Shown: one piece after another, positions 1-64,000 of the stretch
How positions within the stretch are numbered: the stretch's first letter is position 1
Layout: each line of letters opens with the position of its first letter
DNA from: an uncultured Clostridia bacterium
GTDB taxonomy: Bacteria > Bacillota > Clostridia > Oscillospirales > Ruminococcaceae
DNA: 64,000 nucleotides
Reading direction: 5' to 3'
Assembly (NCBI GenBank): GCA_947166275.1
Contig: CAMVDP010000007.1
Coordinates: 1 to 64,000 of the forward strand
The notes under the pieces: generated by a model
Seen by the model: only the letters and a program-made list of their open reading frames with translations
Told to the model about the DNA's origin: nothing
The model's database searches: none
Made by a program: the position numbers and the translations under genes

Positions 1-54
1 CCGCGTCGAAAATACTTAGCTGGTAACGGCTCGGGAAGATAGATCGTCGCCGAC
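1..54 (+). rRNA. rrf: 5S ribosomal RNA, 3' part only
   Basis: The first ~54 bases read like the 3' third of a bacterial 5S rRNA: a TACTTAGCTGGTAACGGC-type loop E/helix IV region followed by CGGGAAGATAGATCGTCGCC, close to the usual GGGA(A/G)(A)GUAGGUCGUCGCC ending. The 5' part lies outside the window. The position directly upstream of a tRNA cluster fits the end of an rRNA operon. The exact 3' end is approximate. Confidence 0.7.
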
Positions 55-59
55 ATTAT

Positions 60-135
60 GCACCTTTAGCTCAGTTGGTAGAGCAAATGACTCTTAATCA
101 TTGGGTCCAGGGTTCGAGTCCCTGAAGGTGTACCA
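60..135 (+). tRNA. tRNA-Lys (anticodon CTT)
   Basis: Complete cloverleaf. The acceptor stem GCACCTT pairs with AAGGTGT (first pair G-U); the D-arm is GCTC...GAGC; the anticodon stem AATGA/TCATT holds the loop CTCTTAA with anticodon CTT; the T-arm is CAGGG-TTCGAGT-CCCTG. The discriminator is A and CCA is encoded (133-135). First gene of a four-tRNA cluster behind the 5S gene. Confidence 0.95.
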
Positions 136-137
136 GA

Positions 138-171
138 TTAAAGAGAATAGGGTGAGCCCTATTCTCTTTAA
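138..171 (+). other. perfect 15-bp hairpin between tRNA-Lys and tRNA-Glu
   Basis: TTAAAGAGAATAGGG (138-152), loop TGAG, and its exact complement (157-171). It fills most of the spacer between the two tRNAs. No U-run follows, so it may be a processing or RNase recognition structure or a partial terminator rather than a full stop. Confidence 0.7.
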
Positions 172-178
172 CTTATAT

Positions 179-253
179 GGCTCGTTGGTCAAGCGGTCAA
201 GACTCCGGCCTCTCACGCCGGCAACGTGGGTTCGATTCCCACACGAGTCACCA
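179..253 (+). tRNA. tRNA-Glu (anticodon CTC)
   Basis: Acceptor stem GGCTCGT/ACGAGTC; anticodon stem CCGGC/GCCGG with loop CTCTCAC, giving anticodon CTC; T-arm GTGGG-TTCGATT-CCCAC. Discriminator A and encoded CCA at 251-253. CTC is the less common Glu anticodon and would normally supplement a TTC gene elsewhere. Confidence 0.95.
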
Positions 254-269
254 GCGCTGTGCGCTTCTT

Positions 270-346
270 GCGCCAATAGCTCAGTTGGTTAGAGCTACCG
301 GCTCATAACCGGTCGGTCCGGGGTTCGAGTCCCTGTTGGCGCACCA
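270..346 (+). tRNA. tRNA-Met (anticodon CAT), elongator type
   Basis: Acceptor stem GCGCCAA/TTGGCGC; anticodon stem ACCGG/CCGGT with loop CTCATAA, giving anticodon CAT. Discriminator A and encoded CCA at 344-346. The first pair is G-C, not the unpaired C-A of initiator tRNA, so it is an elongator. A tRNA-Ile2 with lysidine at C34 also has CAT in DNA; the overall sequence looks more like clostridial elongator Met. Confidence 0.9.
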
Positions 347-349
347 CAA

Positions 350-375
350 CGCCTCTGTGCTATTGTGCAGAGGCG
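350..375 (+). other. 8-bp hairpin between tRNA-Met and tRNA-Trp
   Basis: CGCCTCTG (350-357) pairs with CAGAGGCG (368-375). Like the larger hairpin at 138-171 it lies in a tRNA spacer and has no clear U-run, so a processing role is more likely than termination. Confidence 0.5.
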
Positions 376-395
376 AAGTGTATTTAATATCACAC

Positions 396-469
396 AGGGG
401 TGTGGTTCAATGGTAGAACAAGGGTCTCCAAAACCTTTGACGAGGGTTCGATTCCTTCCACCCCTGCCA
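396..469 (+). tRNA. tRNA-Trp (anticodon CCA)
   Basis: Acceptor stem AGGGGTG/CACCCCT; anticodon stem AGGGT/ACCTT with loop CTCCAAA, giving anticodon CCA; T-arm GAGGG-TTCGATT-CCTTC. Discriminator G and encoded CCA at 467-469. Last tRNA of the cluster; two terminators follow. Confidence 0.95.
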
Positions 470-487
470 GCCGCGACGGCGGCGGCG

Positions 488-525
488 AATCCGTATGGAA
501 GTTATCTTCTATACGGATTTTTTTG
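488..525 (+). terminator. terminator 1 of the tRNA operon
   Basis: AATCCGTAT (488-496) pairs with ATACGGATT (511-519), followed by a run of seven T. The loop contains GGAAGTTATCTTCT, a motif that recurs in the next hairpin. Confidence 0.85.
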
Positions 526-569
526 CCTCGCTGCCCGGAGAATGTACTTTTTGTAAAGCAATCACAGTC

Positions 570-599
570 CGCACGGAAGATATCTTCTGTGCGTTTTTT
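570..599 (+). terminator. terminator 2 of the tRNA operon
   Basis: CGCACGGAAGA (570-580) pairs over 11 positions (one G-U) with TCTTCTGTGCG (583-593), followed by six T. It shares the GGAAG-TATCTTCT core with terminator 1, so the pair looks like a duplicated tandem stop closing the rRNA/tRNA transcript. Confidence 0.85.
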
Positions 600-719
600 C
601 TGTCCATTCACTATAATAAAATAAAATGTTCTGTCAAAACATCCGAGTAATTATTTAAATACTGGTTACAGTTTATTGAAATCAACTCGGTCACAGCTGT
701 ATCGCTCGCGGGGAAGACC

Positions 720-908
720 ATGCTGGTTTCGGGAGCGGTGACAGCTCTTATTTCGGCGGTCACAGCGCTGATGATATTCATAGATATTTGTTTTTTTCTT
801 GCAGCTATGGCGCTTGTTACAGTGCAGATATCGTACGGAATCGCGGGATATCTTTTGTCTCTTCCGATGAAAGCGCGGCTTGAATGCAGAAAAAACGGAC
901 TGCAATAA
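720..908 (+). CDS. possible small membrane protein, unrecognised
   Basis: A 62-codon reading frame whose product is nearly all hydrophobic (two likely membrane segments over residues 3-50) with a short basic tail ending KNGLQ. GGGGAAG lies only about 3 bases before the ATG, which is close for a ribosome site. Codon choice resembles neighbouring genes, and the frame stays open upstream to 651 without a start codon, so it could be the remnant of a longer gene. I do not recognise a family. The rest of 600-1007 shows nothing else I can support. Confidence 0.25.
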   Translation: MLVSGAVTALISAVTALMIFIDICFFLAAMALVTVQISYGIAGYLLSLPMKARLECRKNGLQ

Positions 909-1007
909 CATAATAAAGCATAAAATGCAGCACCACAACTGTTAACGATAACTTGTACACTGTATACTAAAAAAACAGCTAAATGTTGTGACAGTGCCAA
1001 ATAGAAA

Positions 1008-1043
1008 AGAAACAGCAGACTCACTTTTTGGGTTCTGCTGTTT
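1008..1043 (-). terminator. terminator of the GTPase/tubulin-like operon
   Basis: AAACAGCAGA (1010-1019) pairs with TCTGCTGTTT (1034-1043). Read on the minus strand the stem is followed by TTTCTTTTC. It lies about 20 bases past the stop of the last operon gene. The same stem sequence is used in two other terminators in this window (17765 and 47338). Confidence 0.75.
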
Positions 1044-1062
1044 CTGCATAATTAAGAAGATT

Positions 1063-3372
1063 TTACTTTTTCCCGAACTTTTTATGCTTGGTATCAACGG
1101 ACATACGCAGCATCTTAACCTTGTCAAAGCGCTTGAGACGGGCTTCATTTTCCCTCACGCGTTTTCTGTCCACGCTCTTATCGAAAAGGTATGCGTTGAT
1201 GAAGCGAATGGTGGGATCCTTGTATGTGCCGAGCCCAAGGTCTTTATAGTTATCATTGTGCATATCGGTCTCGATCTCGCCGATAAGGCGGTTGAGGTCA
1301 CGCATCATTGTCTCGTCATCACGGTCTATGTTATCGTAATACTGGGTGTACGCTTTCATGAAATCTGTATCATACACTATGCTTGCACCGTCGCCGATAT
1401 GGCAGTTGGTGTTGGCAAGTATTGAAAGTGCGAGCTCGGGGTATTTGCGGGTGTATATTTCGATCCAGCCGGTGAAAGCCTTCTGTTGGTCTGGCTTGTT
1501 GACAAGCTTGTTCAGCTCATAAAGCGAGGTGATGTCCTTCGGCTTATTGAGCAGTTCGCAGTAGCGCTGGAAAAGTGCTATCATATCAACATTTCCGAGT
1601 TCGGGGTAAGTCTCAATGTGCTTGAGCACATCAAACAGCGCCTCACGGTCATCAGCCATTCTAGTAACACTTTCAGCGGTAAACCCGGTAGCCACGCCGG
1701 ATATGAAGCCGCCGTGGAAATGCTGGTATACTGACATGCCGAGCTCACAGGTGCTGTATATAGCGTCCTTGAGCTCCTTTATCAGAGCAAATCTGCGCAT
1801 CATGCCTGCGTCATTTAGAGTTCCCGTAACTCCGTCTTCAAAGTATATCAGTAGCTTCGCGGAGAACAGGTCATACTCGTTTTTACGGTTGGAGCGGGTC
1901 TCGGTAAAGAACCCGTCAACTCCCTCGATCGTCTCGCGCAGTGTAGCAAAAAGCTTGCTGTAGTTGTTGTCGGTCTGCTTCATGCGGATATATGCGGAGA
2001 TCATACGCTCGTAGACTGCCGATGCCTTGGCGTTGTTATCCTTGCGAATGATAAAGCCGGTGTAAGCATAGAGTATATACTTGTAGATATCGGTCACGAG
2101 CTGTGAGCCGTCATATTCGACGGTAAACAGTCTGTCGAGGAAGGAAGAGTCGGAGTTCGTGAGTGTGTAGATAAGCACGAACGACCATATTCGCTGTGCC
2201 TGGCGCTTGTCTTCCTGACCGAAGGAGGGATAGTGACGCTCGATTATGTTGAACACATCGATGCTCGGGGCATATCCGCCATCCTTGCATTTCTCGATCT
2301 CGCTCTCCCAGTAGCCGTTTATGCGGTTCAGGAAAGCCGCCTTGTTATCCACGATACCATAGAAATCGTAGAACGATGATATGATACGGCAGGCGGCCGT
2401 ACTGTCGAGATTGCGGTTGTCTGTGCCGGAGAGGAACCTCCACATATAGAAGATCTCGTTGATCTTTGAGAGACTGAATCTGTCATTCTCGTCGAGCTTC
2501 GGCTGGATATCGTTATAGAAGCCGTTGAGCGCGGGAGTGTCATACGAGAGTATGTTGCCCATAACGGTGCGCAGGAGCTCGAAGTATTCCTTTACAGCGG
2601 AAGCCTCGATACCGCTCACGAAAGGTTTCTGCTTTGTGAGGTCGAAGATGTAGCCGCCGCTTACGAACTGGCGGCTCAGATCCATGCTGTCGGTGAAGTA
2701 TATGCTAACGTCCTCATAGGCGTAGGTATCGGTAACATGGGTCATAAAGCCCATTTTCTTCTTGTACTCTGCCGGGAACGCGGGTATAAGTATATTCATC
2801 AGGCGTATCGCGTTGAACGACACCTCTCTCGGTGTGCCGGGAAGAGCGATGAATATGGGGTAGCTGTTTTCAGCGGAGAGGAATATTGCCACGATAAGCT
2901 GGGCGAATATTTCGCTGCGGAACAGTTTGCTGATGGCGTTTTTGTTGTATTCGCTGTCGCGGCAGTCCAGGAAACGGTAGTCCACCGCGGGAAGCTTATC
3001 TACGGCGGGGCGCTCAAAGTTATCGGACTTCGCATTCATGAACATAGCCGGGCTGAACGGGCAGATATGCTCATTCAGTATATAATCGCTCTCATTCTCG
3101 GACAGAACGAGGGTATGTGCTATGGACGAGTTACGGCCTACGTAGTCATACTCGAATGATACCGCGGACTGGATGAAGCACTGCTTGTACGGTTTATAGT
3201 AGTGGCAGAACTTCACCGGATGCTCATCGCCTGCCGTGAACGTATAGTTATTGTAATTGCTGAGCTCGTCGTCAGACATTACGTTGTAAAAGTCCGGAGT
3301 CGCGGCAAGGGTCTTATAGCCTGCTCCCGAAGAGCCTCCCGCGGTACTTCCGAACAAATGCTGGTATGCCAT
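1063..3372 (-). CDS. GAP1-like (GTPase-associated protein 1) large protein
   Basis: A 769-residue protein, last gene of the operon and 34 bases after the preceding GTPase gene. The N-terminus (MAYQHLFGSTAGGSSGAGYK, then a HPVKFCHYY segment and a GRNSSIAHTLVL segment) resembles the N-terminal domain of proteins called GTPase-associated protein 1 (GAP1-N), recalled from the family and not searched. The middle and C-terminal ~500 residues look all-helical, with no catalytic motif I can name. Members of this family are known mainly from gene neighbourhoods where they accompany double-GTPase and vWA genes in predicted NTP-dependent conflict systems; their biochemical role is not established to my knowledge. 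Here the gene follows exactly such partners, which supports the call. No signal peptide or membrane segment is seen, so it is probably cytosolic. Confidence 0.6.
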   Translation of the reverse strand: MAYQHLFGSTAGGSSGAGYKTLAATPDFYNVMSDDELSNYNNYTFTAGDEHPVKFCHYYKPYKQCFIQSAVSFEYDYVGRNSSIAHTLVLSENESDYILNEHICPFSPAMFMNAKSDNFERPAVDKLPAVDYRFLDCRDSEYNKNAISKLFRSEIFAQLIVAIFLSAENSYPIFIALPGTPREVSFNAIRLMNILIPAFPAEYKKKMGFMTHVTDTYAYEDVSIYFTDSMDLSRQFVSGGYIFDLTKQKPFVSGIEASAVKEYFELLRTVMGNILSYDTPALNGFYNDIQPKLDENDRFSLSKINEIFYMWRFLSGTDNRNLDSTAACRIISSFYDFYGIVDNKAAFLNRINGYWESEIEKCKDGGYAPSIDVFNIIERHYPSFGQEDKRQAQRIWSFVLIYTLTNSDSSFLDRLFTVEYDGSQLVTDIYKYILYAYTGFIIRKDNNAKASAVYERMISAYIRMKQTDNNYSKLFATLRETIEGVDGFFTETRSNRKNEYDLFSAKLLIYFEDGVTGTLNDAGMMRRFALIKELKDAIYSTCELGMSVYQHFHGGFISGVATGFTAESVTRMADDREALFDVLKHIETYPELGNVDMIALFQRYCELLNKPKDITSLYELNKLVNKPDQQKAFTGWIEIYTRKYPELALSILANTNCHIGDGASIVYDTDFMKAYTQYYDNIDRDDETMMRDLNRLIGEIETDMHNDNYKDLGLGTYKDPTIRFINAYLFDKSVDRKRVRENEARLKRFDKVKMLRMSVDTKHKKFGKK

Positions 3373-3406
3373 ATCCTGTTATCTCCCTTCTCGGTACATT
3401 GGTCAA

Positions 3407-4783
3407 TCATCGTGAAAACAGCTTCTTGAACGGGTTCATGCTCTGTTTCGGAGCCTCCGGCGGTTTATCGGATATGATCCCGAGCTGTGAAAGTATCCAG
3501 AGGAACGGCTCCTCAACGCGAATTTCCTGCGGGATGCCGTTCATTATCTTCTTGCGGTCTATGCCGTCCATATTGACGGTCTCAGTGGGTCCGCCAAGTG
3601 CCGACACTGCGAAATACTTCACGTTGTTGAACATGAAGTCGACGTTCTTGCGGAACAGCGGGGCGGTCATACCAAAGAAGTTATGCACCTCGCCGTTTAT
3701 CGTATCGACCTGATTTTCGTCGAGCCAGCCCTTATGCTCGCACTGGTTGTATATGCTGCTTTCGGGGGCGAAGTATCGCTGGGTCGTGCCGGTGGATTTC
3801 AGCAGATCGCTCTTGGTGAGAACGATAGCGGTAGGCTTATCCTTGAAGTCGATATCCTGCGTGAAGAACGATTCGAGTATCTTAACCGCATCGCCGCGGC
3901 CGATGATGTAATCCGCGCCCGCGTTGGAGTTGAGCGCCGCGAGACGCTGGGCGGCACCCGTCTGCATCGGATCTACCATATATATGAATGCGTCCGCGTA
4001 TTTGAGGTGGCGCGCTCTTGTATTGACGTAATCGGCGTTCTTGATACCGTCGCCCGCCACATCATAGAACGTGAGGGTGATTATTTTGTCTGCGACATTC
4101 TCGCCGTTGACCTTCTTTATGCCAACGCGAAGCTCATATATCAGCGGCTCCACTACCTCGTTGACATGGGTATGCTCCGGCAGCAGGCCCTCCTTGTACA
4201 TCGGGGTGAAGTAGAAGGTATCGTATTTTTCCGATACTGCGCTTGTAAGCGGCATCAGCATGGATTTGAAGCCGTCGTCAAGGAATGACAGGCGGTTTAT
4301 AAGCGTAGTCATATATACCGTCTTGCCGACCGCGGTATCTCCCGCGAAAGCTATGGTGAAGCTTTCGTTGAAGCCTGCCGATTTTGGCAGGTCGTTGTGG
4401 CAGAACGGGCAGAGCCGTTTTTCTGTCTCGTTGCCGAACTCATCAACAACGGAGTACATAACGCCGTCCTTGTAGGTTATCGGCTCACCGCCGAGCGCGA
4501 GACCTATATACTCATCGCCAGTCACCCCGCCGTTCGGAGCTATGACGGGGAATCTTCTCGGTGCCTGGCGCCCGAACTGGCGGTAGTAATCGGCGAGGTT
4601 CTTGTCGACAACGCTGTCCTCACGGAGCGTGCGCTCACCGGTCTGCTGCGAGGTAACGTAATGCTTTGAAGCTGTGGCGCGGAAATGTACATCTCCCGGG
4701 TCAAAGCACTTGAAGCAGTACGGGCATTTTATGGGGTATACAGAGGTTTCCTCTCCTTCAGTCTTTTTCTTTGTAATGATCAA
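3407..4783 (-). CDS. zinc-ribbon double-GTPase-type protein with intact P-loop
   Basis: 458 residues. An N-terminal zinc ribbon is formed by CPYC (20-23) and CPFC (125-128). The GTPase core follows: Walker A/G1 GDTAVGKT (148-155), G3 DVAG (241-244) in LTFYDVAGD, and G4 TKSD (323-326). This matches the DO-GTPase2 type of GTPase associated with GAP1 proteins. The start is probably TTG at 4783, because AAGGAAG sits 7 bases upstream and no better ATG is near; an internal start would remove the first CPYC. It lies between the degenerate GTPase gene upstream (gap 26) and the GAP1-like gene downstream. Of the three related GTPases in this operon it is the only one with a canonical nucleotide-binding lysine, so I infer it is the active subunit. 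Confidence 0.7.
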   Translation of the reverse strand: MIITKKKTEGEETSVYPIKCPYCFKCFDPGDVHFRATASKHYVTSQQTGERTLREDSVVDKNLADYYRQFGRQAPRRFPVIAPNGGVTGDEYIGLALGGEPITYKDGVMYSVVDEFGNETEKRLCPFCHNDLPKSAGFNESFTIAFAGDTAVGKTVYMTTLINRLSFLDDGFKSMLMPLTSAVSEKYDTFYFTPMYKEGLLPEHTHVNEVVEPLIYELRVGIKKVNGENVADKIITLTFYDVAGDGIKNADYVNTRARHLKYADAFIYMVDPMQTGAAQRLAALNSNAGADYIIGRGDAVKILESFFTQDIDFKDKPTAIVLTKSDLLKSTGTTQRYFAPESSIYNQCEHKGWLDENQVDTINGEVHNFFGMTAPLFRKNVDFMFNNVKYFAVSALGGPTETVNMDGIDRKKIMNGIPQEIRVEEPFLWILSQLGIISDKPPEAPKQSMNPFKKLFSR

Positions 4784-4809
4784 CTGATATCTTCCTTTCC
4801 GGGAATAGT

Positions 4810-5991
4810 TTATCTTGTTATTTTAAAGCTCTTGACGCTGTCGTCGGTCAGCAGGTGCAGTTTTGAGAGCATCCACAGGAACGACGTTTCGGCAGCTGAC
4901 GTATCGAGTATGTCGGCCGTGCCGTCGGTATGCGTGTCATATAACGATCGCGCGGGGAAGTACATCGATGTCTGTGCGCCGAACAATGCCGCGAGCGCGG
5001 AGTAAAACGCAGGCATCCGAGATCTGACCGCTTCAAGAGTCTTCACGTTGACTTTCGAGAAGAACGATGACGGGAAGCTCTTCTCTACTGTCTTTGACTC
5101 CGACTGCTTGATAAGCGCCAGCCATTTCCTGTCCACAAGCGCCGCCTTGTCCGCGTTCGTGAGCAGCACCGCGGCAGGCTTATCTATAGGGTTCGCGCCG
5201 AACAGCCGTCGGAATGTCTCTGTGAGATATCCGAGCCACGGTTCGGTGAGCGGGTCATCCTGTGTTGATGCTTCCGCGATATCCGAGATGAACACGATGC
5301 CGTTCGCCTGTGAGATCGCGTTGTATGCCACCATGGGGTATCTGTCGCACAGATCCTTGTCTATGTTGTAGATGTATATCATGGCGCGGTTATAGACGAC
5401 ATCGCTGCCGCGCCAATCCTCCGCGTTAGATGCGCCGGTGCGGCTGAACTCATATACCAGCGGGTACACCGAAGTCATAGCCTCGGGCAGCAGCTTCTGT
5501 ACGTAAAGCGGCTCCTCATACTGCTCAAAGAACGTTTGCGCGCTCTTGTGGTCGGCAGGTATGAAGCTCGCGCCGAAATCGCTCTGCATACGCTTGTTCA
5601 GCTTATGCAGGACCGTCGAGATGTAGAAGCTCCTGTCGGTGTCCTGTGCGCCGAGAACGACCAGCGAGAACGGCTTTTCTCTGCCTGCCGCCGCCGGGAG
5701 CACGTTACAGCAGTACGGGCAGGCCCGCACGAAGGTAACATCGTCTGTCTCGGTGAGCGCGGAGAAATAGCTGTCTATGCCGTCGTTACCGCGCTTACGG
5801 AAGCACAGCGGCATTTGTCTGTCCGCGAAGGCTTCAAGGCCCAGGATATCCTTCATGTACGCTTCGTATTCGGGGTACATGTGCTCCGAGCGCTCCTTGT
5901 AGTCCACGAACAGCGCCTTGTGTATCGTGTACCGCTTGAAGCAGTACGGACACGCTATATCATAAGTGGTCTCTGTCTCGTTGTTTGCCAT
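4810..5991 (-). CDS. zinc-ribbon GTPase-like protein with degenerate P-loop
   Basis: 393 residues from the ATG at 5991. The frame stays open further upstream into the preceding gene, but this ATG places the zinc ribbon at the same N-terminal position as in its neighbours. CPYC occurs at 14-17 and again at 91-94. The segment equivalent to the P-loop reads GAQDTDRS (114-121): the GK(S/T) lysine is gone. A G4-like TNAD remains in LLTNADK. The layout (ribbon, P-loop region, G4, C-terminal WMLSKL tail) is shared with the 458-residue neighbour, whose tail has FLWILSQLG. It therefore looks like a paralogue that has lost or strongly changed nucleotide binding, perhaps a regulatory partner. The gene starts 32 bases after the previous stop. 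Confidence 0.65.
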   Translation of the reverse strand: MANNETETTYDIACPYCFKRYTIHKALFVDYKERSEHMYPEYEAYMKDILGLEAFADRQMPLCFRKRGNDGIDSYFSALTETDDVTFVRACPYCCNVLPAAAGREKPFSLVVLGAQDTDRSFYISTVLHKLNKRMQSDFGASFIPADHKSAQTFFEQYEEPLYVQKLLPEAMTSVYPLVYEFSRTGASNAEDWRGSDVVYNRAMIYIYNIDKDLCDRYPMVAYNAISQANGIVFISDIAEASTQDDPLTEPWLGYLTETFRRLFGANPIDKPAAVLLTNADKAALVDRKWLALIKQSESKTVEKSFPSSFFSKVNVKTLEAVRSRMPAFYSALAALFGAQTSMYFPARSLYDTHTDGTADILDTSAAETSFLWMLSKLHLLTDDSVKSFKITR

Positions 5992-6023
5992 TTTCTGAAT
6001 TTGCTCTCGTTTCCTGAATAGTA

Positions 6024-7052
6024 TTATCCGAAAAGCTCGGAATAAAGCTTGCCGAGAAGTCCGGCATCGTCCTGCTCCGACATCGTGGAGACTGCCGACA
6101 CCGCGTGAACGCGTACTCCCGTGAAGAAGCCGGAAAGCTCCTCTATGCACGGGAACGCCGCGAACAGGTAGTTCTTCATGGCCTGCTCGTTATCCTTCAC
6201 CGAGAGGAGATCCGCTGCGGCTCCTCCCAGTTTTGCTGCGAGGTCGAGCTTTGTCACCGCGATATTCAGCGTGGGTGTGACCTGCGAGTACCTGAACGCG
6301 CTCATCATCTTGTATATGTCGAGCCGCGTCAGCATAACGTTCAGCTCCGTGGGGGCTTCGGTCTGCTCCGCGAGCTTATCCACGGGCACGCAGTATACGT
6401 AGTGCGCCGCGTCCGCCGCGTAGGAAACGCAGGTGTAGAGAGCCTCCTCGTCTGTGAAGTCCGCGTCCGAAACATCGTGCATCACATCGCATACGGTGTT
6501 CCAGCCCGCTCCCGCGCCGGTAACGCGGTATATTGCGGTGGGTTCACGCAGGTCTGAAGGCTTTTCGCCGCTTCGCACGCGGTCGTACTGTCCGGTTATG
6601 AACTCCGGGTCGTATATCTTTTCGTTGAAAATGTATCTGAACCTGTCATCGGGGGAGAACTGCCGCGTGACGCACTCGCCCGCCATGGCAGTTATCAGCG
6701 ATGTCCGGCCGCAGTCCTTTCTGCCGAAGAACACTGCGGTATTCACACGACCTTCGTCAGTGTCGCGGAACACCTCGTTGTGGCAGGACGGGCATATCAG
6801 CGTATCCGTGCTTCTTCCGGTGCGGGTCATCAGCACGGGCTTGTTTTTCTCCCACTCGATGCCTGCCGATTCAGGTGAGCCTGCGCCGCAGACATCCGGC
6901 AGATTGCTGTTCTTGTCGGATATGCCGTGCAGCGTGAGATACCGCTGGTAGATGTTGTCGGGAATGTGCTTATAGTCGGGCGGCAGCCGGAACAGTGCGT
7001 GCCGGTCAAGGTCAATGCGCCTGCCGCAGAATATACATCTTCGCTCCGCCAA
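6024..7052 (-). CDS. zinc-ribbon GTPase-like protein, P-loop Lys replaced by Arg
   Basis: 342 residues with a TTG start at 7052 (GGGAG lies upstream; no ATG fits the N-terminal ribbon). CIFC (6-9) and CPSC (87-90) form the zinc ribbon. The P-loop region is GRKDCGRT (110-117), so the usual lysine is arginine; the G4 motif TKLD is kept in IAVTKLDL. Third member of the GTPase trio in this operon and the shortest. The order ribbon, P-loop, G4 is the same as in the other two. Arginine here usually weakens nucleotide binding, so activity is doubtful. It follows the 197-residue gene by 18 bases. Confidence 0.6.
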   Translation of the reverse strand: MAERRCIFCGRRIDLDRHALFRLPPDYKHIPDNIYQRYLTLHGISDKNSNLPDVCGAGSPESAGIEWEKNKPVLMTRTGRSTDTLICPSCHNEVFRDTDEGRVNTAVFFGRKDCGRTSLITAMAGECVTRQFSPDDRFRYIFNEKIYDPEFITGQYDRVRSGEKPSDLREPTAIYRVTGAGAGWNTVCDVMHDVSDADFTDEEALYTCVSYAADAAHYVYCVPVDKLAEQTEAPTELNVMLTRLDIYKMMSAFRYSQVTPTLNIAVTKLDLAAKLGGAAADLLSVKDNEQAMKNYLFAAFPCIEELSGFFTGVRVHAVSAVSTMSEQDDAGLLGKLYSELFG

Positions 7053-7070
7053 CTCGCTTCAGCTCTCCCT

Positions 7071-7664
7071 TCACATCGTATTTATCACGTATTCGTCTTC
7101 ATGCCCGGGAGCAAGCGTGAGTGTCACGCCAGCCTGTGCGCCCGCTATTATCGGACCGAGCTCCGAGCTGCCGGCAGCCACGCGCTGATGTATCACGTAC
7201 TCCGCGCCGCCCGGCGAGATCCTGTATGCAAGCGCTCCTGCCGGGACTTCCGCATCCGACTTCAGCGCAAGCGTTATTTTCTTGTACATCTTGCCGCCCT
7301 TTTTTTCAGCGGTCTTGTAGCTTATGTTCAGCGTGATCCCTGTGATCTGTGCGATACCGCTGGGCTTGGTGAAGTCCGTGCTTTCGGGGCTGTCGCAGCA
7401 GTAAACGCGGAATTTCAACAGACCCGCGTCTTTTGCACCTATCGGGAATACATATCGTCCGCCGGCTATCTGGAACTCGTCCGTGAAGCACAGGTCGGAG
7501 CACTCCGCGAGTTCATCGGGCGTGAGCGAGGTCACATCGCGTCCGCCGAGGCGGTGTACGAAGACTATCCTCACCATGCTGTACCCCGAAGGCCAAACCC
7601 ATTTCACGGCTACGCTGCCGTCTGCGGTGCGCAGAGCAGCGATACCTTTGATATACTCGTCCAT
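7071..7664 (-). CDS. unrecognised beta-rich protein of the GTPase operon
   Basis: 197 residues from the ATG at 7664. GAGGTG sits 7 bases before this ATG; a GTG two codons upstream would have almost no space to that site. The preceding gene ends within a few bases of this start, so translation is probably coupled. The sequence alternates short hydrophobic strands and polar turns (VAVKWVWPSGY, RIVFVHRLGG, KKITLALKSD, GVTLTLAPG) and suggests one or two beta-sandwich domains, like fibronectin-III or carbohydrate-binding folds, but without a signature I can name. No signal peptide. Function unknown; its position between the tubulin-like/719-residue genes and the GTPases suggests a structural or adaptor part. 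Confidence 0.55.
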   Translation of the reverse strand: MDEYIKGIAALRTADGSVAVKWVWPSGYSMVRIVFVHRLGGRDVTSLTPDELAECSDLCFTDEFQIAGGRYVFPIGAKDAGLLKFRVYCCDSPESTDFTKPSGIAQITGITLNISYKTAEKKGGKMYKKITLALKSDAEVPAGALAYRISPGGAEYVIHQRVAAGSSELGPIIAGAQAGVTLTLAPGHEDEYVINTM

Positions 7665-7666
7665 GC

Positions 7667-9826
7667 TCACACACCTCTTCTTATATACACACTGTCGCCG
7701 TTCTCGGCGATGAAGCTCTCATATACCTTGCGGCACTCGTTGATGTATACCGCGCTGTCGGCCGACGGCACGTTATATACCGCGAGCTGCTCATATGACG
7801 CGGTGTTGATATCACCGATATGCACGGTGTTGAAGCCCGGGTCGTCGAAGCCTATCATCTTCTTTACGAAGTCAAGCTCACGGTTACCCATCACAAATAG
7901 GCTGTTGCTGGGCTGGAATACGCTGTAGCGCAGATTTGCACGGCTCTCGTCGCCGAGTCTGCGGACGAGCTGTGCATCCACCCAGCCGCGGTCCTTGCCG
8001 CCGTCGAAGCTGCGGTAGCGCTCGTAAAGCTCCTTGTCGAAGGTCTGCGCGAACACCTCTCTTACTGCCGGGTCGGCGAGCAGCTTCTTATAGATATCGA
8101 AGGCGATGTCTGTCAGCTCGTCGGTGCTGATGCCGCAGTTCATGAGCACGCTGTACAGGTCGCGTCCGCGCAGTACCGCGGTCATACCGCCGGAGCGGTC
8201 GAGCTCCTCCGCTGCGCGCTGTGTCACCCCGGCGTAGCACGCCATGAACGGCGCAGCGTCGGTGAGAGTGGATTCACTGTCGTACAGCTCACGCAGCACA
8301 TCCTCCTTGAGCTTGTCGGATAACGCGGTGATACTGCCGAGTGCCGCGCTCACACGGCTGTGGAGCCCGTTTATCTGGGCGAGTATGTTCGCTGCAAGAC
8401 GCTTCATCATGTGAAGCCGCAGTATCTCCAGCTTTTTGCTGTATTTGCGGGATATAGCCGCAGCGAGGATATCGCAGCCCGATGGCTTTGAGAAAAGCCC
8501 GTGAGCAAGCCCGGGGCAGGGCTCCGAAAGCAGTGTGTTCAGCTGCGTTTTCAGATCGTCCTCCTCCGAGTTTATGCGCTCGGTGACTTCCGACAGGCAC
8601 GCCGATATCTCACCGTCATGCTCCAGAAGCTCCAGAGCTCCCGCGAGGCGCAGGGTGCCTTTGTTTATGTAAGTGCGCAGTATCTCTTCGATATCCGCGC
8701 TTTCGATCTTGTCTATCATCTCCGCGCAGAGCGTTTCGTATCTCTCCGCGAAATACACCTCGTCCGCGCCGCCGTAATATTCGAGTATGTTTCTCACGCT
8801 CGTGTTGCTGATGCGGTCGGGATCCTGTCCGGCGTTTTTAGGCAGCACCGAAAGTATATCGTCCACGCTCGGCATTGTGAGCATGATGCCGTCGCACTTT
8901 GCGGCAAGCACATCATAGCCTAAAAGCTGTGCCACGGGGAGCTTCGGAGCTTCGCCGCCCGCAGTTCCGGCGAGTATGTCTATAAGCGATTTGAACATCA
9001 CGTGCGCTATCGCGGATGTCGGCTTTTCCGCCGATGCTATACCTGCTGTGCAGAAGGGGCTGTTCGGGAGCTTTATGGGCTCTTCCCGGTCACACAGTGC
9101 CGCAGTGAGCGCTTCGATGCGTGCATTGTTTACCGCGTTGTGGGGGCTGAATTTCATGTCGCTGCGATACATCTCAAGGAAGAAGACCGTGCCGAACACA
9201 GCACCCTCCCAGTGTACCGGTATGCGCTGTTCCTCGCGCATCATTACTGCGCCGTCGTATACGAAATCAGGGCTCTGGCACTCATCAAGCTCGCGGAAGA
9301 ACGCGCCCGAGTTCAGGTAGCCTTCCTCGCCGCCGCCGAATTCCACGAACAGGCAGGTGTTCACGCGGATATGCGCGTTGTCGGTGAACAGTATCACAAG
9401 CTCGGGCAGCAACGCGTTGAGCGGGCAATCCGACTCCGTGACCACGAAAAGGTGGCAGCGGTCAGTCTGCGGGAAGCCCGATGTCATCATTAGCTTATCT
9501 ACAGCCTTGCGGACCTCCGTACTGAACGCGGTAAGGCGTTCGGCGCTGCTGATAAGGTATGCGTAGGCTTCACCGCGCGACTCGGGGACCGTCACATCCA
9601 GCGTGAAGTCCGCGTCCGCGCAGGGTGTTCCCACCGTGCCGTGCAGTATGCTGCCGCCGTTCATAAGCTTTGCCCGCAGGTGTGTGCGTATCGCTGCGCA
9701 GCGCTCTGCGGCTTTTGCTCCCACATAAAGGAACATTGCCGGATATACCGCGCCCACTGACGCCGCGGAGCCCTGCTCCTGCGTACCGCCGATAAGCTCG
9801 TCTATCCTGTCAAGAATTTCTTTCAT
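7667..9826 (-). CDS. large unrecognised protein of the GTPase/tubulin-like operon
   Basis: 719 residues, beginning MKEILDRIDELIGG. I do not recognise a family. The N-terminal ~250 residues look alpha/beta: strands at VGAVYPAMFLYVG, CHLFVVTES, ELVILFTDN and TCLFVEFGGG are typical of a Rossmann-like or receiver-like core. The rest is mainly helical, with a long helical stretch around 400-560. No Walker motif, transmembrane segment or signal peptide is visible. It directly follows the tubulin-like gene (gap 26 bases) and its stop overlaps the start region of the next gene. The pairing suggests it binds or regulates the tubulin-like protein, but that is inference from position alone. Confidence 0.6.
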   Translation of the reverse strand: MKEILDRIDELIGGTQEQGSAASVGAVYPAMFLYVGAKAAERCAAIRTHLRAKLMNGGSILHGTVGTPCADADFTLDVTVPESRGEAYAYLISSAERLTAFSTEVRKAVDKLMMTSGFPQTDRCHLFVVTESDCPLNALLPELVILFTDNAHIRVNTCLFVEFGGGEEGYLNSGAFFRELDECQSPDFVYDGAVMMREEQRIPVHWEGAVFGTVFFLEMYRSDMKFSPHNAVNNARIEALTAALCDREEPIKLPNSPFCTAGIASAEKPTSAIAHVMFKSLIDILAGTAGGEAPKLPVAQLLGYDVLAAKCDGIMLTMPSVDDILSVLPKNAGQDPDRISNTSVRNILEYYGGADEVYFAERYETLCAEMIDKIESADIEEILRTYINKGTLRLAGALELLEHDGEISACLSEVTERINSEEDDLKTQLNTLLSEPCPGLAHGLFSKPSGCDILAAAISRKYSKKLEILRLHMMKRLAANILAQINGLHSRVSAALGSITALSDKLKEDVLRELYDSESTLTDAAPFMACYAGVTQRAAEELDRSGGMTAVLRGRDLYSVLMNCGISTDELTDIAFDIYKKLLADPAVREVFAQTFDKELYERYRSFDGGKDRGWVDAQLVRRLGDESRANLRYSVFQPSNSLFVMGNRELDFVKKMIGFDDPGFNTVHIGDINTASYEQLAVYNVPSADSAVYINECRKVYESFIAENGDSVYIRRGV

Positions 9827-9852
9827 ATATTGTCCGTCTCGTCTTCCGGCTC

Positions 9853-12800
9853 TTATTCAAGCAGCTCAAGCGAGCTGTCTGCCATGTCTCTGAGCTTTCT
9901 GTACTTTCTTAATATATCATCTGCGCGTGCGGGATCGTCCTCGGAGAGCTCCGCTTCCATGTCGTCCACGGCGCGTATCGACGCGGTGACATGCTTTTTG
10001 AGGTTGCGCAGGAACTCGATATGCTCGTCGGGGATATCATCGGAGTGAGCTGCCACAGCCTTCTTGGCGATGTAGCCGCGCGCTGTCTCATCGAGCTCGG
10101 CGTACTTTTCGAGGAGTACGTAGTAGTAGAAGTATCTCTGTTCGGTGGTGTCGCCGATGGTGAGCGTATTGAGCACGTTCACGTTGTCACCTGCCGCGTT
10201 GACGTAGCGGAAGAAGTTCTTCTCCTTGAAGATGACACCTGCGAACATCGCGTCGAACAGACCTTTGAGCTGCTTGTTAGCGTCCTTTTCCTTGCTGATT
10301 ACGCCCTCGCACTCTGCGATTCCTGCGAGAGCCGCGTTATATGCGTCGAGCATCTGTTCGGTATACTTCCACGCACCGTAGGTACGCACATACGCCTCGC
10401 GGATCTTATCGATCTCGGCGGCGTTCATGTAATTCACGGGGTTGAGCGTGAACAGCACATTTGCGTTCTTTATCCTATTGATGAATTCATCGTATTTCTG
10501 CTTTGCTTCCTTGATGCTTGAGGGCTTCTGCGGGTCGAAGGTTATCGCTTTCGCGGCTTCTGCGGTGAGAGTCTCGTCAAATCTTACGTTGCCCACGGTA
10601 TCGATGATGCCTGCTGCGAGAGCGGCATTGAACTTCTCACGGTTAGCTTCGTTCTCGCGGTGTACCTTCTCGGAGTTCTCGGTGACAGCCTCCTTCGGGC
10701 GCAGGGTGTCATGTATCGGACTGGGGAGTCTGAACCAGTCGGTATCACGAAGTCCGCTGTAGGTCGAGTACAGGTGCTGACCGATCATGTTCGCGTCCTT
10801 TGTGCCGCCGGTCTCGGAAACGAAGGAATAGTAATCCGACTCGAACAGGTGCACGGTGTTATGGTGTGCTACTGCGAGGCCCGCGCCGAACGTGAATATC
10901 GAGATACGGTTGGTGTACGGGCTGATTATCTTATGGCGCGAGAGGACCTCATCATCGTCCGCGGCAGCTTCTATCGGGCCTGCCTGGCTCGGTATGGATA
11001 CGTAAAGTATCTCGGCGGTATCAGTGGAGGTGGAGCACGGGTACATGATATTTGAGCGTGCGCGCAGCTCCTTCAGCAGCTCCTTTGCCGCGTCCGCACG
11101 GGAAGCGGAGCTCGGGTAGCGCGCCTCGAAGAATTCGCTCATGGACTGGCTCAATGTTTCGGAGAAGTGAGCGGCGATGCTGTCGCAGATGAATGTGGAG
11201 ACATCGAACTCATCGCGGGACTTGCTTGCCTTGAACGCGTCAAGGAAGCGGCGCAGGATATCGGACACTGCGTTTTCGAGGTCAACGGCGCTTACCTCTT
11301 CGTTGAGCTTTTCGAGCACGTTCTGCTCGCTCTTGATATCGTACATCTTCCACTCGTAGGTCTTGCTGAGACCCGTGGTAGCGTTCTCAACGCCGGTCAC
11401 GATGTTAAGGTTCTTCTCGCAGACTATGCGCAGATAATCGAGAATGCCCACCATGTTATCGATGAGGTCGTTGAAGTAGTTGCTGATGCGCGCGATAAGC
11501 TCGCTGTACAGCTTTATGGTGTAATCGCAGCGGATAGCGTCCGCTTTGTTGGTGTAGTACTGGGAAATAAGGTTGAAGTAGTCCTTGCGTGAGCCCGAGG
11601 TCACATCGAAGAACTTGCTCACGAAGGCACTGTAGGCGCGGTCAGCGGCATTCTTCTTCTCCATGAGCTTCTGGGAATTGAGCTCCGCCTGAATGCCCAT
11701 TTCCTCGTTGATGCAGGTGCGCAGCTTTTTGAGCAGGCAGAATTTATCCTCGGAGTTGATGAGGCTCGCGATATAGAACGGACCCTCGGCGCAGTTGCAG
11801 AAGCTTATCTCCGCAGCCTGTTCGAACTTATTGAAGAAATACTCGATAGCGTCGGGCAGGTAAACACGGTAGCTTTCCTCCACCTTGTTGACCCATTCCT
11901 CGCCCATTTCCTCCACGCTGCGCTTGTTGACTTTAAGCGCCTGGCGCGAGAACACGGGATTCTCCACGCCGCCGTCAAACAGGGACGGTCGGTGCGCGTC
12001 GAAGAACGACTGGACGGATATATTGTCAAGTCCGCAGGTCCCGAGGAAAACCATGCGCTGCTCGTTGGTGGGCGCGTTGGAGTGCAGCTTGTTCATGTGT
12101 GAGAACACCTTGCCGGAGAGGTATTCGAGCACCTCGGACTTCGGCAGGATAGCCGCGGAAGCACCGACAGAGGAGTATACATTGAGCATCGGGTACTGGG
12201 GGATAATGCCCGCGAGCGCCTGACCGAGGTTTACGCGGAAAGAGTCGATGCTGAAGTCGCCCTGGCTGTCGGAGGAGGAGATGAAGTTACAGATACCCTC
12301 GGCAGCAATGGAAAGGCTGAACTTGTACTGCTCGGCAGGGTTTTTGAGCACGAAGCCGTCCTTACCGCTCGCGGAGACGAACAGGCAGGTATCGTAGGGG
12401 CGCTCGGTGCTTATGGTCTCAAATGTATCGGAATAGCGCTGTTTGAAGGGGTCGAACATATGCGAGTGCATATCCATGAGATATTCGAGCTCCTGCAGAG
12501 CCGCGAAGCCGTTTCTCTTTATGTAGCGCTGGATATTCGGGTCATCCACGCGGGAAAGGTTCACATCGGGAGTGAAGAGGAAGCCCATGATATCGAAGTT
12601 GCTCTTGCCCTGGCGGTTGATTATCTCGCGGACAATGTAGGGGATATCTATGAATGTACCGCTTCCGGTACCGCCGCTGATACCGGAGAGGATGAACACC
12701 TGCAGGCGCTGGTTGGGCATCATGCCGGTGAGGAGCTTCTGGACATTGGTGGTTATCGCCTTGACCACGGCATTTATCGAGTTGAACAGGAGGATACGTC

Positions 12801-13272
12801 CTGACTGGCGTATACCGTTGGCACCGTCATCTCCGCCGCCCTTAACCTTGGTGTAGATACGCTTTGGGTCGTCGAGCCACTCACGCACATAGGGAGGAAT
12901 AAGATGCTCATTGGCAAGGAAGCGCTCAACTGACGCGGATATCGAGACATACTCTCCCACCGCGAAACGCATCTCGCCGTCCTTCTTGTCGGTCTTTTTC
13001 TTGAAGTATGTGCTGTCAGAATCGATACCGAGTATCTTGATGTTGTTCGGTATCGCGAGAGCCTTGTTCGGTGCGTCCTCGGGAAGCTTGAAGCGCTTGT
13101 TTATCAGCTGCTTTGTATACAGCAGCGCATCCATGCCTGTACCGCCGAGCCCGATGATAAGCACAGGATTTCCCTTTGATTCGACCCTTATCTGTGCGCT
13201 CGACATCGATCCGCCGAGGTCGACGCTCATTAAGGATATATTTTCCTTCTGTGATTCCGATATTCTTGCCAT
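9853..13272 (-). CDS. very large tubulin/FtsZ-like GTPase (Tubulin_2 type)
   Basis: 1139 residues. The N-terminal half carries tubulin/FtsZ hallmarks: a nucleotide-binding start PVLIIGLGGTGMDAL (GLGGTG at 41-46), a strand ending in LGIDSDS (81-87), and the tubulin signature SGISGGTGSGT (GGTGSGT at 200-206), followed by an FtsZ-like stretch DIMGFLFTPD. FtsZ is usually under 400 residues and tubulins about 450, so some 600 residues are extra; these are helical and partly coiled-coil (around 600-720 and 900-1139). This matches Pfam's 'Tubulin like' (Tubulin_2) type as I recall it; no function is established for that group to my knowledge. A good ribosome site (GGAGGA) precedes the ATG. Second gene of the operon, 43 bases after the vWA gene. 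I infer a GTP-dependent polymer or scaffold. Confidence 0.75.
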   Translation of the reverse strand: MARISESQKENISLMSVDLGGSMSSAQIRVESKGNPVLIIGLGGTGMDALLYTKQLINKRFKLPEDAPNKALAIPNNIKILGIDSDSTYFKKKTDKKDGEMRFAVGEYVSISASVERFLANEHLIPPYVREWLDDPKRIYTKVKGGGDDGANGIRQSGRILLFNSINAVVKAITTNVQKLLTGMMPNQRLQVFILSGISGGTGSGTFIDIPYIVREIINRQGKSNFDIMGFLFTPDVNLSRVDDPNIQRYIKRNGFAALQELEYLMDMHSHMFDPFKQRYSDTFETISTERPYDTCLFVSASGKDGFVLKNPAEQYKFSLSIAAEGICNFISSSDSQGDFSIDSFRVNLGQALAGIIPQYPMLNVYSSVGASAAILPKSEVLEYLSGKVFSHMNKLHSNAPTNEQRMVFLGTCGLDNISVQSFFDAHRPSLFDGGVENPVFSRQALKVNKRSVEEMGEEWVNKVEESYRVYLPDAIEYFFNKFEQAAEISFCNCAEGPFYIASLINSEDKFCLLKKLRTCINEEMGIQAELNSQKLMEKKNAADRAYSAFVSKFFDVTSGSRKDYFNLISQYYTNKADAIRCDYTIKLYSELIARISNYFNDLIDNMVGILDYLRIVCEKNLNIVTGVENATTGLSKTYEWKMYDIKSEQNVLEKLNEEVSAVDLENAVSDILRRFLDAFKASKSRDEFDVSTFICDSIAAHFSETLSQSMSEFFEARYPSSASRADAAKELLKELRARSNIMYPCSTSTDTAEILYVSIPSQAGPIEAAADDDEVLSRHKIISPYTNRISIFTFGAGLAVAHHNTVHLFESDYYSFVSETGGTKDANMIGQHLYSTYSGLRDTDWFRLPSPIHDTLRPKEAVTENSEKVHRENEANREKFNAALAAGIIDTVGNVRFDETLTAEAAKAITFDPQKPSSIKEAKQKYDEFINRIKNANVLFTLNPVNYMNAAEIDKIREAYVRTYGAWKYTEQMLDAYNAALAGIAECEGVISKEKDANKQLKGLFDAMFAGVIFKEKNFFRYVNAAGDNVNVLNTLTIGDTTEQRYFYYYVLLEKYAELDETARGYIAKKAVAAHSDDIPDEHIEFLRNLKKHVTASIRAVDDMEAELSEDDPARADDILRKYRKLRDMADSSLELLE

Positions 13273-13315
13273 GTTTTCCTCCGATATATGTTATTTGCGC
13301 TTTTCCGCGCTGTGA

Positions 13316-15109
13316 TCATGTCCGCAGGTACTGTACTATCATCAGGTTGTTTGAACCGGATGCCTTGTCGGCGTATTTTATCGTAACTTTGTTTGCGTTC
13401 GAGAGCACGATCTTCTTACCGAGAGTGATGCCGCCGCTGTATTCCACGCCGCCTGCTTTCGTGAGACGAATATCTCCCGAATCGGTCATGGTTATCTTTA
13501 TAGCCGAGGTCACGCTCTTGGGCACAGCCTCCACGATAGCGGAGTCGTCCGATACGGTCTTGAGCACATCGAGCAGTGTTACCTTGCGCTTTCCGGGTAC
13601 TTTCTTTGCAAAGTCATACGGCATCGGCATAGAGGGCATACCCGCCTTGTTGACGGTAATGACCACTCTTCCCGACCAGAAGCGTATATTTTCCTTCATG
13701 TACCGGATTATCATGATTATTATCACGATAAGCAATATCACGCTTGCCGCGCATATCAGTATCAGCTTCAGCGGGCCCTCCGGCTCCTTGTACGCTTCGG
13801 TGCCGTGTTCGAGAGTCGTTATCTCGCTTCGTATATCGATATTGGAGTTGTACAGGCTCACCTGAACGGTGTAGTTGTCGTCGGTGTCTATGCTGCCTTC
13901 GCCGTAGAAGGAGCTGTTTTCATCAACTGTGAGCACGATCTCCTGTGTCTCACCGGTAGCTTCATTTTTGAGCACGCCCTTACCGAAGAGCTTGGTTATT
14001 ACGTTCTCATCGGTTATCTTCACGCCGCTCGGGTCGGTGAGCTCTGCCCTGAGCTTTACTATCGCGCCCGCGCACACTTCTCTGCTCGTGAGTATCGTTG
14101 GGCAGAGACGGAAGTCACGCGTGAGTATGCAGTTTATATCTACCTTGGTGTCGGCGGGTGAGGTAACGAGAAGGTGCCACTTGCCTGCATTCGGATAGTA
14201 CAGCTTCATCAGCGTGTATCCTTCGGTGACGGACATATCCGCCTGTGAGCCGTTGAATATCACTTCTTTGCCGTCGGGATCCTTTATCTTGATGTCATCG
14301 AGCACTCCGGTGTGCATGATAACGAGGTTTGCCTCGATGACCGATCCGTCCGCGATGTCGAACTCGGTATCATGCTCGCCGCCAATAGATTTGAAGCTTG
14401 CGAGCTGTAGGTTCTCGGCGCCCGTATGACGCACATAGATATCACTCAATATCTCTGACAGGTCGCTCGCGCTGTTGGTCATGTAAGTGTCGTCTGCGTA
14501 GGTCTTCGTCGAGATGTGGCGGAGCTGTTCCTCATCGACATCGCCGTTTGCGTTAAGTCCTATGGTGTATATCGGTATCCCGGCATTCTGGGCTTCCTCG
14601 ATACCCTTTTCGAGGTCGGCTTCCGAGTCCTCAAGTGTTCTTGTGGAGTTTTCGCCCTTTGTGATGACGGTCCTGCCGTCGGAGAGGAACACGATAAATC
14701 TGCCTTTTTCGTTCTCTGAAGCTTCAGGGAAGCTTTCCACCGAGTGGCGCAGAGCGAGACCGATATCGGTAGAGCCTTTCAGCTCGGTGAGCTCATCGAC
14801 CTTTTTCTTGATGGCGATCCTGTCTTCCTCGGTATTGATCGGCATCGGTGCCTGTTCGTAGTTTATCTCGGTTCCGAACAGCACAAAGCCTATCTTTGTC
14901 TTTCCGAGCGTACACAGGTCGGCGAACAGCTTTATAGCTTCAAGTCTTATCATATCCGGGTCACTTTTGTTCATCGAGCGGCTCGAATCGACAAGGAAGA
15001 TGACGTTTACTTCTCCTGTTGTCTCTCCCACTGCGCCGGCTTCGATGATGCCGAGCGACAGTGAAGCCGCGATAACAAGAGCGAGGATAGCGGAAATCAG
15101 CTTTTTCAT
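13316..15109 (-). CDS. exported membrane protein with von Willebrand A domain
   Basis: 597 residues from the ATG at 15109 (GGGAG 9 bases upstream). The frame is open for 58 more codons, but this start gives a clean signal peptide (MKKLISAILALVIAASLSLG). The vWA domain follows with a full metal-binding site: DSSRS (41-45), T114 in GSTDIG and D144 in FLSDGRT. A beta-rich region comes next, then one strong membrane segment at about 440-465 and a ~130-residue tail predicted inside the cell (FWSGRVVITV...VTIKYADK), which may be a small beta domain. The external vWA domain would bind a ligand through Mg2+. It is the first gene of the operon and its only membrane member, so it could link an outside signal or anchor to the cytosolic tubulin-like/GTPase parts; that is inference. 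Confidence 0.8.
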   Translation of the reverse strand: MKKLISAILALVIAASLSLGIIEAGAVGETTGEVNVIFLVDSSRSMNKSDPDMIRLEAIKLFADLCTLGKTKIGFVLFGTEINYEQAPMPINTEEDRIAIKKKVDELTELKGSTDIGLALRHSVESFPEASENEKGRFIVFLSDGRTVITKGENSTRTLEDSEADLEKGIEEAQNAGIPIYTIGLNANGDVDEEQLRHISTKTYADDTYMTNSASDLSEILSDIYVRHTGAENLQLASFKSIGGEHDTEFDIADGSVIEANLVIMHTGVLDDIKIKDPDGKEVIFNGSQADMSVTEGYTLMKLYYPNAGKWHLLVTSPADTKVDINCILTRDFRLCPTILTSREVCAGAIVKLRAELTDPSGVKITDENVITKLFGKGVLKNEATGETQEIVLTVDENSSFYGEGSIDTDDNYTVQVSLYNSNIDIRSEITTLEHGTEAYKEPEGPLKLILICAASVILLIVIIIMIIRYMKENIRFWSGRVVITVNKAGMPSMPMPYDFAKKVPGKRKVTLLDVLKTVSDDSAIVEAVPKSVTSAIKITMTDSGDIRLTKAGGVEYSGGITLGKKIVLSNANKVTIKYADKASGSNNLMIVQYLRT

Positions 15110-15190
15110 AACAATACTCCCGGGTGTTTCGTATATTTTTTGCTCCGGCTCGGTAAGAGCCTTTGCTTTTAGCGATACAATATCTATTAT

Positions 15191-15219
15191 ATTATACATC
15201 ATTACTTGCGAAAAGTAAA
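15191..15219 (-). promoter_or_regulatory. sigma-A promoter of the vWA/tubulin-like/GTPase operon
   Basis: On the minus strand: -35 TTTACT (15219-15214), 17-base spacer, -10 TATAAT (15196-15191). It lies about 80 bases before the vWA start codon. No other good promoter is seen inside the eight-gene run, where all gaps are under 45 bases. Confidence 0.6.
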
Positions 15220-15438
15220 GCACTATTTTATAATATAGCCAAAAACAGTGGGCATAAAGGGTCATTTTTGTAGGCTTTAACAATTGTTTTGCACTATATT
15301 TGGTCGATTTGCATTAACCCCGGCAGCCATAAACACAGCTATATAACGCATTGTATAGTTTTTGCGGGCAGGCGGCAGTTTGTTATGACCCCATGTGTCT
15401 ATCGATCTTTCGAAGCGGCTGTACAGAATGATAACAAA

Positions 15439-15508
15439 TTGTAACATTTTCCGGAATTTTGTAACCGGACTGTAATTGCATTGTAACCGCTTTGTTGTTG
15501 TAATTGCC
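15439..15508 (+). repeat. phased TGTAAY repeats before a promoter
   Basis: TTGTAAC occurs at 15439, 15459 and 15481 (20 and 22 bases apart, about two helical turns; the last two are TTGTAACCG), and TGTAATTGC at 15471 and 15500. The last copy overlaps the -35 box of the promoter at 15498. The pattern looks like a row of binding sites for one DNA-binding protein. Confidence 0.5.
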
Positions 15509-15526
15509 ATTGATCCATGATATAAT
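15498..15526 (+). promoter_or_regulatory. sigma-A promoter facing a long intergenic region
   Basis: -35 TTGTAA (15498-15503), 17-base spacer, -10 TATAAT (15521-15526). No plus-strand protein gene follows for about 480 bases, so it probably drives a non-coding or leader RNA. Confidence 0.6.
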
Positions 15527-15552
15527 ACAGACAGAAAGAAAAAACAGAGCTA

Positions 15553-15624
15553 TTAAGCGCAATGAAACGGCAGGGCGCATAAAATAGAAAAAAATGAAAT
15601 GTCTGTCATATAATGATCCCTCAT
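15553..15624 (-). CDS. possible 23-residue hydrophobic peptide
   Basis: A minus-strand ORF with a good ribosome site (GAAGGGAG, about 4 bases before the ATG at 15624). The peptide starts MRDHYMTD and ends in a hydrophobic ISFFSILCALPFHCA stretch. A plus-strand promoter (15498) points at it from its 3' side, the layout of a type I toxin with antisense RNA. No sequence similarity to a known toxin is recognised and no clear minus-strand promoter is seen. Confidence 0.25.
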   Translation of the reverse strand: MRDHYMTDISFFSILCALPFHCA

Positions 15625-15679
15625 GTACTCCCTTCTCCTGCCGTTTCGCCGCGCTTTATATATAAAACAGATCTGACAA

Positions 15680-15808
15680 TCAGGCGTTCTCCCCCGCAGC
15701 AGCGGGGGAGAACAGACCAACACCCGTACAAAAACAACGGCTGCGAGGAAAAGACTTCGACCGTACTGTAAAGTAACAGACGGTCCCGGTGGCACCGTCG
15801 CACCTCAT
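15680..15808 (-). CDS. possible 42-residue ORF with a perfect ribosome site
   Basis: AAAGGAGGT lies 5 bases before the ATG at 15808, directly after the 16-bp hairpin (on this strand). The product (MRCDGATGTVCYFTVRSK...) is cysteine- and arginine-rich and unrecognised. Because it runs through the 15686-15713 hairpin, the coding claim is weak; the strong ribosome site is the only support. Confidence 0.25.
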   Translation of the reverse strand: MRCDGATGTVCYFTVRSKSFPRSRCFCTGVGLFSPAAAGENA

Positions 15809-15823
15809 GATATACCTCCTTTC

Positions 15824-15874
15824 AATAACAATACCGCCCACGGCTATCGCACAAGCCCGGGCGGTATTGTTATT
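15824..15874. terminator. perfect 16-bp hairpin, possible terminator
   Basis: AATAACAATACCGCCC (15824-15839) pairs exactly with 15859-15874. On the plus strand it is followed only by TTCACAC, a weak U-run. It could end the candidate RNA from 15533 or, on the minus strand, sit just upstream of the 15814-15822 ribosome site. Confidence 0.45.
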
Positions 15875-15927
15875 TCACACAGGATCCGCTGTCAGCGTTT
15901 CGTCCGAAAATAAATTTACAATGAATA

Positions 15928-15956
15928 TTGCAAATCAGTCGCGGTTATGATATAAT
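15928..15956 (+). promoter_or_regulatory. sigma-A promoter of the phosphohexomutase gene
   Basis: -35 TTGCAA (15928-15933), 17-base spacer, -10 TATAAT (15951-15956), about 50 bases before the start codon. Confidence 0.65.
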
Positions 15957-16008
15957 TATTATAAAGTATGGGTAAGCCTTCGCTTACAAACGGAAAGGAC
16001 GATCTATC

Positions 16009-17727
16009 ATGGACATCAACGCATTATACAAGCTCTGGCTCGAAAAGGCAACAAAAGACCCCGACCTCATAAAGGAACTCAAGTCGGTCGAGGGAAACAA
16101 CGAGGAAATAAATGACAGGTTTTACCGTGAGCTCGAATTCGGCACCGGAGGGCTCCGCGGAGTTATCGGCGCAGGTACCAACCGAATGAACTACTATACC
16201 GTGTGCAAGGCTACACAGGGACTTGCTTCCTACCTCATGAAGATAAAGCCCGAGGGCGCTTCTGTGGCAGTATCCTATGACAGCAGAATAAAATCCACCT
16301 ATTTTGCCCAGTCCGTTGCAGAGGTACTCTCCGCGAACGGCATACGCGTTTACATCTACAACGAGCTTATGCCCACCCCCATGCTCTCGTGGGCCGTAAG
16401 ATACTATAAATGCGACGCGGGCGTTATGGTGACCGCGTCGCACAACCCCGCAAAATACAACGGCTACAAGGTCTATGGCTCTGACGGCTGCCAGCTGACT
16501 ATCGACGCTGCCGACGCGGTGCTCGCGGAGATAAACAAAACCGACACATTCGGCGGCATCCACTCCATCAAGCTTGAGGACGGTGTCAAGAGCGGCATGA
16601 TAAAGTACATCGACGACAAGTGCATCGATGATTACATGGCAGAAGTAAAGAAGCAGGCAGTTCACCCCGATGTTTGCGCGTCAGCGGGACTCAAGGTCGT
16701 ATATACTCCCCTTAACGGTACCGGCAACAAGCCCGTTCGTCGCATACTCAAGGAGATCGGCATAAAGGACGTTATCGTCGTTCCCGAACAGGAAAACCCC
16801 GACGGCAACTTCACCACCTGTCCGTACCCGAACCCTGAATTCAAGGAAGCGCTCCAGAAAGGTCTTGAGCTCTGCCGCAAGGAGAAGCCGGATCTGCTGC
16901 TCGCTACCGACCCGGACTGCGACCGTGTAGGTATCGCGGTGCCTGACGGCGACGACTACGCACTGTTCACCGGCAACGAGGTGGGAGCGCTGCTGCTCGA
17001 ATACATTGCGCGTGAGAGAAAGGCTCTCGGCACTCTGCCGAAGAATCCCGTCGCAGTCAAGACCATAGTTACCACCGACATTACCCGTGCTATCGCGAAG
17101 AAATATGACATCCAGCTTGTGGAGGTGCTCACCGGCTTCAAGTTCATCGGCGAGCAGATAGGCTTCCTTGAGGAGAAGGGTGAAGCTGACCGCTACATCT
17201 TCGGCTTCGAGGAGAGCTACGGCTACCTCGCCGGCGGCTATGTACGCGATAAGGACGCTGTCGTAGCTTCCATGCTGATCTGCGAAATGGCGGCATTCTA
17301 CCGCGCACAGGGCGTATCACTCATCGAAGCGCGCAGAAAGATGTACGAGGAGTACGGCTCCTACTGCAACAAACTCGACAACTTCGCGTTCGAGGGCGAG
17401 AGCGGCATGACAAAGATGCAGCAGATCATGGATACCATGCGCACCGACTTCCCGAAGGATGTCGCAGGCACGAAGGTAATCGCTGTCGCAGACTATGAGA
17501 AGAGCGAAAAGACCGACCTCGCTACCGGCACAAAGACAAAGATAGACCTGCCGAAGTCCAACGTCATCACGCTGTATCTTGACGGCGGCGCAAGCCTTGT
17601 GATCCGTCCGTCCGGCACAGAGCCGAAGATCAAGATCTACTACACGACTATCGGCAAGAACAATGATGAAGCCGCAGCGCTCCAAGCGAAGTATTCCGAG
17701 GCGTTCACGAAGATAATCAAGGGATGA
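16009..17727 (+). CDS. phosphoglucomutase / phosphomannomutase family enzyme
   Basis: 572 residues, an alpha-D-phosphohexomutase of about the length of the PgcA-type enzymes of Firmicutes. The phosphoserine loop TASHNPAKYNG puts the catalytic serine at 144; a metal-binding DPDCDR loop lies near 302-307; the sugar-binding loop FGFEESYGYL and the C-terminal phosphate-binding RPSGTEPKIK are all present. It interconverts hexose-1-phosphate and hexose-6-phosphate in the cytosol, feeding glycogen, nucleotide-sugar and cell-wall synthesis; whether glucose or mannose phosphate is preferred cannot be read here. AAAGGACG precedes the ATG. It is a single-gene unit with its own promoter and a terminator shared with prmC. 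Confidence 0.9.
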   Translation: MDINALYKLWLEKATKDPDLIKELKSVEGNNEEINDRFYRELEFGTGGLRGVIGAGTNRMNYYTVCKATQGLASYLMKIKPEGASVAVSYDSRIKSTYFAQSVAEVLSANGIRVYIYNELMPTPMLSWAVRYYKCDAGVMVTASHNPAKYNGYKVYGSDGCQLTIDAADAVLAEINKTDTFGGIHSIKLEDGVKSGMIKYIDDKCIDDYMAEVKKQAVHPDVCASAGLKVVYTPLNGTGNKPVRRILKEIGIKDVIVVPEQENPDGNFTTCPYPNPEFKEALQKGLELCRKEKPDLLLATDPDCDRVGIAVPDGDDYALFTGNEVGALLLEYIARERKALGTLPKNPVAVKTIVTTDITRAIAKKYDIQLVEVLTGFKFIGEQIGFLEEKGEADRYIFGFEESYGYLAGGYVRDKDAVVASMLICEMAAFYRAQGVSLIEARRKMYEEYGSYCNKLDNFAFEGESGMTKMQQIMDTMRTDFPKDVAGTKVIAVADYEKSEKTDLATGTKTKIDLPKSNVITLYLDGGASLVIRPSGTEPKIKIYYTTIGKNNDEAAALQAKYSEAFTKIIKG

Positions 17728-17764
17728 TCATGCGGCTGAAAACAGTTTGAGACTGACATAAAAC

Positions 17765-17799
17765 AAAACAGCAGACACATCACGAGTGTCTGCTGTTTT
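17765..17799. terminator. bidirectional terminator between phosphohexomutase and prmC
   Basis: AAAACAGCAGACAC (17765-17778) pairs over 14 bases with GTGTCTGCTGTTTT (17786-17799). Its A-rich and T-rich flanks serve both strands. The core AACAGCAGAC is shared with the terminators at 1008 and 47338. Confidence 0.9.
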
Positions 17800-17817
17800 C
17801 TGTCTGCAAATGTCATC

Positions 17818-18636
17818 TCACCGGGTCATTTCTCCCATGACTACGCGATCCAGTCCGGCAGGATCCTTCAGGACACCGGGGCGCAGACGGGAGTCTGACA
17901 TTATCTGCGAAACGGCTCTGCCCTGGGTCTCACCGATCTCGACGGCGATAAAACCGCCCGGCGCAAGTCTCGGAGCCCATGCGGGTATAAGCGTGCGGTA
18001 AAATCCGAGACCGTCGGAGCCTCCGGCGAGAGCAGTCTCCGGCTCGTGCGCGACTTCCCGCGGGAGCGAGGACATCTCTTCGTCAGTGAGGTACGGGGGA
18101 TTTGAGAATATCGCGTTGAAAGTAATGCCGGGGAACAGGGAGTTATCGCGGGCATCGGCTTTGAGTGCGGTGACAGGAGCGTTATTCAGCGCTATATTGC
18201 GTTCAAGGAAGCCGAAAGCTTTGTCGTACAGCTCTACGGCATAGCACCTTGCGCCGGTCTTTAGCGCGATGCTTATGGGGATGCAGCCGGTACCGCTGCA
18301 CAGGTCGAGTACCGTGCTGTCGCTGTCGAGCCGGTCGGCCGCAATATCGACGAGCATTTCCGTTTCCGGGCGCGGGATCAGCACGCCCTCACCTACGCTG
18401 AACGGATAGCCGTAGAACTCCCACTGTCCGAAGATATACTGGAGCGGCTCACCGGTGATGCGGCGGCGCACGGTATCGTCAATGCGTTCGAGTGCGCTTT
18501 CCGTCAGCTCTCCGCCCATGAGCGCGGCATCGCCCGCGTACTCGCGGAGTATCTCACGTGCCTCGAACACAGGGTCAAAGACCCCCGCCGAAGCGAGGGT
18601 CGCTGTTATTTCTCTGAGCTTTACGCGGCTTACCAT
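17818..18636 (-). CDS. prmC: release factor glutamine methyltransferase PrmC (HemK)
   Basis: 272 residues, normal for PrmC. It shows the linker motif PRPETE (88-93), the SAM-binding DLCSGTGCI (111-119) and the catalytic NPPY (179-182). It methylates the GGQ glutamine of peptide release factors RF1 and RF2 using S-adenosylmethionine. The start overlaps the end of yqhQ by a few bases, so the two are translationally coupled. In many Clostridia prmC is followed by prfA; here a terminator follows instead and prfA must be elsewhere. Confidence 0.93.
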   Translation of the reverse strand: MVSRVKLREITATLASAGVFDPVFEAREILREYAGDAALMGGELTESALERIDDTVRRRITGEPLQYIFGQWEFYGYPFSVGEGVLIPRPETEMLVDIAADRLDSDSTVLDLCSGTGCIPISIALKTGARCYAVELYDKAFGFLERNIALNNAPVTALKADARDNSLFPGITFNAIFSNPPYLTDEEMSSLPREVAHEPETALAGGSDGLGFYRTLIPAWAPRLAPGGFIAVEIGETQGRAVSQIMSDSRLRPGVLKDPAGLDRVVMGEMTR

Positions 18637-19625
18637 TTGTCGCTCTCCTTATCCTCGGGGATAACAGCGTTCATGGCAGCGATCGCGGCTTCGATCTCCT
18701 TGTCATCGGGTTCCTTTGTGGTAAGGCGCTGCAGCGCAAGTCCGGGTGCGGAGATGATGCGCGTAACGATGTTGTCATACCTTCCGGCGAGGCGTATCAC
18801 CTCATACGACAGGCTCACGATAACGGGGAGCAGCAGCAGTTTGCAGGAAACACGAAGTATCATTGCGACAGCATCGGTCACACCGAACGCGTCAATGAAC
18901 ATCTGATTGGTTATCGGGGCGATGCTGTAAACGAGAATGCTTATGAGCAGCACGAGGAATATGAAGCTTGTGCCGCAGCGAGGGTGGAAGCGGGTCTGGG
19001 GACGCACGTTCTCAACGGTGAGCTCAAGCCCCTTTTCGTAACAGAATATGGTCTTGTGCTCCGCGCCGTGGTATTCGTAGGTGCGGCGGATGCTTTCGGT
19101 GCGGGATACTACCCACATATATGTGACGAAAATGATGATCTTCAGTATACCCTCGAAAAGTGACTGGAACGGCGAGAGATCGGTGCCCTCTCCGACGAGA
19201 TACTGCAGGAGCATGAACAGCCATGTCGGCACGAACACGAACAGCACGAGCGCGACTGCCAGACCGAGTATCATTGCTATGGTCATGACCGCGCCCATGA
19301 GCTTGTCTCCGAGCTTGTCGTCCAGCCATTTTTCGAATTTAGACATCTCTTCCTCACCGTCGTCGTCTGCCATACCGGACAGCTCCGCCGAGCGTGAGAG
19401 GTAGTAGTAACCGTCGGCGAGCTGTGACACGAAGTTGACTGTGCCGCGTATGAACGGTGCTTTATTGTACCAGCGTTTCTGCTTGTTTTCTTTTTCTTCG
19501 ATGACGATGTCGCCTTCCTTTTTGCGAACCGCCATAGCAGTCTTTTCGGGGCCTTTCATCATTATCCCCTCTATAAGAGCCTGTCCGCCTATTGTGGTGC
19601 GGTGAAGCTTTTCTTTATCAGCCAT
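18630..19625 (-). CDS. yqhQ: DUF1385 membrane protein YqhQ
   Basis: 331 residues from the ATG at 19625, preceded by AAAGGAGAT; the open frame continues upstream but that part is intergenic. The N-terminus IGGQALIEGIMMKGPEKTA and the motif YHGAEHKTIFCYEKG, then TRFHPRCGTSF, are characteristic of the DUF1385/YqhQ family. Four to five hydrophobic segments are seen (around 125-160, 180-200, 245-270, 280-300). Biochemical function is not well established; the family commonly neighbours prmC in Clostridia, as here. A strong hairpin (19652-19686) lies in the leader. Confidence 0.88.
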   Translation of the reverse strand: MADKEKLHRTTIGGQALIEGIMMKGPEKTAMAVRKKEGDIVIEEKENKQKRWYNKAPFIRGTVNFVSQLADGYYYLSRSAELSGMADDDGEEEMSKFEKWLDDKLGDKLMGAVMTIAMILGLAVALVLFVFVPTWLFMLLQYLVGEGTDLSPFQSLFEGILKIIIFVTYMWVVSRTESIRRTYEYHGAEHKTIFCYEKGLELTVENVRPQTRFHPRCGTSFIFLVLLISILVYSIAPITNQMFIDAFGVTDAVAMILRVSCKLLLLPVIVSLSYEVIRLAGRYDNIVTRIISAPGLALQRLTTKEPDDKEIEAAIAAMNAVIPEDKESDKW

Positions 19626-19651
19626 GTTATCTCCTTTTGCCAAAAAATGAA

Positions 19652-19686
19652 GCTTTACGTTTCTGTCTCCCCGACTCCGGCGGGGA
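19652..19686 (-). promoter_or_regulatory. leader hairpin of yqhQ-prmC
   Basis: A near-perfect stem formed by TTTCTGTCT-CCCCG and CGGGGA-GACAGAAA around a CTCCGGC-type loop, between the promoter at 19725 and the yqhQ ribosome site. No U-run follows, so it may protect the mRNA or control access rather than terminate. Confidence 0.5.
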
Positions 19687-19724
19687 AGACAGAAATAAGA
19701 TTTTCTAAAGTTGCATATAGTGTT

Positions 19725-19753
19725 ATTATAATATATTATACCCGTTTTGTCAA
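19725..19753 (-). promoter_or_regulatory. consensus sigma-A promoter of yqhQ-prmC
   Basis: On the minus strand: TTGACA (19753-19748), 17-base spacer, TATAAT (19730-19725). Both boxes match consensus. It starts a leader of about 95 bases. Confidence 0.8.
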
Positions 19754-19841
19754 TCAGCAGCAAAACGCACAGAAAAAAGAGCAATATTCGCAGGAAAACT
19801 GTAATTTATCGAAAAATTAAGTGAGGCTTCGGTGAAAAAGG

Positions 19842-19870
19842 TTGACTTAAAGAAGCCTTTGCGGTATATT
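19842..19870 (+). promoter_or_regulatory. sigma-A promoter of the lipoprotein gene
   Basis: TTGACT (19842-19847), 17-base spacer, TATATT (19865-19870), about 50 bases before the start codon. Confidence 0.6.
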
Positions 19871-19921
19871 ATAGATATATGTGGACATTATATCAGCAGA
19901 CATAAGAAAGGAAATAGAATA

Positions 19922-20812
19922 ATGAAGAAACTCATAGCAATTTTAGCCCTTGCGGGGATACTCGCTGTAACAGGCTGTAATAACGGAAATAACCCCGCAG
20001 GCACGGGAAGCGCCGAGACCACCACAGCCGTAAGCACCGGCAAAAAAGTGACAGCAGTGGCGTTCGAGGCTGAAGAAAAGCCCGACACCACCGAGGACGC
20101 GCTCAAATACCTTGAGCAGAATGCCCCGCTCTACTATAACTACCTGAAGTCAAGACGCAGTGTTCCGCTCACCTTTGAAGCAACATCAAAGAGCGGCGAC
20201 AGCACACTCTTCTCCGGGCTTTACATCAAGGACAAGAACAACATCGCGCAGTACTCCAAGAGCTCGGACGGTGTAGAGAAGACAGTCCTTTATATGACGG
20301 ACAAGGCATACGAGATCAATCACACTACCAAGACTGTATACACCTTCAACTGCGGAGCCGAGGATGTTGAGATCATGTACAAGGCGCTGACATTGGCGGT
20401 CATCTACGCCGACGAGGTAATGGCGGCTACGTATCAGACTGATACCGCCGAATATGAAGGCGTTGAGTATGACAGGCTTACGATAGGTTCCGCGCTCGAT
20501 CCCGAGCAGCCCATGTCCGATGAGAACAAGACCGCCACATACCACTATTTCGACAAAACAACCGGACAGTTGGTGTATACTTTCAGCGGCGATGACGGAA
20601 GCATAGTCTCGAAGGTCGACAGATTTGAGAACGTATTCGACAACGACAGCATCTTCAACGTCCCCGATGATTATACGCAGAAGTCGTACGAAGATCTCCT
20701 CAATGAGTACAGGAACGATGACAGTGAGATGAGAGCCGATTTTGAGGCACAGCAGGCAGCAAACCAGGCTGCCGAGGAAGCCGCACAAGCCGGACAGAAC
20801 GCAGCCGAATAA
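19922..20812 (+). CDS. putative lipoprotein, function unknown
   Basis: 296 residues from the ATG at 19922 (AAAGGAA upstream; the frame is open 30 codons further but without a ribosome site). The signal peptide MKKLIAILALAGILAVTGC ends in a lipobox, so the mature protein starts with lipid-modified Cys and is tethered outside the membrane. A short Thr/Ala-rich linker follows, then a ~220-residue domain of alternating strands (FEATSKSGDSTLFSGLYIKD, KTVLYMTDKAYEINHTTKTVY), similar in feel to LolA/LppX-type or DUF4412-like lipoprotein folds, but I cannot name it. The C-terminus is Ala/Gln-rich. Stands alone with its own promoter and terminator. Confidence 0.8.
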   Translation: MKKLIAILALAGILAVTGCNNGNNPAGTGSAETTTAVSTGKKVTAVAFEAEEKPDTTEDALKYLEQNAPLYYNYLKSRRSVPLTFEATSKSGDSTLFSGLYIKDKNNIAQYSKSSDGVEKTVLYMTDKAYEINHTTKTVYTFNCGAEDVEIMYKALTLAVIYADEVMAATYQTDTAEYEGVEYDRLTIGSALDPEQPMSDENKTATYHYFDKTTGQLVYTFSGDDGSIVSKVDRFENVFDNDSIFNVPDDYTQKSYEDLLNEYRNDDSEMRADFEAQQAANQAAEEAAQAGQNAAE

Positions 20813-20827
20813 CAGAATATAAAAATG

Positions 20828-20857
20828 CTCCCGGGCTTTCAGAGTCCGGGAGTTTTG
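20828..20857. terminator. terminator between the lipoprotein gene and the aspS operon
   Basis: CTCCCGG and CCGGGAG flank an 11-base loop, followed by TTTTGTTATTTTATT on the plus strand. Two convergent genes end on either side, so it may serve both. Confidence 0.75.
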
Positions 20858-20862
20858 TTATT

Positions 20863-21138
20863 TTATTCGCTTCGGGAGAGCCAGATGTTAGCTACATCGA
20901 GAGCGTCATACAAGCTCTCTCTTTCGCTTGTCTTGACCACCATGTCCTGTACATCGACAGTCGGGTCGGTACGCATAAGCACCATTTTTATCTTGCTTGC
21001 GACCTCTATGCCGTTCTCATCGTGCGCTTCGACGATATTCAGGTTGGCAACGAACTCATCGCTCATGTTGCCGTAGTATATCGTTCTGCCGTTTCTTACG
21101 AGCGGAAAGCCCTTATATGTCAGAAATTCTTCAGCCAT
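20863..21138 (-). CDS. small conserved-looking protein downstream of aspS
   Basis: 91 residues, starting 3 bases after the aspS stop, so it is part of the gatCAB-aspS operon. The sequence (FLTYKGFPLVRNGRTIYYGNMSDEFV...) looks like a compact mixed alpha/beta protein; no signal peptide, no cysteine pairs and no motif I recognise. Function unknown. Tight coupling to aspS supports it being real. Confidence 0.7.
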   Translation of the reverse strand: MAEEFLTYKGFPLVRNGRTIYYGNMSDEFVANLNIVEAHDENGIEVASKIKMVLMRTDPTVDVQDMVVKTSERESLYDALDVANIWLSRSE

Positions 21139-21141
21139 TGA

Positions 21142-22932
21142 TCATTCCTCCGTCGGTTTGTTCTTCATATCCTGCGGACGCTGGCGCACCTTGATGTGCA
21201 CCTCGCGGAGCTGCTGCTCCGTAACCTCTGTGGGAGCTCCGAGCAGGAGATCCTGTGCGTTAGAGTTGAGCGGGAACGCGATGACCTCACGAATGCTCTC
21301 CTCGTCGAGCAGCAGCATTATCATGCGGTCGATACCGAATGCCATACCTGCATGGGGCGGAGCGCCGAACTTGAATGCGCTGTACAGCGCGCCGAATTTG
21401 GCAGCAACGTCCTCCTCGGTATATCCAGCTATATCGAATGCCTTTACCATGACGTCGATATCATGGTTGCGGACAGCTCCGGAAGCGAGCTCTACGCCGT
21501 TGCAGACAACGTCGTACTGATATGCGAGCACGTCGCAGGGGTTCTTGGTGTTGAGCGCTTCGAGCTCGCCCTGCGGCATAGAGAAGGGGTTGTGAGTGAA
21601 TATCGGCTTGCCGGTCTCCTCGTCTTCTTCGTACATCGGGAAGTCAACTATCCAGCATATCTCGAACTTGTTCTCGTCGATGAGACCCATTCTTGCCGCG
21701 ACTTCGTTGCGTATCTGTCCTGCGAACTTTTCTGCGTTCTTCTTGTTGTCCGCGATGAAGTACAGTACGTCGCCGACTTCGAGCTCCGCGCGCTTTGCGA
21801 GCTCCTCACGGTCGCCGTCACGAAGGAACTTATCGATAGGTCCGTTGAATTTCAGGCCATCCTCGACCTTGAAGTAGCCGAGACCCTTCATGCCTATGGA
21901 CAGAGCGAACTCTTCCATTTTCTCGAAGAAGCCCTTGGACTTTTCCGCCATTTTCGGAACGCGGATAGCGCGTACGGTTTTGTTCGAGAACGGCTTGAAC
22001 GAGCTGTCAACGAACAGGTCGGACACATCTATGATGAACAGCGGGTTGCGAAGATCGGGCTTGTCGGAGCCGTATTTCAGCATTGCTTCCTCAAAGGTTA
22101 TGCGCGGGAACGGAGCGTGGGTATACTGTTTCTTGCCGAACTTTTCGAGTACTGCCGGGAATACCTGCTCTGCGGCGGCAAATACATCCTCCTGGGTCGC
22201 GAAGCACATCTCCATGTCGAGCTGATAAAACTCGCCGGGAGTGCGGTCAGCACGGGCATCCTCATCACGGAAGCACGGTGCGAGCTGGAAGTACTTGTCA
22301 AATCCGGACACCATGTAGAGCTGCTTGAATATCTGCGGAGCCTGAGGCAGAGCGTAGAACTTGCCGTGGTGCTTACGCGAGGGGATCAGGTAGTCTCTCG
22401 CGCCTTCGGGAGAGGAAGTCGAAAGGATCGGGGTCTGAAGCTCAAGGAAGCCCAGTTCGGTCATCTTCTCGCGCATGAAGCTCATTACCTGCGAGCGGAA
22501 CACGATGTTGTCATGCACCTTGCGGTTACGCATATCGAGGAAGCGGTAACGCAGTCTTATGTCCTCGTTGCTCTTGTGGGACTCCGGCACCTCGAAGGGC
22601 AGCTGGGTCATCACCTTGCCGAGGATATCGACGCTTTCTGCGGCGAGCTCGACGGTACCTGTCGCGATCTTGTCGTTGTAGGTGCTCTCGTCACGCTTGA
22701 TTATCGTGCCGCTTATGGATATTGCGCACTCCTTGGTGATGCCTTCAAGGAGCTTTTCATTGTTCTGGAACGTCACCTGAAGCATGCCGTAGTGGTCACG
22801 AAGGTCTATGAACTCGATACCTCCGTGGTCTCTGATGTTTTCTACCCAGCCCGACACGCGGACCTGTTTTCCGATATCCGCCTCGGATATCATTGCCGTG
22901 TTGTGGTCACGGTACCTGTTTGCTGTGAACAT
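21142..22932 (-). CDS. aspS: aspartyl-tRNA synthetase
   Basis: 596 residues, standard length for the bacterial AspRS with the GAD insertion. An N-terminal anticodon-binding OB-fold (VRVSGWVENIRDHGGIEFIDLRD) is followed by class II motifs: motif 2 around APCFRDEDARADRTPGEFYQLD and motif 3 GAPPHAGMAFGIDRMIM. It charges tRNA-Asp with aspartate in the cytosol. It lies 66 bases after gatB, in one operon with the amidotransferase that converts Asp-tRNA-Asn to Asn-tRNA-Asn, so I infer a non-discriminating enzyme that also charges tRNA-Asn; the sequence alone does not prove this. Confidence 0.95.
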   Translation of the reverse strand: MFTANRYRDHNTAMISEADIGKQVRVSGWVENIRDHGGIEFIDLRDHYGMLQVTFQNNEKLLEGITKECAISISGTIIKRDESTYNDKIATGTVELAAESVDILGKVMTQLPFEVPESHKSNEDIRLRYRFLDMRNRKVHDNIVFRSQVMSFMREKMTELGFLELQTPILSTSSPEGARDYLIPSRKHHGKFYALPQAPQIFKQLYMVSGFDKYFQLAPCFRDEDARADRTPGEFYQLDMEMCFATQEDVFAAAEQVFPAVLEKFGKKQYTHAPFPRITFEEAMLKYGSDKPDLRNPLFIIDVSDLFVDSSFKPFSNKTVRAIRVPKMAEKSKGFFEKMEEFALSIGMKGLGYFKVEDGLKFNGPIDKFLRDGDREELAKRAELEVGDVLYFIADNKKNAEKFAGQIRNEVAARMGLIDENKFEICWIVDFPMYEEDEETGKPIFTHNPFSMPQGELEALNTKNPCDVLAYQYDVVCNGVELASGAVRNHDIDVMVKAFDIAGYTEEDVAAKFGALYSAFKFGAPPHAGMAFGIDRMIMLLLDEESIREVIAFPLNSNAQDLLLGAPTEVTEQQLREVHIKVRQRPQDMKNKPTEE

Positions 22933-22998
22933 GATATTACTGTTCCTTTCTCTTAATGCCTTATGGCTCTCCGCGCGGACGGCGCGGGTGCCGAAATA

Positions 22999-24432
22999 TT
23001 ACCCTTTGAGTTTCTGTTCGAGCACTGCCTTGATAGTGTTCGGCGTAGCCTGACCCTTGAGCGCCTTGTTCGCCTGTCCCATGAAGAAGCCGAACACCTT
23101 CTGCTCTCCCGCGCGGTACTGCTCGACGGGCTTCGGGTTGTCCGCTATAAGCTTGTCTATGACAGCTTCGACAGCCGAGGTGTCGTCCTTCACCCACAGG
23201 TCGAGCCTGTCGCACACCGCGTCGGGCTTTTCACCGGTGCCTATCATCTCGACGAAGATCGTCTTGTAGTTGTTTTTGTTTATCTTGTCGGTATCTCCGA
23301 GCTCTATAAGCCGTGCGAGGTCGGCAGGCGCGAACTGCAGGCTTCCCATGCTCATCTCGCCAAGGTTTATGCGGCGCATGAACTCTCCGAGCATGAAGTT
23401 TGCTATCGCCTTCGGCTTGTCATAAGCCTTTATCGCGTCCTCGTAGAAGTCGCAGATATCCTTGTCGTTTATGATGTTGTCCGCGTCGGTCTCCGCGAGT
23501 CCGTACTGCGACATATAGCGCTCCTTGCGCTGTTCGGGAAGCTCGGGAAGGTCTGCCTTAATAGCGGCGAGCTCTTCCTCGGTGAATATCATCGGCGGAA
23601 TATCCGGGTCGGGGAAATAGCGGTAGTCGTGCGCATCCTCTTTTGAGCGCAGTGCCGTTGTCTCACCCGTTGAATCCGAGAAGCGGCGGGTCTCCTGGAG
23701 CACTTTGCCGCCGGATTCTATGATCTCGGTCTGGCGGTATATCTCATACTCGATAGCGCGGGTTATCGCCTTGGTGGAGTTGAGGTTCTTGAGCTCCGCA
23801 CGGGTGCCGAGCTCCTTGGAGTCCTTCGGTGCGAGGGAGATGTTCACATCGCAGCGCAGCGAGCCCTGCTCCATTTTGCAGTCGCAGATGCCGGCGTACT
23901 TGTACAGCAGCTTTATCTTCTCGACGTAGGCTACCACTTCTTCGGCGCTGTGGAAATCCGGCTCCGTGACCATTTCGATCAGCGGGATGCCGCAGCGGTT
24001 GTAGTCCGCGAGGCTCGAACGCGCAGCCTCGTCGTGCACGAGCTTGCCCGCGTCCTCCTCAAGATGTATGCGGTTGACGCGTATGCGCTTCTCCTTGCCG
24101 TTCACCATGATGTCCACATAGCCGTTAAGACATACGGGGCGGGGCATCTGGGAGATCTGATACGCCTTGGGCAGGTCAGGGTAGAAATAGTTCTTTCTGT
24201 CCCATTTTGTGAACCGTGATATCTCGCAGTTCGTGACGTAGCCAGCCTTGACGATATACTCGACTGCGGTGCGGTTGAGTACCGGCAACGTTCCGGGAAG
24301 TCCCGAGCACACCGGGCAGCAGCGCGAATTCGGCTCTCCGCCGAATTCCGCCGAGCAGGTGCAGAACACCTTTGACTTTGTGAGGAGCTCGGCGTGTATT
24401 TCAAGTCCGATAGTCGGATAAAGGTTCGACAT
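22999..24432 (-). CDS. gatB: Asp/Glu-tRNA amidotransferase subunit B
   Basis: 477 residues, full length. The N-terminus (TIGLEIHAEL, then FCTCSAEFGGEPNSRCCPVCSGLPGTLPVLN) contains the zinc-binding cysteines and the kinase-like cradle that phosphorylates misacylated tRNA. The C-terminal YqeY-like tRNA-binding tail (DKLIADNPKPVEQYRAGEQK, FFMGQANKALKG) is intact. Works with GatA and GatC. Gene order gatC-gatA-gatB-aspS with short gaps; 17 bases separate it from gatA. Confidence 0.95.
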   Translation of the reverse strand: MSNLYPTIGLEIHAELLTKSKVFCTCSAEFGGEPNSRCCPVCSGLPGTLPVLNRTAVEYIVKAGYVTNCEISRFTKWDRKNYFYPDLPKAYQISQMPRPVCLNGYVDIMVNGKEKRIRVNRIHLEEDAGKLVHDEAARSSLADYNRCGIPLIEMVTEPDFHSAEEVVAYVEKIKLLYKYAGICDCKMEQGSLRCDVNISLAPKDSKELGTRAELKNLNSTKAITRAIEYEIYRQTEIIESGGKVLQETRRFSDSTGETTALRSKEDAHDYRYFPDPDIPPMIFTEEELAAIKADLPELPEQRKERYMSQYGLAETDADNIINDKDICDFYEDAIKAYDKPKAIANFMLGEFMRRINLGEMSMGSLQFAPADLARLIELGDTDKINKNNYKTIFVEMIGTGEKPDAVCDRLDLWVKDDTSAVEAVIDKLIADNPKPVEQYRAGEQKVFGFFMGQANKALKGQATPNTIKAVLEQKLKG

Positions 24433-24449
24433 TGTTACCGCGCTCCTTT

Positions 24450-25898
24450 CTATAATGTGCAGCGGACGGGCGTGAAGGTCTTTTCGAACGCGTCCGCGGT
24501 CTGGATTATCGTTGCTTCGTCGAAGCGTCTGCCGACGATGGACATTCCTATCGGCATACCGTCCGCGTTGTAGCCGCAGGTCGTGTTGATCGCGGGAAGT
24601 CCTGCGATATTCACGGTAACGGTGCAGATATCGGCTGTGTACATCTTTACGGGATCGTTGTCCTGCGCGCCTATCTTGTACGCTACGCTCGGGGCTGTGG
24701 GGGTGAGGATAACGTCTGCCTTGTCGAACACGGCGTTATACTCTGAGATTATCTGCTGCTTGAGTGCCAGCGCCTTACGGTAGTACGCGTCGTAGTATCC
24801 GCTCGAAAGCGCGTAGTTGCCGAGCAGTATGCGACGCTTTACTTCGGCTCCGAAACCGCGGTTGCGGCTGTCGCGTATCATCTCGTCAAAGCTGTGGCCT
24901 TCGCCGCGCAATCCGTACTTTATGCCGTCGTAGCGCGACAGGTTGGATGCTGCCTCGGCGGAGGATATCAGGTAGTACGCCTGTACCGCGTAACGCAGGG
25001 TACTTATAGAGCAGTCGACGAGCTCGGCGCCCATTTTCTCGTATTCGTGCGCTGCGTTCATTACGGCGGTCTTTACCTCGTCGTCCACCGCGTCGCCGTA
25101 GAACTCCTTCGGTATAGCTATCTTTATGCCCTTGATGTCCTTGCCGAGCTTTTCGTTGAAGTCGGTAAACGGCACGTTCTTGCTGGTAGCGTCATGTGGG
25201 TCGGCACCCGCTATCGCGTTCAGGATCAGGCCGCAGTCCTCGGCGGACCTTGCTATCGGGCCTATCTGGTCGAGCGAGCTCGCAAACGCCACGAGACCGT
25301 AGCGGGAAACTCTGCCATAGGTGGGCTTTAAGCCTGTGACTCCGCAGAAAGACGCGGGCTGGCGTATTGAGCCGCCTGTGTCGCTGCCGAGAGCCGCCGC
25401 GCAGAATCCGGCAGCGACTGCTGCCGCGGAGCCGCCGGACGAGCCTCCGGGAACGCGGGAGGTATCATAAGGGTTCTTTGTCTTTGCGAACGCGCTGGTC
25501 TGCGTCGAGCCGCCCATGGCGAACTCATCCATAGACACCTTGCCGAGCAGGGTGTAGTCCTGGGCGATGAGCTTTTCCACCGCGGTGGCGCTGTATGGCG
25601 GCACGAAGTCGCCGAGCATTTTTGATGAGCAGGTGGTGCGGATACCGTCGGTGCAGAGGTTGTCCTTCAGAGCGAGCGGTATTCCCGTGAGGGGAGCGGC
25701 ATTTCCCGTGTCGATGCGCTTCTGTGCGGCATCGGCGTTTTTCATTGCCTCATCCTCTGTCACAGTAATGAACGACAGCACCTTTCCGTCATTTTTCTTT
25801 ATCTCGGAGAGGAACTCCGAAGCCGCCTCGCGCGCGCTGATCTCCTTGCTGTCGAGCATTGCGCGGAGCTTTGCGGCGGTGATGTTTTTAAGATCCAT
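24450..25898 (-). CDS. gatA: Asp/Glu-tRNA amidotransferase subunit A
   Basis: 482 residues. An amidase-signature enzyme with the full Ser-cisSer-Lys triad: K78 in LALKDNLC, S153 in PGGSSGGSAAA and S177 in GSDTGGSIRQP. It releases ammonia from glutamine and channels it to GatB for transamidation of Asp-tRNA-Asn (or Glu-tRNA-Gln). 16 bases after gatC. Confidence 0.96.
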   Translation of the reverse strand: MDLKNITAAKLRAMLDSKEISAREAASEFLSEIKKNDGKVLSFITVTEDEAMKNADAAQKRIDTGNAAPLTGIPLALKDNLCTDGIRTTCSSKMLGDFVPPYSATAVEKLIAQDYTLLGKVSMDEFAMGGSTQTSAFAKTKNPYDTSRVPGGSSGGSAAAVAAGFCAAALGSDTGGSIRQPASFCGVTGLKPTYGRVSRYGLVAFASSLDQIGPIARSAEDCGLILNAIAGADPHDATSKNVPFTDFNEKLGKDIKGIKIAIPKEFYGDAVDDEVKTAVMNAAHEYEKMGAELVDCSISTLRYAVQAYYLISSAEAASNLSRYDGIKYGLRGEGHSFDEMIRDSRNRGFGAEVKRRILLGNYALSSGYYDAYYRKALALKQQIISEYNAVFDKADVILTPTAPSVAYKIGAQDNDPVKMYTADICTVTVNIAGLPAINTTCGYNADGMPIGMSIVGRRFDEATIIQTADAFEKTFTPVRCTL

Positions 25899-25914
25899 GC
25901 TGTTATCCTCCGTG

Positions 25915-26193
25915 TTATTCCATCATTTTCGGCACTACGTAGCAGTTGTCGCGGGGCGAGGTGTTCTGCTGGAGCTTTTCTGTCGGGAATGACGGTGCGG
26001 GGATATCCTCACGCAGGTCGCCGTAGCCTATCTCGTTGTGATCTTTGGTGTCGTCGTAGGTTATATCATATTCCTTGATCGTGTCCATAAGCTCGATGAT
26101 ATCGGTCATCTGTCCGAGCATTTCCTTCTGCTCGTCTTCGGTGAAGTTGAGCTTTGACAGTGCGCAGATATGGTCAAGAGTTGCAATATCCAT
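25915..26193 (-). CDS. gatC: Asp/Glu-tRNA amidotransferase subunit C
   Basis: 92 residues, typical for GatC: MDIATLDHICALSKLNFTEDE with an N-terminal helix, then MTDIIELMDTIKEYD, and the belt-like C-terminal stretch with LREDIPAPSFPTE. It stabilises the GatA-GatB complex. First gene of the operon; AAAGGGG precedes the ATG. Confidence 0.93.
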   Translation of the reverse strand: MDIATLDHICALSKLNFTEDEQKEMLGQMTDIIELMDTIKEYDITYDDTKDHNEIGYGDLREDIPAPSFPTEKLQQNTSPRDNCYVVPKMME

Positions 26194-26228
26194 TCTGTAC
26201 CCCTTTCATAATATACATTATCCAATCT

Positions 26229-26257
26229 ATTATACTATAAAAAATATTATAATGCAA
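26229..26257 (-). promoter_or_regulatory. sigma-A promoter of gatCAB-aspS
   Basis: On the minus strand: TTGCAT (26257-26252), 17-base spacer, TATAAT (26234-26229). The leader is only about 30 bases, so there is no room for a T-box. Confidence 0.65.
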
Positions 26258-26274
26258 GTGTTTTTTGAAAATTT

Positions 26275-26317
26275 TAGAAAAAGCCGCCCGAAATGCTTGC
26301 CAGCGTCCGGGCGGCTT
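26275..26317 (-). terminator. terminator of the Abi_2 gene
   Basis: AAGCCGCCCG (26281-26290) pairs with CGGGCGGCTT (26308-26317). On the minus strand the stem is followed by TTTTTC. It directly follows the abi stop codon. Confidence 0.85.
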
Positions 26318-26322
26318 ATGGT

Positions 26323-27237
26323 TCACGGGTCTATAAGAATATCCTGCCAGTTCTCGGGGAAACCGATGCACGAAAGGTCGATGACATCGTCATATTCCGC
26401 TATCAGCAGAGTGAGCTTGGCGGCAAAAGCGGTATTCCACACATCGCTTCGCGGGTAGAGCTGCTTCAGTATGATTATGTAGTCGAACAGAGTGTTTTTC
26501 ATTGCCCGCTCAAGTCCGGGGGGCTGTTTCGGCACCGATGAAAGCTCATTGGCGTACAGTCGGTTATAGTGTGCGCAATTATTGCGCAGTTCAGACAGGC
26601 AGTTCAGCCAGTTCTCCACGCACCGGTATGGCAGCCCGAACGCGTCGTCTGCGATAGCGCGCTTGTCTTCAGGCTTGAGGTCGCCGTAGAACTGGTTGAG
26701 GAAGCCGAAGCTGAACAGCTCCATGATTACCCAGAGCGGGAACGCGCCGCCATATTTTCTGATATGGTGCGTTACGAGCTGCTCGCCCGTGTTGTTTTCG
26801 ATAACGCGGTCGATCTTTTTGAGGAAGACCTTATGGTTGTGCCGTGCGTCGAAGCTCGAACCGTTCAGGTAGCCGAGTGCGCCGTATTTCAGCGCGTGGT
26901 AGTTGGATATGTTCGCGCGCATGGTTATCTCGACCTCTTCGAGCGCCAGCAGCAGCAGCGAGCGCATCAGCCTGTCGAAATCATAGATGTGCATGACATG
27001 CTCGAAGCTCGTCCCCTCGCGATAGCGGTTCTTGGTCTCAAGGAAAATGGCGAAATAGTGCGCGAGACGGTAGTAGTTGATGTTCGAGAGCGCGCAGACC
27101 GCATGACCCATGTCCTCAATGATGCAGCCTCTGCTGCGGAGCTTTTCTATCTGGTCCTCGACGGTGGCAGGGCTCTTGACCTGCTTATATCTTGCTTCGG
27201 GGGTGTCCGAGCGCTGATAATCGTCACGTTTTGCCAT
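26323..27237 (-). CDS. Abi_2 (AbiD/AbiF-type) abortive infection protein with HEPN motif
   Basis: 304 residues, normal for the Abi_2 family. Family-typical segments are the N-terminal VEDQIEKLRSRGCII, the YYRLAHYF helix, LMRSLLLLALEEVEITMRANI, and the C-terminal LSELRNNCAHYNRLY, where R218 and H223 form an Rx4H HEPN ribonuclease motif. Family knowledge: these are RNA-cleaving or translation-blocking toxins in phage defence, and some AbiF-type members are held in check by a small RNA encoded next door. Here the gene stands alone with a consensus promoter, a ~60-base GC-rich leader with a small hairpin, and its own terminator. No protein antitoxin is adjacent; the divergent neighbour is a Nudix hydrolase. 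Confidence 0.88.
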   Translation of the reverse strand: MAKRDDYQRSDTPEARYKQVKSPATVEDQIEKLRSRGCIIEDMGHAVCALSNINYYRLAHYFAIFLETKNRYREGTSFEHVMHIYDFDRLMRSLLLLALEEVEITMRANISNYHALKYGALGYLNGSSFDARHNHKVFLKKIDRVIENNTGEQLVTHHIRKYGGAFPLWVIMELFSFGFLNQFYGDLKPEDKRAIADDAFGLPYRCVENWLNCLSELRNNCAHYNRLYANELSSVPKQPPGLERAMKNTLFDYIIILKQLYPRSDVWNTAFAAKLTLLIAEYDDVIDLSCIGFPENWQDILIDP

Positions 27238-27303
27238 AAATGAGATGACCTCCCGGTTCCGTGTCTCCTCCGCCGTGGCGGGAGATAAGCGTCTGTATAA
27301 GTA

Positions 27304-27332
27304 ATTATAATACTTTTGGGGCGCTCTGTCAA
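27304..27332 (-). promoter_or_regulatory. consensus sigma-A promoter of the Abi_2 gene
   Basis: On the minus strand: TTGACA (27332-27327), 17-base spacer, TATAAT (27309-27304). Both boxes are perfect, unusually strong for a toxin-type gene, which suggests control after transcription starts. The expected leader is about 60 bases. Confidence 0.85.
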
Positions 27333-27363
27333 TGCAGTCCCGCGCAAAATGTTAAAAAGGGTA

Positions 27364-27392
27364 GTGACAAATGAGAAAAAGTGTGCTATAAT
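27364..27392 (+). promoter_or_regulatory. sigma-A promoter of the Nudix gene
   Basis: GTGACA (27364-27369), 17-base spacer, TATAAT (27387-27392), with a GTGTGC extended -10. It lies 31 bases from the divergent abi promoter. The same GTGACAAA -35 region recurs at 27927. Confidence 0.7.
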
Positions 27393-27451
27393 ATAAACAA
27401 CAAAGGCGGAGAGAAATGCTTCGCCTGCCAATATCACGAAAGGATGAGCCG

Positions 27452-27865
27452 ATGAATTACGAAAAGTCATGCGGCGCTGTTGTTTACAGGAAATTCCACG
27501 GAAATACCGAGATATTGCTGATACGGCATATTAAGTCGGGCTACTGGTCATTCCCGAAGGGCCACGTTGAAAAGGGTGAGACCGAGGTCGAGACTGCCGC
27601 AAGGGAGATCAAGGAGGAGACGAATATAGATGTCCTCGTCGACAGCGGCTTCAGGGAGACGGTCACGTTCAACCCGCGCCGCGACACGAGCAAGACCGTG
27701 GTGTATTTCGTAGCCAAGGCGATAAGCCGTGACGCAAGGCCGCAGCTCGACGAGATCTCCGAGATGAAGTGGGTGGAGATCGGGCAGGCAGCGTCATACC
27801 TTACATACGAGAACGACAAGGTCGTCGCGCATAAGGCGAAGGCGTTCATAGCGCTTATGAAATGA
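27452..27865 (+). CDS. Nudix hydrolase (MutT / Ap4A hydrolase-like)
   Basis: 137 residues from the ATG at 27452 (AAAGGAT 8 bases upstream); an ATG 12 codons earlier lacks a ribosome site. The Nudix box is GHVEKGETEVETAAREIKEE followed by TNID; the REUXEE core is intact, with Asn at the final Gly. The N-terminal SCGAVVYRKFHGNTEILLIRH and the YWSFPKGH motif resemble bacterial diadenosine tetraphosphate hydrolases. It likely hydrolyses a nucleoside diphosphate linked to another group, with Mg2+; the substrate is not fixed by sequence. Confidence 0.88.
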   Translation: MNYEKSCGAVVYRKFHGNTEILLIRHIKSGYWSFPKGHVEKGETEVETAAREIKEETNIDVLVDSGFRETVTFNPRRDTSKTVVYFVAKAISRDARPQLDEISEMKWVEIGQAASYLTYENDKVVAHKAKAFIALMK

Positions 27866-27870
27866 CATGG

Positions 27871-27906
27871 TATCCCGTACCGTACGGTGCGGGATAAGTT
27901 TTTTTT
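27871..27906 (+). terminator. terminator of the Nudix gene
   Basis: TATCCCG and CGGGATA flank an inner ACCGTACGGT stem (27871-27896), followed after AG by eight T. Confidence 0.85.
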
Positions 27907-27926
27907 CAAAAAAATAGATAAAACAG

Positions 27927-27955
27927 GTGACAAACTCCGAAAAATATGTTATAAT
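27927..27955 (+). promoter_or_regulatory. sigma-A promoter of the HD-GYP / lysC operon
   Basis: GTGACA (27927-27932), 17-base spacer, TATAAT (27950-27955). The leader is about 150 bases (27962-28114); I see no clear riboswitch fold in it. Confidence 0.65.
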
Positions 27956-28114
27956 ATCTTTTATAAGTTGGTTCCGACTGATGAGTTTTGTTGACAATAA
28001 AAGCAAAACAGGCTGAAAAGCCGCATCAGATGCGCCTTTCCCGGTATCTGACGAAGAAAAGACGCGGATGATCCGACGGATCGGAATATCATTCTTGCAA
28101 AAGGGGGCTGTGAT

Positions 28115-29209
28115 ATGGCGGAAATGATGAAGATAAACGTCGAGGAACTCGAATCCGGCATGATAGTCGCCGAAAATATTATCGAGCCCGGCTCCGAACG
28201 TGTGCTGCTGCTGAAGGACACTATCCTTGACAGCGTCATGATCTTTAACCTCAAAGAGCGCTATAACATCGACACCGTATATATCAAGAAGACCTTCAGC
28301 GCGTCCACCGTCTCTGACGAAATGCGTGCGGAGATCAATATACATCAGTCGCTGAGCACTCTCAAGGAAGTATTCGGCGATGATGACGGCGCACCGATCA
28401 CGGAATTTACGAACGAAGCCTCCCAGCACATCAAAAACGTCACCAACGATCTCATAACGAGCCTTTACGCCGACGACAACATACTGCTCAAGATGCACCA
28501 GCTCCAGTCGTACGACGACTACACATACAAGCACTGCCTGCGCGTGGCGATGATGTCCGTCACCATAGGCAAAAGCCTCGGGCTGCCCGAGAACAAGATG
28601 CACGATCTGTGCGAAGCGGCACTGCTTCACGATCTCGGCAAGCGCACGATAGATGTCGACATAATCCGAAAGCCCGGTCGTCTCACCGACTCGGAGTTCG
28701 CAGCGGTGAAGAAGCACCCCCAGAACGGCTATCTGCTGCTGCGGAAAAACGGAAGATATACCGAAGAGATCATGAACGCCGTGCTCATGCACCACGAAAA
28801 GTACGATGGCACCGGCTATCCGCTCGGACTGAAGGGTGAGCAGATAACCTACCTCGCGAGGATAATCACCGTCGCGGACGTTTACGATGCCCTCACCTCC
28901 AACCGTCCTTATCGTCAGCCCTGGAGCGTCGCGGAAGCCGAGGAGTTTATGATGGGCGGCGCCAACACACATTTCGACTACGATATAATACTCGCGTTCC
29001 TCAACGCGTTTGCACCGTTCCCTGTGGGTTCCACGGTCCTGCTCAGCGACGGCCGCAAGGCTACGGTCGTCAGCAACAACACCAATGTTCTCCGCCCGGT
29101 GATAAAGACGGAAGACGAAGAGACTATAGACCTGTACAACGACTTCAAGTACCTCACACTTTCGATAAAAGCGCTCGACAAGAGCGAGATCAAAGAGATA
29201 AACGTATAA
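28115..29209 (+). CDS. HD-GYP domain phosphodiesterase-type protein
   Basis: 364 residues; GGGGG lies 7 bases before the ATG. The N-terminal ~120 residues form an unassigned domain (LESGMIVAENIIEPGSERVLLL) common before HD-GYP domains. The catalytic part has DDYTYKHCLRVA, the metal site HDLGK (about 172-176) and HHEKYDGTGYP (about 226-236), then DVYDALTSNRPYR. HD-GYP enzymes cleave cyclic di-GMP (some act on other cyclic dinucleotides). It has no membrane segment or receiver domain, so it is a cytosolic enzyme. It is followed 32 bases later by lysC and probably shares its transcript. Confidence 0.88.
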   Translation: MAEMMKINVEELESGMIVAENIIEPGSERVLLLKDTILDSVMIFNLKERYNIDTVYIKKTFSASTVSDEMRAEINIHQSLSTLKEVFGDDDGAPITEFTNEASQHIKNVTNDLITSLYADDNILLKMHQLQSYDDYTYKHCLRVAMMSVTIGKSLGLPENKMHDLCEAALLHDLGKRTIDVDIIRKPGRLTDSEFAAVKKHPQNGYLLLRKNGRYTEEIMNAVLMHHEKYDGTGYPLGLKGEQITYLARIITVADVYDALTSNRPYRQPWSVAEAEEFMMGGANTHFDYDIILAFLNAFAPFPVGSTVLLSDGRKATVVSNNTNVLRPVIKTEDEETIDLYNDFKYLTLSIKALDKSEIKEINV

Positions 29210-29241
29210 GCCAATATAAATAAAGAAAGGAACAACTTACA

Positions 29242-30561
29242 ATGGCAAAAGTAGTTAAATTCGGAGGAAGCTCTCTCGCGGACGCGAACCAGTTCCGCAA
29301 GGTCGCTGAGATCATAAGGAGCGACAAGGAGCGCAGATATGTGGTGCCCAGCGCACCCGGCAAGCGCTTCAAGGACGACACCAAGGTCACGGATATGCTG
29401 TATAAGTGCTACGATGACGTATGCGCTGGCGCGAATGCAGTTGCGGCATTCCTGCCGATAGCAGACCGTTACAACGGCATAATAAGCGACCTCGGACTTA
29501 CGATATCTCTCGACCGCGAGTTTGAGGAGATAACCGACAGCTTTACCAAGCGCGCAGGCCGCGATTACGCCGCAAGCCGTGGTGAGTATCTCAACGGCAT
29601 AATTCTTGCGAACTACCTCGGCTTCAACTTTGTGGACGCTGCGAAGGGCATCTTCTTCAAGGCGGACGGCGAATTTGACGCGGAGCTCACCGACGCTACC
29701 CTCGCGTCTATCCTTGAAGGATATGACTGCGCAGTAATACCGGGCTTCTACGGTGCGAACCCCGACGGCTCGATACGCACGTTCTCCCGCGGCGGAAGCG
29801 ACTTCACCGGCTCCGTGGTGGCAAAGGCGATAGGTGCCGAGCTTTACGAGAACTGGACTGACGTTCCGGGCTTTGCGGTAGCCGACCCGCGTATCGTCAA
29901 GGATCCCGAGTTCATCGACCTGATAACCTACCGTGAGCTGCGCGAGCTTTCGTACATGGGCGCTACCGTGCTTCATCAGGACGCTATCTTCCCCGTGAGA
30001 AACGCGAGGATCCCGATAAACATCAAGAACACCAATGACCCCTCCGCGAAGGGCACCCTGATAGTGCACGACGCTCCCGAGGGCAAGAACAAGCATATCA
30101 TCACCGGTATCGCGGGCAAGAAGAATTTCAGCGCGGTAGCTATCGAAAAGGACGAGATGAACTCCGAGATAGGCTTCCTGCGCCGTATCCTCACACTCAT
30201 GGACGTTGAGAAGATCAACTTCGAGCATATTCCGACCGGCATCGATACCATGACACTTATCGTCGACACCGACGACCTGAAAAAGCATCCGAACTTCGCG
30301 GAGCGCGTGAAGGAAGTCGCAAATCCCAACCACATCGAGATCGAGGACGGCCTCGCTCTGATAGCGGTCGTCGGACGCGGCATGAAAGCCACAAAGGGTA
30401 CCGCTACCCGCATATTCGCGGCACTTTCCCACGCGAACATCAACATCAAGATGATCGACCAGGGCTCCTCCGAGCTTAATATCATAATCGGTATCAGGGA
30501 AGAGGATTTCGACGAGGCTATCCGCGTTATCTACAATATGTTCATGCTTCAGGAAGACTGA
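29242..30561 (+). CDS. lysC: aspartate kinase
   Basis: 439 residues, monofunctional. The ATP/aspartate-binding start KVVKFGGSSLAD, the catalytic middle (PGFYGANPDGSIRTFSRGGSDFTGS, DPRIV, YMGATVLHQDAIFPV) and two C-terminal ACT-type regulatory segments (from about 300, with VVGRGMKATKGTATRIF) are present. It phosphorylates aspartate, the first step to lysine/diaminopimelate, threonine and methionine. ACT domains imply feedback by lysine and/or threonine. AAAGGAAC precedes the ATG. dapL, a later enzyme of the same pathway, is at 45297. Confidence 0.95.
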   Translation: MAKVVKFGGSSLADANQFRKVAEIIRSDKERRYVVPSAPGKRFKDDTKVTDMLYKCYDDVCAGANAVAAFLPIADRYNGIISDLGLTISLDREFEEITDSFTKRAGRDYAASRGEYLNGIILANYLGFNFVDAAKGIFFKADGEFDAELTDATLASILEGYDCAVIPGFYGANPDGSIRTFSRGGSDFTGSVVAKAIGAELYENWTDVPGFAVADPRIVKDPEFIDLITYRELRELSYMGATVLHQDAIFPVRNARIPINIKNTNDPSAKGTLIVHDAPEGKNKHIITGIAGKKNFSAVAIEKDEMNSEIGFLRRILTLMDVEKINFEHIPTGIDTMTLIVDTDDLKKHPNFAERVKEVANPNHIEIEDGLALIAVVGRGMKATKGTATRIFAALSHANINIKMIDQGSSELNIIIGIREEDFDEAIRVIYNMFMLQED

Positions 30562-30576
30562 TCGAGGGGAGTCCCG

Positions 30577-31158
30577 ATGAAACTTGAAAATGTGAAAGTC
30601 TACGACCTTGAAGAGTGCTTCAAGGCAAGCAAATACCCCATGGCAGTCGATACCGATGCCGTGAACGGCGACATTACCGACCGCATAGTGAGCCTTGCGC
30701 AGTCCGGCAAGGGCGAGGGGCATGATCAGTTCATGACCGGCATACGCGTGGCGTTCGACCTTACCTTCACGGTAAAGGCGTGGACAGAGGCGGAAAGATA
30801 CCGCTTCCTTGAATTCGTGTCCAGCCAGTCGACCATGCACCGTATCGCGAAGTTTGACCTGTCGAAGCAGTACTGCAAATACGTCGACCCGCGCATGATA
30901 GAGATAATGAACGAGCTCAAGGACCGCTACAATGAGACCCAGGACCCCGAGGATTATCTGAAGCTCCTGTACAGCAATCCCTGCGGCTTCGAGCTTACGG
31001 CGCGGCTCACCACCAACTACCGTGCTCTTAAGACGATATATGCCCAGCGCAAGAACCATCGTCTTCCCGAGTGGAGAGATTTCTGCCGCGAGATCGAGAA
31101 GCTTCCTTACGCCGCCGAGCTTATAATAGGCAAGCAGAAGCGCGTTGACGAGCAGTAA
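30577..31158 (+). CDS. ThyX-like / phage-type conserved protein
   Basis: 193 residues, 15 bases after lysC with its own GAGGGGAG site. The segments GKGEGHDQFMTGIRVAFDL, AERYRFLEFVSSQSTMHRI and ALKTIYAQRKNHRLPEWRDF recall a conserved protein found in clostridial phages and genomes and sometimes labelled flavin-dependent thymidylate synthase (ThyX)-like. The classic ThyX motif RHRxxSxxxxSxRY is not present, so thymidylate synthase activity is doubtful. No membrane segment. Function unknown; the link with lysC may be only transcriptional. Confidence 0.6.
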   Translation: MKLENVKVYDLEECFKASKYPMAVDTDAVNGDITDRIVSLAQSGKGEGHDQFMTGIRVAFDLTFTVKAWTEAERYRFLEFVSSQSTMHRIAKFDLSKQYCKYVDPRMIEIMNELKDRYNETQDPEDYLKLLYSNPCGFELTARLTTNYRALKTIYAQRKNHRLPEWRDFCREIEKLPYAAELIIGKQKRVDEQ

Positions 31159-31196
31159 TGCCAATTTAGGCACGCACCCCATATATGCACAAAAAT

Positions 31197-31262
31197 CGGT
31201 CAGTTTACCGTGCCGTGTACGAGTTTTGTACACGGACGAGTGAGCTGACCGTTTTCTTTTTG
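31197..31262 (+). terminator. terminator of the lysC operon
   Basis: A two-part hairpin: outer CGGTCAG/CTGACCG (31197-31203, 31245-31251) and inner CCGTGTAC/GTACACGG (31213-31220, 31228-31235), followed by TTTTCTTTTT. Confidence 0.85.
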
Positions 31263-31310
31263 CGGAAATGATGCTATAATGCAGATGTAAACAGAAAGGG
31301 GGCGGCAGTG

Positions 31311-31901
31311 ATGATGAGATCGTCGGCACCAATGAAAGCGGCAAAGACCGGATACATAGTAATGTCGGCTTTGATGATAGCGTTCGGTCTTGTACTCGTG
31401 GTATTTCCGGAGACACTCGCGGAAGCGATGTGCACGGTAATGGGGATATCGGTAGCGATATTCGGAGCAGTCAAGATAGCGAGCTACTTCTCAAAGGACC
31501 TGTTCAGGCTCGCGTTCCAGCACGACCTTGCGGAAGGTATACTTCTGGTGATACTCGGAGTGACGGAGGCTGTAAAGCCGGAGCAATTTATGGAGTTCAT
31601 CGGAGTGCTGTTCGGAGTATGCGTGATGACCGACGGGCTGCTCAAGATCCAGACCGCGATAGATGCAAAGCTCTTCGGAGTAAGCAAATGGTGGCTTATT
31701 TCGGCAGCGTCGGTGCTCACATGTGTGGCAGGATTTTTCCTTACCGTAAATCCTGTTGAGAGCGCTTCGGTGATCGCGGTGATACTCGGGATCTCACTTA
31801 TGGCGGAAGGAGCGCTCAACCTTATAACAGTGCTCGTGGCAGTCCGGATAGTCAAAAACCAGCAGCCGGACGACATTATAACGATGGAGCGCCACGCGTG
31901 A
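31311..31901 (+). CDS. DUF308 (HdeD-like) membrane protein
   Basis: 196 residues from the ATG at 31311 (AAGGGGG 8 bases upstream; GTG at 31308 is an alternative). Six hydrophobic segments in three pairs, with repeating units of the type VVFPETLAEAMCTVMGISVAIFGAVKI and VNPVESASVIAVILGISLMAEG, match the internally repeated DUF308/HdeD family. These are inner-membrane proteins of unclear function, often stress-linked. A TATAAT at 31275 may be its promoter. It precedes the MMPL gene by 31 bases, suggesting a shared transcript. Confidence 0.8.
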   Translation: MMRSSAPMKAAKTGYIVMSALMIAFGLVLVVFPETLAEAMCTVMGISVAIFGAVKIASYFSKDLFRLAFQHDLAEGILLVILGVTEAVKPEQFMEFIGVLFGVCVMTDGLLKIQTAIDAKLFGVSKWWLISAASVLTCVAGFFLTVNPVESASVIAVILGISLMAEGALNLITVLVAVRIVKNQQPDDIITMERHA

Positions 31902-31932
31902 CACCCCTTACGAAAACCAGAAGAAAGGACGA

Positions 31933-34053
31933 ATGGTTATGAAATTTGCAAACGCGGTCGTGAAGTTCCGCGTGCCGATAGTCATAGTGAGCCTGGTGCT
32001 CATGATACCGGCACTTCTCGGAATGATCGGCACAAGGATCAACTACGATATGCTCGACTACCTGCCGTCGGACATGGAAACAGTCATAGGGCAGGAGGAG
32101 CTGCTGAACGAGTTCGGCAAGGGTGCATTCTCACTGATAGTGGTGGAGGATATGCAGCCAAAGGACATCAAGAAAATGGCGGAGGATATAAAGAACGTCG
32201 AGCATGTCGACACAGTCCTCTGCTACGAGAGCCTGGTCGACATCTCCATACCAAAGGAGCTGCTCCCGGAGAAGATATACACGGCATTCAACAAAGGCAA
32301 TGCAGAGCTGCTGGCGGTATTCTTTGACACCTCGACCTCCGCGGATGTGACTATGGACGCGATCAGAAACGTCCGTGCGGTAGCGGGCAAGCAAGCGTTC
32401 GTAGCCGGAATGTCCGCTCTGGTAACGGATCTGAAGGATCTCTGCGAGAAGGAAGAGCCGATATATGTGGCGATAGCGGTCATACTTGCGTGTGTGGCTA
32501 TGCTGATACTGCTCGACAGCTGGCTGGTACCGTTCGTGTTCCTTGCGAGCATCGGCATGATGATACTGCTGAACCTCGGCACAAACTACTTCATGGGTGA
32601 GATAAGCTACATCACGAAGGCTCTCTCGGCGGTATTGCAGCTCGCGGTCACAATGGACTACTCGATATTCCTGTGGCACAGCTACAACGAGAAGCTTCAC
32701 TCCATCGACGACCACAAGGAAGCGATGGCGCAGGCTATACACGAAACGCTCACCAGCGTTCTCGGAAGCTCGGTAACAACGATAGCCGGATTTATAGCGC
32801 TTTGCTTCATGACATTCACGCTCGGCGCGGACCTCGGCATCGTAATGGCGAAGGGCGTTCTGCTCGGAGTCATCGGTTGTGTGACAGTTCTCCCGTCGCT
32901 GATACTGCTTCTCGACAAGCCGCTTCAGGCTACAAAGCACCGCTCGCTGATACCCGACATGGGCAAGCTTGCAAAGGGTGTAACAAAGATATTCCCCGTA
33001 TTCATCGCGGTATTTGCGATACTGCTGTTCCCCGCGTACTACGGCTACAGCAAGACCAATGACGAGGTCTACTACGATCTCGGCGAGTGCCTGCCGAAGG
33101 ATATCGACTATGTGATAGCCAACAGCAAGCTTCGCGACACATTTGACCTTGCTTCGACACACATGATACTTGTTGATTCCTCACTCGACGCGAAGACGGT
33201 AAGGACGATGACGGACGAGATGATGGACGTTGACGGTGTCAAGACCGTCATCGGACTTGAAAGCGTTTTAGGCACCATGGTCCCGGAGGAGGTCATTCCC
33301 GAAAGACTGACGAGCGTTCTGAAGAACGAAAAGTGGGAGCTGCTCATGGTAAGCTCGGAGTACAAGGCTGCGAGCGACGGCGTGAACGCGCAGATAAACG
33401 AACTCAACAGGATACTCAAAAAGTACGATCAGGGTGGGCTGCTGATAGGCGAGGCTCCTTGTCTCAAGGATATGATAGACACCACAGGACATGACTTCCA
33501 GGTAGTAAGCGCGGTATCCGTTCTCGCGATATTCGTGATAATAGCGATCGTTGAGAAGTCGATCTCGCTGCCGTTCATACTGATAGCGGTCATCGAGCTC
33601 GCAACGTTCATCAACCTCGGTCTTCCGCACTACATGGGACAGTCGCTCCCGTTCATAGCTCCTATCTGCATCAGCACGATACAGCTTGGCGCGACGGTCG
33701 ATTACGCGATACTCATGACCACGAGATACAAAGCCGAGCGTATCGGCGGTGCGTCAAAGCATGACGCGGTCACGACAGCGCTGAAGACCTCGATCCCGTC
33801 GATAATCGTCAGTGGCATGGGCCTTTTCTCGGCAACATTCGGAGTTGCGGTCTACTCGGACATCGACATCATAAGCTCGATGTGCATGTTAATGGCACGC
33901 GGCGCGGTGATAAGCATGGTATGCGTAATATTCATACTCCCCGCACTGCTTATGCTGTGTGACGCGGTGATAAGACACACCACGATCGGCATGAACGGTA
34001 TCGAAAGCGATACGACCCACAGGCACAGCGGAAAGCTCCTGCACAGCCATTAA
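31933..34053 (+). CDS. MMPL-family RND-type membrane transporter
   Basis: 706 residues. Two repeats, each with a first membrane helix, a large outside loop and a block of five helices: MKFANAVVKFRVPIVIVSLVLMIPA... and VFPVFIAVFAILLFPAYYGY.... The conserved MMPL helix IV signature with acidic residue appears twice (AVTMDYSIFLWHSYNE and LGATVDYAILMTTRYK). It is a proton-driven exporter, probably of lipids or hydrophobic compounds. A second in-frame ATG two codons on is an equally plausible start. It is followed by the heptad-repeat secreted protein, a usual pairing for this family in Firmicutes. Confidence 0.9.
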   Translation: MVMKFANAVVKFRVPIVIVSLVLMIPALLGMIGTRINYDMLDYLPSDMETVIGQEELLNEFGKGAFSLIVVEDMQPKDIKKMAEDIKNVEHVDTVLCYESLVDISIPKELLPEKIYTAFNKGNAELLAVFFDTSTSADVTMDAIRNVRAVAGKQAFVAGMSALVTDLKDLCEKEEPIYVAIAVILACVAMLILLDSWLVPFVFLASIGMMILLNLGTNYFMGEISYITKALSAVLQLAVTMDYSIFLWHSYNEKLHSIDDHKEAMAQAIHETLTSVLGSSVTTIAGFIALCFMTFTLGADLGIVMAKGVLLGVIGCVTVLPSLILLLDKPLQATKHRSLIPDMGKLAKGVTKIFPVFIAVFAILLFPAYYGYSKTNDEVYYDLGECLPKDIDYVIANSKLRDTFDLASTHMILVDSSLDAKTVRTMTDEMMDVDGVKTVIGLESVLGTMVPEEVIPERLTSVLKNEKWELLMVSSEYKAASDGVNAQINELNRILKKYDQGGLLIGEAPCLKDMIDTTGHDFQVVSAVSVLAIFVIIAIVEKSISLPFILIAVIELATFINLGLPHYMGQSLPFIAPICISTIQLGATVDYAILMTTRYKAERIGGASKHDAVTTALKTSIPSIIVSGMGLFSATFGVAVYSDIDIISSMCMLMARGAVISMVCVIFILPALLMLCDAVIRHTTIGMNGIESDTTHRHSGKLLHSH

Positions 34054-34077
34054 CAACAATTCGAAAGGAAGATAATT

Positions 34078-36306
34078 ATGAAACAGTCACTTTTAAAGAA
34101 GATATCATATATAGCAGCCTGCACGATGCTTGCGGGTGCAGTCGGAGCCACCGCGGTGTACGCGGCAAACGAGGGAAATAACGATGCGGCGGAGCAGGAT
34201 ACTCCCGCTGTTGAGGAAAAGGCGCAGGAAAACAAGGACAACGAACCCGAAAAGGACGAGACAGTGTATGTTCTCACAAAGGCAAGCGGCGCAGTGAACA
34301 AGGTCATCGTCAGCGATCACCTTAAAAACATAGACGCGAAGAGCCTTCTCACCGAAACCTCGGAGCTTAAGAACGTAATAAACGTCAAGGGCAACGAAAC
34401 ATATTCCGAGAACGGCGATACAAGAACATGGAACGCCGGCGGCAATGACATCTACTATCAGGGCACCTCAAACGAGGAGCTTCCGATGGACATAAGCATT
34501 TCCTACAAGCTCGACGGCAAGGATATCACTCCTGAAGAGCTGCTCGGCAAGAGCGGCAGGGTCTCGATCAGATTTGACTACACGAACAAGCTGTATGAAG
34601 ACGTTACGATCAACGGCGAAAAGACCAGAGTTTATGTACCGTTCGCGGCAGTCACCGGAATGCTGCTCGATGATGACCACTTCCGTGATATCGAAGTAAC
34701 GCACGGCAGGAAAATGGATGACGGCGATCGCACATTCATAGTCGGAGCCGCTTTCCCGGGACTTTCGGACAGCATCGGCATTGACACCGGAAGATACGAG
34801 ATCCCCGAGTACTTTGAGGTCACTGCGGACGTTACCGATTTCGAGCTCGCAAATACAGTAACTATCGCTACCAACGAGGTTTTCAACGGTCTTGACATCG
34901 ACCTCGACGCAGACGAGCAGAAGCTTACCGAGGACGCAGATAAGCTCAGCGACGCGATGAACAAGCTCATCGACGGCACCGACAGACTCCATGACGGCCT
35001 TGCGGAGCTGCTTGACAAGTCTTCCGCGCTTACTGACGGAGTGGGAACTCTCCGTGACGGCGCTGACCAGCTGAAGGACGGCGCAGCCAAGGCAAACGAC
35101 GGTGCAGCGCAGCTGTACACAGGCTCTGAGAAGCTCTCCGCAGGTCTTGATACCCTCGATTCCAAGAGCGCACAGCTCACAGCGGGCAGCGAACAGGTAT
35201 TCAACTCTTTGCTCGACATGGCGAACTCACAGCTCGAGGCGGCAGGAATAGCGGGCACGAAGCTCACTATCGCGAACTATGCCGAGACGCTCGACAAGCT
35301 GATAGCTTCGCTTGACGGCGACAATGCGCTCAAGACCGCGCAGGATACCGCAAAGAAGCAGGTGACCGAGGCTGTGGAGGCCAAGCGCTCCGCAGTTGAA
35401 GCAGAGGTAACAAAGGCTGTCACCGCGCAGGTAACAGAAAAGGTGAACGAGGCTGTCAGGGCTTCCGTGACCGAGAAGGTGACCGAGGCTGTCAAGGCAA
35501 AGGTGCTCGCAGGCGTGCTCGCAACACAGAACATGACAGTTGAGCAGTATCAGCAGGGTGTTGCCGCGGGCGTTATAGATGAAGCGACACAGAAGAAGAT
35601 CGACGGCGCTGTAAACGCACAGCTCGCATCGGACGAGATAAAAGCACAGATCGCCGGCGCGACGGAGCAGCAGATGCAGACCCCCGAGGTCAAGGCGCAG
35701 GCGGAAGCGGCACTCGCACAGCAGCTGCAGTCCGATGAAGTCAAGGCTGCGATAAAGCAGAACACCGACGAACAGGTACAGAAGCTCATCGACGAGAACC
35801 TGAACTCGAAGGACGTACAGGACAAGATAAAGGCAGGCGCAGGCGAAGCGAAGGCAGGCGCTGCGAAGCTCAAAGCTCTGAAAGAGCAGCTTGACAGCTA
35901 CAACACCTTCTATACCGGACTTGCGCAGTACACAGACGGCGTGGCACAGGCTGCCGACGGCGCAAAGCAGGTCAAGGACGGTCTCGGAACGCTCAGTGAC
36001 GGCACAAAGCAGCTCGCTGACGGCACCGGTGCTCTTGCGGACGGCGTAAAGCAGCTCGACGACAAGGTGCCTGCTCTTATCGATGGCATCACACAGCTCA
36101 CTGACGGCTCCGTGGAGCTCGCTGACGGCACGAAGCGTTTCAGTGACGAGGGTATCAGCAAGCTCGTTGACCTCGTGGGCGGCGATCTCGGTCAGGCGAT
36201 AGACCGCTTCAATGCGATGTCCGACCTCTCGAAGCGCTACGAGACATTCTCCGGCGGAAACGGCGCGGTCAAGTTTATCTACCGCACCGACGCAATAGAG
36301 AAATAA
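34078..36306 (+). CDS. secreted YhgE/Pip-like protein with DG heptad repeats and coiled coil
   Basis: 742 residues. A signal peptide (to about 30, ending AVYAANE) is followed by a beta-rich part (LTKASGAVNKVIVSDHL), then two arrays of xxxLxxG heptads (LRDGADQLKDGAAKANDGAAQL around 325-350 and LSDGTKQLADGTGALADG around 640-660) that flank a long Ala/Lys/Glu coiled coil (about 430-610). Heptads of this kind occur in YhgE/Pip proteins, but no C-terminal membrane helices are present, so it is probably released or peptidoglycan-associated. 24 bases after the MMPL gene; likely an extracytoplasmic partner of that transporter, perhaps a rod spanning the wall. Confidence 0.8.
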   Translation: MKQSLLKKISYIAACTMLAGAVGATAVYAANEGNNDAAEQDTPAVEEKAQENKDNEPEKDETVYVLTKASGAVNKVIVSDHLKNIDAKSLLTETSELKNVINVKGNETYSENGDTRTWNAGGNDIYYQGTSNEELPMDISISYKLDGKDITPEELLGKSGRVSIRFDYTNKLYEDVTINGEKTRVYVPFAAVTGMLLDDDHFRDIEVTHGRKMDDGDRTFIVGAAFPGLSDSIGIDTGRYEIPEYFEVTADVTDFELANTVTIATNEVFNGLDIDLDADEQKLTEDADKLSDAMNKLIDGTDRLHDGLAELLDKSSALTDGVGTLRDGADQLKDGAAKANDGAAQLYTGSEKLSAGLDTLDSKSAQLTAGSEQVFNSLLDMANSQLEAAGIAGTKLTIANYAETLDKLIASLDGDNALKTAQDTAKKQVTEAVEAKRSAVEAEVTKAVTAQVTEKVNEAVRASVTEKVTEAVKAKVLAGVLATQNMTVEQYQQGVAAGVIDEATQKKIDGAVNAQLASDEIKAQIAGATEQQMQTPEVKAQAEAALAQQLQSDEVKAAIKQNTDEQVQKLIDENLNSKDVQDKIKAGAGEAKAGAAKLKALKEQLDSYNTFYTGLAQYTDGVAQAADGAKQVKDGLGTLSDGTKQLADGTGALADGVKQLDDKVPALIDGITQLTDGSVELADGTKRFSDEGISKLVDLVGGDLGQAIDRFNAMSDLSKRYETFSGGNGAVKFIYRTDAIEK

Positions 36307-36316
36307 TTAGCAATGA

Positions 36317-36358
36317 AAAAGAGAGACCCCGGGTTTTAGACCCGGGGTCTCTTTTTAT
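36317..36358. terminator. bidirectional terminator
   Basis: AGAGACCCCGGG (36322-36333) pairs with CCCGGGGTCTCT (36341-36352), flanked by AAAAA and TTTTT. It separates the heptad-repeat gene (plus) from the thrS operon (minus). Confidence 0.92.
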
Positions 36359-36693
36359 TTATGTCTTATGATATCAAGCGCCTCGTAATACAAGCGGTAA
36401 AGCTTCTGGGTGCTGTTTTCGAGAAAATAGTAGTGTGCGATATACGGTATCACGAGTCCGAGGAACAGCAGCGACAGCAGAAGCGCCGCGAGCGAGTACG
36501 ATGTGACCAGCATATAGAACGAGATCACGGTCATTATCGCGAATGTCATGGTGACGATAAGGTGGATAAGCCGCTCATGCTGATAGAATCCGATGCGGGT
36601 GAGCATATCCGCGGCGAACTGTTCATCCACGCTGTTCTTGTCCTTCAGCCGTATCTCCACCTCGGAGAGGTATTCCTTGACTTCGTTTTTCAT
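36355..36693 (-). CDS. small two-helix membrane protein downstream of thrS
   Basis: 112 residues. Charged N-terminal helix (VKEYLSEVEIRLKDKNSVDEQFAADMLTRI) followed by two adjacent membrane helices (about 43-64 and 66-88) and a short charged tail ending IIRHK. The ATG overlaps the thrS stop by one base (ATGA), so it is translationally coupled. No family recognised. Confidence 0.75.
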   Translation of the reverse strand: MKNEVKEYLSEVEIRLKDKNSVDEQFAADMLTRIGFYQHERLIHLIVTMTFAIMTVISFYMLVTSYSLAALLLSLLFLGLVIPYIAHYYFLENSTQKLYRLYYEALDIIRHK

Positions 36694-38468
36694 CAGTCTG
36701 CGCTTTCGATGAGGTCAAGGCTTCTCTCGGTGTTCATCTTTACGCAGATCCCGATGAACTTGTCGAGCGGTACGTTGTTCATCTTCTTGTTGCCGCGGAT
36801 ATTGACTGAAACGGTATTGTTTGCGGCTTCATTGTCTCCGACAACGACGATATACGGATCCTTGTATGCCTTGAACTTCTTGATCTTGTTGTTCATGTTG
36901 TCGTCCGCGAGATCGATCTCGGTGCGAATGCCGTGAGCCTTCAGAGCGTTGTATACCTTCTGCGCGTACTCATTGTGCTCGGTGCGGATAGGCACGATTC
37001 CTACCTGATACGGGTTGAGCCAGAACGGGAACAGACCCTTGAAGTTCTCGGTGATGATACCGATGAAGCGCTCGAAGGAGCCGAATATAGCGCGGTGTAT
37101 CATTACCGGCTGTTTTTCGGTGCCGTCCTGTGCAATATACTTCATGCCGAAGTTGAGCGGGAGCTGGAAGTCGAGCTGGATAGTACCGGTCTGCCACTCT
37201 CTTCCGAGCGCGTCCTTCATCTTGAGGTCGATTTTCGGGCCGTAGAAGGCTCCGTCGCCCTCGTTGAGCTCATAGCCGTCCTTGCCGAACAACTTTTCGA
37301 GTATCTGCTTGAGGTCGTCCTCGGCTTTGTTCCACACGTTTATATCGCCCATGTAGTCGTCGGGGCGGGTGGAGAGCTCGGCGGTATAGGTGAGTCCGAA
37401 TGTATCATAGAGCTGCTTCGCTATGCTCATGATATCCGCGATCTCGTCGCCTATCTGCTCCTCGGTGAGGAGGGTATGCGCGTCGTCCTGTCTGAACAGT
37501 TGCACGCGGAACAGGCCGTTGAGCTCGCCGGACTTCTCCTTGCGGTGAATGGTGTCGACCTGGTTTATCCTGATCGGGAGCTCCTTGTACGAGCGCTGTT
37601 TGTTCATATATACCTTTATGGCGTTGGGGCAGTTCATGGGCTTGAGCGCGTAAGTGTCGGGATCGTCCTCGTTCTCGCCGGGGATGATGAACATTCCGTC
37701 CATATAGTGCGCCCAGTGACCGGACGTTACCCAGAGCTCCTTCTTGGAGATGACGGGTCCCGATATCTCAGTGTAGCCGTGCAGCTCGTGCAGCTCTCTC
37801 CAGTATGAGAGCAGAGTGTTGAACAGCTTCCAGCCTCTCGGGAGCCAGAACGGCATACCGGGGGCGGTGGGGTCGAACATGAACAGCTCAAGCTCCTTGC
37901 CGATCTTCTTGTGGTCGCGCTCAAGAGCTTCCTTGATCAGCTGCTTGTGAGCTTTGAGGGCCGCCTTGTCCGGGAACGCGTATGCGTAGATACGAGTGAG
38001 TCTGTCATTATGCTCGTCGCCGCGCCAGTACGCGCCGGAAACGCTTCTTATCTCGAATGCGGGACCCATGAGCTCCTGGGAGTTGTCAACGTGAGGGCCG
38101 CGGCACAGGTCGATGTAATCGTCGCCTGTCCAGTATGCGGTGATAGTCTCGTCGTCCGCGAGGTCGTTGATGATTTCGACCTTGAACTTCTGACCCGCAA
38201 AGAGCTTGAGTGCCTCTGCTTTGGAGACCTCAACGCGCTTCCAGTCTTCGCGGCGCTTGATTATCTCGTGCATCTTTTCTTCTATTTTCGGGAAATCCTC
38301 GGTCGCGACGGTCACACCCTCGGGGAATGCGAAATCATAGTAGAAACCGTCTGCTATTTGCGGACCTATCGCATACTGTACATCCTTGCCATAGATCTCT
38401 ATCACTGCTTTTGCGAGGATATGCGCGAGCGAGTGACGATAGACTTCCAGAAATTGTTCTTTCTCCAT
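36693..38468 (-). CDS. thrS: threonyl-tRNA synthetase lacking the TGS domain
   Basis: 591 residues from the ATG at 38468 (GGAGGT 6 bases upstream); the frame is open 19 codons further but without a ribosome site. The protein begins straight in the editing (N2) domain, YRHSLAHILAKAV with the HxxxH pair, and CRGPHV. The class II catalytic core follows (zinc ligands in MNCPN and later, GLFRVQLFRQDDAHTLL, YGPKIDLKMKDALGREWQTGTIQLD), then the anticodon domain ending VSVNIRGNKKMNNVPLDKF. The N-terminal TGS (N1) domain, ~60 residues in most bacterial ThrRS, is missing. Charging and editing should still work. Own consensus promoter at 38549; leader 74 bases, too short for a T-box. Confidence 0.93.
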   Translation of the reverse strand: MEKEQFLEVYRHSLAHILAKAVIEIYGKDVQYAIGPQIADGFYYDFAFPEGVTVATEDFPKIEEKMHEIIKRREDWKRVEVSKAEALKLFAGQKFKVEIINDLADDETITAYWTGDDYIDLCRGPHVDNSQELMGPAFEIRSVSGAYWRGDEHNDRLTRIYAYAFPDKAALKAHKQLIKEALERDHKKIGKELELFMFDPTAPGMPFWLPRGWKLFNTLLSYWRELHELHGYTEISGPVISKKELWVTSGHWAHYMDGMFIIPGENEDDPDTYALKPMNCPNAIKVYMNKQRSYKELPIRINQVDTIHRKEKSGELNGLFRVQLFRQDDAHTLLTEEQIGDEIADIMSIAKQLYDTFGLTYTAELSTRPDDYMGDINVWNKAEDDLKQILEKLFGKDGYELNEGDGAFYGPKIDLKMKDALGREWQTGTIQLDFQLPLNFGMKYIAQDGTEKQPVMIHRAIFGSFERFIGIITENFKGLFPFWLNPYQVGIVPIRTEHNEYAQKVYNALKAHGIRTEIDLADDNMNNKIKKFKAYKDPYIVVVGDNEAANNTVSVNIRGNKKMNNVPLDKFIGICVKMNTERSLDLIESAD

Positions 38469-38548
38469 AGTGAACCTCCGTGAACGCCGAAAAAATTTGA
38501 TCTTCCCGCAACCGGCGGGCATCATGGACGGCGTTTCGATAATACCTT

Positions 38549-38577
38549 ATTATATCATACGAAATATGCTTTGTCAA
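38549..38577 (-). promoter_or_regulatory. consensus sigma-A promoter of thrS
   Basis: On the minus strand: TTGACA (38577-38572), 17-base spacer, TATAAT (38554-38549). The short leader can form AACGCCG/CGGCGTT around an inner CCCGC/GCGGG hairpin before the ribosome site. Confidence 0.85.
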
Positions 38578-38687
38578 CTGTTTTTCGGCATGTGGTTACA
38601 GTTTGGGTACATAACGTCCGTTCTGTTATGCGAGTATGTAATATTGCAAAAAAACCTGATGTAATACAGCTGGATTTATGTCCTGTT

Positions 38688-38733
38688 GTACAAAAAACAT
38701 CGTGCAAATTTGTTCAAAACGTGGTTTTTGTAC
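38688..38733 (+). other. inverted repeat upstream of the helicase/GHKL pair
   Basis: GTACAAAAA at 38688 and TTTTTGTAC ending at 38733, with an AT-rich centre, 20 bases upstream of the -35 box at 38752. It could be an operator. The rest of 38580-38838 contains only this, the promoter and the ribosome site. Confidence 0.4.
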
Positions 38734-38751
38734 CCGGAGTAAAAAAAACAG

Positions 38752-38780
38752 TTGCAATTCCTTTTTGTAAGAGGTATAAT
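38752..38780 (+). promoter_or_regulatory. sigma-A promoter of the helicase/GHKL pair
   Basis: TTGCAA (38752-38757), 17-base spacer, TATAAT (38775-38780), about 60 bases before the first start codon. Confidence 0.7.
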
Positions 38781-38838
38781 GTATGTTGAGACATTATCAT
38801 TGACTTTGATGCCGCTCCCGCGGTGAAAGGGTGGTCAT

Positions 38839-40806
38839 ATGAACGCGAACGATTTGAAATGGATTACATCGGGGAACATAGTGCATGATCCCTTTTATTT
38901 CAGCATACCCGAAAAACTCGACAAATTCGGGTACTGTATAGACATGAGCGGATACGGCGAGGGCAAGACCGACAAGGCGCAGCTTTGTATCCTTGACACC
39001 GCCAACCGCAAGGAAGACCCGAACATACTTATAATCTGCCCGGACGGCTGCAAGGAGAGTTGGTATCTGAGCCTGCTCAAGTGCGCCGGGTTGGATTTCA
39101 AGTTCATCAACGCCGCTCACGGCGCGGTAACGTATTTCAGCGCAGAGACATCGAACCTTATGCTGCTGGACGAGAAGGTGCTCGCAGAAGGCGAGGGCTC
39201 TTCATTTGACCCGATACGTAAGAGCGGTCTGCTCTGGGATCTCGTCATAATCGACGGCGCGGGTGCGGTCGACGGCATGATACCGTCGCTGTACACCGAC
39301 AACTTCGGCATGAAGGCGGAAAAGCTCCTTATATTTGCGCCGTACCCCTCCGAGTACACCACCGCTCCAGACGGCATCAAGGACATAGTAAAGGCGCTGC
39401 TCAACGACAGTGAGAAGGCAAAGACCGTCGACAGCTTCGCTATCGACCCGGATGTTATGAAATTCACCATGGACTCGCCGCTTATGAACTGCCCCAAGGA
39501 AGACGGCGCCCCGCTTTCCGTGCGCATAGAGCGCTATTCGTTCCCCGAGGCGGATATCCCCCAGACTCTTCACATCGAGGATCAGGGCGGACGTTATTCC
39601 CATGGCGGCAACGTGTTTGAGGAGTACCGCCTCCCCGAGCGCAGCATCTATGACAAGCCCACATTTACCCGCTCCGACGCGGAGATCCTCAAGAACAAGG
39701 ACAAGAAACTCGCAAAGTTCCTTGAGGTCATCGACGGCATCATGAATTCCGACGACCAGACCGCGATCGTGTATTTCAAGTCCGCTGCCACGATCAATTA
39801 CATAGACAAGATACTCTCGTCCATCTACTATGAAAAGACGGGAAGCATACTTTACCTCGAAAAGGCGTACTTCGATATCCGCGAGGTCAAGCAGTGGTAT
39901 GAAACAGAGCCCGAGAGACGTATCAGAGTGGTGCTCGCGGGAGATAATCTGAGCGAGAATATCGGTATCTTTACGCCGATAACACATATTATAAACTATG
40001 AGCTTCCCGACAGCCCCGTTGAGCTTCAGCAGCGATATATGCGCAGAGGCGTGTCCGCACAGCCGAAGCGGCCCGAGTTCATCATGTTCCTTGACGACAA
40101 CGGCCTGTTCGACAGCCGCGTGCTCGGAAGAGCGCTGGTGGGCAATCTGTACAAGGCGTTCCGCATGAACGTGCCGTCGGAGAATATACTGTTCGCGGTT
40201 GAAGGCATCGAGGATATCCTTACCGATATGGTCATCGATGTTAAGTATGTCGCGGATTATACCGGCGCAGTCGGCTCAAGCTTTGACATTATCTCGAAGT
40301 TCCGTACGGAATACAACGTCCCCGCGGCAAGGAACCTTACCACAGCCGCGAAGACCCACGAATACGCACAGCGTAAGCTGCTAACCATAGCAAAAGTGCT
40401 CGGTATCGATGATATGATCGATATCAAGGATCTGGACAAGGACGGCGTCAAGGGCAAGGTGCTCCAGGTCGTCAAGCTTATCCGCACCGGCTACTCATAC
40501 GTCGACAAGGATATGAGGATACAGGCGATACCGTATAAGACCTCCCAGACCAGGGAGTTCAAGGAGTTCGCCGGGTACCTTGACGGCAATCCGTTCAACC
40601 TGGGTCTCAAAAATGCCCGGAACGAACTCAAAAAGGCTGTTGAGAGCGACAAGACGTTCCCGTACATCAAGGACGCGGTGATGCAGATACCCGACGCGCT
40701 GAAGTCCGCGGTATTGTATAATGTGTGGATCTACTGCCACAAGACCCTCGGTATCGGAGGCTCCTATGCCGAGTTCATAAAAGCATATAACGAGGGGGTG
40801 ATCTGA
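38839..40806 (+). CDS. SF2/SNF2-helicase-like ATPase with altered Walker B
   Basis: 655 residues. An N-terminal ATPase lobe has a Walker A GYGEGKT (38-44), a motif-Ia-like strand ILIICPD (63-69), and a Walker B-like LVIIDG (135-140) where the usual DE is DG. The second lobe shows TAIVYFKSAATINYIDKIL (helicase C-terminal start), RIRVVLAGDNLSENIG and THIINYELPDSPVELQQRYMRRG, which sits where SNF2 proteins have the Q..GR..R motif VI. A helical C-terminal ~200 residues follows. The order fits a superfamily 2 helicase or translocase, but loss of the catalytic glutamate makes hydrolysis uncertain. AAAGGG precedes the ATG. The next gene starts one base after its stop, so the two products probably act together, possibly on DNA or RNA. 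Confidence 0.65.
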   Translation: MNANDLKWITSGNIVHDPFYFSIPEKLDKFGYCIDMSGYGEGKTDKAQLCILDTANRKEDPNILIICPDGCKESWYLSLLKCAGLDFKFINAAHGAVTYFSAETSNLMLLDEKVLAEGEGSSFDPIRKSGLLWDLVIIDGAGAVDGMIPSLYTDNFGMKAEKLLIFAPYPSEYTTAPDGIKDIVKALLNDSEKAKTVDSFAIDPDVMKFTMDSPLMNCPKEDGAPLSVRIERYSFPEADIPQTLHIEDQGGRYSHGGNVFEEYRLPERSIYDKPTFTRSDAEILKNKDKKLAKFLEVIDGIMNSDDQTAIVYFKSAATINYIDKILSSIYYEKTGSILYLEKAYFDIREVKQWYETEPERRIRVVLAGDNLSENIGIFTPITHIINYELPDSPVELQQRYMRRGVSAQPKRPEFIMFLDDNGLFDSRVLGRALVGNLYKAFRMNVPSENILFAVEGIEDILTDMVIDVKYVADYTGAVGSSFDIISKFRTEYNVPAARNLTTAAKTHEYAQRKLLTIAKVLGIDDMIDIKDLDKDGVKGKVLQVVKLIRTGYSYVDKDMRIQAIPYKTSQTREFKEFAGYLDGNPFNLGLKNARNELKKAVESDKTFPYIKDAVMQIPDALKSAVLYNVWIYCHKTLGIGGSYAEFIKAYNEGVI

Positions 40807-40807
40807 A

Positions 40808-43800
40808 ATGGCTTATGAAGAGACCAAGGAGCGCGAGGCTAAAGCTGCCGAGCTGAAAAAATACATAGGCGATTTCTATGTCGCTCACGGCGAAGGCAGA
40901 AAGGAAGACCGCGACGCCGCACTCAAGAAAGTGCAGACCGCCCTGTTCACCGGAAGCTCCGACAGTGAGCCTCTCAAGGATTACTTCAACGAGGCTTTCC
41001 AGGGCAGAACAGTGTTCAACACCCTGCTCAGCATAAACGATTATCCCAAGGAGAGCATACTGCGCGAGCTGCTTCAGAACACCTTCGGCTGCTCGTACGA
41101 GACCAAGGACATCAAGGTAATGCTCAACTTCAGCACCAAGCAGCATCAGGTGAGCCTCGCGTACAACGAGGTCGGCTTCACCATGGAGCAGATACTCTAC
41201 TACCTGAGCTTCGGCAGAAGTGAAGACGACCAGTCCAAGACCCGTGAGGGCCGTTTCGGTGTCGGCGCGAAGAGCGTGTTCCTCAATGTCGAGTGGCTCT
41301 CGCTCAAATCCAATAATTTCAGCTTTAAGATAGCCAATGACAACGGCAACCTGAAGATACTTGAGCTCGACCTGTTCGGTACCCAGTTCGTGGGTACCGA
41401 GATAGTGTTCAAGGTACGTGGTGAAGAGTTCAAGGATATAATGGAGACGTTCCTGACCCTTACGGACAAGAAGTGCAACTATATGAGCCTGATGGAGCTG
41501 TGCTTCGCGTTCAACAGGAAGAAGATACTCGATATCCGTGACGCGCGCAAGCTCGTCGAGTCCGATGACCGCACCTTCAACATTGCGGTCATGGTGGACG
41601 GTCAGATGAAGAACGTCTACAAGATCATGCAGTACAAGAAAGAGGGCGATCCGAACCCGATGATCCGCTTCATGCAGAACGGCAAGAGCGTGATCGATTT
41701 CCTGTGCTATGAATCCGAAGGTTATTCGTACCTTATCCCGTATGCCGTGGCAAGCGGCAAGCGTAATGAGATAGTAAAGCTTCTTATTCAGAAGTACAAC
41801 TATTTCTCTACCTATGAGCTTACCGGACTGTATAAGGAGAACAACGAAGCGTTCATCAACGAGCACCTCTCCGCGTTCTTTATAAGCGTTCCGAACAAGT
41901 ATATCACGCCCCACAGAACGGGTATCCGCCATGACAGCGAGAACGAGGTCACGAAGCACCTGCAGAAGGACCTTCTGGATATGATAACCGCGTACAAGCA
42001 GTACTTTGTACTCAGCATGCAGCCGGTGCAGGAAAAGAATGGCTATTTCTTCATGTACCCGAAATCCTACGCGTTCGAGTTCTTCAAGAATTTCATCAAG
42101 ACGAGCAAGTTCGGTAAGGTCATAAGCTCGCCGTTCCAGAACAACATCTCGCTTATATACCCCGGTGAGACCGTGCCCACTGATTACAGCGAGCTGAAGA
42201 AGCGCGGTTACTTGAGCCTTGCGGAGCACATCTCCCAGATCGATCATACAAACGGTACCGCGTATGACACATATATCAAGGATGCTCTCAAGGATATGCA
42301 CGAGAAGCTCTCCGACATGGACGACCGTATCATATACGTCGGCTATGAGTGGGAGAACGAGGAATCCGGCGCAAAGGGAAGAGAGTATCTGTACGAGTTC
42401 CTGCACAAGGGGAACAAGTTCTATGTCGACTCCAAGGTAACGCCCAACCGTTCGGATAACAATCTGTACTTCGGCTTCGCGTCCGTTGCCGCTAAAATGG
42501 CGGGCGAGTTCCTCAAGGATAACATCGTACATGACGATGACGAGCTCGAAAAGCTGCTCGCGATGTATGATGAGATATACCACGAGGACTATAAGATAGT
42601 CATGAAGTACTATCAGTTCTATATCTCCCACGGCGAGGAGCAGCAGCGCTATGAGGTATCCAAGATGGATATCCGGAACCTCGATAACGCAATGCGCGCA
42701 ATACAGAAGCGCCAGCACCGCTTCGATACCCACCAGAACTATAACGAAGTCGTCTCCATGCTCATCAACACGTTCACACAGGGCAAGGACACGATGACGT
42801 TCCTGAAAGAGATCAAGGAACAGGGCGGCAAGGTCACGCTCCAGCTCGATATCAACAAGCGTTACCGCTTCTGTGCGTACAACAAGCAGTTCATGATACC
42901 GCCGAAGATCTCCAATGCGGAGCTGCTCGATCTTATCGGAGACATGGGTACGCTCGTAAAGTGCGGAATGCTCAACGGCAAGACCTTCGATTTCCCGTAC
43001 TCAAAGAGCCGCTATTCGCTGGATCCCGCTCTGCTTGAGAAGATGTTCGCGTCTGATACGCTTACCCCCGAGGTGATCGTTAAGCGCGCGGATATGATCT
43101 GGGTCTGCGACCTGAATACCGACAGAGTGGCTATCATCGGCGATGAGGACAAGATCATCAAGATAGTCGAACCCGGCGAGGAGATCACCAATGAGCTGCG
43201 CGACGCGGCGAAGAAGTATGTTGCTCTGCGTTCGGACTACACCAAGCCCGAGTTCGCGGATGTCGCGGAATACGTCATCACCGGCAGGAATGAGCAGCTT
43301 TTAAGTAAGCATTACCTCACGGCGAACGAGCCGAATCGCGTAATACCCGACCAGATACCGTACTACCTGAAGCCCACTCCCGTTATATCAAAGTCTGAGT
43401 TCAATTATCTGCGCGCACAGTGCAGAAAGATCGGCGAATATGCGGAGAGCAGGAATTATCGCAATTACTTCGCAAAGGATATCAACGGCAAGCTGTTCGG
43501 TTACGGCGGCTGCTGCCCGATCTGCGGATTTGAGAGCCGCGCTGTGAACAGCTTCACCCTTAAGGATTTCGAGGTCGCGGTATTCACCGAGGACAGTGAG
43601 AAGACCTTCAATTTCTCGCTTTACCTTTGTGCCAACGATGCTGCGGCATCGGACGGCTGGCTTATTACGAACGTGAGCATCGGCGGTATGTCGCCGATAC
43701 GCTGGCTTGAGGAGGTCACATCTGCGGATATGATACCGCCGGAGTTCCTCTTCTGCCACATTACTTATCGTTCGCAGTACACCAACGACATTCTCGGCGG

Positions 43801-43906
43801 GAACATCAATGCACCCGGCGAGGTCATGTTCGACTCCGGCAAGGGCGAGCGCGACATCATCGTTTCTCCGCTTCTTGCGGCGAAATGGGTCGAGATGAAT
43901 TCGTAA
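40808..43906 (+). CDS. large GHKL (Hsp90/sacsin-like) ATPase
   Basis: 1032 residues. The N-terminal ATP-binding domain has the N-box ILRELLQN (84-91, E87 and N91 kept) and the lid glycines GRFGVGAKSVF (GxxGxG at 148-153), as in Hsp90, sacsin and MORC-type ATPases. The G1 box, normally DxGxG, reads YNEVGF (119-124), so the adenine-contacting Asp appears replaced. The rest is a long mixed region with no named domain, and near the C-terminus a CPIC pair (about 902-905) with another Cys near 940 could form a zinc site. No signal or membrane segment. Coupled to the helicase-like gene. The pair resembles helicase plus GHKL partners found in defence or chromatin-type systems, but I cannot match it to a named one. 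Confidence 0.65.
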   Translation: MAYEETKEREAKAAELKKYIGDFYVAHGEGRKEDRDAALKKVQTALFTGSSDSEPLKDYFNEAFQGRTVFNTLLSINDYPKESILRELLQNTFGCSYETKDIKVMLNFSTKQHQVSLAYNEVGFTMEQILYYLSFGRSEDDQSKTREGRFGVGAKSVFLNVEWLSLKSNNFSFKIANDNGNLKILELDLFGTQFVGTEIVFKVRGEEFKDIMETFLTLTDKKCNYMSLMELCFAFNRKKILDIRDARKLVESDDRTFNIAVMVDGQMKNVYKIMQYKKEGDPNPMIRFMQNGKSVIDFLCYESEGYSYLIPYAVASGKRNEIVKLLIQKYNYFSTYELTGLYKENNEAFINEHLSAFFISVPNKYITPHRTGIRHDSENEVTKHLQKDLLDMITAYKQYFVLSMQPVQEKNGYFFMYPKSYAFEFFKNFIKTSKFGKVISSPFQNNISLIYPGETVPTDYSELKKRGYLSLAEHISQIDHTNGTAYDTYIKDALKDMHEKLSDMDDRIIYVGYEWENEESGAKGREYLYEFLHKGNKFYVDSKVTPNRSDNNLYFGFASVAAKMAGEFLKDNIVHDDDELEKLLAMYDEIYHEDYKIVMKYYQFYISHGEEQQRYEVSKMDIRNLDNAMRAIQKRQHRFDTHQNYNEVVSMLINTFTQGKDTMTFLKEIKEQGGKVTLQLDINKRYRFCAYNKQFMIPPKISNAELLDLIGDMGTLVKCGMLNGKTFDFPYSKSRYSLDPALLEKMFASDTLTPEVIVKRADMIWVCDLNTDRVAIIGDEDKIIKIVEPGEEITNELRDAAKKYVALRSDYTKPEFADVAEYVITGRNEQLLSKHYLTANEPNRVIPDQIPYYLKPTPVISKSEFNYLRAQCRKIGEYAESRNYRNYFAKDINGKLFGYGGCCPICGFESRAVNSFTLKDFEVAVFTEDSEKTFNFSLYLCANDAAASDGWLITNVSIGGMSPIRWLEEVTSADMIPPEFLFCHITYRSQYTNDILGGNINAPGEVMFDSGKGERDIIVSPLLAAKWVEMNS

Positions 43907-43919
43907 ACTACAACAAAAT

Positions 43920-43952
43920 AAGCCGCATGGATAAGATCCATGCGGCTTTTGT
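43920..43952. terminator. bidirectional terminator
   Basis: AGCCGCATGGAT (43921-43932) pairs over 12 bases with ATCCATGCGGCT (43936-43947), then TTTTG. It ends the GHKL gene (plus) and flavodoxin (minus). Confidence 0.9.
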
Positions 43953-43959
43953 GCGTTAT

Positions 43960-44436
43960 TCAGAGCATGAAGTTCTTGACCCAGCCCTGTATGCCGTATG
44001 CCTGTGTGCCGGTGAGCATCTTGCCTTCCTTGACCACAGCAGTGTCGGGAAGGCTGTTCTTGATCGATTGCAGGGACTTTCCGATAGAGCTTCCGTCTGA
44101 AGTGGCGAAGGCGATTATAGTCTTCCCCGAAAAATCGTAGCTCTCAAGGAAGGAATTGATTATCGTAGGGCAGGTGTACCACCATATCGGGAATCCGAGG
44201 AATATGACGTCGTAGTTCCCGATGTGTGCGTCCTTATCCGCGAGCTCGGGGTGGATGCTCTCCTTCATTTCTCGGGTGCTGCGGGATTCCTTGTTCTTGA
44301 AATCGAGGTCCTCATCGGTGTATGGCTTTGCAGGCTTTATCTCGTAGAGGTCTGCCTCCGCGGCTTCGGCTATCATCTGTGCTTTTTTGGCGGTGATCCC
44401 GCTGGCGCTGAAATATGCTACAAGTACCTTGCTCAT
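43960..44436 (-). CDS. flavodoxin
   Basis: 158 residues from the ATG at 44436, preceded by AGGAGG; the frame runs on upstream into spoIIR but without support. The FMN phosphate-binding loop FSASGITAKKA is a variant of the usual (T/S)xTGxT. The middle shows DVIFLGFPIWWYTCPTIINSFLESYDFSGKTIIAFATSDGSSIG, typical of the family with WWY near the flavin. A small cytosolic electron carrier that can replace ferredoxin, or an NADPH-linked flavodoxin-like oxidoreductase. Likely monocistronic. Confidence 0.9.
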   Translation of the reverse strand: MSKVLVAYFSASGITAKKAQMIAEAAEADLYEIKPAKPYTDEDLDFKNKESRSTREMKESIHPELADKDAHIGNYDVIFLGFPIWWYTCPTIINSFLESYDFSGKTIIAFATSDGSSIGKSLQSIKNSLPDTAVVKEGKMLTGTQAYGIQGWVKNFML

Positions 44437-44518
44437 TATGTTTATCCTCCTGTTGTGAAATAGGGGTCTCCCGATATATCTATTATACCATATTTCCGGG
44501 GATAAATCAACCGTATTT

Positions 44519-45154
44519 TCAAGATTTGAACAGCGCGCGCAGAAGATCGTACAGCGCGAAGCGGAACTCAACTTCTCCGCGCTCGGCTTTAAGGCTGTCG
44601 GAGGTGGCGCGGTCAGCGGCTTTCCGGCTTTCGTACAGCTCACGGCGCGGGAACGGTGAGTGCTCTGTGCTGACTGCCCGCAGGCATACCGACGGATACA
44701 GCACGCACCACCAGTTATGTCCCTCACCTTCGCCTATCACCACGCGAAGCGCGTCATATCGCCCCGCCGGCAGCGTCACATCACCGTATACGCGCGTCGG
44801 GAAGTCTGTGGTCTCCACAGAGCAGCGAACGCTGCTGCGGCTGCCATTCTCACGGAGAAAGTCATTGGCACGTTGTTCGATGTAAGCGAGGTTGCGTGTT
44901 GCAAGTGCCCGTGTCTCGTCCTTCGAATCGCAGGCGCCGAATATCGCGCCGAGGTCGGTGAGCATGAAGTCCCGCAGTGCATATTTGACGCGCTGGTCAT
45001 CAGCCGAGTCGGAATTTGCGAGGATATGGAGCCTGAACGTGTTATCCCGCAGCTCGTCGCATTCTTTCGCGAAGCCCGCGAACAGCGCTGTTATGATCGC
45101 GGCGGCAGTGCCGAGCAGCATCGCGATATCGAGAAGCTTTTCCTTTGTTGTCAT
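44519..45154 (-). CDS. spoIIR: stage II sporulation protein R
   Basis: 211 residues from the ATG at 45154 (AAGGAGCGG upstream). It has an N-terminal membrane/signal helix, then the family segments FRLHILANSDSADDQRVKYALRDF and LPAGRYDALRVVIGEGEGHNWWCVLYPSVC. SpoIIR is made in the forespore and signals across the septum to the SpoIIGA protease, which activates sigma-E in the mother cell. I cannot identify its sigma-F promoter with confidence. Together with ypeB and spoIID-type genes it points to a sporulating ancestor or organism. Confidence 0.9.
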   Translation of the reverse strand: MTTKEKLLDIAMLLGTAAAIITALFAGFAKECDELRDNTFRLHILANSDSADDQRVKYALRDFMLTDLGAIFGACDSKDETRALATRNLAYIEQRANDFLRENGSRSSVRCSVETTDFPTRVYGDVTLPAGRYDALRVVIGEGEGHNWWCVLYPSVCLRAVSTEHSPFPRRELYESRKAADRATSDSLKAERGEVEFRFALYDLLRALFKS

Positions 45155-45234
45155 ATTATACCGCTCCTTCACAGAGATCTGCAATTAAAGTATAGGCAAA
45201 AATTCATTTTTTAATCGAATTTGCAAAAAACTAT

Positions 45235-45262
45235 TTGCAAATCCCGGGAAATGTGGTATAAT
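45235..45262 (+). promoter_or_regulatory. sigma-A promoter of dapL-ydcF
   Basis: TTGCAA (45235-45240), 16-base spacer, TATAAT (45257-45262). The AAATGTGGTATAAT around the -10 recurs upstream of the cysteine desulfurase gene near 48940. Confidence 0.6.
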
Positions 45263-45296
45263 TACAATGATATTTCTTTGAAAGGACATGACGATC

Positions 45297-46502
45297 ATGG
45301 CAAAAATGAATGAAAACTTTTTAAATCTGAAGAAAAGCTACCTGTTCATCGAGATAGGCAAGAGAGTTCGCGAGTACATAGCTGCTCACCCGGACAACAA
45401 GATAATCAGAATGGGCATAGGTGACGTTACGCTTCCGCTGGTACCGGTGGTAGTCGATGCCATGAAGAAGGCATCGGAGGAAATGGGAGTCAAGGAGACC
45501 TTCCGCGGCTATGAGGACAGCGGGCTCGGTTATGATTTCCTGCGTGAGGCGATAGCAGGCTACTATAAGAAGAATGGCGCGGATGTATCGGCTGACGAGG
45601 TGCTCGTAAGCGACGGCGCGAAGTCCGACTGCGGCAATATCGGGGATATTCTCTCCGCGGACAACACCGTGCTCATCACCGACCCCGCTTACCCGGTGTA
45701 TGTTGACGCAAACGTCATGGGCGGGCGCAGGATCCTGTTCGCCAACTCCGACGAGAGCAACGGTTTCGCGGCAATGCCGGACAAGAGCGTTCACGCGGAC
45801 ATCATCTATCTCTGCTCTCCGAACAATCCGACAGGCTCGGCGTACACCCGCGCGCAGCTCAAGGAGTGGATAGACTACGCGCTCGCAAATGATGCGGTCA
45901 TTATCTATGATTCCGCGTACGAGGCATTCATACACGACCCTGATATCCCGCGCTCGATCTTCGCTGTCGAGGGCTCGAGAAAGTGCGCCATCGAGATCTG
46001 CTCGCTGTCCAAGACCGCAGGCTTTACCGGAACGCGCTGCGGCTACACCGTAATACCGAAGGAGCTCATGCTCAAGGCATCCGACGGCTCGGCACACTCG
46101 TTCCGCGATCTGTGGATACGCCGCGAGGGCAGCAAGTTCAACGGTGTCGCATATCCGGTACAGCGCGCTGCCGAAGCTGTATTCACCGAGGAGGGTCAGA
46201 AGCAGACCCGCGAGGTCATCGAAAAGTACATGGCTAACGCTAAAATAGTCGCTGATACCTTCGACGAGCTCGGCATAAAGTATACCGGCGGCAAGAACAG
46301 CCCGTACATCTGGTTCAGATGCCCGTTCGGTATGGGAAGCTGGGATTTCTTCGACAAGCTCCTCAATGAAGCCGAGGTAGTCGGCACGCCCGGAGAGGGC
46401 TTCGGTAAGAACGGCGACGGCTGGTTCAGGCTTACGGCGTTCAATACGCTTGAAAACACGAAGGAAGCAATGGAGAGGTTCAGAAAGCTTTGCGGGAAGT
46501 AA
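45297..46502 (+). CDS. dapL: LL-diaminopimelate aminotransferase
   Basis: 401 residues, taking the ATG at 45297 (AAAGGA 10 bases upstream; an ATG at 45288 sits almost on the ribosome site). The DapL signature start MNENFLNLKKSYLFIEIGKR, the RMGIGDVTLPL loop, YCSPNNPTGSAY-type motif (LCSPNNPTGSAY) and the PLP lysine in SLSKTAGFTGTRCGY are all present. It converts tetrahydrodipicolinate and glutamate directly to LL-diaminopimelate, bypassing the acylated routes to lysine and peptidoglycan DAP. ydcF overlaps its 3' end. Confidence 0.95.
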   Translation: MAKMNENFLNLKKSYLFIEIGKRVREYIAAHPDNKIIRMGIGDVTLPLVPVVVDAMKKASEEMGVKETFRGYEDSGLGYDFLREAIAGYYKKNGADVSADEVLVSDGAKSDCGNIGDILSADNTVLITDPAYPVYVDANVMGGRRILFANSDESNGFAAMPDKSVHADIIYLCSPNNPTGSAYTRAQLKEWIDYALANDAVIIYDSAYEAFIHDPDIPRSIFAVEGSRKCAIEICSLSKTAGFTGTRCGYTVIPKELMLKASDGSAHSFRDLWIRREGSKFNGVAYPVQRAAEAVFTEEGQKQTREVIEKYMANAKIVADTFDELGIKYTGGKNSPYIWFRCPFGMGSWDFFDKLLNEAEVVGTPGEGFGKNGDGWFRLTAFNTLENTKEAMERFRKLCGK

Positions 46503-47311
46503 GCGAAAAGCCCCGGAGCAAAGTGTTCGCAGCGGTGACATGGGCGCTGCGTATCGCGGTGATAGTGTTCTTCGCAAATCTGATACACACGTTCGTGTAT
46601 ACGATAAGTCTCGGGCAGGTAAACCACGGCAACATCATAGGCTGTATATACTGCGGCGGGGTCATACTGCTGATACTTGTATACCCGTTCATAAAAAGGA
46701 TAAAACCGCTCCAGGTCGCAGCCCTGATATGTGCGGGGCTTGCGGCGCTGTTCGCGGTGTATTTTGCGGTGATATCGGCGCTTATCATGTCAGAGATGCT
46801 CCACGGCGAGGAAAACGCGGTCACAGTCTCGACGGACGGAAGCCCGCAGACGGTAATAGTGCTGGGATGTATGGTACTCGACGGAGAACCGTCGCCTATG
46901 CTCGCGCTTCGTATCGGTAAGGCGGAGGAATACCTTAAAGCCCACCCGAATGCAGTATGTATCGCCACAGGCGGGCAGGGTGCCAAAGAAGCGATGTCGG
47001 AAGCCGAGTGCATACGAAAATACCTGATACTCGGCGGCATAGACGAAAGCAGGATCTACATTGAGGATCAGTCGGCCAATACGACCGAAAACATATGTTT
47101 CGCGACTAAAATAATCGAAGAGAACGGCCTGCCGAAAAACGTTGTCGTGGTGAGCGAGTGCTATCACATCTACCGCGGCGTGCGTCAGGCGAAGCTTGCG
47201 GGGCTGAATGCCTCGGGCATCTATCCCGACCCCGCTCCGGTGCTTATTACTATGCCGAGCTATTGGGTGCGCGAGGTGTTCGCTTTGTCGCGTGACCTTC
47301 TTTTAGGATGA
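46490..47311 (+). CDS. YdcF/ElyC-type (DUF218) membrane protein
   Basis: 273 residues; TTG start at 46490 overlapping dapL by 13 bases, so the exact start is uncertain. Three to four N-terminal membrane helices (to about 105) precede a DUF218 domain: QTVIVLGCMVLDGEPSPML, RIGKAEEYLKAHPNAVCIATGGQG, and ANTTENICFATKIIEENG with VVVVSECYHIYRG. The family includes ElyC and SanA, linked to envelope polysaccharide carrier metabolism. Product likely faces outward. Function not fixed. Confidence 0.85.
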   Translation: MREVSEKPRSKVFAAVTWALRIAVIVFFANLIHTFVYTISLGQVNHGNIIGCIYCGGVILLILVYPFIKRIKPLQVAALICAGLAALFAVYFAVISALIMSEMLHGEENAVTVSTDGSPQTVIVLGCMVLDGEPSPMLALRIGKAEEYLKAHPNAVCIATGGQGAKEAMSEAECIRKYLILGGIDESRIYIEDQSANTTENICFATKIIEENGLPKNVVVVSECYHIYRGVRQAKLAGLNASGIYPDPAPVLITMPSYWVREVFALSRDLLLG

Positions 47312-47337
47312 CAGGCGGAGTAAAGATAAAATAACAA

Positions 47338-47378
47338 ATAACAGCAGACTCGTCGGACGGGTCTGCTGTTTCTGTTTG
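47338..47378. terminator. terminator of dapL-ydcF, possibly also of ypeB
   Basis: AACAGCAGAC (47340-47349) pairs with GTCTGCTGTT (47361-47370), followed by TCTGTTT. Same stem as the terminators at 1008 and 17765. Confidence 0.85.
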
Positions 47379-47415
47379 CTGAAGCCTGTGCTCCTGAAAG
47401 GCTCTCAAATCGTCT

Positions 47416-48759
47416 TTACACCGTCAGCACTCCGCCGCGGCCGATCTTGAGGATTAGGATCTGTTCTTCGCGGCCGGTCTCGGTATTGAGATAGACGAGG
47501 ATATTTTCGCCCTGTTCGCCGGTACAGCGGACTTCATAGCAGAACAGCTCGTTCTGGCCGCTGGACGGGATAACGCAGAGTTTAGTGGAGATGGGGGTGA
47601 GGTTAGCGGAGACAAGAGTCTCGGCGAGCTCGGCGGATATCTTGGGCTGCGGAAGGCTTCGGATAGTATGGTTTGTGAGATAGCCGCGCATATCGAAGGA
47701 AACGATCTCGCCGTTATCCAGAGCCACGCCCACCTTTATCAGGTCGGTGTACATGGTGACGCCGTTCTGTTCCGCGGCGAGGTTTACTACGCAGATGCCG
47801 CTGCGTATCTCGTAGTACGAGTCGGTGAGCCCGCGCACGCCGAGCTCGGACATGAAGTCCTTGGCGCGGCGCACGGCTTCCTTGGCGGTTATGGTCTGCT
47901 TGCCGATGCGGCGGGTACCGAGCATATACGAGTACATTCCGCCTGCCTTGGTGACTGCTATCGTTTTTTCGCCGTCGGTGAACACGTAGGACGGCATTTT
48001 ACCCTCCTCCTGCGTGAGCTGGCGGAGCTCCTCACTGTCGGAGAGCTTTTTTGCGCGGCGCAGAGCCTCACCGGCGTCAATATCGGCTTCGTTTTTCAGC
48101 ATGAGCGGCGACTTTTCCATGATATGGTCGGAGTAGGGCCCGTCGTATATCAGTGAAGGGAAGCTGTTATCGTCGGCGGGAAAGTCTGTGAAGCCGCTCG
48201 TAACGGACACGGGATCCTCCGCGTCGAGCTGCGATGCCGCGTACATGGTGTCGGAGAGGGTTATCCTGCCCTTTTCGATGCGCTGTTCGATATCCCACAT
48301 GTTGCCGCTGAGCTCGGCAGCATAGGCGTAGAGCGCAGCGATGTTCTTCCGTTCCTCGGCGGTAAGGCTCCCGCCCTCGGCGCACTTATCCGCAAGAGCT
48401 TTCGAGTAGTTGCCGACCTGCGACAGGAACCTGTACGTGTCGGTCAGGTCGAGCTCGTCCACCGGCAGCCGCGATAGCGAGGTCTTTGCAGTCATCGCGT
48501 CGCTTCGCAGTTTTTCGGACAGGTCGGACAGCATGGAGATGCTGTTGGTGTACATACCCTTCTGCAGGTTGTTTTTTATGTTGTCGAGCCCCATTGACAG
48601 GTCTTCGACGGCGTTCATATAGGTGTTTTCGACGGCTCGTTCGGCTTTTGCGGCACGGCTTCCGTTGCTTACCGCGAATACCGAGAGTGTGAGTATTATC
48701 GCGAGCGGAAAGGTTATGAGCTTTACGAGTGCCCGCTTTGACATCGTTACATTTGACAT
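47416..48759 (-). CDS. ypeB: spore germination protein YpeB
   Basis: 447 residues with AAAGGAAAC before the ATG. One N-terminal membrane helix (about 13-30), a helical YpeB_N region with YRFLSQVGNYSKAL, the family motif FPSLIYDGPYSDHI, and C-terminal PepSY-type repeats (ITAKEAVRRAKDF, ISAELAETLVSANL). YpeB protects and localises the cortex-lytic enzyme SleB in spores. SleB, its usual operon partner, is not next to it here. It is convergent with ydcF; no clear sigma-G promoter recognised. Confidence 0.9.
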   Translation of the reverse strand: MSNVTMSKRALVKLITFPLAIILTLSVFAVSNGSRAAKAERAVENTYMNAVEDLSMGLDNIKNNLQKGMYTNSISMLSDLSEKLRSDAMTAKTSLSRLPVDELDLTDTYRFLSQVGNYSKALADKCAEGGSLTAEERKNIAALYAYAAELSGNMWDIEQRIEKGRITLSDTMYAASQLDAEDPVSVTSGFTDFPADDNSFPSLIYDGPYSDHIMEKSPLMLKNEADIDAGEALRRAKKLSDSEELRQLTQEEGKMPSYVFTDGEKTIAVTKAGGMYSYMLGTRRIGKQTITAKEAVRRAKDFMSELGVRGLTDSYYEIRSGICVVNLAAEQNGVTMYTDLIKVGVALDNGEIVSFDMRGYLTNHTIRSLPQPKISAELAETLVSANLTPISTKLCVIPSSGQNELFCYEVRCTGEQGENILVYLNTETGREEQILILKIGRGGVLTV

Positions 48760-48984
48760 ATCTGTTTCCTTTCAAGGGTCTGGTGATATCACGGCTGCGC
48801 TGTCCCGCCTCCAGCGGGGGATGTGCATAAGCCCGGTAAGTCAGACCGCGTTTTTGACATTAAAGTGCAGATACGCACTTTCTCAACGATAATTTTGTGC
48901 AAAATTTCACATATTATGCTATTTATTTTTTTACAAAATGTGGTATAATATATAGGAGTATAATTCAATATGTAGTGAGGATCT

Positions 48985-50094
48985 ATGATATATCTTGATA
49001 ATTCGGCGACAACGATGCCGTTTGACAGTGTGATCGAGGCTGTAGCGGCGAATATGCGTAAAAACTCGGGAAACGCGTCGTCGCTGCATAAAGTGGGGAT
49101 AGAAGCCGAAAAGGTCGTGAAAGCCGCAAAGCAGACCATTCTCGCGGCACTGAAAGCCGAGGGCGACATTTTTTTCACCTCCGGAGCCACCGAGAGCAGC
49201 AATACCGTACTTTTCGGAGTTCCCAAAACATACCGGCATAACGGAAAACGGATGGTTACCACCTCCTTCGAGCATCCGAGCGTTGAAAATCCGCTCCGGG
49301 AGCTTGAAAAAGCCGGATATGAAGTGGTACGCGTGAAGCCGCCGCGCCGTGGCGAGTCCCGGGACTTTGAGCAGCAGATCATTGATGCCGTTGATGAAAA
49401 CACCCTGCTGGTCAGCGTGATGTGGGTCAACAACGAGACCGGCTTCGTCACCGACACAGCGAAGATATACAAAGCGGTCAAGCGCAGGAACCCGAAAACC
49501 ATAATACATGTCGATGCGGTGCAGGGATTCTGCAAGCTCCCTGTGAAGTCGCTCGCCGCCGACTTTATCAGTCTTTCGGCGCATAAGATACACGGTCCCA
49601 AAGGGGTCGGAGCGCTGTACCGGGCTCCGGGAGCACGCTTCGAGCCGCTGCTGTACGGCGGCGGACAGCAGGCGGGGCTTCGCTCCGGCACCGAGCCGGT
49701 GGATATCATCGCGGGCTTTGCCGAGGCGGTACGCAGCTACCCCGACTGCGGGGAGAAGTACGAGACACTCAATGACAGGCTGATAAACAGGCTGTCGGAG
49801 CTTGACGATGTGATCATCAACAGCTATGGAAACGCGAAAAACATACTGAATTTCTCGGTTCGCGGAGTGCGGAGCGAGATAATGCTGCACTTCCTTGAGG
49901 AGCGCGAAATATACGTATCAAGCGGCTCGGCGTGTTCACGGGGCAAGACCAGCGGAGTTCTCGCACAGTTCGGGGTATCGGACAAGGACGCGGACTGCGC
50001 TATCCGCGCAAGCTTCTCGCCGTTCACGGCTGACAGTGACATCGACTCGCTCGTACAGGGCATAAGTGACGGGATAAAGAGGTTCAGGAGATAA
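48985..50094 (+). CDS. cysteine desulfurase (NifS/IscS-like)
   Basis: 369 residues. PLP-enzyme motifs: MIYLDNSATTMP, TSGATESSNT, HVDAVQGFCKLP, the PLP lysine in SLSAHKIHGPKGVGALY, and the sulfur-carrying cysteine in SSGSACSRGKTSGVL. It takes sulfur from cysteine and passes it on as persulfide. thiI starts 4 bases later, so it is the dedicated sulfur donor for 4-thiouridine, like the NifZ-ThiI pair of Bacillus. A TATAAT near 48950 is the likely promoter. Confidence 0.94.
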   Translation: MIYLDNSATTMPFDSVIEAVAANMRKNSGNASSLHKVGIEAEKVVKAAKQTILAALKAEGDIFFTSGATESSNTVLFGVPKTYRHNGKRMVTTSFEHPSVENPLRELEKAGYEVVRVKPPRRGESRDFEQQIIDAVDENTLLVSVMWVNNETGFVTDTAKIYKAVKRRNPKTIIHVDAVQGFCKLPVKSLAADFISLSAHKIHGPKGVGALYRAPGARFEPLLYGGGQQAGLRSGTEPVDIIAGFAEAVRSYPDCGEKYETLNDRLINRLSELDDVIINSYGNAKNILNFSVRGVRSEIMLHFLEEREIYVSSGSACSRGKTSGVLAQFGVSDKDADCAIRASFSPFTADSDIDSLVQGISDGIKRFRR

Positions 50095-50098
50095 CATC

Positions 50099-51271
50099 AT
50101 GCAGGAAGTAATAATGGCAAAATACGGCGAGATAGCACTTAAGGGGCTTAACAAAAACACCTTTGAGGATCTGCTCGTCCGGAATATAAAGCGAAGGCTC
50201 GTGAAATGCGGTGAGTTTCACATCACCCGGAACCAGTCTACTATCTACATTTCGCCGGAGAATGACGACGCAGACATCGAAAAGGCGATAGAGTGGGTAC
50301 GGAAGGTGTTCGGAGTCGCAGCGGTACAGCGCGCGGCAGTGCTTCCAAAAGATTTCGATGAGATCGTAAAACAGGGTGTGCCGTATCTTGAGGAGGCGCT
50401 CAGCACAGCAAAGACCTTCAAGGTCGACGCAAAGCGTTCAGACAAGCGGTTCACGCTCAAGACCCCCGATATCCAGCGTGAGCTCGGCGCGGCGATACTT
50501 GAAGCGTATCCGCACCTTACGGTGGATGTGCATGAGCCCGATGTGACGGTGCTCTGCGAGATACGCGACTCAAACGCATATCTCAACGCCGAGCGCATCA
50601 TCGGAGTCGGCGGTATCCCCGTGGGAAGCAGCGGCACTGCTCTTATACTGCTTTCCGGCGGTATTGACAGCCCCGTGGCGGCGTACATGATGGCAAAGCG
50701 CGGCATCGGCGTAGACGCGATCCATTTCCAGAGCCCGCCGTATACCTCCGAGCGTGCTTTGATGAAGGTCGAGGAGCTCTGCGGCGAGCTTGTGCCATAT
50801 TGCGGCGACATAAGGTTCTACATCGTACCGTTCACTGAAATACAGGAAGCTCTGCGCGACCACTGTCCCGAGGAATATTTCACGGTCATAATGCGCAGGC
50901 TTATGATAAAGATAACCAACCGCATCTGCGCGGCGCACGACTACAAGGCCATCATCACCGGTGAGAGCGTCGGACAGGTGGCAAGCCAGACCATAATGGC
51001 GCTTGGCTGCACCGATAAAGCGGCGGAGTACCCCGTATTCAGACCCGTCATCGGCATGGACAAGAAAGAGATCACCGAGATCGCGCGTAAGATAGGCACC
51101 TTCGAGACTTCGATACAGCCGTACGAGGACTGCTGCACCGTGTTCACACCGAAGCACCCGCGTACAAAGCCGGTACTCTCCGAGGTGGAGGCAGCCGAGG
51201 CGCGGTTCGACTTTGCACCGCTGATAGAGAAAGCGATTGCGGGCATTGAGATAAAGGACTTCAAGCTTTAA
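50099..51271 (+). CDS. thiI: tRNA 4-thiouridine synthase ThiI
   Basis: 390 residues: N-terminal ferredoxin-like region (IMAKYGEIALKGLNKNTFED), THUMP domain (to about 165) and a PP-loop adenylation domain with LLSGGIDSPVAAYMM (about 182-196). The rhodanese domain of the E. coli enzyme is absent, as in other Firmicutes. It adenylates U8 of tRNA and inserts sulfur received from the cysteine desulfurase encoded just upstream. Confidence 0.95.
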   Translation: MQEVIMAKYGEIALKGLNKNTFEDLLVRNIKRRLVKCGEFHITRNQSTIYISPENDDADIEKAIEWVRKVFGVAAVQRAAVLPKDFDEIVKQGVPYLEEALSTAKTFKVDAKRSDKRFTLKTPDIQRELGAAILEAYPHLTVDVHEPDVTVLCEIRDSNAYLNAERIIGVGGIPVGSSGTALILLSGGIDSPVAAYMMAKRGIGVDAIHFQSPPYTSERALMKVEELCGELVPYCGDIRFYIVPFTEIQEALRDHCPEEYFTVIMRRLMIKITNRICAAHDYKAIITGESVGQVASQTIMALGCTDKAAEYPVFRPVIGMDKKEITEIARKIGTFETSIQPYEDCCTVFTPKHPRTKPVLSEVEAAEARFDFAPLIEKAIAGIEIKDFKL

Positions 51272-51310
51272 GGAAAAATAAGCAATCATAGGATATCAAA
51301 TTATTACAAT

Positions 51311-51820
51311 ATGGTAACAGAACTTGACAAAACAGCAGAGAATGTAGTACAATTACTAAAAGAGCGGGGATTTACGCTCGCGACCGCGGAGAGCTGCACC
51401 GGAGGGCTGATATCGGCGGAGATAACGTCGGTTTCCGGCTCGTCGGATGTATTCGGGTTCGGAGTCTGCACCTATGCGAACGAAGCGAAGATGAAGCTTC
51501 TCGGGGTGCGGGAGGAGACTCTGGCTGCCGTCGGCGCGGTGTCGGAGGAGACTGCCATGCAGATGGCAAAAGGCATACGAAAGCTTTCCGGCGCTGATAT
51601 CGCGGTATCGGTGACCGGCATCGCAGGCCCCACCGGCGGAACTCCCGACAAACCCGTAGGTACAGTGTACATCGGCTTTTCGTCAGAGGAGCTGACCAGC
51701 GCGGTGAGATACCTGTTCACGGGAAGCACGTTCCCCGAAGCAGCTGACAGCCGCGAAGCGATAAGATACGAGACAGCGCTCGCGGCGCTTCAGACTGTAC
51801 AAAGAGCACTTATCAGATAA
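51311..51820 (+). CDS. CinA C-terminal domain protein (nicotinamide nucleotide amidase type)
   Basis: 169 residues, only the CinA C-terminal (PncC) domain: LLKERGFTLATAESCTGGLISAEITSVSGSSDVFGFGVCTYANEAK and SVTGIAGPTGGTPDKPVGTVYIG. The family deamidates nicotinamide mononucleotide to nicotinic acid mononucleotide in NAD recycling; the N-terminal molybdopterin-like domain of full CinA is missing, which is common. Ribosome site is weak. It sits between thiI (gap 39) and the first sortase (gap 16). Confidence 0.88.
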   Translation: MVTELDKTAENVVQLLKERGFTLATAESCTGGLISAEITSVSGSSDVFGFGVCTYANEAKMKLLGVREETLAAVGAVSEETAMQMAKGIRKLSGADIAVSVTGIAGPTGGTPDKPVGTVYIGFSSEELTSAVRYLFTGSTFPEAADSREAIRYETALAALQTVQRALIR

Positions 51821-51836
51821 ATAAAAGGAGACGGTT

Positions 51837-53159
51837 ATGGCAGGTTTTGCAAAAAGACCTCACAGGAAGCACTCTGCGCCGCACCGTGAAAAGGCTTATG
51901 AAAAGCCGGTCGAAGCGGATGCTGACGAGGGCAGCTATATAAAAGCAAGCTATTTCGACGATGACGGGGATGACGATGACGATATTCCCGCCCCGAGACG
52001 CGGCCGCTCAAAGAAGCTGGTCTACGACGACGATGATTATTATGGAAACAGACGTCCGAAGAAGCCCAACATATTTGTGCGCGCGCTTCACGCGATATTC
52101 CCGGTAAAGGGCGATGGTATAGCCGAGTCGGTGCGTAAGATAATCTTTGATATCGCGGTGGTGGCGTTCGTCATCACAGGCGGCTCGGTAGTCTGGAGCA
52201 TCATAGATGAGAGCAATCAGGGAAATATAGATATAAAGGTAGCCGAGATATACAAGCCCGTCGTTGAAGACTCCCGCAGTGCCGAAGAGGTAAAGGAGAG
52301 GATAAAGGGCGAGCTCAACCTCACCGACATCGACATCGAAAAGATAGAAGCTGAGAAGCCGGGCATACTTCCGGACTTCCTCGGTCTGTACTCGCAGAAC
52401 AGCGACATTGTAGGCTGGGTAAAGCTCGGCAGCGAAACCGACGCGATAGTAAACATCAATTACCCGGTAATGCAGGCTGACGACAATGACTACTACCTCA
52501 CGCATAACTTCTTCCGTGATGAGACCCAGCGCGGCGCGATATTCGCGGACTACCGCAACAAGTTCAGCTTTGGCGAGCTTTCGGGCAACACGATACTGTA
52601 CGGCCACAATATGTGGAACGGCGACACGATGTTCGCGAAGCTCTCAAGATACTACACTCCGAACTCGATAACCGACCCCGACGCGTACAAGAAAGACCCG
52701 CTGCTGTTCTACAAGGAGCACCCTACGGTGACGTTCAACACGCTGTACGACAACTCGGAGTGGAAAGTCTTTGCCTGTGTGCTGTTCAATACGCAGGAGG
52801 AGCTCGGCGAGGTGTATCCGTACCTCAACTACCGTGAGTTCTCCAACAAAGCTTCGTTCAACAACTTCATACTCGACATCATGGACAGGAGCATTCTCTG
52901 GACGGATGTAGATCTTCAGTACGGCGACAGCATACTCACGCTTTCCACCTGTCATTACCCTTATGGCAAGGAGAATGCCGATACCCGTGTCGCGGTATTT
53001 GCGCGTAAGGTACGCAAGGGCGAGAGCAATGAGGTAGATGTATCGAAGGCAGTACGTAACCCCGACCCGCTCAAGTTCGCGTACCAGTACCGCGTAGAGG
53101 GCGGCTCATGGGGCGGCAGGAAATGGGACAGCTCAAAGCTGCTCAGCTACAGTGATTAA
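51837..53159 (+). CDS. class B sortase 1, membrane-anchored, with acidic N-terminal tail
   Basis: 440 residues. A ~85-residue cytosolic tail with acidic runs (DDDGDDDDDIP) precedes one membrane helix (about 99-122) and a linker. The sortase domain has the class B order: DIVGWVKL, INYPVMQADDNDYYLTHNFF, catalytic His in LYGHNMWNG (about 256), catalytic Cys in LTLSTCHYPYG (about 372) and Arg in DTRVAVFAR (about 384). Beyond the usual end is a ~45-residue extension with GGSWGGRKWDSSK, shared with its two neighbours. It cleaves a sorting signal and joins a surface protein to the wall or pilus; no substrate gene is seen nearby. Confidence 0.9.
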   Translation: MAGFAKRPHRKHSAPHREKAYEKPVEADADEGSYIKASYFDDDGDDDDDIPAPRRGRSKKLVYDDDDYYGNRRPKKPNIFVRALHAIFPVKGDGIAESVRKIIFDIAVVAFVITGGSVVWSIIDESNQGNIDIKVAEIYKPVVEDSRSAEEVKERIKGELNLTDIDIEKIEAEKPGILPDFLGLYSQNSDIVGWVKLGSETDAIVNINYPVMQADDNDYYLTHNFFRDETQRGAIFADYRNKFSFGELSGNTILYGHNMWNGDTMFAKLSRYYTPNSITDPDAYKKDPLLFYKEHPTVTFNTLYDNSEWKVFACVLFNTQEELGEVYPYLNYREFSNKASFNNFILDIMDRSILWTDVDLQYGDSILTLSTCHYPYGKENADTRVAVFARKVRKGESNEVDVSKAVRNPDPLKFAYQYRVEGGSWGGRKWDSSKLLSYSD

Positions 53160-53197
53160 TCAGCAGGGTGTTAAGCCCGCAGAACAGGAATGATATC

Positions 53198-54310
53198 ATG
53201 AAAACAAGAAAGACCAAACGTTTCGCAGCCGTTCTCGCGGCAGTCTGTGTACTGCTCGCGTCGTCATGCGGAGGCAACGAACAGGCTACCGAAGCCGCTA
53301 CCGGCGAAGTGACGACCGTGCCGCCTGAGACCACCACCACCGAAAGGACCACCATGGCTCCGATCGTGACCACGACTACCGCGGTCACGACGCTCCCGCC
53401 GCTTCCCGCGATGACCGGGGAGGTTCCGGGCGATCATGCCGAATACGGCGATCCGAAGACCTACGAGGACTTCTACAATGTCAACAACGACATGGTTGGC
53501 TGGATAAACATAGAGATACCCGGTGAGGTCGACATCAATGAGCCTGTGGTGCAGGGCGAGAACAATACCTACTACCTCACTCACGACTTCAACGGCAACG
53601 AGGTCAAAGAGGGCGCTATATTCGCGGACTTCAAGTACAAGTTCACGACCCGCACCCGCCCCGCGAACATCATACTCTACGGTCATAACATGGCATCGGG
53701 CAGAAGCTTTGCGAAGCTCACGAGATACTGCGTCTGGAACACGAGCAAGATAACGGGCCAGCGTCTCGGTATCAGCCAGTACATAGCGTCGCCTACCATA
53801 AAGTTCGACACGGTATGGGAGCAGGGCACATATAAGATCTTCGCCGCGATGTTCGTCAACACCCAGACCAAGAACGGAAGCGTGTTCAAGTACTACAAGC
53901 AGAGAAAGATACCAAATGAGAAGCAGTTCTATGATTACATCGGCAACATCATGGACAGAAGTATGATCTGCACCGATGTCGATCTTGAGTACGGCGATGA
54001 GCTGCTCACGCTCTCGACTTGCTACTACCCGCTCGGCAAGGAGAACGCCGATACGCGATTCGTGGTATTTGCCCGCCGCGTAAGAGAGGGCGAGAGCGAG
54101 GAGGTAGATACCTCCAAGGCTTACGAAAACCCGGATCCGCTGTATTTCGACTACTATTACCAGGTAAGAGGCGGTTCATGGGGCGGAAGAAACTGGGATA
54201 CCAGCAAGGTCAAGGGGTTTGACGAATTCTATAAGGCACAGGAAGCCGCACAGGCTACAGCGTCCGCGGAAACGAACTCCGGCAGCGGCAGTGACGCGTG
54301 GTCATCATGA
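53198..54310 (+). CDS. class B sortase 2 with a lipoprotein-type signal
   Basis: 370 residues from the ATG at 53198 (AGGA upstream). The N-terminus MKTRKTKRFAAVLAAVCVLL ends in the lipobox ASSC, which would attach the enzyme to the membrane by lipid rather than by a helix, unusual for a sortase. A Thr/Pro-rich linker (TTVPPETTTTERTT...) leads to the class B domain: NDMVGWINIEIPG, YYLTHDF, His in LYGHNMASG (about 163), Cys in LTLSTCYYPLG (about 274) and Arg in DTRFVVFAR (about 287). The C-terminal RGGSWGGRNWDTSK extension is kept. 38 bases after sortase 1. Confidence 0.88.
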   Translation: MKTRKTKRFAAVLAAVCVLLASSCGGNEQATEAATGEVTTVPPETTTTERTTMAPIVTTTTAVTTLPPLPAMTGEVPGDHAEYGDPKTYEDFYNVNNDMVGWINIEIPGEVDINEPVVQGENNTYYLTHDFNGNEVKEGAIFADFKYKFTTRTRPANIILYGHNMASGRSFAKLTRYCVWNTSKITGQRLGISQYIASPTIKFDTVWEQGTYKIFAAMFVNTQTKNGSVFKYYKQRKIPNEKQFYDYIGNIMDRSMICTDVDLEYGDELLTLSTCYYPLGKENADTRFVVFARRVREGESEEVDTSKAYENPDPLYFDYYYQVRGGSWGGRNWDTSKVKGFDEFYKAQEAAQATASAETNSGSGSDAWSS

Positions 54311-54327
54311 TGGAAAGAGAATGAATA

Positions 54328-55452
54328 ATGCCTGATATTGAAATTGTATCCAAGAAGAATAGCGAGAAACGCCGCCCGCCAAAAAAGCGGAAAAAGATGA
54401 GCCCGCTTGAGTCCTTCTTAAGCGGCATCCTGCCGTGGAGGGGCGATACCGTGGGCGAAGCGGTGCGCAAGGTAGTATTGCTCGTGTCGATAATCGTTCT
54501 GTTCACGGCGGGCTTTATCATGCTCGACTTCTATGTGCTGCGTGACCAGCGCAACAACGCCGAGGTGCAGAGCTATGCCGAGCAGCGCGAACGCAGTGCG
54601 TCGGACGATGTCGTTACCATACTTATGCCGGATGACGACGATGACAGCAGCGCAAACAGCGGCTCCGACAACGATAACAACAAGAACGTCGAGGTACTTG
54701 CGGAGTACCTGCCGTTCTATGAGCAGAACAACGACTTTGTCGGCTGGATTGAGCTTTACCCGTACATACAGATGCCTGTGGCACAGACCACCGACAACGA
54801 GTATTATCTGAAGCATACCTTCGACAAGGGTCCCAACGAGAACGGTACGATCTTTGCGGATTGCCGCGGCAAGATCGCCCCCGGCGTGATGCCCGGAAAC
54901 ACTCTTCTCTACGGGCACAACCTTATAACCAACAACTACTTCCAGCCTCTCTCGCACTACCGCAAGGAGGGCATGGAGTTTCTCAAGCGCAATTACCTTA
55001 TCAAGTTCGATACTCTCTATGAGCGCAACAAGTACTTCGTTTTCGCGGTATTCCTTACCAATACGAACGAACAGCACGGCGAGGTCTTCGATTACTGGAA
55101 CACCGTGTATTTCAGGACGAAGTCGCAGTTTGACAACTATATCGCTGAGGTGCTCGACAGGAGCTACTTCTACACGGGCGTGGATCTTGAGTACGGCGAT
55201 GAGATACTCACCCTCTCCACCTGTGATTTCTCGATGTTCAGCGATATGCGTCTTGTTGTAATGGCGAGGAAGGTGCGCGATGACGAGTCGCTGGAGCTCG
55301 ATACCTCGAAATTCATTGACAACTCGGGCTTTGACGAGAACAACAATGTGCGCCGCAAGATGTTCGACGCATATTACAAGAGCTACGCCTGTGAATGGGC
55401 GGGGCGCAAATGGGATCCTGCGTACATAAAGGATTTCAAGGAGGCCCAATGA
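54328..55452 (+). CDS. class B sortase 3, membrane-anchored
   Basis: 374 residues; 17 bases after sortase 2. Basic N-terminal tail, one membrane helix (about 46-69), an acidic linker (PDDDDDSSANSGSDND) and a class B domain: NDFVGWIELYPYIQMPVAQ, His in LYGHNLITN (about 196), Cys in LTLSTCDFSMF (about 299) and Arg in DMRLVVMAR (about 307). The C-terminal extension is present but diverged (CEWAGRKWDPAY). Third of three tandem paralogues that seem to have arisen by duplication. Confidence 0.88.
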   Translation: MPDIEIVSKKNSEKRRPPKKRKKMSPLESFLSGILPWRGDTVGEAVRKVVLLVSIIVLFTAGFIMLDFYVLRDQRNNAEVQSYAEQRERSASDDVVTILMPDDDDDSSANSGSDNDNNKNVEVLAEYLPFYEQNNDFVGWIELYPYIQMPVAQTTDNEYYLKHTFDKGPNENGTIFADCRGKIAPGVMPGNTLLYGHNLITNNYFQPLSHYRKEGMEFLKRNYLIKFDTLYERNKYFVFAVFLTNTNEQHGEVFDYWNTVYFRTKSQFDNYIAEVLDRSYFYTGVDLEYGDEILTLSTCDFSMFSDMRLVVMARKVRDDESLELDTSKFIDNSGFDENNNVRRKMFDAYYKSYACEWAGRKWDPAYIKDFKEAQ

Positions 55453-55499
55453 TCGGGAGCCTTATTACGGCTTTCCCGTCATAATGCGGAGGTGATACT

Positions 55500-57035
55500 A
55501 CGGAAAAAGGTTCACTTATCAAAATAACGATAGCACTTATCATAATCTGCATATATGTTTTCCTGTTCGGGATCATGGAGACCGTCGACAGTATCGATGT
55601 GAGCCTCGGCATCGAGGCCGCCGCAGCCGCCGATGACATCTCGGAGCCCGCTCCGGCAGTGACATCGGGAGTTGACGAGTACGGCATGGCAGTGTATACC
55701 TACGCTACCGAGCTTAATGTTGCCAACGCGCGCAAGCCTTCTCTCGCGGATTATACCCGCACCGAGACAATGCTTCTTATGCCTGCGGAGGATGAGACGA
55801 CAAAGCCTGCCGTCACGACTGCGCCTGCAGACTTCGTGATGAGCGGCGATGATCTGGATTACACAGTGCCTGTGACCACTACGACTGCTCCGGCGCCCGA
55901 GACTGAGCCGGAGGAGACATCCGTGACCACGGCTCCGCTTGAGACGACAACAACGATCGCCGCCACGACGATCTCAGCTGTCGAGACCTCTGCGGTCGCT
56001 ACCGCTGCGGCGGTCAGCCGTGAGGATTCCGAGGATATCGAGGATGACGAGCCCGACGAAGAGGATCTCGCAGATACCACCGAGCCTGCCGAGGACGACC
56101 TGGACGGCGAGATCACCGTGGTATCCGAGGCGACGACTGTCACCGAGGCGACTTCCGCCGATGTAACGACTGCCGCCGAGCAGACCACCACTGCGGAAGG
56201 AACTTCGACAGACGGCCCTGTGAACAACGCCAACAACGAGATATTCTCGGTCAATGCCGGCGGCAGGATCATTACCGATACCGCGCTCAATGTCGTATCC
56301 GCGGCAGTCATGGCGGAGATCAGCGATGTATTCGATGACGAAGCGATAAAGGCACAGGCAATAGCGACATATACCTACATAAAGTACTACAACGACAACG
56401 GTCAGAACGCGTACATCGCCAAGAGCACGCCCAGCGACAAGGTCGTGAAGCTGGTAAGCCAGGTGCTCGGCAAGGCGCTGTACTATGACGGAACGATGAT
56501 ACAGGCTGTGTACTCCGCGTCAACGGCAGGCCGCACCGCTTCCTCCAAAAATGTATGGGGCATCGACTATCCGTATCTGCAGAGCATTGATACCGGCTTC
56601 ATCGACAAGGAGTACGATATCAACTACGGCAGACAGGCAAAGTTCAGCTCGGACGAGATAAAGAAGTACGTAAGCAACAGTACCGGCATAGAGCTTTCCG
56701 GAGACCCGTCGGAGTGGATAAAGATAGAATCCCGTACCGATGAGGTGTTCGTCGGACAGATGTCCATAGGCGGCTATACCAAGTACAACAACGGTACCCG
56801 TGATGTCAGCATCACCGGCCGTGTGTTCCGCGAGAAGATCATGGATTATGACATACGCTCCGCGGCGTTCGATATCAGCTATGACGCGGCTTCCGATGAG
56901 TTTACCATAACCACCTACGGCTACGGTCACTGCGTCGGCTTCAGCCAGCACGGCGCAAACATCCTCGCTTCGAAGTACGGTTATACCTACGATCAGATAC
57001 TTGCTTTCTACTACCCCGGAACGACCATAAAATAA
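55500..57035 (+). CDS. membrane-anchored SpoIID/LytB-domain protein, probable ACG start
   Basis: 511 residues if translation starts at ACG 55500, 6 bases after GGAGGTG. No ATG, GTG or TTG is in frame between the upstream stop and ATG 55575. The 25 extra residues (EKGSLIKITIALIIICIYVF...) are a perfect membrane anchor, which argues that they are translated. A long Thr/Pro/Glu linker (about 45-230) precedes a SpoIID domain: VVSAAVMAEISDVFDDEAIKAQ with the glutamate at the catalytic place, AVYSASTAGRTASSKNVWG and YGHCVGFSQHGANILASKYG. SpoIID enzymes cleave glycan strands of peptidoglycan. Last gene of the sortase run (gap 47), so a wall-remodelling role beside the sortases is likely. Confidence 0.8.
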   Translation, partial: TEKGSLIKITIALIIICIYVFLFGIMETVDSIDVSLGIEAAAAADDISEPAPAVTSGVDEYGMAVYTYATELNVANARKPSLADYTRTETMLLMPAEDETTKPAVTTAPADFVMSGDDLDYTVPVTTTTAPAPETEPEETSVTTAPLETTTTIAATTISAVETSAVATAAAVSREDSEDIEDDEPDEEDLADTTEPAEDDLDGEITVVSEATTVTEATSADVTTAAEQTTTAEGTSTDGPVNNANNEIFSVNAGGRIITDTALNVVSAAVMAEISDVFDDEAIKAQAIATYTYIKYYNDNGQNAYIAKSTPSDKVVKLVSQVLGKALYYDGTMIQAVYSASTAGRTASSKNVWGIDYPYLQSIDTGFIDKEYDINYGRQAKFSSDEIKKYVSNSTGIELSGDPSEWIKIESRTDEVFVGQMSIGGYTKYNNGTRDVSITGRVFREKIMDYDIRSAAFDISYDAASDEFTITTYGYGHCVGFSQHGANILASKYGYTYDQILAFYYPGTTIK

Positions 57036-57039
57036 CGAA

Positions 57040-57128
57040 AGCCCCCGCGTACTACAGGACGTAGTAAAGAAGGTTTCCAAAACGCCGCACGACGCGGCGA
57101 TAAAAGAAACTTTCCATATGCGGGGGCT
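57040..57128. terminator. branched terminator-like element between convergent genes
   Basis: The outer stem AGCCCCCGC (57040-57048) pairs with GCGGGGGCT (57120-57128), followed by GTTTTATT on plus and TTTCGTTATTTTA on minus. Inside are two further hairpins: GTACTAC/GTAGTA and AAGGTTTC/GAAACTTT around CGCCGC/GCGGCG. The ~90-base branched shape is more elaborate than the other terminators here. Confidence 0.6.
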
Positions 57129-57131
57129 GTT

Positions 57132-58883
57132 TTATTGTCCGTTATCGAACTGGCTGTTGTAGAGCTTCGCGTAGAAGCCGCCCTTTGCCAGCAGCTCATC
57201 GTGAGTGCCCTGTTCCACAATGCTTCCGGCATTCATGACAAGTATCACATCCGCGTCGCGTATCGTGGACAGGCGATGTGCGACGATGAAGCTCGTCCGG
57301 CCTTGCATGAGCTTCGAGAACGCGTCCTGTATTTTCAGCTCGGTGCGCGTGTCTATGCTTGACGTTGCCTCGTCGAGTATCAGCATCGGCGGCTTACAAA
57401 GCATTATCCGCGTAATGCACAGAAGCTGCTTCTGTCCCTGCGAAAGGCTGCCGCCGTCCTCGCCTATCACGGTATCATAACCGTTTGGCAGTCGCTTGAT
57501 GAAGCCGTGGGCATGTGAAGCTTTCGCTGCAGCCTTCACTTCCTCGTCTGTGGCGTCGGGCTTGCCCATGGTGATGTTATCGCGTATAGTGCCCGATATC
57601 AGCCGCGTTTCCTGCAGCACCATACCGTAGGACGAGCGCAGGCTCTGACGGGTGACGGTGCGGATATCGTGTCCGTCGGCATAGATAGTGCCGTCCGTGA
57701 CATCGTAAAACCGCATCAGCAGATTGATGAATGTGGTTTTTCCGCAGCCAGTCGGTCCGACGATCGCGGTCTTCTGACCCTGTTTTATGTCGATATTGAA
57801 GCCTTCTATCAGTTTCCTGTCCGGAACGTAGGAGAAGCTTACGTTCTCGGCTCTGATATCACCGCGAACATCGGTCAGGGTATACGCGTCGGCAGGCTCG
57901 GGAGTCTGGGCGGGCTCCTCGATGAGCTCGAACAGCCGCGCCGCGCAGGCGAGAGCATTCTGCAGCTCTGTCACCACGCCGGATATCTCATTGAACGGCT
58001 TGGTATACTGATTGGCGTAGCTTAAGAAGCATGACAGCTCGCCGACAGTTATGCCGCCCGTGCCGCCGTCGATAACAGCCAGCGCTCCGAAAAGCCCGAC
58101 TGCCGCATAGACCATTGCGTTGACAAAGCGGGTGCTGGGATTGGTAAGCGATGAGAAAAAAGTTGCCCGCAGTGAGCACTTCTCAAGCCGTGAGTTTATC
58201 TCGTCGAATTTTTCAGCGCTTTCGTCCTCCCGGCAGAACGCTTTGACTATCTTTTCGTTGCCGATGACCTCATCTATCAGCGCGGTCTGCTCGCCGAGAG
58301 TTTCTGTGCGAAGCTTGAACATACTGTATGTGCGGGTCGAGATGAACCGTGCCACAAGCAGCGAGACCGGTGTCAGCACTACTACCGCGAGCGTTATCCA
58401 CGGATCGAGCATCAGCATGAATACGAGCGTGCCGAGTATCGTCACCACGCCGGTGAAGAGCTGGGAAAACCCGAGCAGCAGTCCGTCCGCGAACTGGTCG
58501 GCATCGGATATCACGCGGCTCACAATGTCGCCGGTGCTTTTTGTGTCGAGATAGGACAGCGGGAGCTCCTCGATATGTCGGAACGCGTCGCTTCGTATAT
58601 CGCGCACCACATCGAAGGTGATCCGGTTATTTATAGCATTCATCAGCCACTGGAGCAGCGCTGTCACTCCTGCGACAATGCCTGCCTGTATCAGGAGCGG
58701 GAGTACTTGCCCGAAGTCAACGTTTCCGGCGGAGATGATAAGGTCGATAGCTTTTCCTATTATAATAGGTATATACAAAGTGCCGGCAACTGTGAGCAGA
58801 GCCAGCAGCATCGAGAGCAGCATCAGCGGGGAGTATCGTCCGATATACCGCAGCACTTTGCGTATGGTGTCCTTGTTTTTCAT
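57132..58883 (-). CDS. ABC exporter subunit with the canonical ATPase site
   Basis: 583 residues, a fused membrane-plus-ATPase half transporter. Six membrane helices (to about 320) are followed by the ATPase: Walker A VGPTGCGKTTF, signature LSQGQ, Walker B ILDEATSSID with catalytic glutamate, and switch histidine in VAHRLSTIRD. It overlaps its partner by 4 bases (ATGA). The pair matches heterodimeric multidrug or lipid exporters such as LmrCD/BmrCD or TM287/288. Substrate unknown. Confidence 0.92.
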   Translation of the reverse strand: MKNKDTIRKVLRYIGRYSPLMLLSMLLALLTVAGTLYIPIIIGKAIDLIISAGNVDFGQVLPLLIQAGIVAGVTALLQWLMNAINNRITFDVVRDIRSDAFRHIEELPLSYLDTKSTGDIVSRVISDADQFADGLLLGFSQLFTGVVTILGTLVFMLMLDPWITLAVVVLTPVSLLVARFISTRTYSMFKLRTETLGEQTALIDEVIGNEKIVKAFCREDESAEKFDEINSRLEKCSLRATFFSSLTNPSTRFVNAMVYAAVGLFGALAVIDGGTGGITVGELSCFLSYANQYTKPFNEISGVVTELQNALACAARLFELIEEPAQTPEPADAYTLTDVRGDIRAENVSFSYVPDRKLIEGFNIDIKQGQKTAIVGPTGCGKTTFINLLMRFYDVTDGTIYADGHDIRTVTRQSLRSSYGMVLQETRLISGTIRDNITMGKPDATDEEVKAAAKASHAHGFIKRLPNGYDTVIGEDGGSLSQGQKQLLCITRIMLCKPPMLILDEATSSIDTRTELKIQDAFSKLMQGRTSFIVAHRLSTIRDADVILVMNAGSIVEQGTHDELLAKGGFYAKLYNSQFDNGQ

Positions 58884-60622
58884 GCGGTCTCGCCCCCTTC
58901 CTTACGGAACTGGGAATCGTAGATCTCGCGGTACACGGGGCAGCTGTCAAGGAGCTCCGCGTGCGTACCGATACCGACAGCTTCGCCGTCGTCCAGCACA
59001 ATTATCTTGTCGGCGTGCATTATCGAGCTCGTGCGCTGGGACACTATGAATACCGTGGTTTCGGTCGTCTCGTTCAGTGTGCGCAGAGCCTTTCGTAATG
59101 CCGCGTCGGTGGCGAAGTCGAGAGCCGACGCGCTGTCATCGAGTATCAGTATTTCAGGCGAGCCAACCATTGCCCTGGCAATGGTCAGGCGCTGGCGCTG
59201 ACCGCCGGAGAAGTTTGTGCCGCCCTGCTCGACCATACAGTCGAGGCCGTGCTCCTTCTTTTCAATGATATCGGCAGCCTGCGCGAGAGTCAGTGCCCGC
59301 ATTATCTCCGCATCATCCGCGGAGCTGTCGCGCCACTGCATATTCTCGCGTATCGTGCCCTTGAACAGCACTGCCTTCTGCGGGACGATACCTATCATCG
59401 AGCGCAGTGCCTCAAGGTCGTACTCCTTCGCGTCCACGCCGTCTATGAGTACTTCTCCCTCCGTCGGGTCGTAGAAGCGGGGTATAAGGTTGACAAGCGA
59501 GGTCTTGCCAGAGCCCGTGCCGCCTATGATACCGACGGTCGAGCCTTTCCTTGCTTTGAAGCTTATACCGTTCAGCGATTTGTCGGACGCAGTCTTATAC
59601 GTGAGGGAAACATTACGGAGCTCCACCGTGTTTTCATAGCCGACAAAGCCGTTCTTCACAGTGCCGCCGGTCATGCCTTCACCGCTGTCGAATACGGACT
59701 GGATACGCTTGCCGCACGCCGCGGCTTTGGTTATCGTTATTATCAGTCCGGCGAGCTTTATCAGTTCGACAAGTATCTGCGACATATAGTTGTAGAGCGC
59801 CACGACCTGACCCTGTGTGAGCTGCCCCGCGTCAACGCGCAGAGCTCCGGTCCATATCAGCAGTATCACAGCGAGGTTTATCAGCGCGAATGTCAGCGGA
59901 TTCATCAGCGCGGAGATCCTTCCCGCGGTGAGCTGTATCCGAGTGAGCTTTTCGTTTTCGGAGTTAAAGTCCGCGATCTCTTTGTCCTCAATGCAGAACG
60001 CGCGTACCACTCTCGCGCCGTTCAGGTTCTCGCGGGTGCGCCCGAGGAGCTTGTCCAGCCCGATACGGACCTTGCCGTACAGCGGCATTCCTGCCAGCAT
60101 TATCCCGAATACGACTATCGAGAGCACCGGTATAGCTGCGGCAAATATAAGCGCGGAGGGGACATCTATCGTGAACGCCATTATCATGGCTCCGAATACT
60201 ACGAACGGCGAGCGCAGCAGCAGTCGCAGGGTCATGTTCACGCCCGTCTGGACCTGGTTCAGATCGCTGGTCATGCGGGTCATGAGCGTCGAGGTACCGA
60301 GCTCGTCAAGATCGGAATACGAGAAAGTCTGGATATGCCGGAACAGCGCGCTTCCGACAGTTTTCGAGAAGCCGGTGGCAGCCTTTGCGGCAAAGAACTG
60401 CGCGGTCACAGAAAATCCGAGCCCGGCAAGTCCGAGCCCGACGAGGATAGCGCACATACCGCCGATGTATGCCTTGTCGCCGTTAGCTATGCCCACATCT
60501 ATCATGCTTGCCACGACTGTCGGCACGAACAGCTCGAAGATCGCCTCGATGCACTTGAACAGCGGTGCGAGCACTGTCTCCTTCATATAACCCCGGGTGA
60601 GGTATTTTAAAAGCTTTCGCAT
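58880..60622 (-). CDS. ABC exporter subunit with the degenerate ATPase site
   Basis: 580 residues, same layout. Walker A IGGTGSGKTSL and signature FSGGQRQRL are good, but Walker B is ILDDSASALD (Asp instead of the catalytic Glu) and the switch histidine is Gln in IVSQRTSSIM. This is the pattern of the non-hydrolysing site in asymmetric heterodimers. First gene of the two-gene operon with a consensus promoter at 60666. Confidence 0.92.
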   Translation of the reverse strand: MRKLLKYLTRGYMKETVLAPLFKCIEAIFELFVPTVVASMIDVGIANGDKAYIGGMCAILVGLGLAGLGFSVTAQFFAAKAATGFSKTVGSALFRHIQTFSYSDLDELGTSTLMTRMTSDLNQVQTGVNMTLRLLLRSPFVVFGAMIMAFTIDVPSALIFAAAIPVLSIVVFGIMLAGMPLYGKVRIGLDKLLGRTRENLNGARVVRAFCIEDKEIADFNSENEKLTRIQLTAGRISALMNPLTFALINLAVILLIWTGALRVDAGQLTQGQVVALYNYMSQILVELIKLAGLIITITKAAACGKRIQSVFDSGEGMTGGTVKNGFVGYENTVELRNVSLTYKTASDKSLNGISFKARKGSTVGIIGGTGSGKTSLVNLIPRFYDPTEGEVLIDGVDAKEYDLEALRSMIGIVPQKAVLFKGTIRENMQWRDSSADDAEIMRALTLAQAADIIEKKEHGLDCMVEQGGTNFSGGQRQRLTIARAMVGSPEILILDDSASALDFATDAALRKALRTLNETTETTVFIVSQRTSSIMHADKIIVLDDGEAVGIGTHAELLDSCPVYREIYDSQFRKEGGETA

Positions 60623-60665
60623 TGTTTTACGTCCTTTTAGTTTTTCCCGCGTGCGGGTATTCTTG

Positions 60666-60694
60666 ATTATACCACAGTTGGCTGCTTATGTCAA
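60666..60694 (-). promoter_or_regulatory. consensus sigma-A promoter of the ABC exporter pair
   Basis: On the minus strand: TTGACA (60694-60689), 17-base spacer, TATAAT (60671-60666). The -35 box overlaps the last codons of the upstream SpoIID gene. Confidence 0.85.
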
Positions 60695-61642
60695 ATCTAT
60701 TCCCGTGCCGTAGTAGTGTCGCAGTATTTCCTCGGCGGTGCTTCCGGAGCCTGCCATAGCGTCCGCGCCGTACTGGCTGAGGCCCGCGCCGTGACCGAAG
60801 CCGCGGGTGGTGAATGTGAATATGTTATCGATATAGCTTACGGAGAACGCTGTCGAGCGCAGCCCGAGTATGCGCCAGATGTCGCCGCCGGAGAATGTGT
60901 TTTTCCCGATGTTCACCGATATCACGTAGCCGTTCTCGTCTGTGCGCAGCTCGGTGAACCAGCGTGCGGGGTCAACGGGTATCTCTATGCCGCGGTCATA
61001 CTCCGCAAGCTTCAGGCGGATATCCTCCGAGCGCAGCTCGTTCACGCACTCGTAGTTGATGAAATCCTTGTCCCACGGGCTTTCTGCGCGGCGCAGGTAT
61101 GGAATGGCTCTGCCCCAGACGTACTCTGAGGGGCAGGTGCAGCCCGCGCTCACAGAGTGATAAACCGCGTAGATCGGCTCTCCGTTGTTTAGCATGATAT
61201 GTGAGAGGCCGTACTGCACGGCGGCAAGGATATTATCGCGGTATTTCTCGTAATCGGCGCCGTATGCCTGCTCACGCCCGGACGGCGGCATGTATGGCTG
61301 GCAGAGTCGGCTGTCATCGGAGATGTCAGCGCCGTCGGGAAGCTTCCCTGTCCCCGCAAGGTCTTTCATCAGCCGCAGAGCGTATGTCGCCGACGCGCAC
61401 GCCTGCGCTTTGAGCGCCTCGGGGCGGTAGTTTATCGGTATCTGCGCGGCAAGACAGCCCTCAAGGTACTCCTCCGCCGACACGGCGACAGTCTGCTCTG
61501 CGCCGGTCATGTATATGCGTACCTCGGCGGGGAATACCGGCTCCTGCATGGTGACAGCGCCGTCAGCCTGCGTGCCGTGCAGCAGCGGCAGAGCAAATAT
61601 CGCCGCCGCGAACATCGCGAGAATTATAAGCATGTCCTTCAT
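60686..61642 (-). CDS. spoIID: stage II sporulation protein D homologue with Glu-to-Gln change
   Basis: 318 residues: N-terminal membrane/signal helix (about 4-24) and a full SpoIID domain. YLEGCLAAQIPINYRPEALKAQACASATYAL aligns with the SpoIID pattern in which (S/A)EMP carries the catalytic glutamate; here it is AQIP. Probable zinc ligands are kept in YHSVSAGCTCPSEYVWG, and RGFGHGAGLSQYGADAMA closes the domain. SpoIID is the lytic transglycosylase of the engulfment machine in sporulation. The missing glutamate may make it inactive. Single gene between the ABC pair and a divergent membrane protein gene. Confidence 0.85.
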   Translation of the reverse strand: MKDMLIILAMFAAAIFALPLLHGTQADGAVTMQEPVFPAEVRIYMTGAEQTVAVSAEEYLEGCLAAQIPINYRPEALKAQACASATYALRLMKDLAGTGKLPDGADISDDSRLCQPYMPPSGREQAYGADYEKYRDNILAAVQYGLSHIMLNNGEPIYAVYHSVSAGCTCPSEYVWGRAIPYLRRAESPWDKDFINYECVNELRSEDIRLKLAEYDRGIEIPVDPARWFTELRTDENGYVISVNIGKNTFSGGDIWRILGLRSTAFSVSYIDNIFTFTTRGFGHGAGLSQYGADAMAGSGSTAEEILRHYYGTGIDLT

Positions 61643-61679
61643 TGTAACAGCCTCCCGAAAATATTTTCAGTCAATTATA

Positions 61680-61708
61680 TTGACTTGGCGGGGAAAATAT
61701 ACTATAAT
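61680..61708 (+). promoter_or_regulatory. sigma-A promoter of the membrane protein gene at 61769
   Basis: TTGACT (61680-61685), 17-base spacer, TATAAT (61703-61708), 60 bases before the start codon. Confidence 0.75.
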
Positions 61709-61768
61709 AAAAACTGTACATTCTCTGCGCGGTGGCGGGAGAACTATATCAAAAAGGAACTGACAGAT

Positions 61769-62596
61769 ATGAAAACAAAAACAGGCAGGCTTATACCTGT
61801 CGTTGCACTTATAGCAGTGATCGCGTGCGGAGTGGTGCGCTTCTTCCAGATGGTGAGCCTTACCGACCTTGAGAGCGGATTCTTCTACCGCGGCTCGGAA
61901 ATGGGCGGCATCGTGATCTATATCATGCTGGCGGCATTCGCGCTTATACTCTGCGGGCTTTCGTTCGTTTTCGCGAAGCGCGGTGAAGCGGCATTCACGC
62001 TCGCGTCCGACGGCATGGGAAGCAACGCCACACGCGTGCTCGGTCTCGCGGAGATCGCAGCGGCATTCCTGATCGGACTGCACATCACGGACATAGACCC
62101 CGGCATCACGGCTTTGATCGCATCGGGCGCAGCGGCACTCGCGCTGTTCGCGTCGGGCGGCATGCTTCTCGCAAGAGTGATCCCGCCGAGACTCACCGGG
62201 CATCTCAAGCTTGTCGTCGCGGTGTATATGTTCATCCGTACGGCGACATACTTCAACTCCGACCTTATAATCCTCAACCACGCGGAGCACCTTATCGTGA
62301 TCATGTCGCATCTGTGCGCTATCGTGTTCGTGCTCGGCTACGCACGGTTCTGCGCAAGGGTCGAAAATCTGCGTACACGGCTCGGCGAGGTGATATTCGC
62401 GCTCCTCACGTTCCTTACGGCAGGCACCCACGCGGTATCGGAGCTTCTCGCCCTGGCGTTCGGCGGTAAATCGGTGTCGGAGTTTGCGAAGCTCGACCTC
62501 GACGCGTGCGCGTTCGCGCTGATAAGCTGCGCGTACCTCGGAGTGCTGTTCTTCACCAAGAAGACAAGGGATATCGTGCCTGTCGAGACCGATTGA
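61769..62596 (+). CDS. multi-helix membrane protein, unrecognised
   Basis: 275 residues from the ATG at 61769 (AAGGAA upstream). Seven to eight hydrophobic helices (starting RLIPVVALIAVIACGVVRFF and ending LISCAYLGVLFFTKK) with short loops. Charged residues lie mostly at helix ends, and no transporter or enzyme motif is visible. Similar-looking proteins of unknown function are common in Ruminococcaceae. Function unknown. Confidence 0.7.
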   Translation: MKTKTGRLIPVVALIAVIACGVVRFFQMVSLTDLESGFFYRGSEMGGIVIYIMLAAFALILCGLSFVFAKRGEAAFTLASDGMGSNATRVLGLAEIAAAFLIGLHITDIDPGITALIASGAAALALFASGGMLLARVIPPRLTGHLKLVVAVYMFIRTATYFNSDLIILNHAEHLIVIMSHLCAIVFVLGYARFCARVENLRTRLGEVIFALLTFLTAGTHAVSELLALAFGGKSVSEFAKLDLDACAFALISCAYLGVLFFTKKTRDIVPVETD

Positions 62597-62622
62597 CACT
62601 GCACCCGTGAAAAATGTATAAT
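62593..62622 (+). promoter_or_regulatory. consensus sigma-A promoter of the small gene at 62667
   Basis: TTGACA (62593-62598), 18-base spacer, TATAAT (62617-62622). The -35 box overlaps the stop codon of the membrane protein gene. Confidence 0.75.
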
Positions 62623-62666
62623 CCCCGCGAAATATGGGATAATAGCATCGAAAGGTGCTGATAGAT

Positions 62667-62864
62667 ATGATGAACGACGATACGCCGCAGATCCCGCTCG
62701 GGCTCGGGTGCGCGCTTGCCGAAAATCCGAGCGCGCTCAAATACTTCTCCGAGCTCTCGGCGGACAGACAGCGTCAGGTCATCGACCGAACGAATGAAAT
62801 ACGCTCCCGTGCCGAGCTTCGCGCCTTTGTGCGGACCATGACCGGTCTTTCGGGCGTAATATAA
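62667..62864 (+). CDS. small conserved-type protein (65 residues)
   Basis: Starts MMNDDTPQIPLGLGCALAEN; a second ATG follows directly. AAAGGTG lies about 11 bases upstream. The C-terminal part LSADRQRQVIDRTNEIRSRAELRAFV is a helical segment seen in many short clostridial proteins of unknown function. It has its own promoter and terminator, so it is a real single-gene unit. Confidence 0.7.
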   Translation: MMNDDTPQIPLGLGCALAENPSALKYFSELSADRQRQVIDRTNEIRSRAELRAFVRTMTGLSGVI

Positions 62865-62868
62865 AGCA

Positions 62869-62902
62869 AAAGCCGCTCCCGGTGAAGGAGCGGCTTTCGC
62901 TT
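62869..62902 (+). terminator. terminator of the 65-residue gene
   Basis: AAAGCCGCTCC pairs with GGAGCGGCTTT around a CGGTGAA loop, followed by TTCGCTT. U-run is short. Confidence 0.75.
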
Positions 62903-62994
62903 GGTACGAGGAATATAAAAATGAAAATCTTTTTTCATGTATCTTCGGTGTACATATTATATCACAGCTGCCGCCGTTTGTCAAGGATTATTTA

Positions 62995-63024
62995 TTGACA
63001 GGCGGTATTATTTTATGCTATAAT
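62995..63024 (+). promoter_or_regulatory. consensus promoter of the type I toxin gene
   Basis: TTGACA (62995-63000), 18-base spacer, TATAAT (63019-63024) with a TGC just before the -10. The leader is about 65 bases. Confidence 0.85.
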
Positions 63025-63095
63025 AATGCCGGACAAGGGTGTATCGTAATATAAACAGGCGGTCGTTCGCTCCCGACAACAAGGGGGTGGTGCTT

Positions 63096-63200
63096 ATGTA
63101 TATGTATGTAACATTGTCTGAACTTATTCAGCATGACATATTTATATGCGCACTTATAACTCTCGTTATTACAGTGAGCAAGAACATAAGAAAAAAATGA
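63096..63200 (+). CDS. type I toxin, putative holin-like toxin family
   Basis: 34 residues, preceded by GGGGGTGG. The peptide begins MYMYVTLSELIQHDI, continues as one hydrophobic helix (FICALITLVITVS) and ends in a basic KNIRKK. This is the pattern of the 'putative holin-like toxin' / TxpA-BsrG-type peptides of Firmicutes (VTLSELIQ start, single helix, lysine tail). Such peptides insert in the membrane when their antisense RNA is lost. Too short for usual gene callers. The stop codon lies inside the terminator stem, and a perfect antisense promoter faces it from 63323. Confidence 0.85.
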   Translation: MYMYVTLSELIQHDIFICALITLVITVSKNIRKK

Positions 63201-63288
63201 ACCGCCCGACAGTAGCGCGTCACCGGTGGTTCATTTTTTTGATGGATCAGTAGAGAGCGCGACCGTCTGAAAGGGTACGCTCTTGTCT
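63190..63288 (-). ncRNA. antisense RNA (type I antitoxin) against the toxin mRNA 3' end
   Basis: Predicted from the perfect promoter at 63295-63323 and the shared terminator: about 99 nt, complementary to the last codons and 3' UTR of the toxin mRNA, as in TxpA/RatA. Both ends are estimates. Confidence 0.7.
63197..63240. terminator. bidirectional terminator shared by toxin mRNA and antisense RNA
   Basis: Seven A (63191-63197), then ATGAACCGCC pairing over 10 bases (one G-U) with GGTGGTTCAT (63225-63234), then seven T (63234-63240). It works on both strands, so both transcripts end in the same hairpin and overlap there. Confidence 0.9.
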
Positions 63289-63294
63289 ATTTGT

Positions 63295-63323
63295 ATTATA
63301 GCATAACGCTGCGCTTGTGTCAA
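63295..63323 (-). promoter_or_regulatory. consensus promoter of the antitoxin RNA
   Basis: On the minus strand: TTGACA (63323-63318), 17-base spacer ending TGC, TATAAT (63300-63295). Both boxes are perfect. Confidence 0.9.
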
Positions 63324-63404
63324 GGGCTTTTCGCCGGCTGACAGGTGAAGCTCCTATATAAATAGTATAAATGGAAAAATTTTCCAAAAAAATCCGAAAA
63401 TCAG

Positions 63405-63568
63405 TGAAACTTTTTGCAAAAACCCGAGGACTACACAAATGTAAGCAACATGAGGGTGGCTCGAACGGCTTCACGAAAGAGCTTCACAACAGCTTCAAAA
63501 AAAATTAAAAAAATTTGAAACTTGCTGAAACTTTTTCGTGAGACGCACGGACTACCTAAATGTAAACA
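63405..63568 (+). repeat. two 43-base direct repeats, 121 bases apart
   Basis: Copies at 63405-63447 and 63526-63568 have the same length and about 32 of 43 identical bases, with conserved blocks TGAAACTTTTT, GGACTAC, AAATGTAA and a final CA. A further shared block GGTGGYTCGA follows each (63455 and 63603). Neither strand codes here. They lie upstream of two promoters of the next gene and look like regulator-binding or RNA elements. Confidence 0.65.
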
Positions 63569-63607
63569 GTCAAAACCGAGGCTTTAAAAGCAAAGCTCGA
63601 CGGTGGT

Positions 63608-63637
63608 TCGACAGTCAGATTCCCGATTTTGTATAAT
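63608..63637 (+). promoter_or_regulatory. upstream promoter of the secreted protein gene
   Basis: TCGACA (63608-63613), 18-base spacer, TATAAT (63632-63637). The -35 box overlaps the GGTGGTTCGA block of the second repeat. Confidence 0.5.
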
Positions 63638-63685
63638 TTGTCCGTATAAAACAGATAAATTCACAAAATATGGTAAAAATGACTA

Positions 63686-63714
63686 TTGAAAAAACTATTG
63701 AGATTATGTATAAT
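63686..63714 (+). promoter_or_regulatory. downstream promoter of the secreted protein gene
   Basis: TTGAAA (63686-63691), 17-base spacer, TATAAT (63709-63714). Confidence 0.65.
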
Positions 63715-63768
63715 AAAGGCTGTAGGTAATGACAAACTTTACCGAATATTTTTAGGAGGAATTTAATC

Positions 63769-64000
63769 ATGAAGATTAACAAGATCCTTGCAGCAGGCGT
63801 TGCTGCAACACTCGCTGTTACTTCTCTCTCCGCTGTTGTATGCGCTGAGAAGGAAACAAGATCCTATGATCTCTACTACACAACCGCATCGCACAAGAAT
63901 ACGATCACAATCAAGGCTGACGTAAACCGCGATATCGCTGACAAGCTCAATCAGGTTGATGTACAGACTGTTGTTTTCGATGACCTTGAGAAGAATGTAT
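63769..64000 (+). CDS. secreted protein, N-terminal part (gene runs off the window)
   Basis: At least 77 residues; the stop is outside. AGGAGGA precedes the ATG. A signal peptide MKINKILAAGVAATLAVTSL ends near AVVCAEK, followed by a polar mature start (SYDLYYTTASHKNTITIKAD). Codons are strongly biased (GCT, CTC, GTT, AAG), unlike most genes in the window, which suggests high expression, as does the strong ribosome site and two promoters. Likely an abundant surface or exported protein; family not recognised. Confidence 0.8.
   Translation, partial: MKINKILAAGVAATLAVTSLSAVVCAEKETRSYDLYYTTASHKNTITIKADVNRDIADKLNQVDVQTVVFDDLEKNV

Follow-up and report, generated by a model that had tools for sequence, protein, structure and literature searches.

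The eight minus-strand ORFs (A–H) at positions 1063..15109 of the window, that is, the whole 64,000-nucleotide stretch of rumen bacterial DNA analyzed here, almost certainly constitute a GAP1-N2/DO-GTPase system with a tubulin theme, the particular variant being restricted to a single clade of rumen Clostridia. Such systems are already in print (Kaur et al. 2020, PMC7159879) and overlap the vWA/FtsZl1/GTPase operons (Makarova and Koonin 2010, PMC2875224). The intact GTPase is accompanied by two degenerate copies and the intact tubulin by an apparently dead one, which makes the parts list testable biochemistry, and the sister copies without GTP-handling motifs offer definite leads on the possible working of such machines.

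Layout and conservation of the operon

The window opens at the end of its contig, in an assembly that is 81% complete. In transcription order, the ORFs are separated by gaps of 43, 26, 2, 18, 32, 26, and 34 bases, the largest of which agrees with the initial annotation of a tight minus-strand operon with gaps of <45 bases; ATG starts were picked for A (15109), D (7664), and F (5991). A sigma-70-like promoter site (15191..15219, minus strand), with 10/12 consensus matches and a 17-base spacer, lies ahead of the operon. This site is weak alone, the scan having returned 23 such sites across 18 kb where 13.4 were expected, and further promoter-like sites with 9–10 matches occur inside the operon. 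Directly after the last stop codon, the fold of 975–1062 contained a terminator-like hairpin followed by T's (~1045–1008, minus strand), with a z-score of −1.83 and 10 of 200 shuffles folding equally well; the hairpin was not among the matches of the terminator pattern scan. Of the single promoter and terminator originally proposed, a candidate site at each end stands, but with such scan and fold statistics the arrangement for the whole operon is only plausible.

Profiles built from non-rumen relatives selected exactly these eight of the 221 ORFs in the window. Among 79 related loci, 61 had enough flanking sequence for the gene order to be judged; all 61 carried a vWA gene before and a GTPase gene after the tubulin gene, which supports the genes as a conserved unit, and 51 contained the whole set of A, C, D, GTPase, and GAP1 genes around B. 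The core of the operon is also carried by Clostridium ljungdahlii and a plant-associated Paenibacillus. Close copies within the genus occurred in 13 of the 17 genomes inside one clade and in none of the 54 outside it. Four members of the clade lack B, and searches for G and H found neither in them; absence as a block from close relatives, which the initial annotation had put forward as a check, holds for these three genes. The DUF1385 gene at 18630–19784 of the window was used as a clade marker only. A Pfam census of 197 genomes of the order, which found DO-GTPase2 in seven and GAP1-N2 in three, is of little use; neither model picked up the genome of the window itself. All eight genes were under purifying selection, with B and G evolving the slowest and C, D, E, F, and H faster, at dS values near saturation.

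Intact and degenerate products

Gene A (13316..15109, minus strand) encodes a vWA protein of 597 amino acids, and its designation as an exported membrane protein was supported by a match to PF00092 (E-value 7e-18) and by hydropathy, which marked hydrophobic segments at residues 1–19 (a signal-peptide-like start) and 443–461 (a membrane segment). The predicted layout is a vWA domain outside, a hemicentin GBD-like stretch, the membrane segment, and a cytosolic tail. The match of A itself to GBD_Hemicentin (E-value 3e-4) is under the cut-off; the family was matched at E-value ≤ 0.01 in 21 of 35 cases. The metal site in the vWA domain of this predicted single-pass protein was shown to be complete, with residues D41, S43, S45, T114, and D144 invariant in all 35 aligned relatives (34 of 70 family members plus the window protein).

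Gene B (9853..13272, minus strand) encodes a Tubulin_2 (FtsZl1-type) protein with intact GTP loops. Its initial recognition as a 1139-residue tubulin with a GGTGSGT signature was borne out by its match to PF13809 (E-value 1.6e-54); the T1 and T4 loops were each kept in 79 of 81 relatives, and dN/dS was 0.03–0.08. The 719-amino-acid product of gene C (7667..9826, minus strand), previously left unassigned, can now be assigned as a pseudo-tubulin, with a tubulin-like domain lacking the GTP loops plus long helices. When the wider families were compared, the C and B profiles matched at 96.8% over 468 columns, a link visible only with these families (profiles of the rumen clade alone gave 0.3%), and the predicted structure of C (pLDDT 86.0) had FtsZ and TubZ as its top PDB fold matches. 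The C alignment comprised 40 of 66 family members, the window protein, and four further sequences. Judged from profile and predicted fold, C is a degenerate second tubulin, paralogous to B; the same two lines of evidence ruled out an unrelated coiled-coil protein. The GTP loops were present in none of the 68 relatives of C, and because all 68 share the loss, it is old and presumably useful.

Gene D (7071..7664, minus strand), the other product without an earlier assignment, encodes 197 amino acids that, according to the structure model (pLDDT 92.0), form a tandem FnIII-like protein. Foldseek matched the model to FnIII pairs at E-values of 4e-4 to 9e-4 with low TM-scores, and the top-ranked row was a phage N4 tail chain. 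D had no Pfam match, and fn3 was matched in none of 39 members. Profile comparison of D gave 0.1% with the vWA family and 0.0% with the GAP1 family, ruling it out as a piece of either. The D alignment contained 37 of 47 diverse members (from a family of 63), the window protein, and one further sequence; PDB sequence searches with the B, C, and D alignments returned weak or partial matches only, with no convincing relative.

The three proteins initially described as zinc-ribbon GTPases do share two CxxC pairs, kept in E, F, and G alike (10/10), but the GTPase motifs are intact in G alone. Gene G (3407..4783, minus strand; 458 amino acids) encodes a DO-GTPase2-like protein whose motifs GDTAVGKT, DVAGD, and TKSD were kept in 10/10. 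It scored 18.1 bits against Pfam DO-GTPase2, under the cut-off of 27, and was found at 2e-82 by a profile of 89 non-rumen GTPases, a Paenibacillus member of which passes the cut-off (30.1 bits); a PDB sequence search with G gave no match. The residue after DxxG was Glu in 76 cases and Asp in nine (DVAGD, in the window's clade), with 13 unscored, and the relevant passage of Kaur et al. (PMC7159879) gives no position for the Walker B glutamate. Gene E (6024..7052, minus strand; 342 amino acids) retains TKLD, has GRKDCGRT with arginine for the P-loop lysine, and is missing DxxG, the DVAGD motif being absent in 10/10; its profile matched that of G at 89.7%. Gene F (4810..5991, minus strand; 393 amino acids) encodes a pseudo-GTPase without a P-loop, which was found in none of 10 relatives, and its profile matched that of G at 99.5%. 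Only G was shown by its motifs to be an intact GTPase, with E and F as degenerate paralogues. The motif counts ruled out three active GTPases, and the profile matches to G ruled out unrelated zinc-ribbon proteins for E and F, both of which were seen in one rumen clade only. A GTPase tree of 62 rows, with five of the nine rumen loci included and the others thinned by similarity, gave E no firm position.

Gene H (1063..3372, minus strand; 769 amino acids), downstream of G, encodes a GAP1 protein of the GAP1-N2/M type. The GAP1-like label was correct, although H itself scored 18.8 bits against Pfam GAP1-M, under the cut-off of 24, and its tie to GAP1-N2 runs through relatives only: a non-rumen profile found H at 8e-14, and its Paenibacillus member matched GAP1-N2 at 3e-44 and GAP1-M at 2e-26.

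Possible roles at the cell envelope

What the operon brings about is most probably a structural or sensory function at the envelope rather than killing. The mechanism that we propose, which as a whole is tentative and falls somewhat short of an even chance, is a scaffold or sensor that is resident, linked to the envelope, and switched by GTP. B would assemble with GTP on the cytosolic side of the membrane; C, as an integral partner that does not hydrolyse GTP, would cap, space, or anchor the B assembly. The metal site of A would bind a wall or surface ligand, and the state of A would be conveyed across the membrane to the assembly in the cytosol, with G as the switch that reads or sets that state, H as the cognate partner of G, and D as an adaptor. 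Because pseudo-enzymes often regulate live paralogues, E and F may hold G in a heteromeric complex. At the sequence level, this mechanism is supported by the gene order, the specificity of the profiles, the intact frames of the eroded genes, the purifying selection on all eight genes, the invariant metal site, the signal-peptide-like start and membrane segment of A, and the confinement of close copies within the genus to one clade. The variable rumen flanks, the AbiD-like gene nearby, and the near-saturated dS values count against it, and the scattered distribution of the system and the rapid evolution of C, D, E, F, and H would also be compatible with an arms race. Furthermore, B may not polymerise, given that, for the FtsZl1 family, the passages concerned of PMC2875224 could not confirm the elements with which FtsZ forms filaments. 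Of the self-contained machine envisaged in the initial annotation, the conserved unit and the membrane-anchored vWA protein remain, but not three working GTPases; its suggestion of a role that may be structural or sensory fits the lack of an effector domain and of B in plasmid and phage collections.

For the GAP1/DO-GTPase class as a whole, an anti-invader role was proposed in passages of Kaur et al. (PMC7159879). In such a conflict system, D and A would sense, G and H would set the threshold, and the B–C assembly would physically wall off the invader. Class membership favors this reading, as do the patchy spread (18 of 71 genus genomes; Tubulin_2 of any kind in 16 of 197 genomes of the order) and the faster evolution of the five genes other than A, B, and G. 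It is nonetheless rather doubtful here. Most rumen loci are flanked by different genes and an AbiD-like gene lies 11 kb from the operon, yet AbiD was the sole clear defence match among 10 flanking window proteins (the other match was a PrmC methyltransferase), and in 29 of 35 Paenibacillaceae loci one neighbour gene is constant. Pfam, NCBIfam, and PADLOC revealed neither a toxin nor an effector domain among the operon products, in line with the initial remark that no toxin domain is obvious; PADLOC gave no match for seven of the eight proteins, and the operon matches no described defence family there, barring weak partial matches of F (E-value 0.003–0.03). B had no match in plasmid or phage collections, and within the genus its close copies occur in a single clade.

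The system is chromosomal, as would suit a machine in constitutive use that assists in building the wall or shaping the cell, the vWA protein being an anchor to the wall instead of a sensor; both the slow evolution of B and G and the extracellular sandwich-like stretches on the vWA protein, with their recurrent GBD_Hemicentin matches, point the same way. We consider such a machine unlikely: GAP1 and the GTPase suggest a switched process, and the system is dispensable because it is absent from 53 of the 71 genus genomes and from four of the 17 clade members. That E and F are decaying, roleless leftovers of a GTPase duplication, in a machine of the common single-GTPase type, is very improbable. 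Their motifs are eroded and relatives with an equal gene order outside the clade have one GTPase after D, but the reading frames of E and F stay open in all 10 operons that are complete there, their dN/dS is 0.10–0.33 (five pairs each, dS high), their CxxC pairs are kept throughout, and three Clostridium loci likewise have, in an upstream position, a GTPase paralogue without a P-loop, a hint that the solution recurs.

Within the envelope-linked scaffold or sensor, an analogy with the integrin-to-cytoskeleton link can be drawn, although we regard it as distinctly unlikely: a vWA receptor would connect, through one membrane span, to an assembly of live and dead tubulin, whose state would be set by a GTPase with two dead partners. 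The metal-dependent site on A would relay ligand binding or mechanical load, and the live/dead pairing in both GTPase classes would be a working principle, with the dead copies fixing the geometry and the live ones switching. If the vWA receptor really signals to a tubulin-family assembly, bacteria would possess their own receptor-to-cytoskeleton route.

Comparison with known systems

The combination of parts is already present in passages of PMC2875224 and PMC7159879, the former having put FtsZl1/Tubulin_2, vWA, and GTPase operons in print in 2010. No functional study of these operons was recognised in the literature searched, and in the literature on DO-GTPase, GAP1-N2, and double-GTPase, Kaur et al. 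(2020) alone treats the GAP1-N2/DO-GTPase systems. The FtsZl1/vWA/GTPase operons, for which membrane remodelling was proposed, share with the window operon a long tubulin-family protein (GTP-loop N-terminus and helical tail), a vWA gene, and a diverged GTPase, whereas GAP1, FnIII, pseudo-tubulin, and pseudo-GTPases are not named for them in the passages concerned (PMC2875224). The MoxR–vWA ternary systems, as described in part of Kaur et al. (2020, PMC7159879), also have a vWA component under NTPase control and fall within one class of regulated systems, but the window operon contains no MoxR, VMAP, or effector domain (Pfam, NCBIfam, PADLOC).

The firmicutes version of the GAP1-N2 tubulin theme, in the passages on it in PMC7159879, has in common with the window operon a zinc-ribbon DO-GTPase, GAP1, an FnIII protein, a membrane vWA protein, and two tubulin genes with long helical tails, which we equate with B and C. 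It has two vWA genes, one multi-membrane, and the latter is missing from the window, in which a vWA profile found one ORF; a second vWA gene is present in Paenibacillus loci and is a feature of the firmicutes version, not of the whole class. The main-text passages of PMC7159879 mention no inactivated DO-GTPase or tubulin in these systems, and the window operon differs from the firmicutes version in that two degenerate GTPase genes accompany the intact one, making three, and in that its second tubulin lacks GTP loops.

Operon content and gene neighbourhood

The eight minus-strand genes reported in the initial annotation were recovered at window positions 15109 down to 1063, with intergenic gaps of 2 to 43 bases, and are here called A to H in transcription order. 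Their proposed parts, namely a vWA protein (A), a Tubulin_2 protein (B), and a GAP1 protein (H), were all borne out. The host assembly is 1.88 Mb in size and 81% complete, and the window starts at the contig end, such that only about 1 kb is visible downstream of H.

A scan of named genome contigs with B identified 368 relatives, of which the best 80, representing 79 distinct loci, were kept. The closest of these were from rumen 'Ruminiclostridium' and uncultured Clostridia assemblies (B identity 84–94%). A locus was considered judgeable if B was preceded by 2.2 kb or more and followed by 8 kb or more (61 of 79), and the other 18 were left uncounted. Among the judgeable loci from these best 80 of 368 matches, A lay upstream of B and a GTPase gene downstream in 61/61, C, D, and GAP1 lay downstream in 56, 55, and 51, respectively, and all of these occurred together in 51. 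The genes therefore co-occur in other genomes, on which the initial annotation had made its proposal depend, and their grouping is more than chance. Across the 79 loci from the same best 80 matches, the most frequent order was A-B-C-vWA2-D-G-H (28/79), followed by this order with an extra upstream GTPase (9/79; with GAP1 too in three more) and by A-B-C-D-E-F-G-H (8/79, plus one truncated at B). Non-rumen profiles picked exactly the eight correct ORFs from 221 window ORFs (E-values: A 3e-102, B 7e-205, C 2e-44, D 2e-9, E 6e-6, F 6e-31, G 2e-82, and H 8e-14); because the families were originally recruited with the window proteins, these matches show similarity, not independent discovery.

A begins with a signal-peptide-like stretch and has a second hydrophobic segment, presumed to span the membrane, followed by a tail with no assigned domain. 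Its residues D41, S43, S45, T114, and D144, which correspond to a complete vWA/I-domain metal site, were invariant in 35/35 aligned relatives. At E ≤ 0.01, a hemicentin GBD-like domain was detected in 21 of 35 A sequences and YtkA in six; YtkA is named in the firmicutes version in the accessible part of Kaur et al. (PMC7159879).

Paralogues of the tubulin and the GTPase

C had been left unassigned, a status now superseded by profile, Tubulin_2, and fold matches. The wide-family profiles of C and B matched at 96.8% across 468 columns; controls gave 0.5% each for two reversed profiles and 0.1–0.7% for three other families. Tubulin_2 was matched by 9/45 C members (best E 1.7e-4) and any other family by at most two; the window's own C had no Tubulin_2 match. 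The top PDB match of the predicted C structure (pLDDT 86.0, pTM 0.74) was FtsZ (E 3.8e-3, probability 1.00), and 41 of the 50 listed rows, none of which reached E 0.001, were FtsZ, TubZ, CetZ, or tubulin, judged from titles and chain lengths. GTP loops T1 and T4 were each present in 79/81 B and 0/68 C sequences. The profile match to B, the fold matches, and the absent GTP loops thus identify C as a pseudo-tubulin.

The description of E, F, and G as three zinc-ribbon GTPases holds for the ribbons, as both CxxC pairs were retained in 10/10 sequences of each, but only G is intact. The G motifs GDTAVGKT, DVAGD, and TKSD were all present in 10/10, whereas GxxxxGK[ST] occurred in 0/10 F and 8/10 E sequences (GRT replaces it in the window and in L050, the window's closest relative), and DVAGD in 0/10 E sequences; these counts therefore indicate that a single GTPase is intact and the other two are degenerate. 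Profile–profile comparisons of the eight rumen-clade families (28 pairs) gave 51.5% for E-F, 89.7% for E-G, and 99.5% for F-G, and at most 0.5% for the remaining 25. In a 62-sequence tree, F grouped with G sequences from its own clade (SH-aLRT 82), on long stems flagged by the program, and E had no placement. The E and F frames were open in 10/10 operons complete in that part, with dN/dS of 0.10–0.33 (five pairs each; rough, since dS was 0.7–1.8); B and G evolved most slowly (0.03–0.10).

In a remote version in the same genus (genome G349, locus L129), a vWA-sized ORF comes first, followed by the tubulin gene, ORFs of the size of C and D in that order, a single GTPase whose motifs are intact, and an ORF judged GAP1-like by eye. 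The single GTPase there implies either a gain of E and F in the rumen clade or their loss elsewhere. Directly after the GAP1-like ORF lies a kinase-like ORF, also recognised by eye (L129 4621–5589, minus strand). Clostridium loci carry a second set upstream of the vWA gene, comprising D-, GTPase-, and GAP1-like genes and another GTPase; in three of them (L087, L094, and L095), the last GTPase lacks the P-loop, a second case of P-loop loss in a GTPase paralogue.

The predicted structure of D, the other gene that had been left unassigned (pLDDT 92.0), had nine PDB matches at E ≤ 0.001, comprising seven FnIII proteins and two phage N4 tail chains, with a tail chain ranked first and TM-scores of about 0.3. 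The seven include the gp130 receptor, an FnIII protein. No member of the D alignment matched the fn3 Pfam models.

Distribution and possible function

B matches occurred in 18 of 71 genomes of the genus, 13 close (84–100%, the window's own included) and five remote. The DUF1385 gene, found in 71/71 and used as a clade marker, showed ≥80% identity in 17 genomes, and every one of the 13 close carriers belongs to this group; no close B copy occurred in the remaining 54 (≤69%). G and H were also not found in the clade's four non-carriers, which are fragmented assemblies (72–95% complete). Rumen-clade flanks mostly differed, L054 alone of 12 loci having flank genes in common with the window. In Paenibacillaceae, one gene adjoining A was common to 29/35 loci, indicating a stable operon site there. 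Elsewhere in the window, an AbiD/Abi_2 abortive-infection-like gene (26323–27237, minus strand; PADLOC 1.5e-92, Pfam 7.9e-48) adjoins amidase/GatB and aspartyl-tRNA-synthetase-type genes, and three paralogous genes with pairwise identities of 34–50% stand in tandem at 51837–55452 (plus strand).

A role in biological conflict, as proposed in the accessible part of Kaur et al. (PMC7159879), agrees with the patchy distribution, the higher evolutionary rates of C, D, E, F, and H, and the AbiD-like gene at 11 kb distance, but we consider it less likely: no effector domain was found in the operon, its close copies are clade-bound, and B had no match in plasmid and phage collections. In the mechanism that we favour, B would assemble at the membrane with C as its dead partner, A may report a ligand outside the cell, and G, together with E, F, D, and H, would switch B–C assembly. 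According to the accessible part of PMC12008871, motion up-regulates a methanogen operon that encodes vWA proteins and contains a tubulin-like gene, which is a distant, possible expression lead for vWA/tubulin operons.

Relation to known systems

Sequence comparison places the operon in the GAP1-N2/tubulin theme and establishes its live and dead paralogues, its metal site, and its topology as predicted from hydropathy. A second kind of Tubulin_2 cluster in relatives (L041 1643–14274, L037 304–12078, and L043 1429–14226, all minus strand) consists of a vWA- or similar-sized ORF, tubulin, a 650–800 aa protein, and a 1370–1465 aa protein, and no GTPase was observed in it; the long protein of L041 has an AHELTH zinc-protease-like motif, and DUF6055 was weakly matched in two of the three. 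At L030 (genome G115; 555–10308, minus strand), vWA, tubulin, and C-like genes occur without an evident GTPase; a zinc-ribbon protein that weakly matches a protein kinase (E 0.0035) stands there instead.

This kind of system is already known: FtsZl1/vWA/GTPase operons have been in print since 2010 (PMC2875224), and GAP1-N2 systems that combine FnIII with a pair each of tubulin and vWA genes were published in 2020 (PMC7159879), as the accessible parts of both papers record. Unlike the systems described in those parts, the window has a GTPase triplication with degenerate copies and a second tubulin without GTP loops, and these features are a useful clue to the mechanism.
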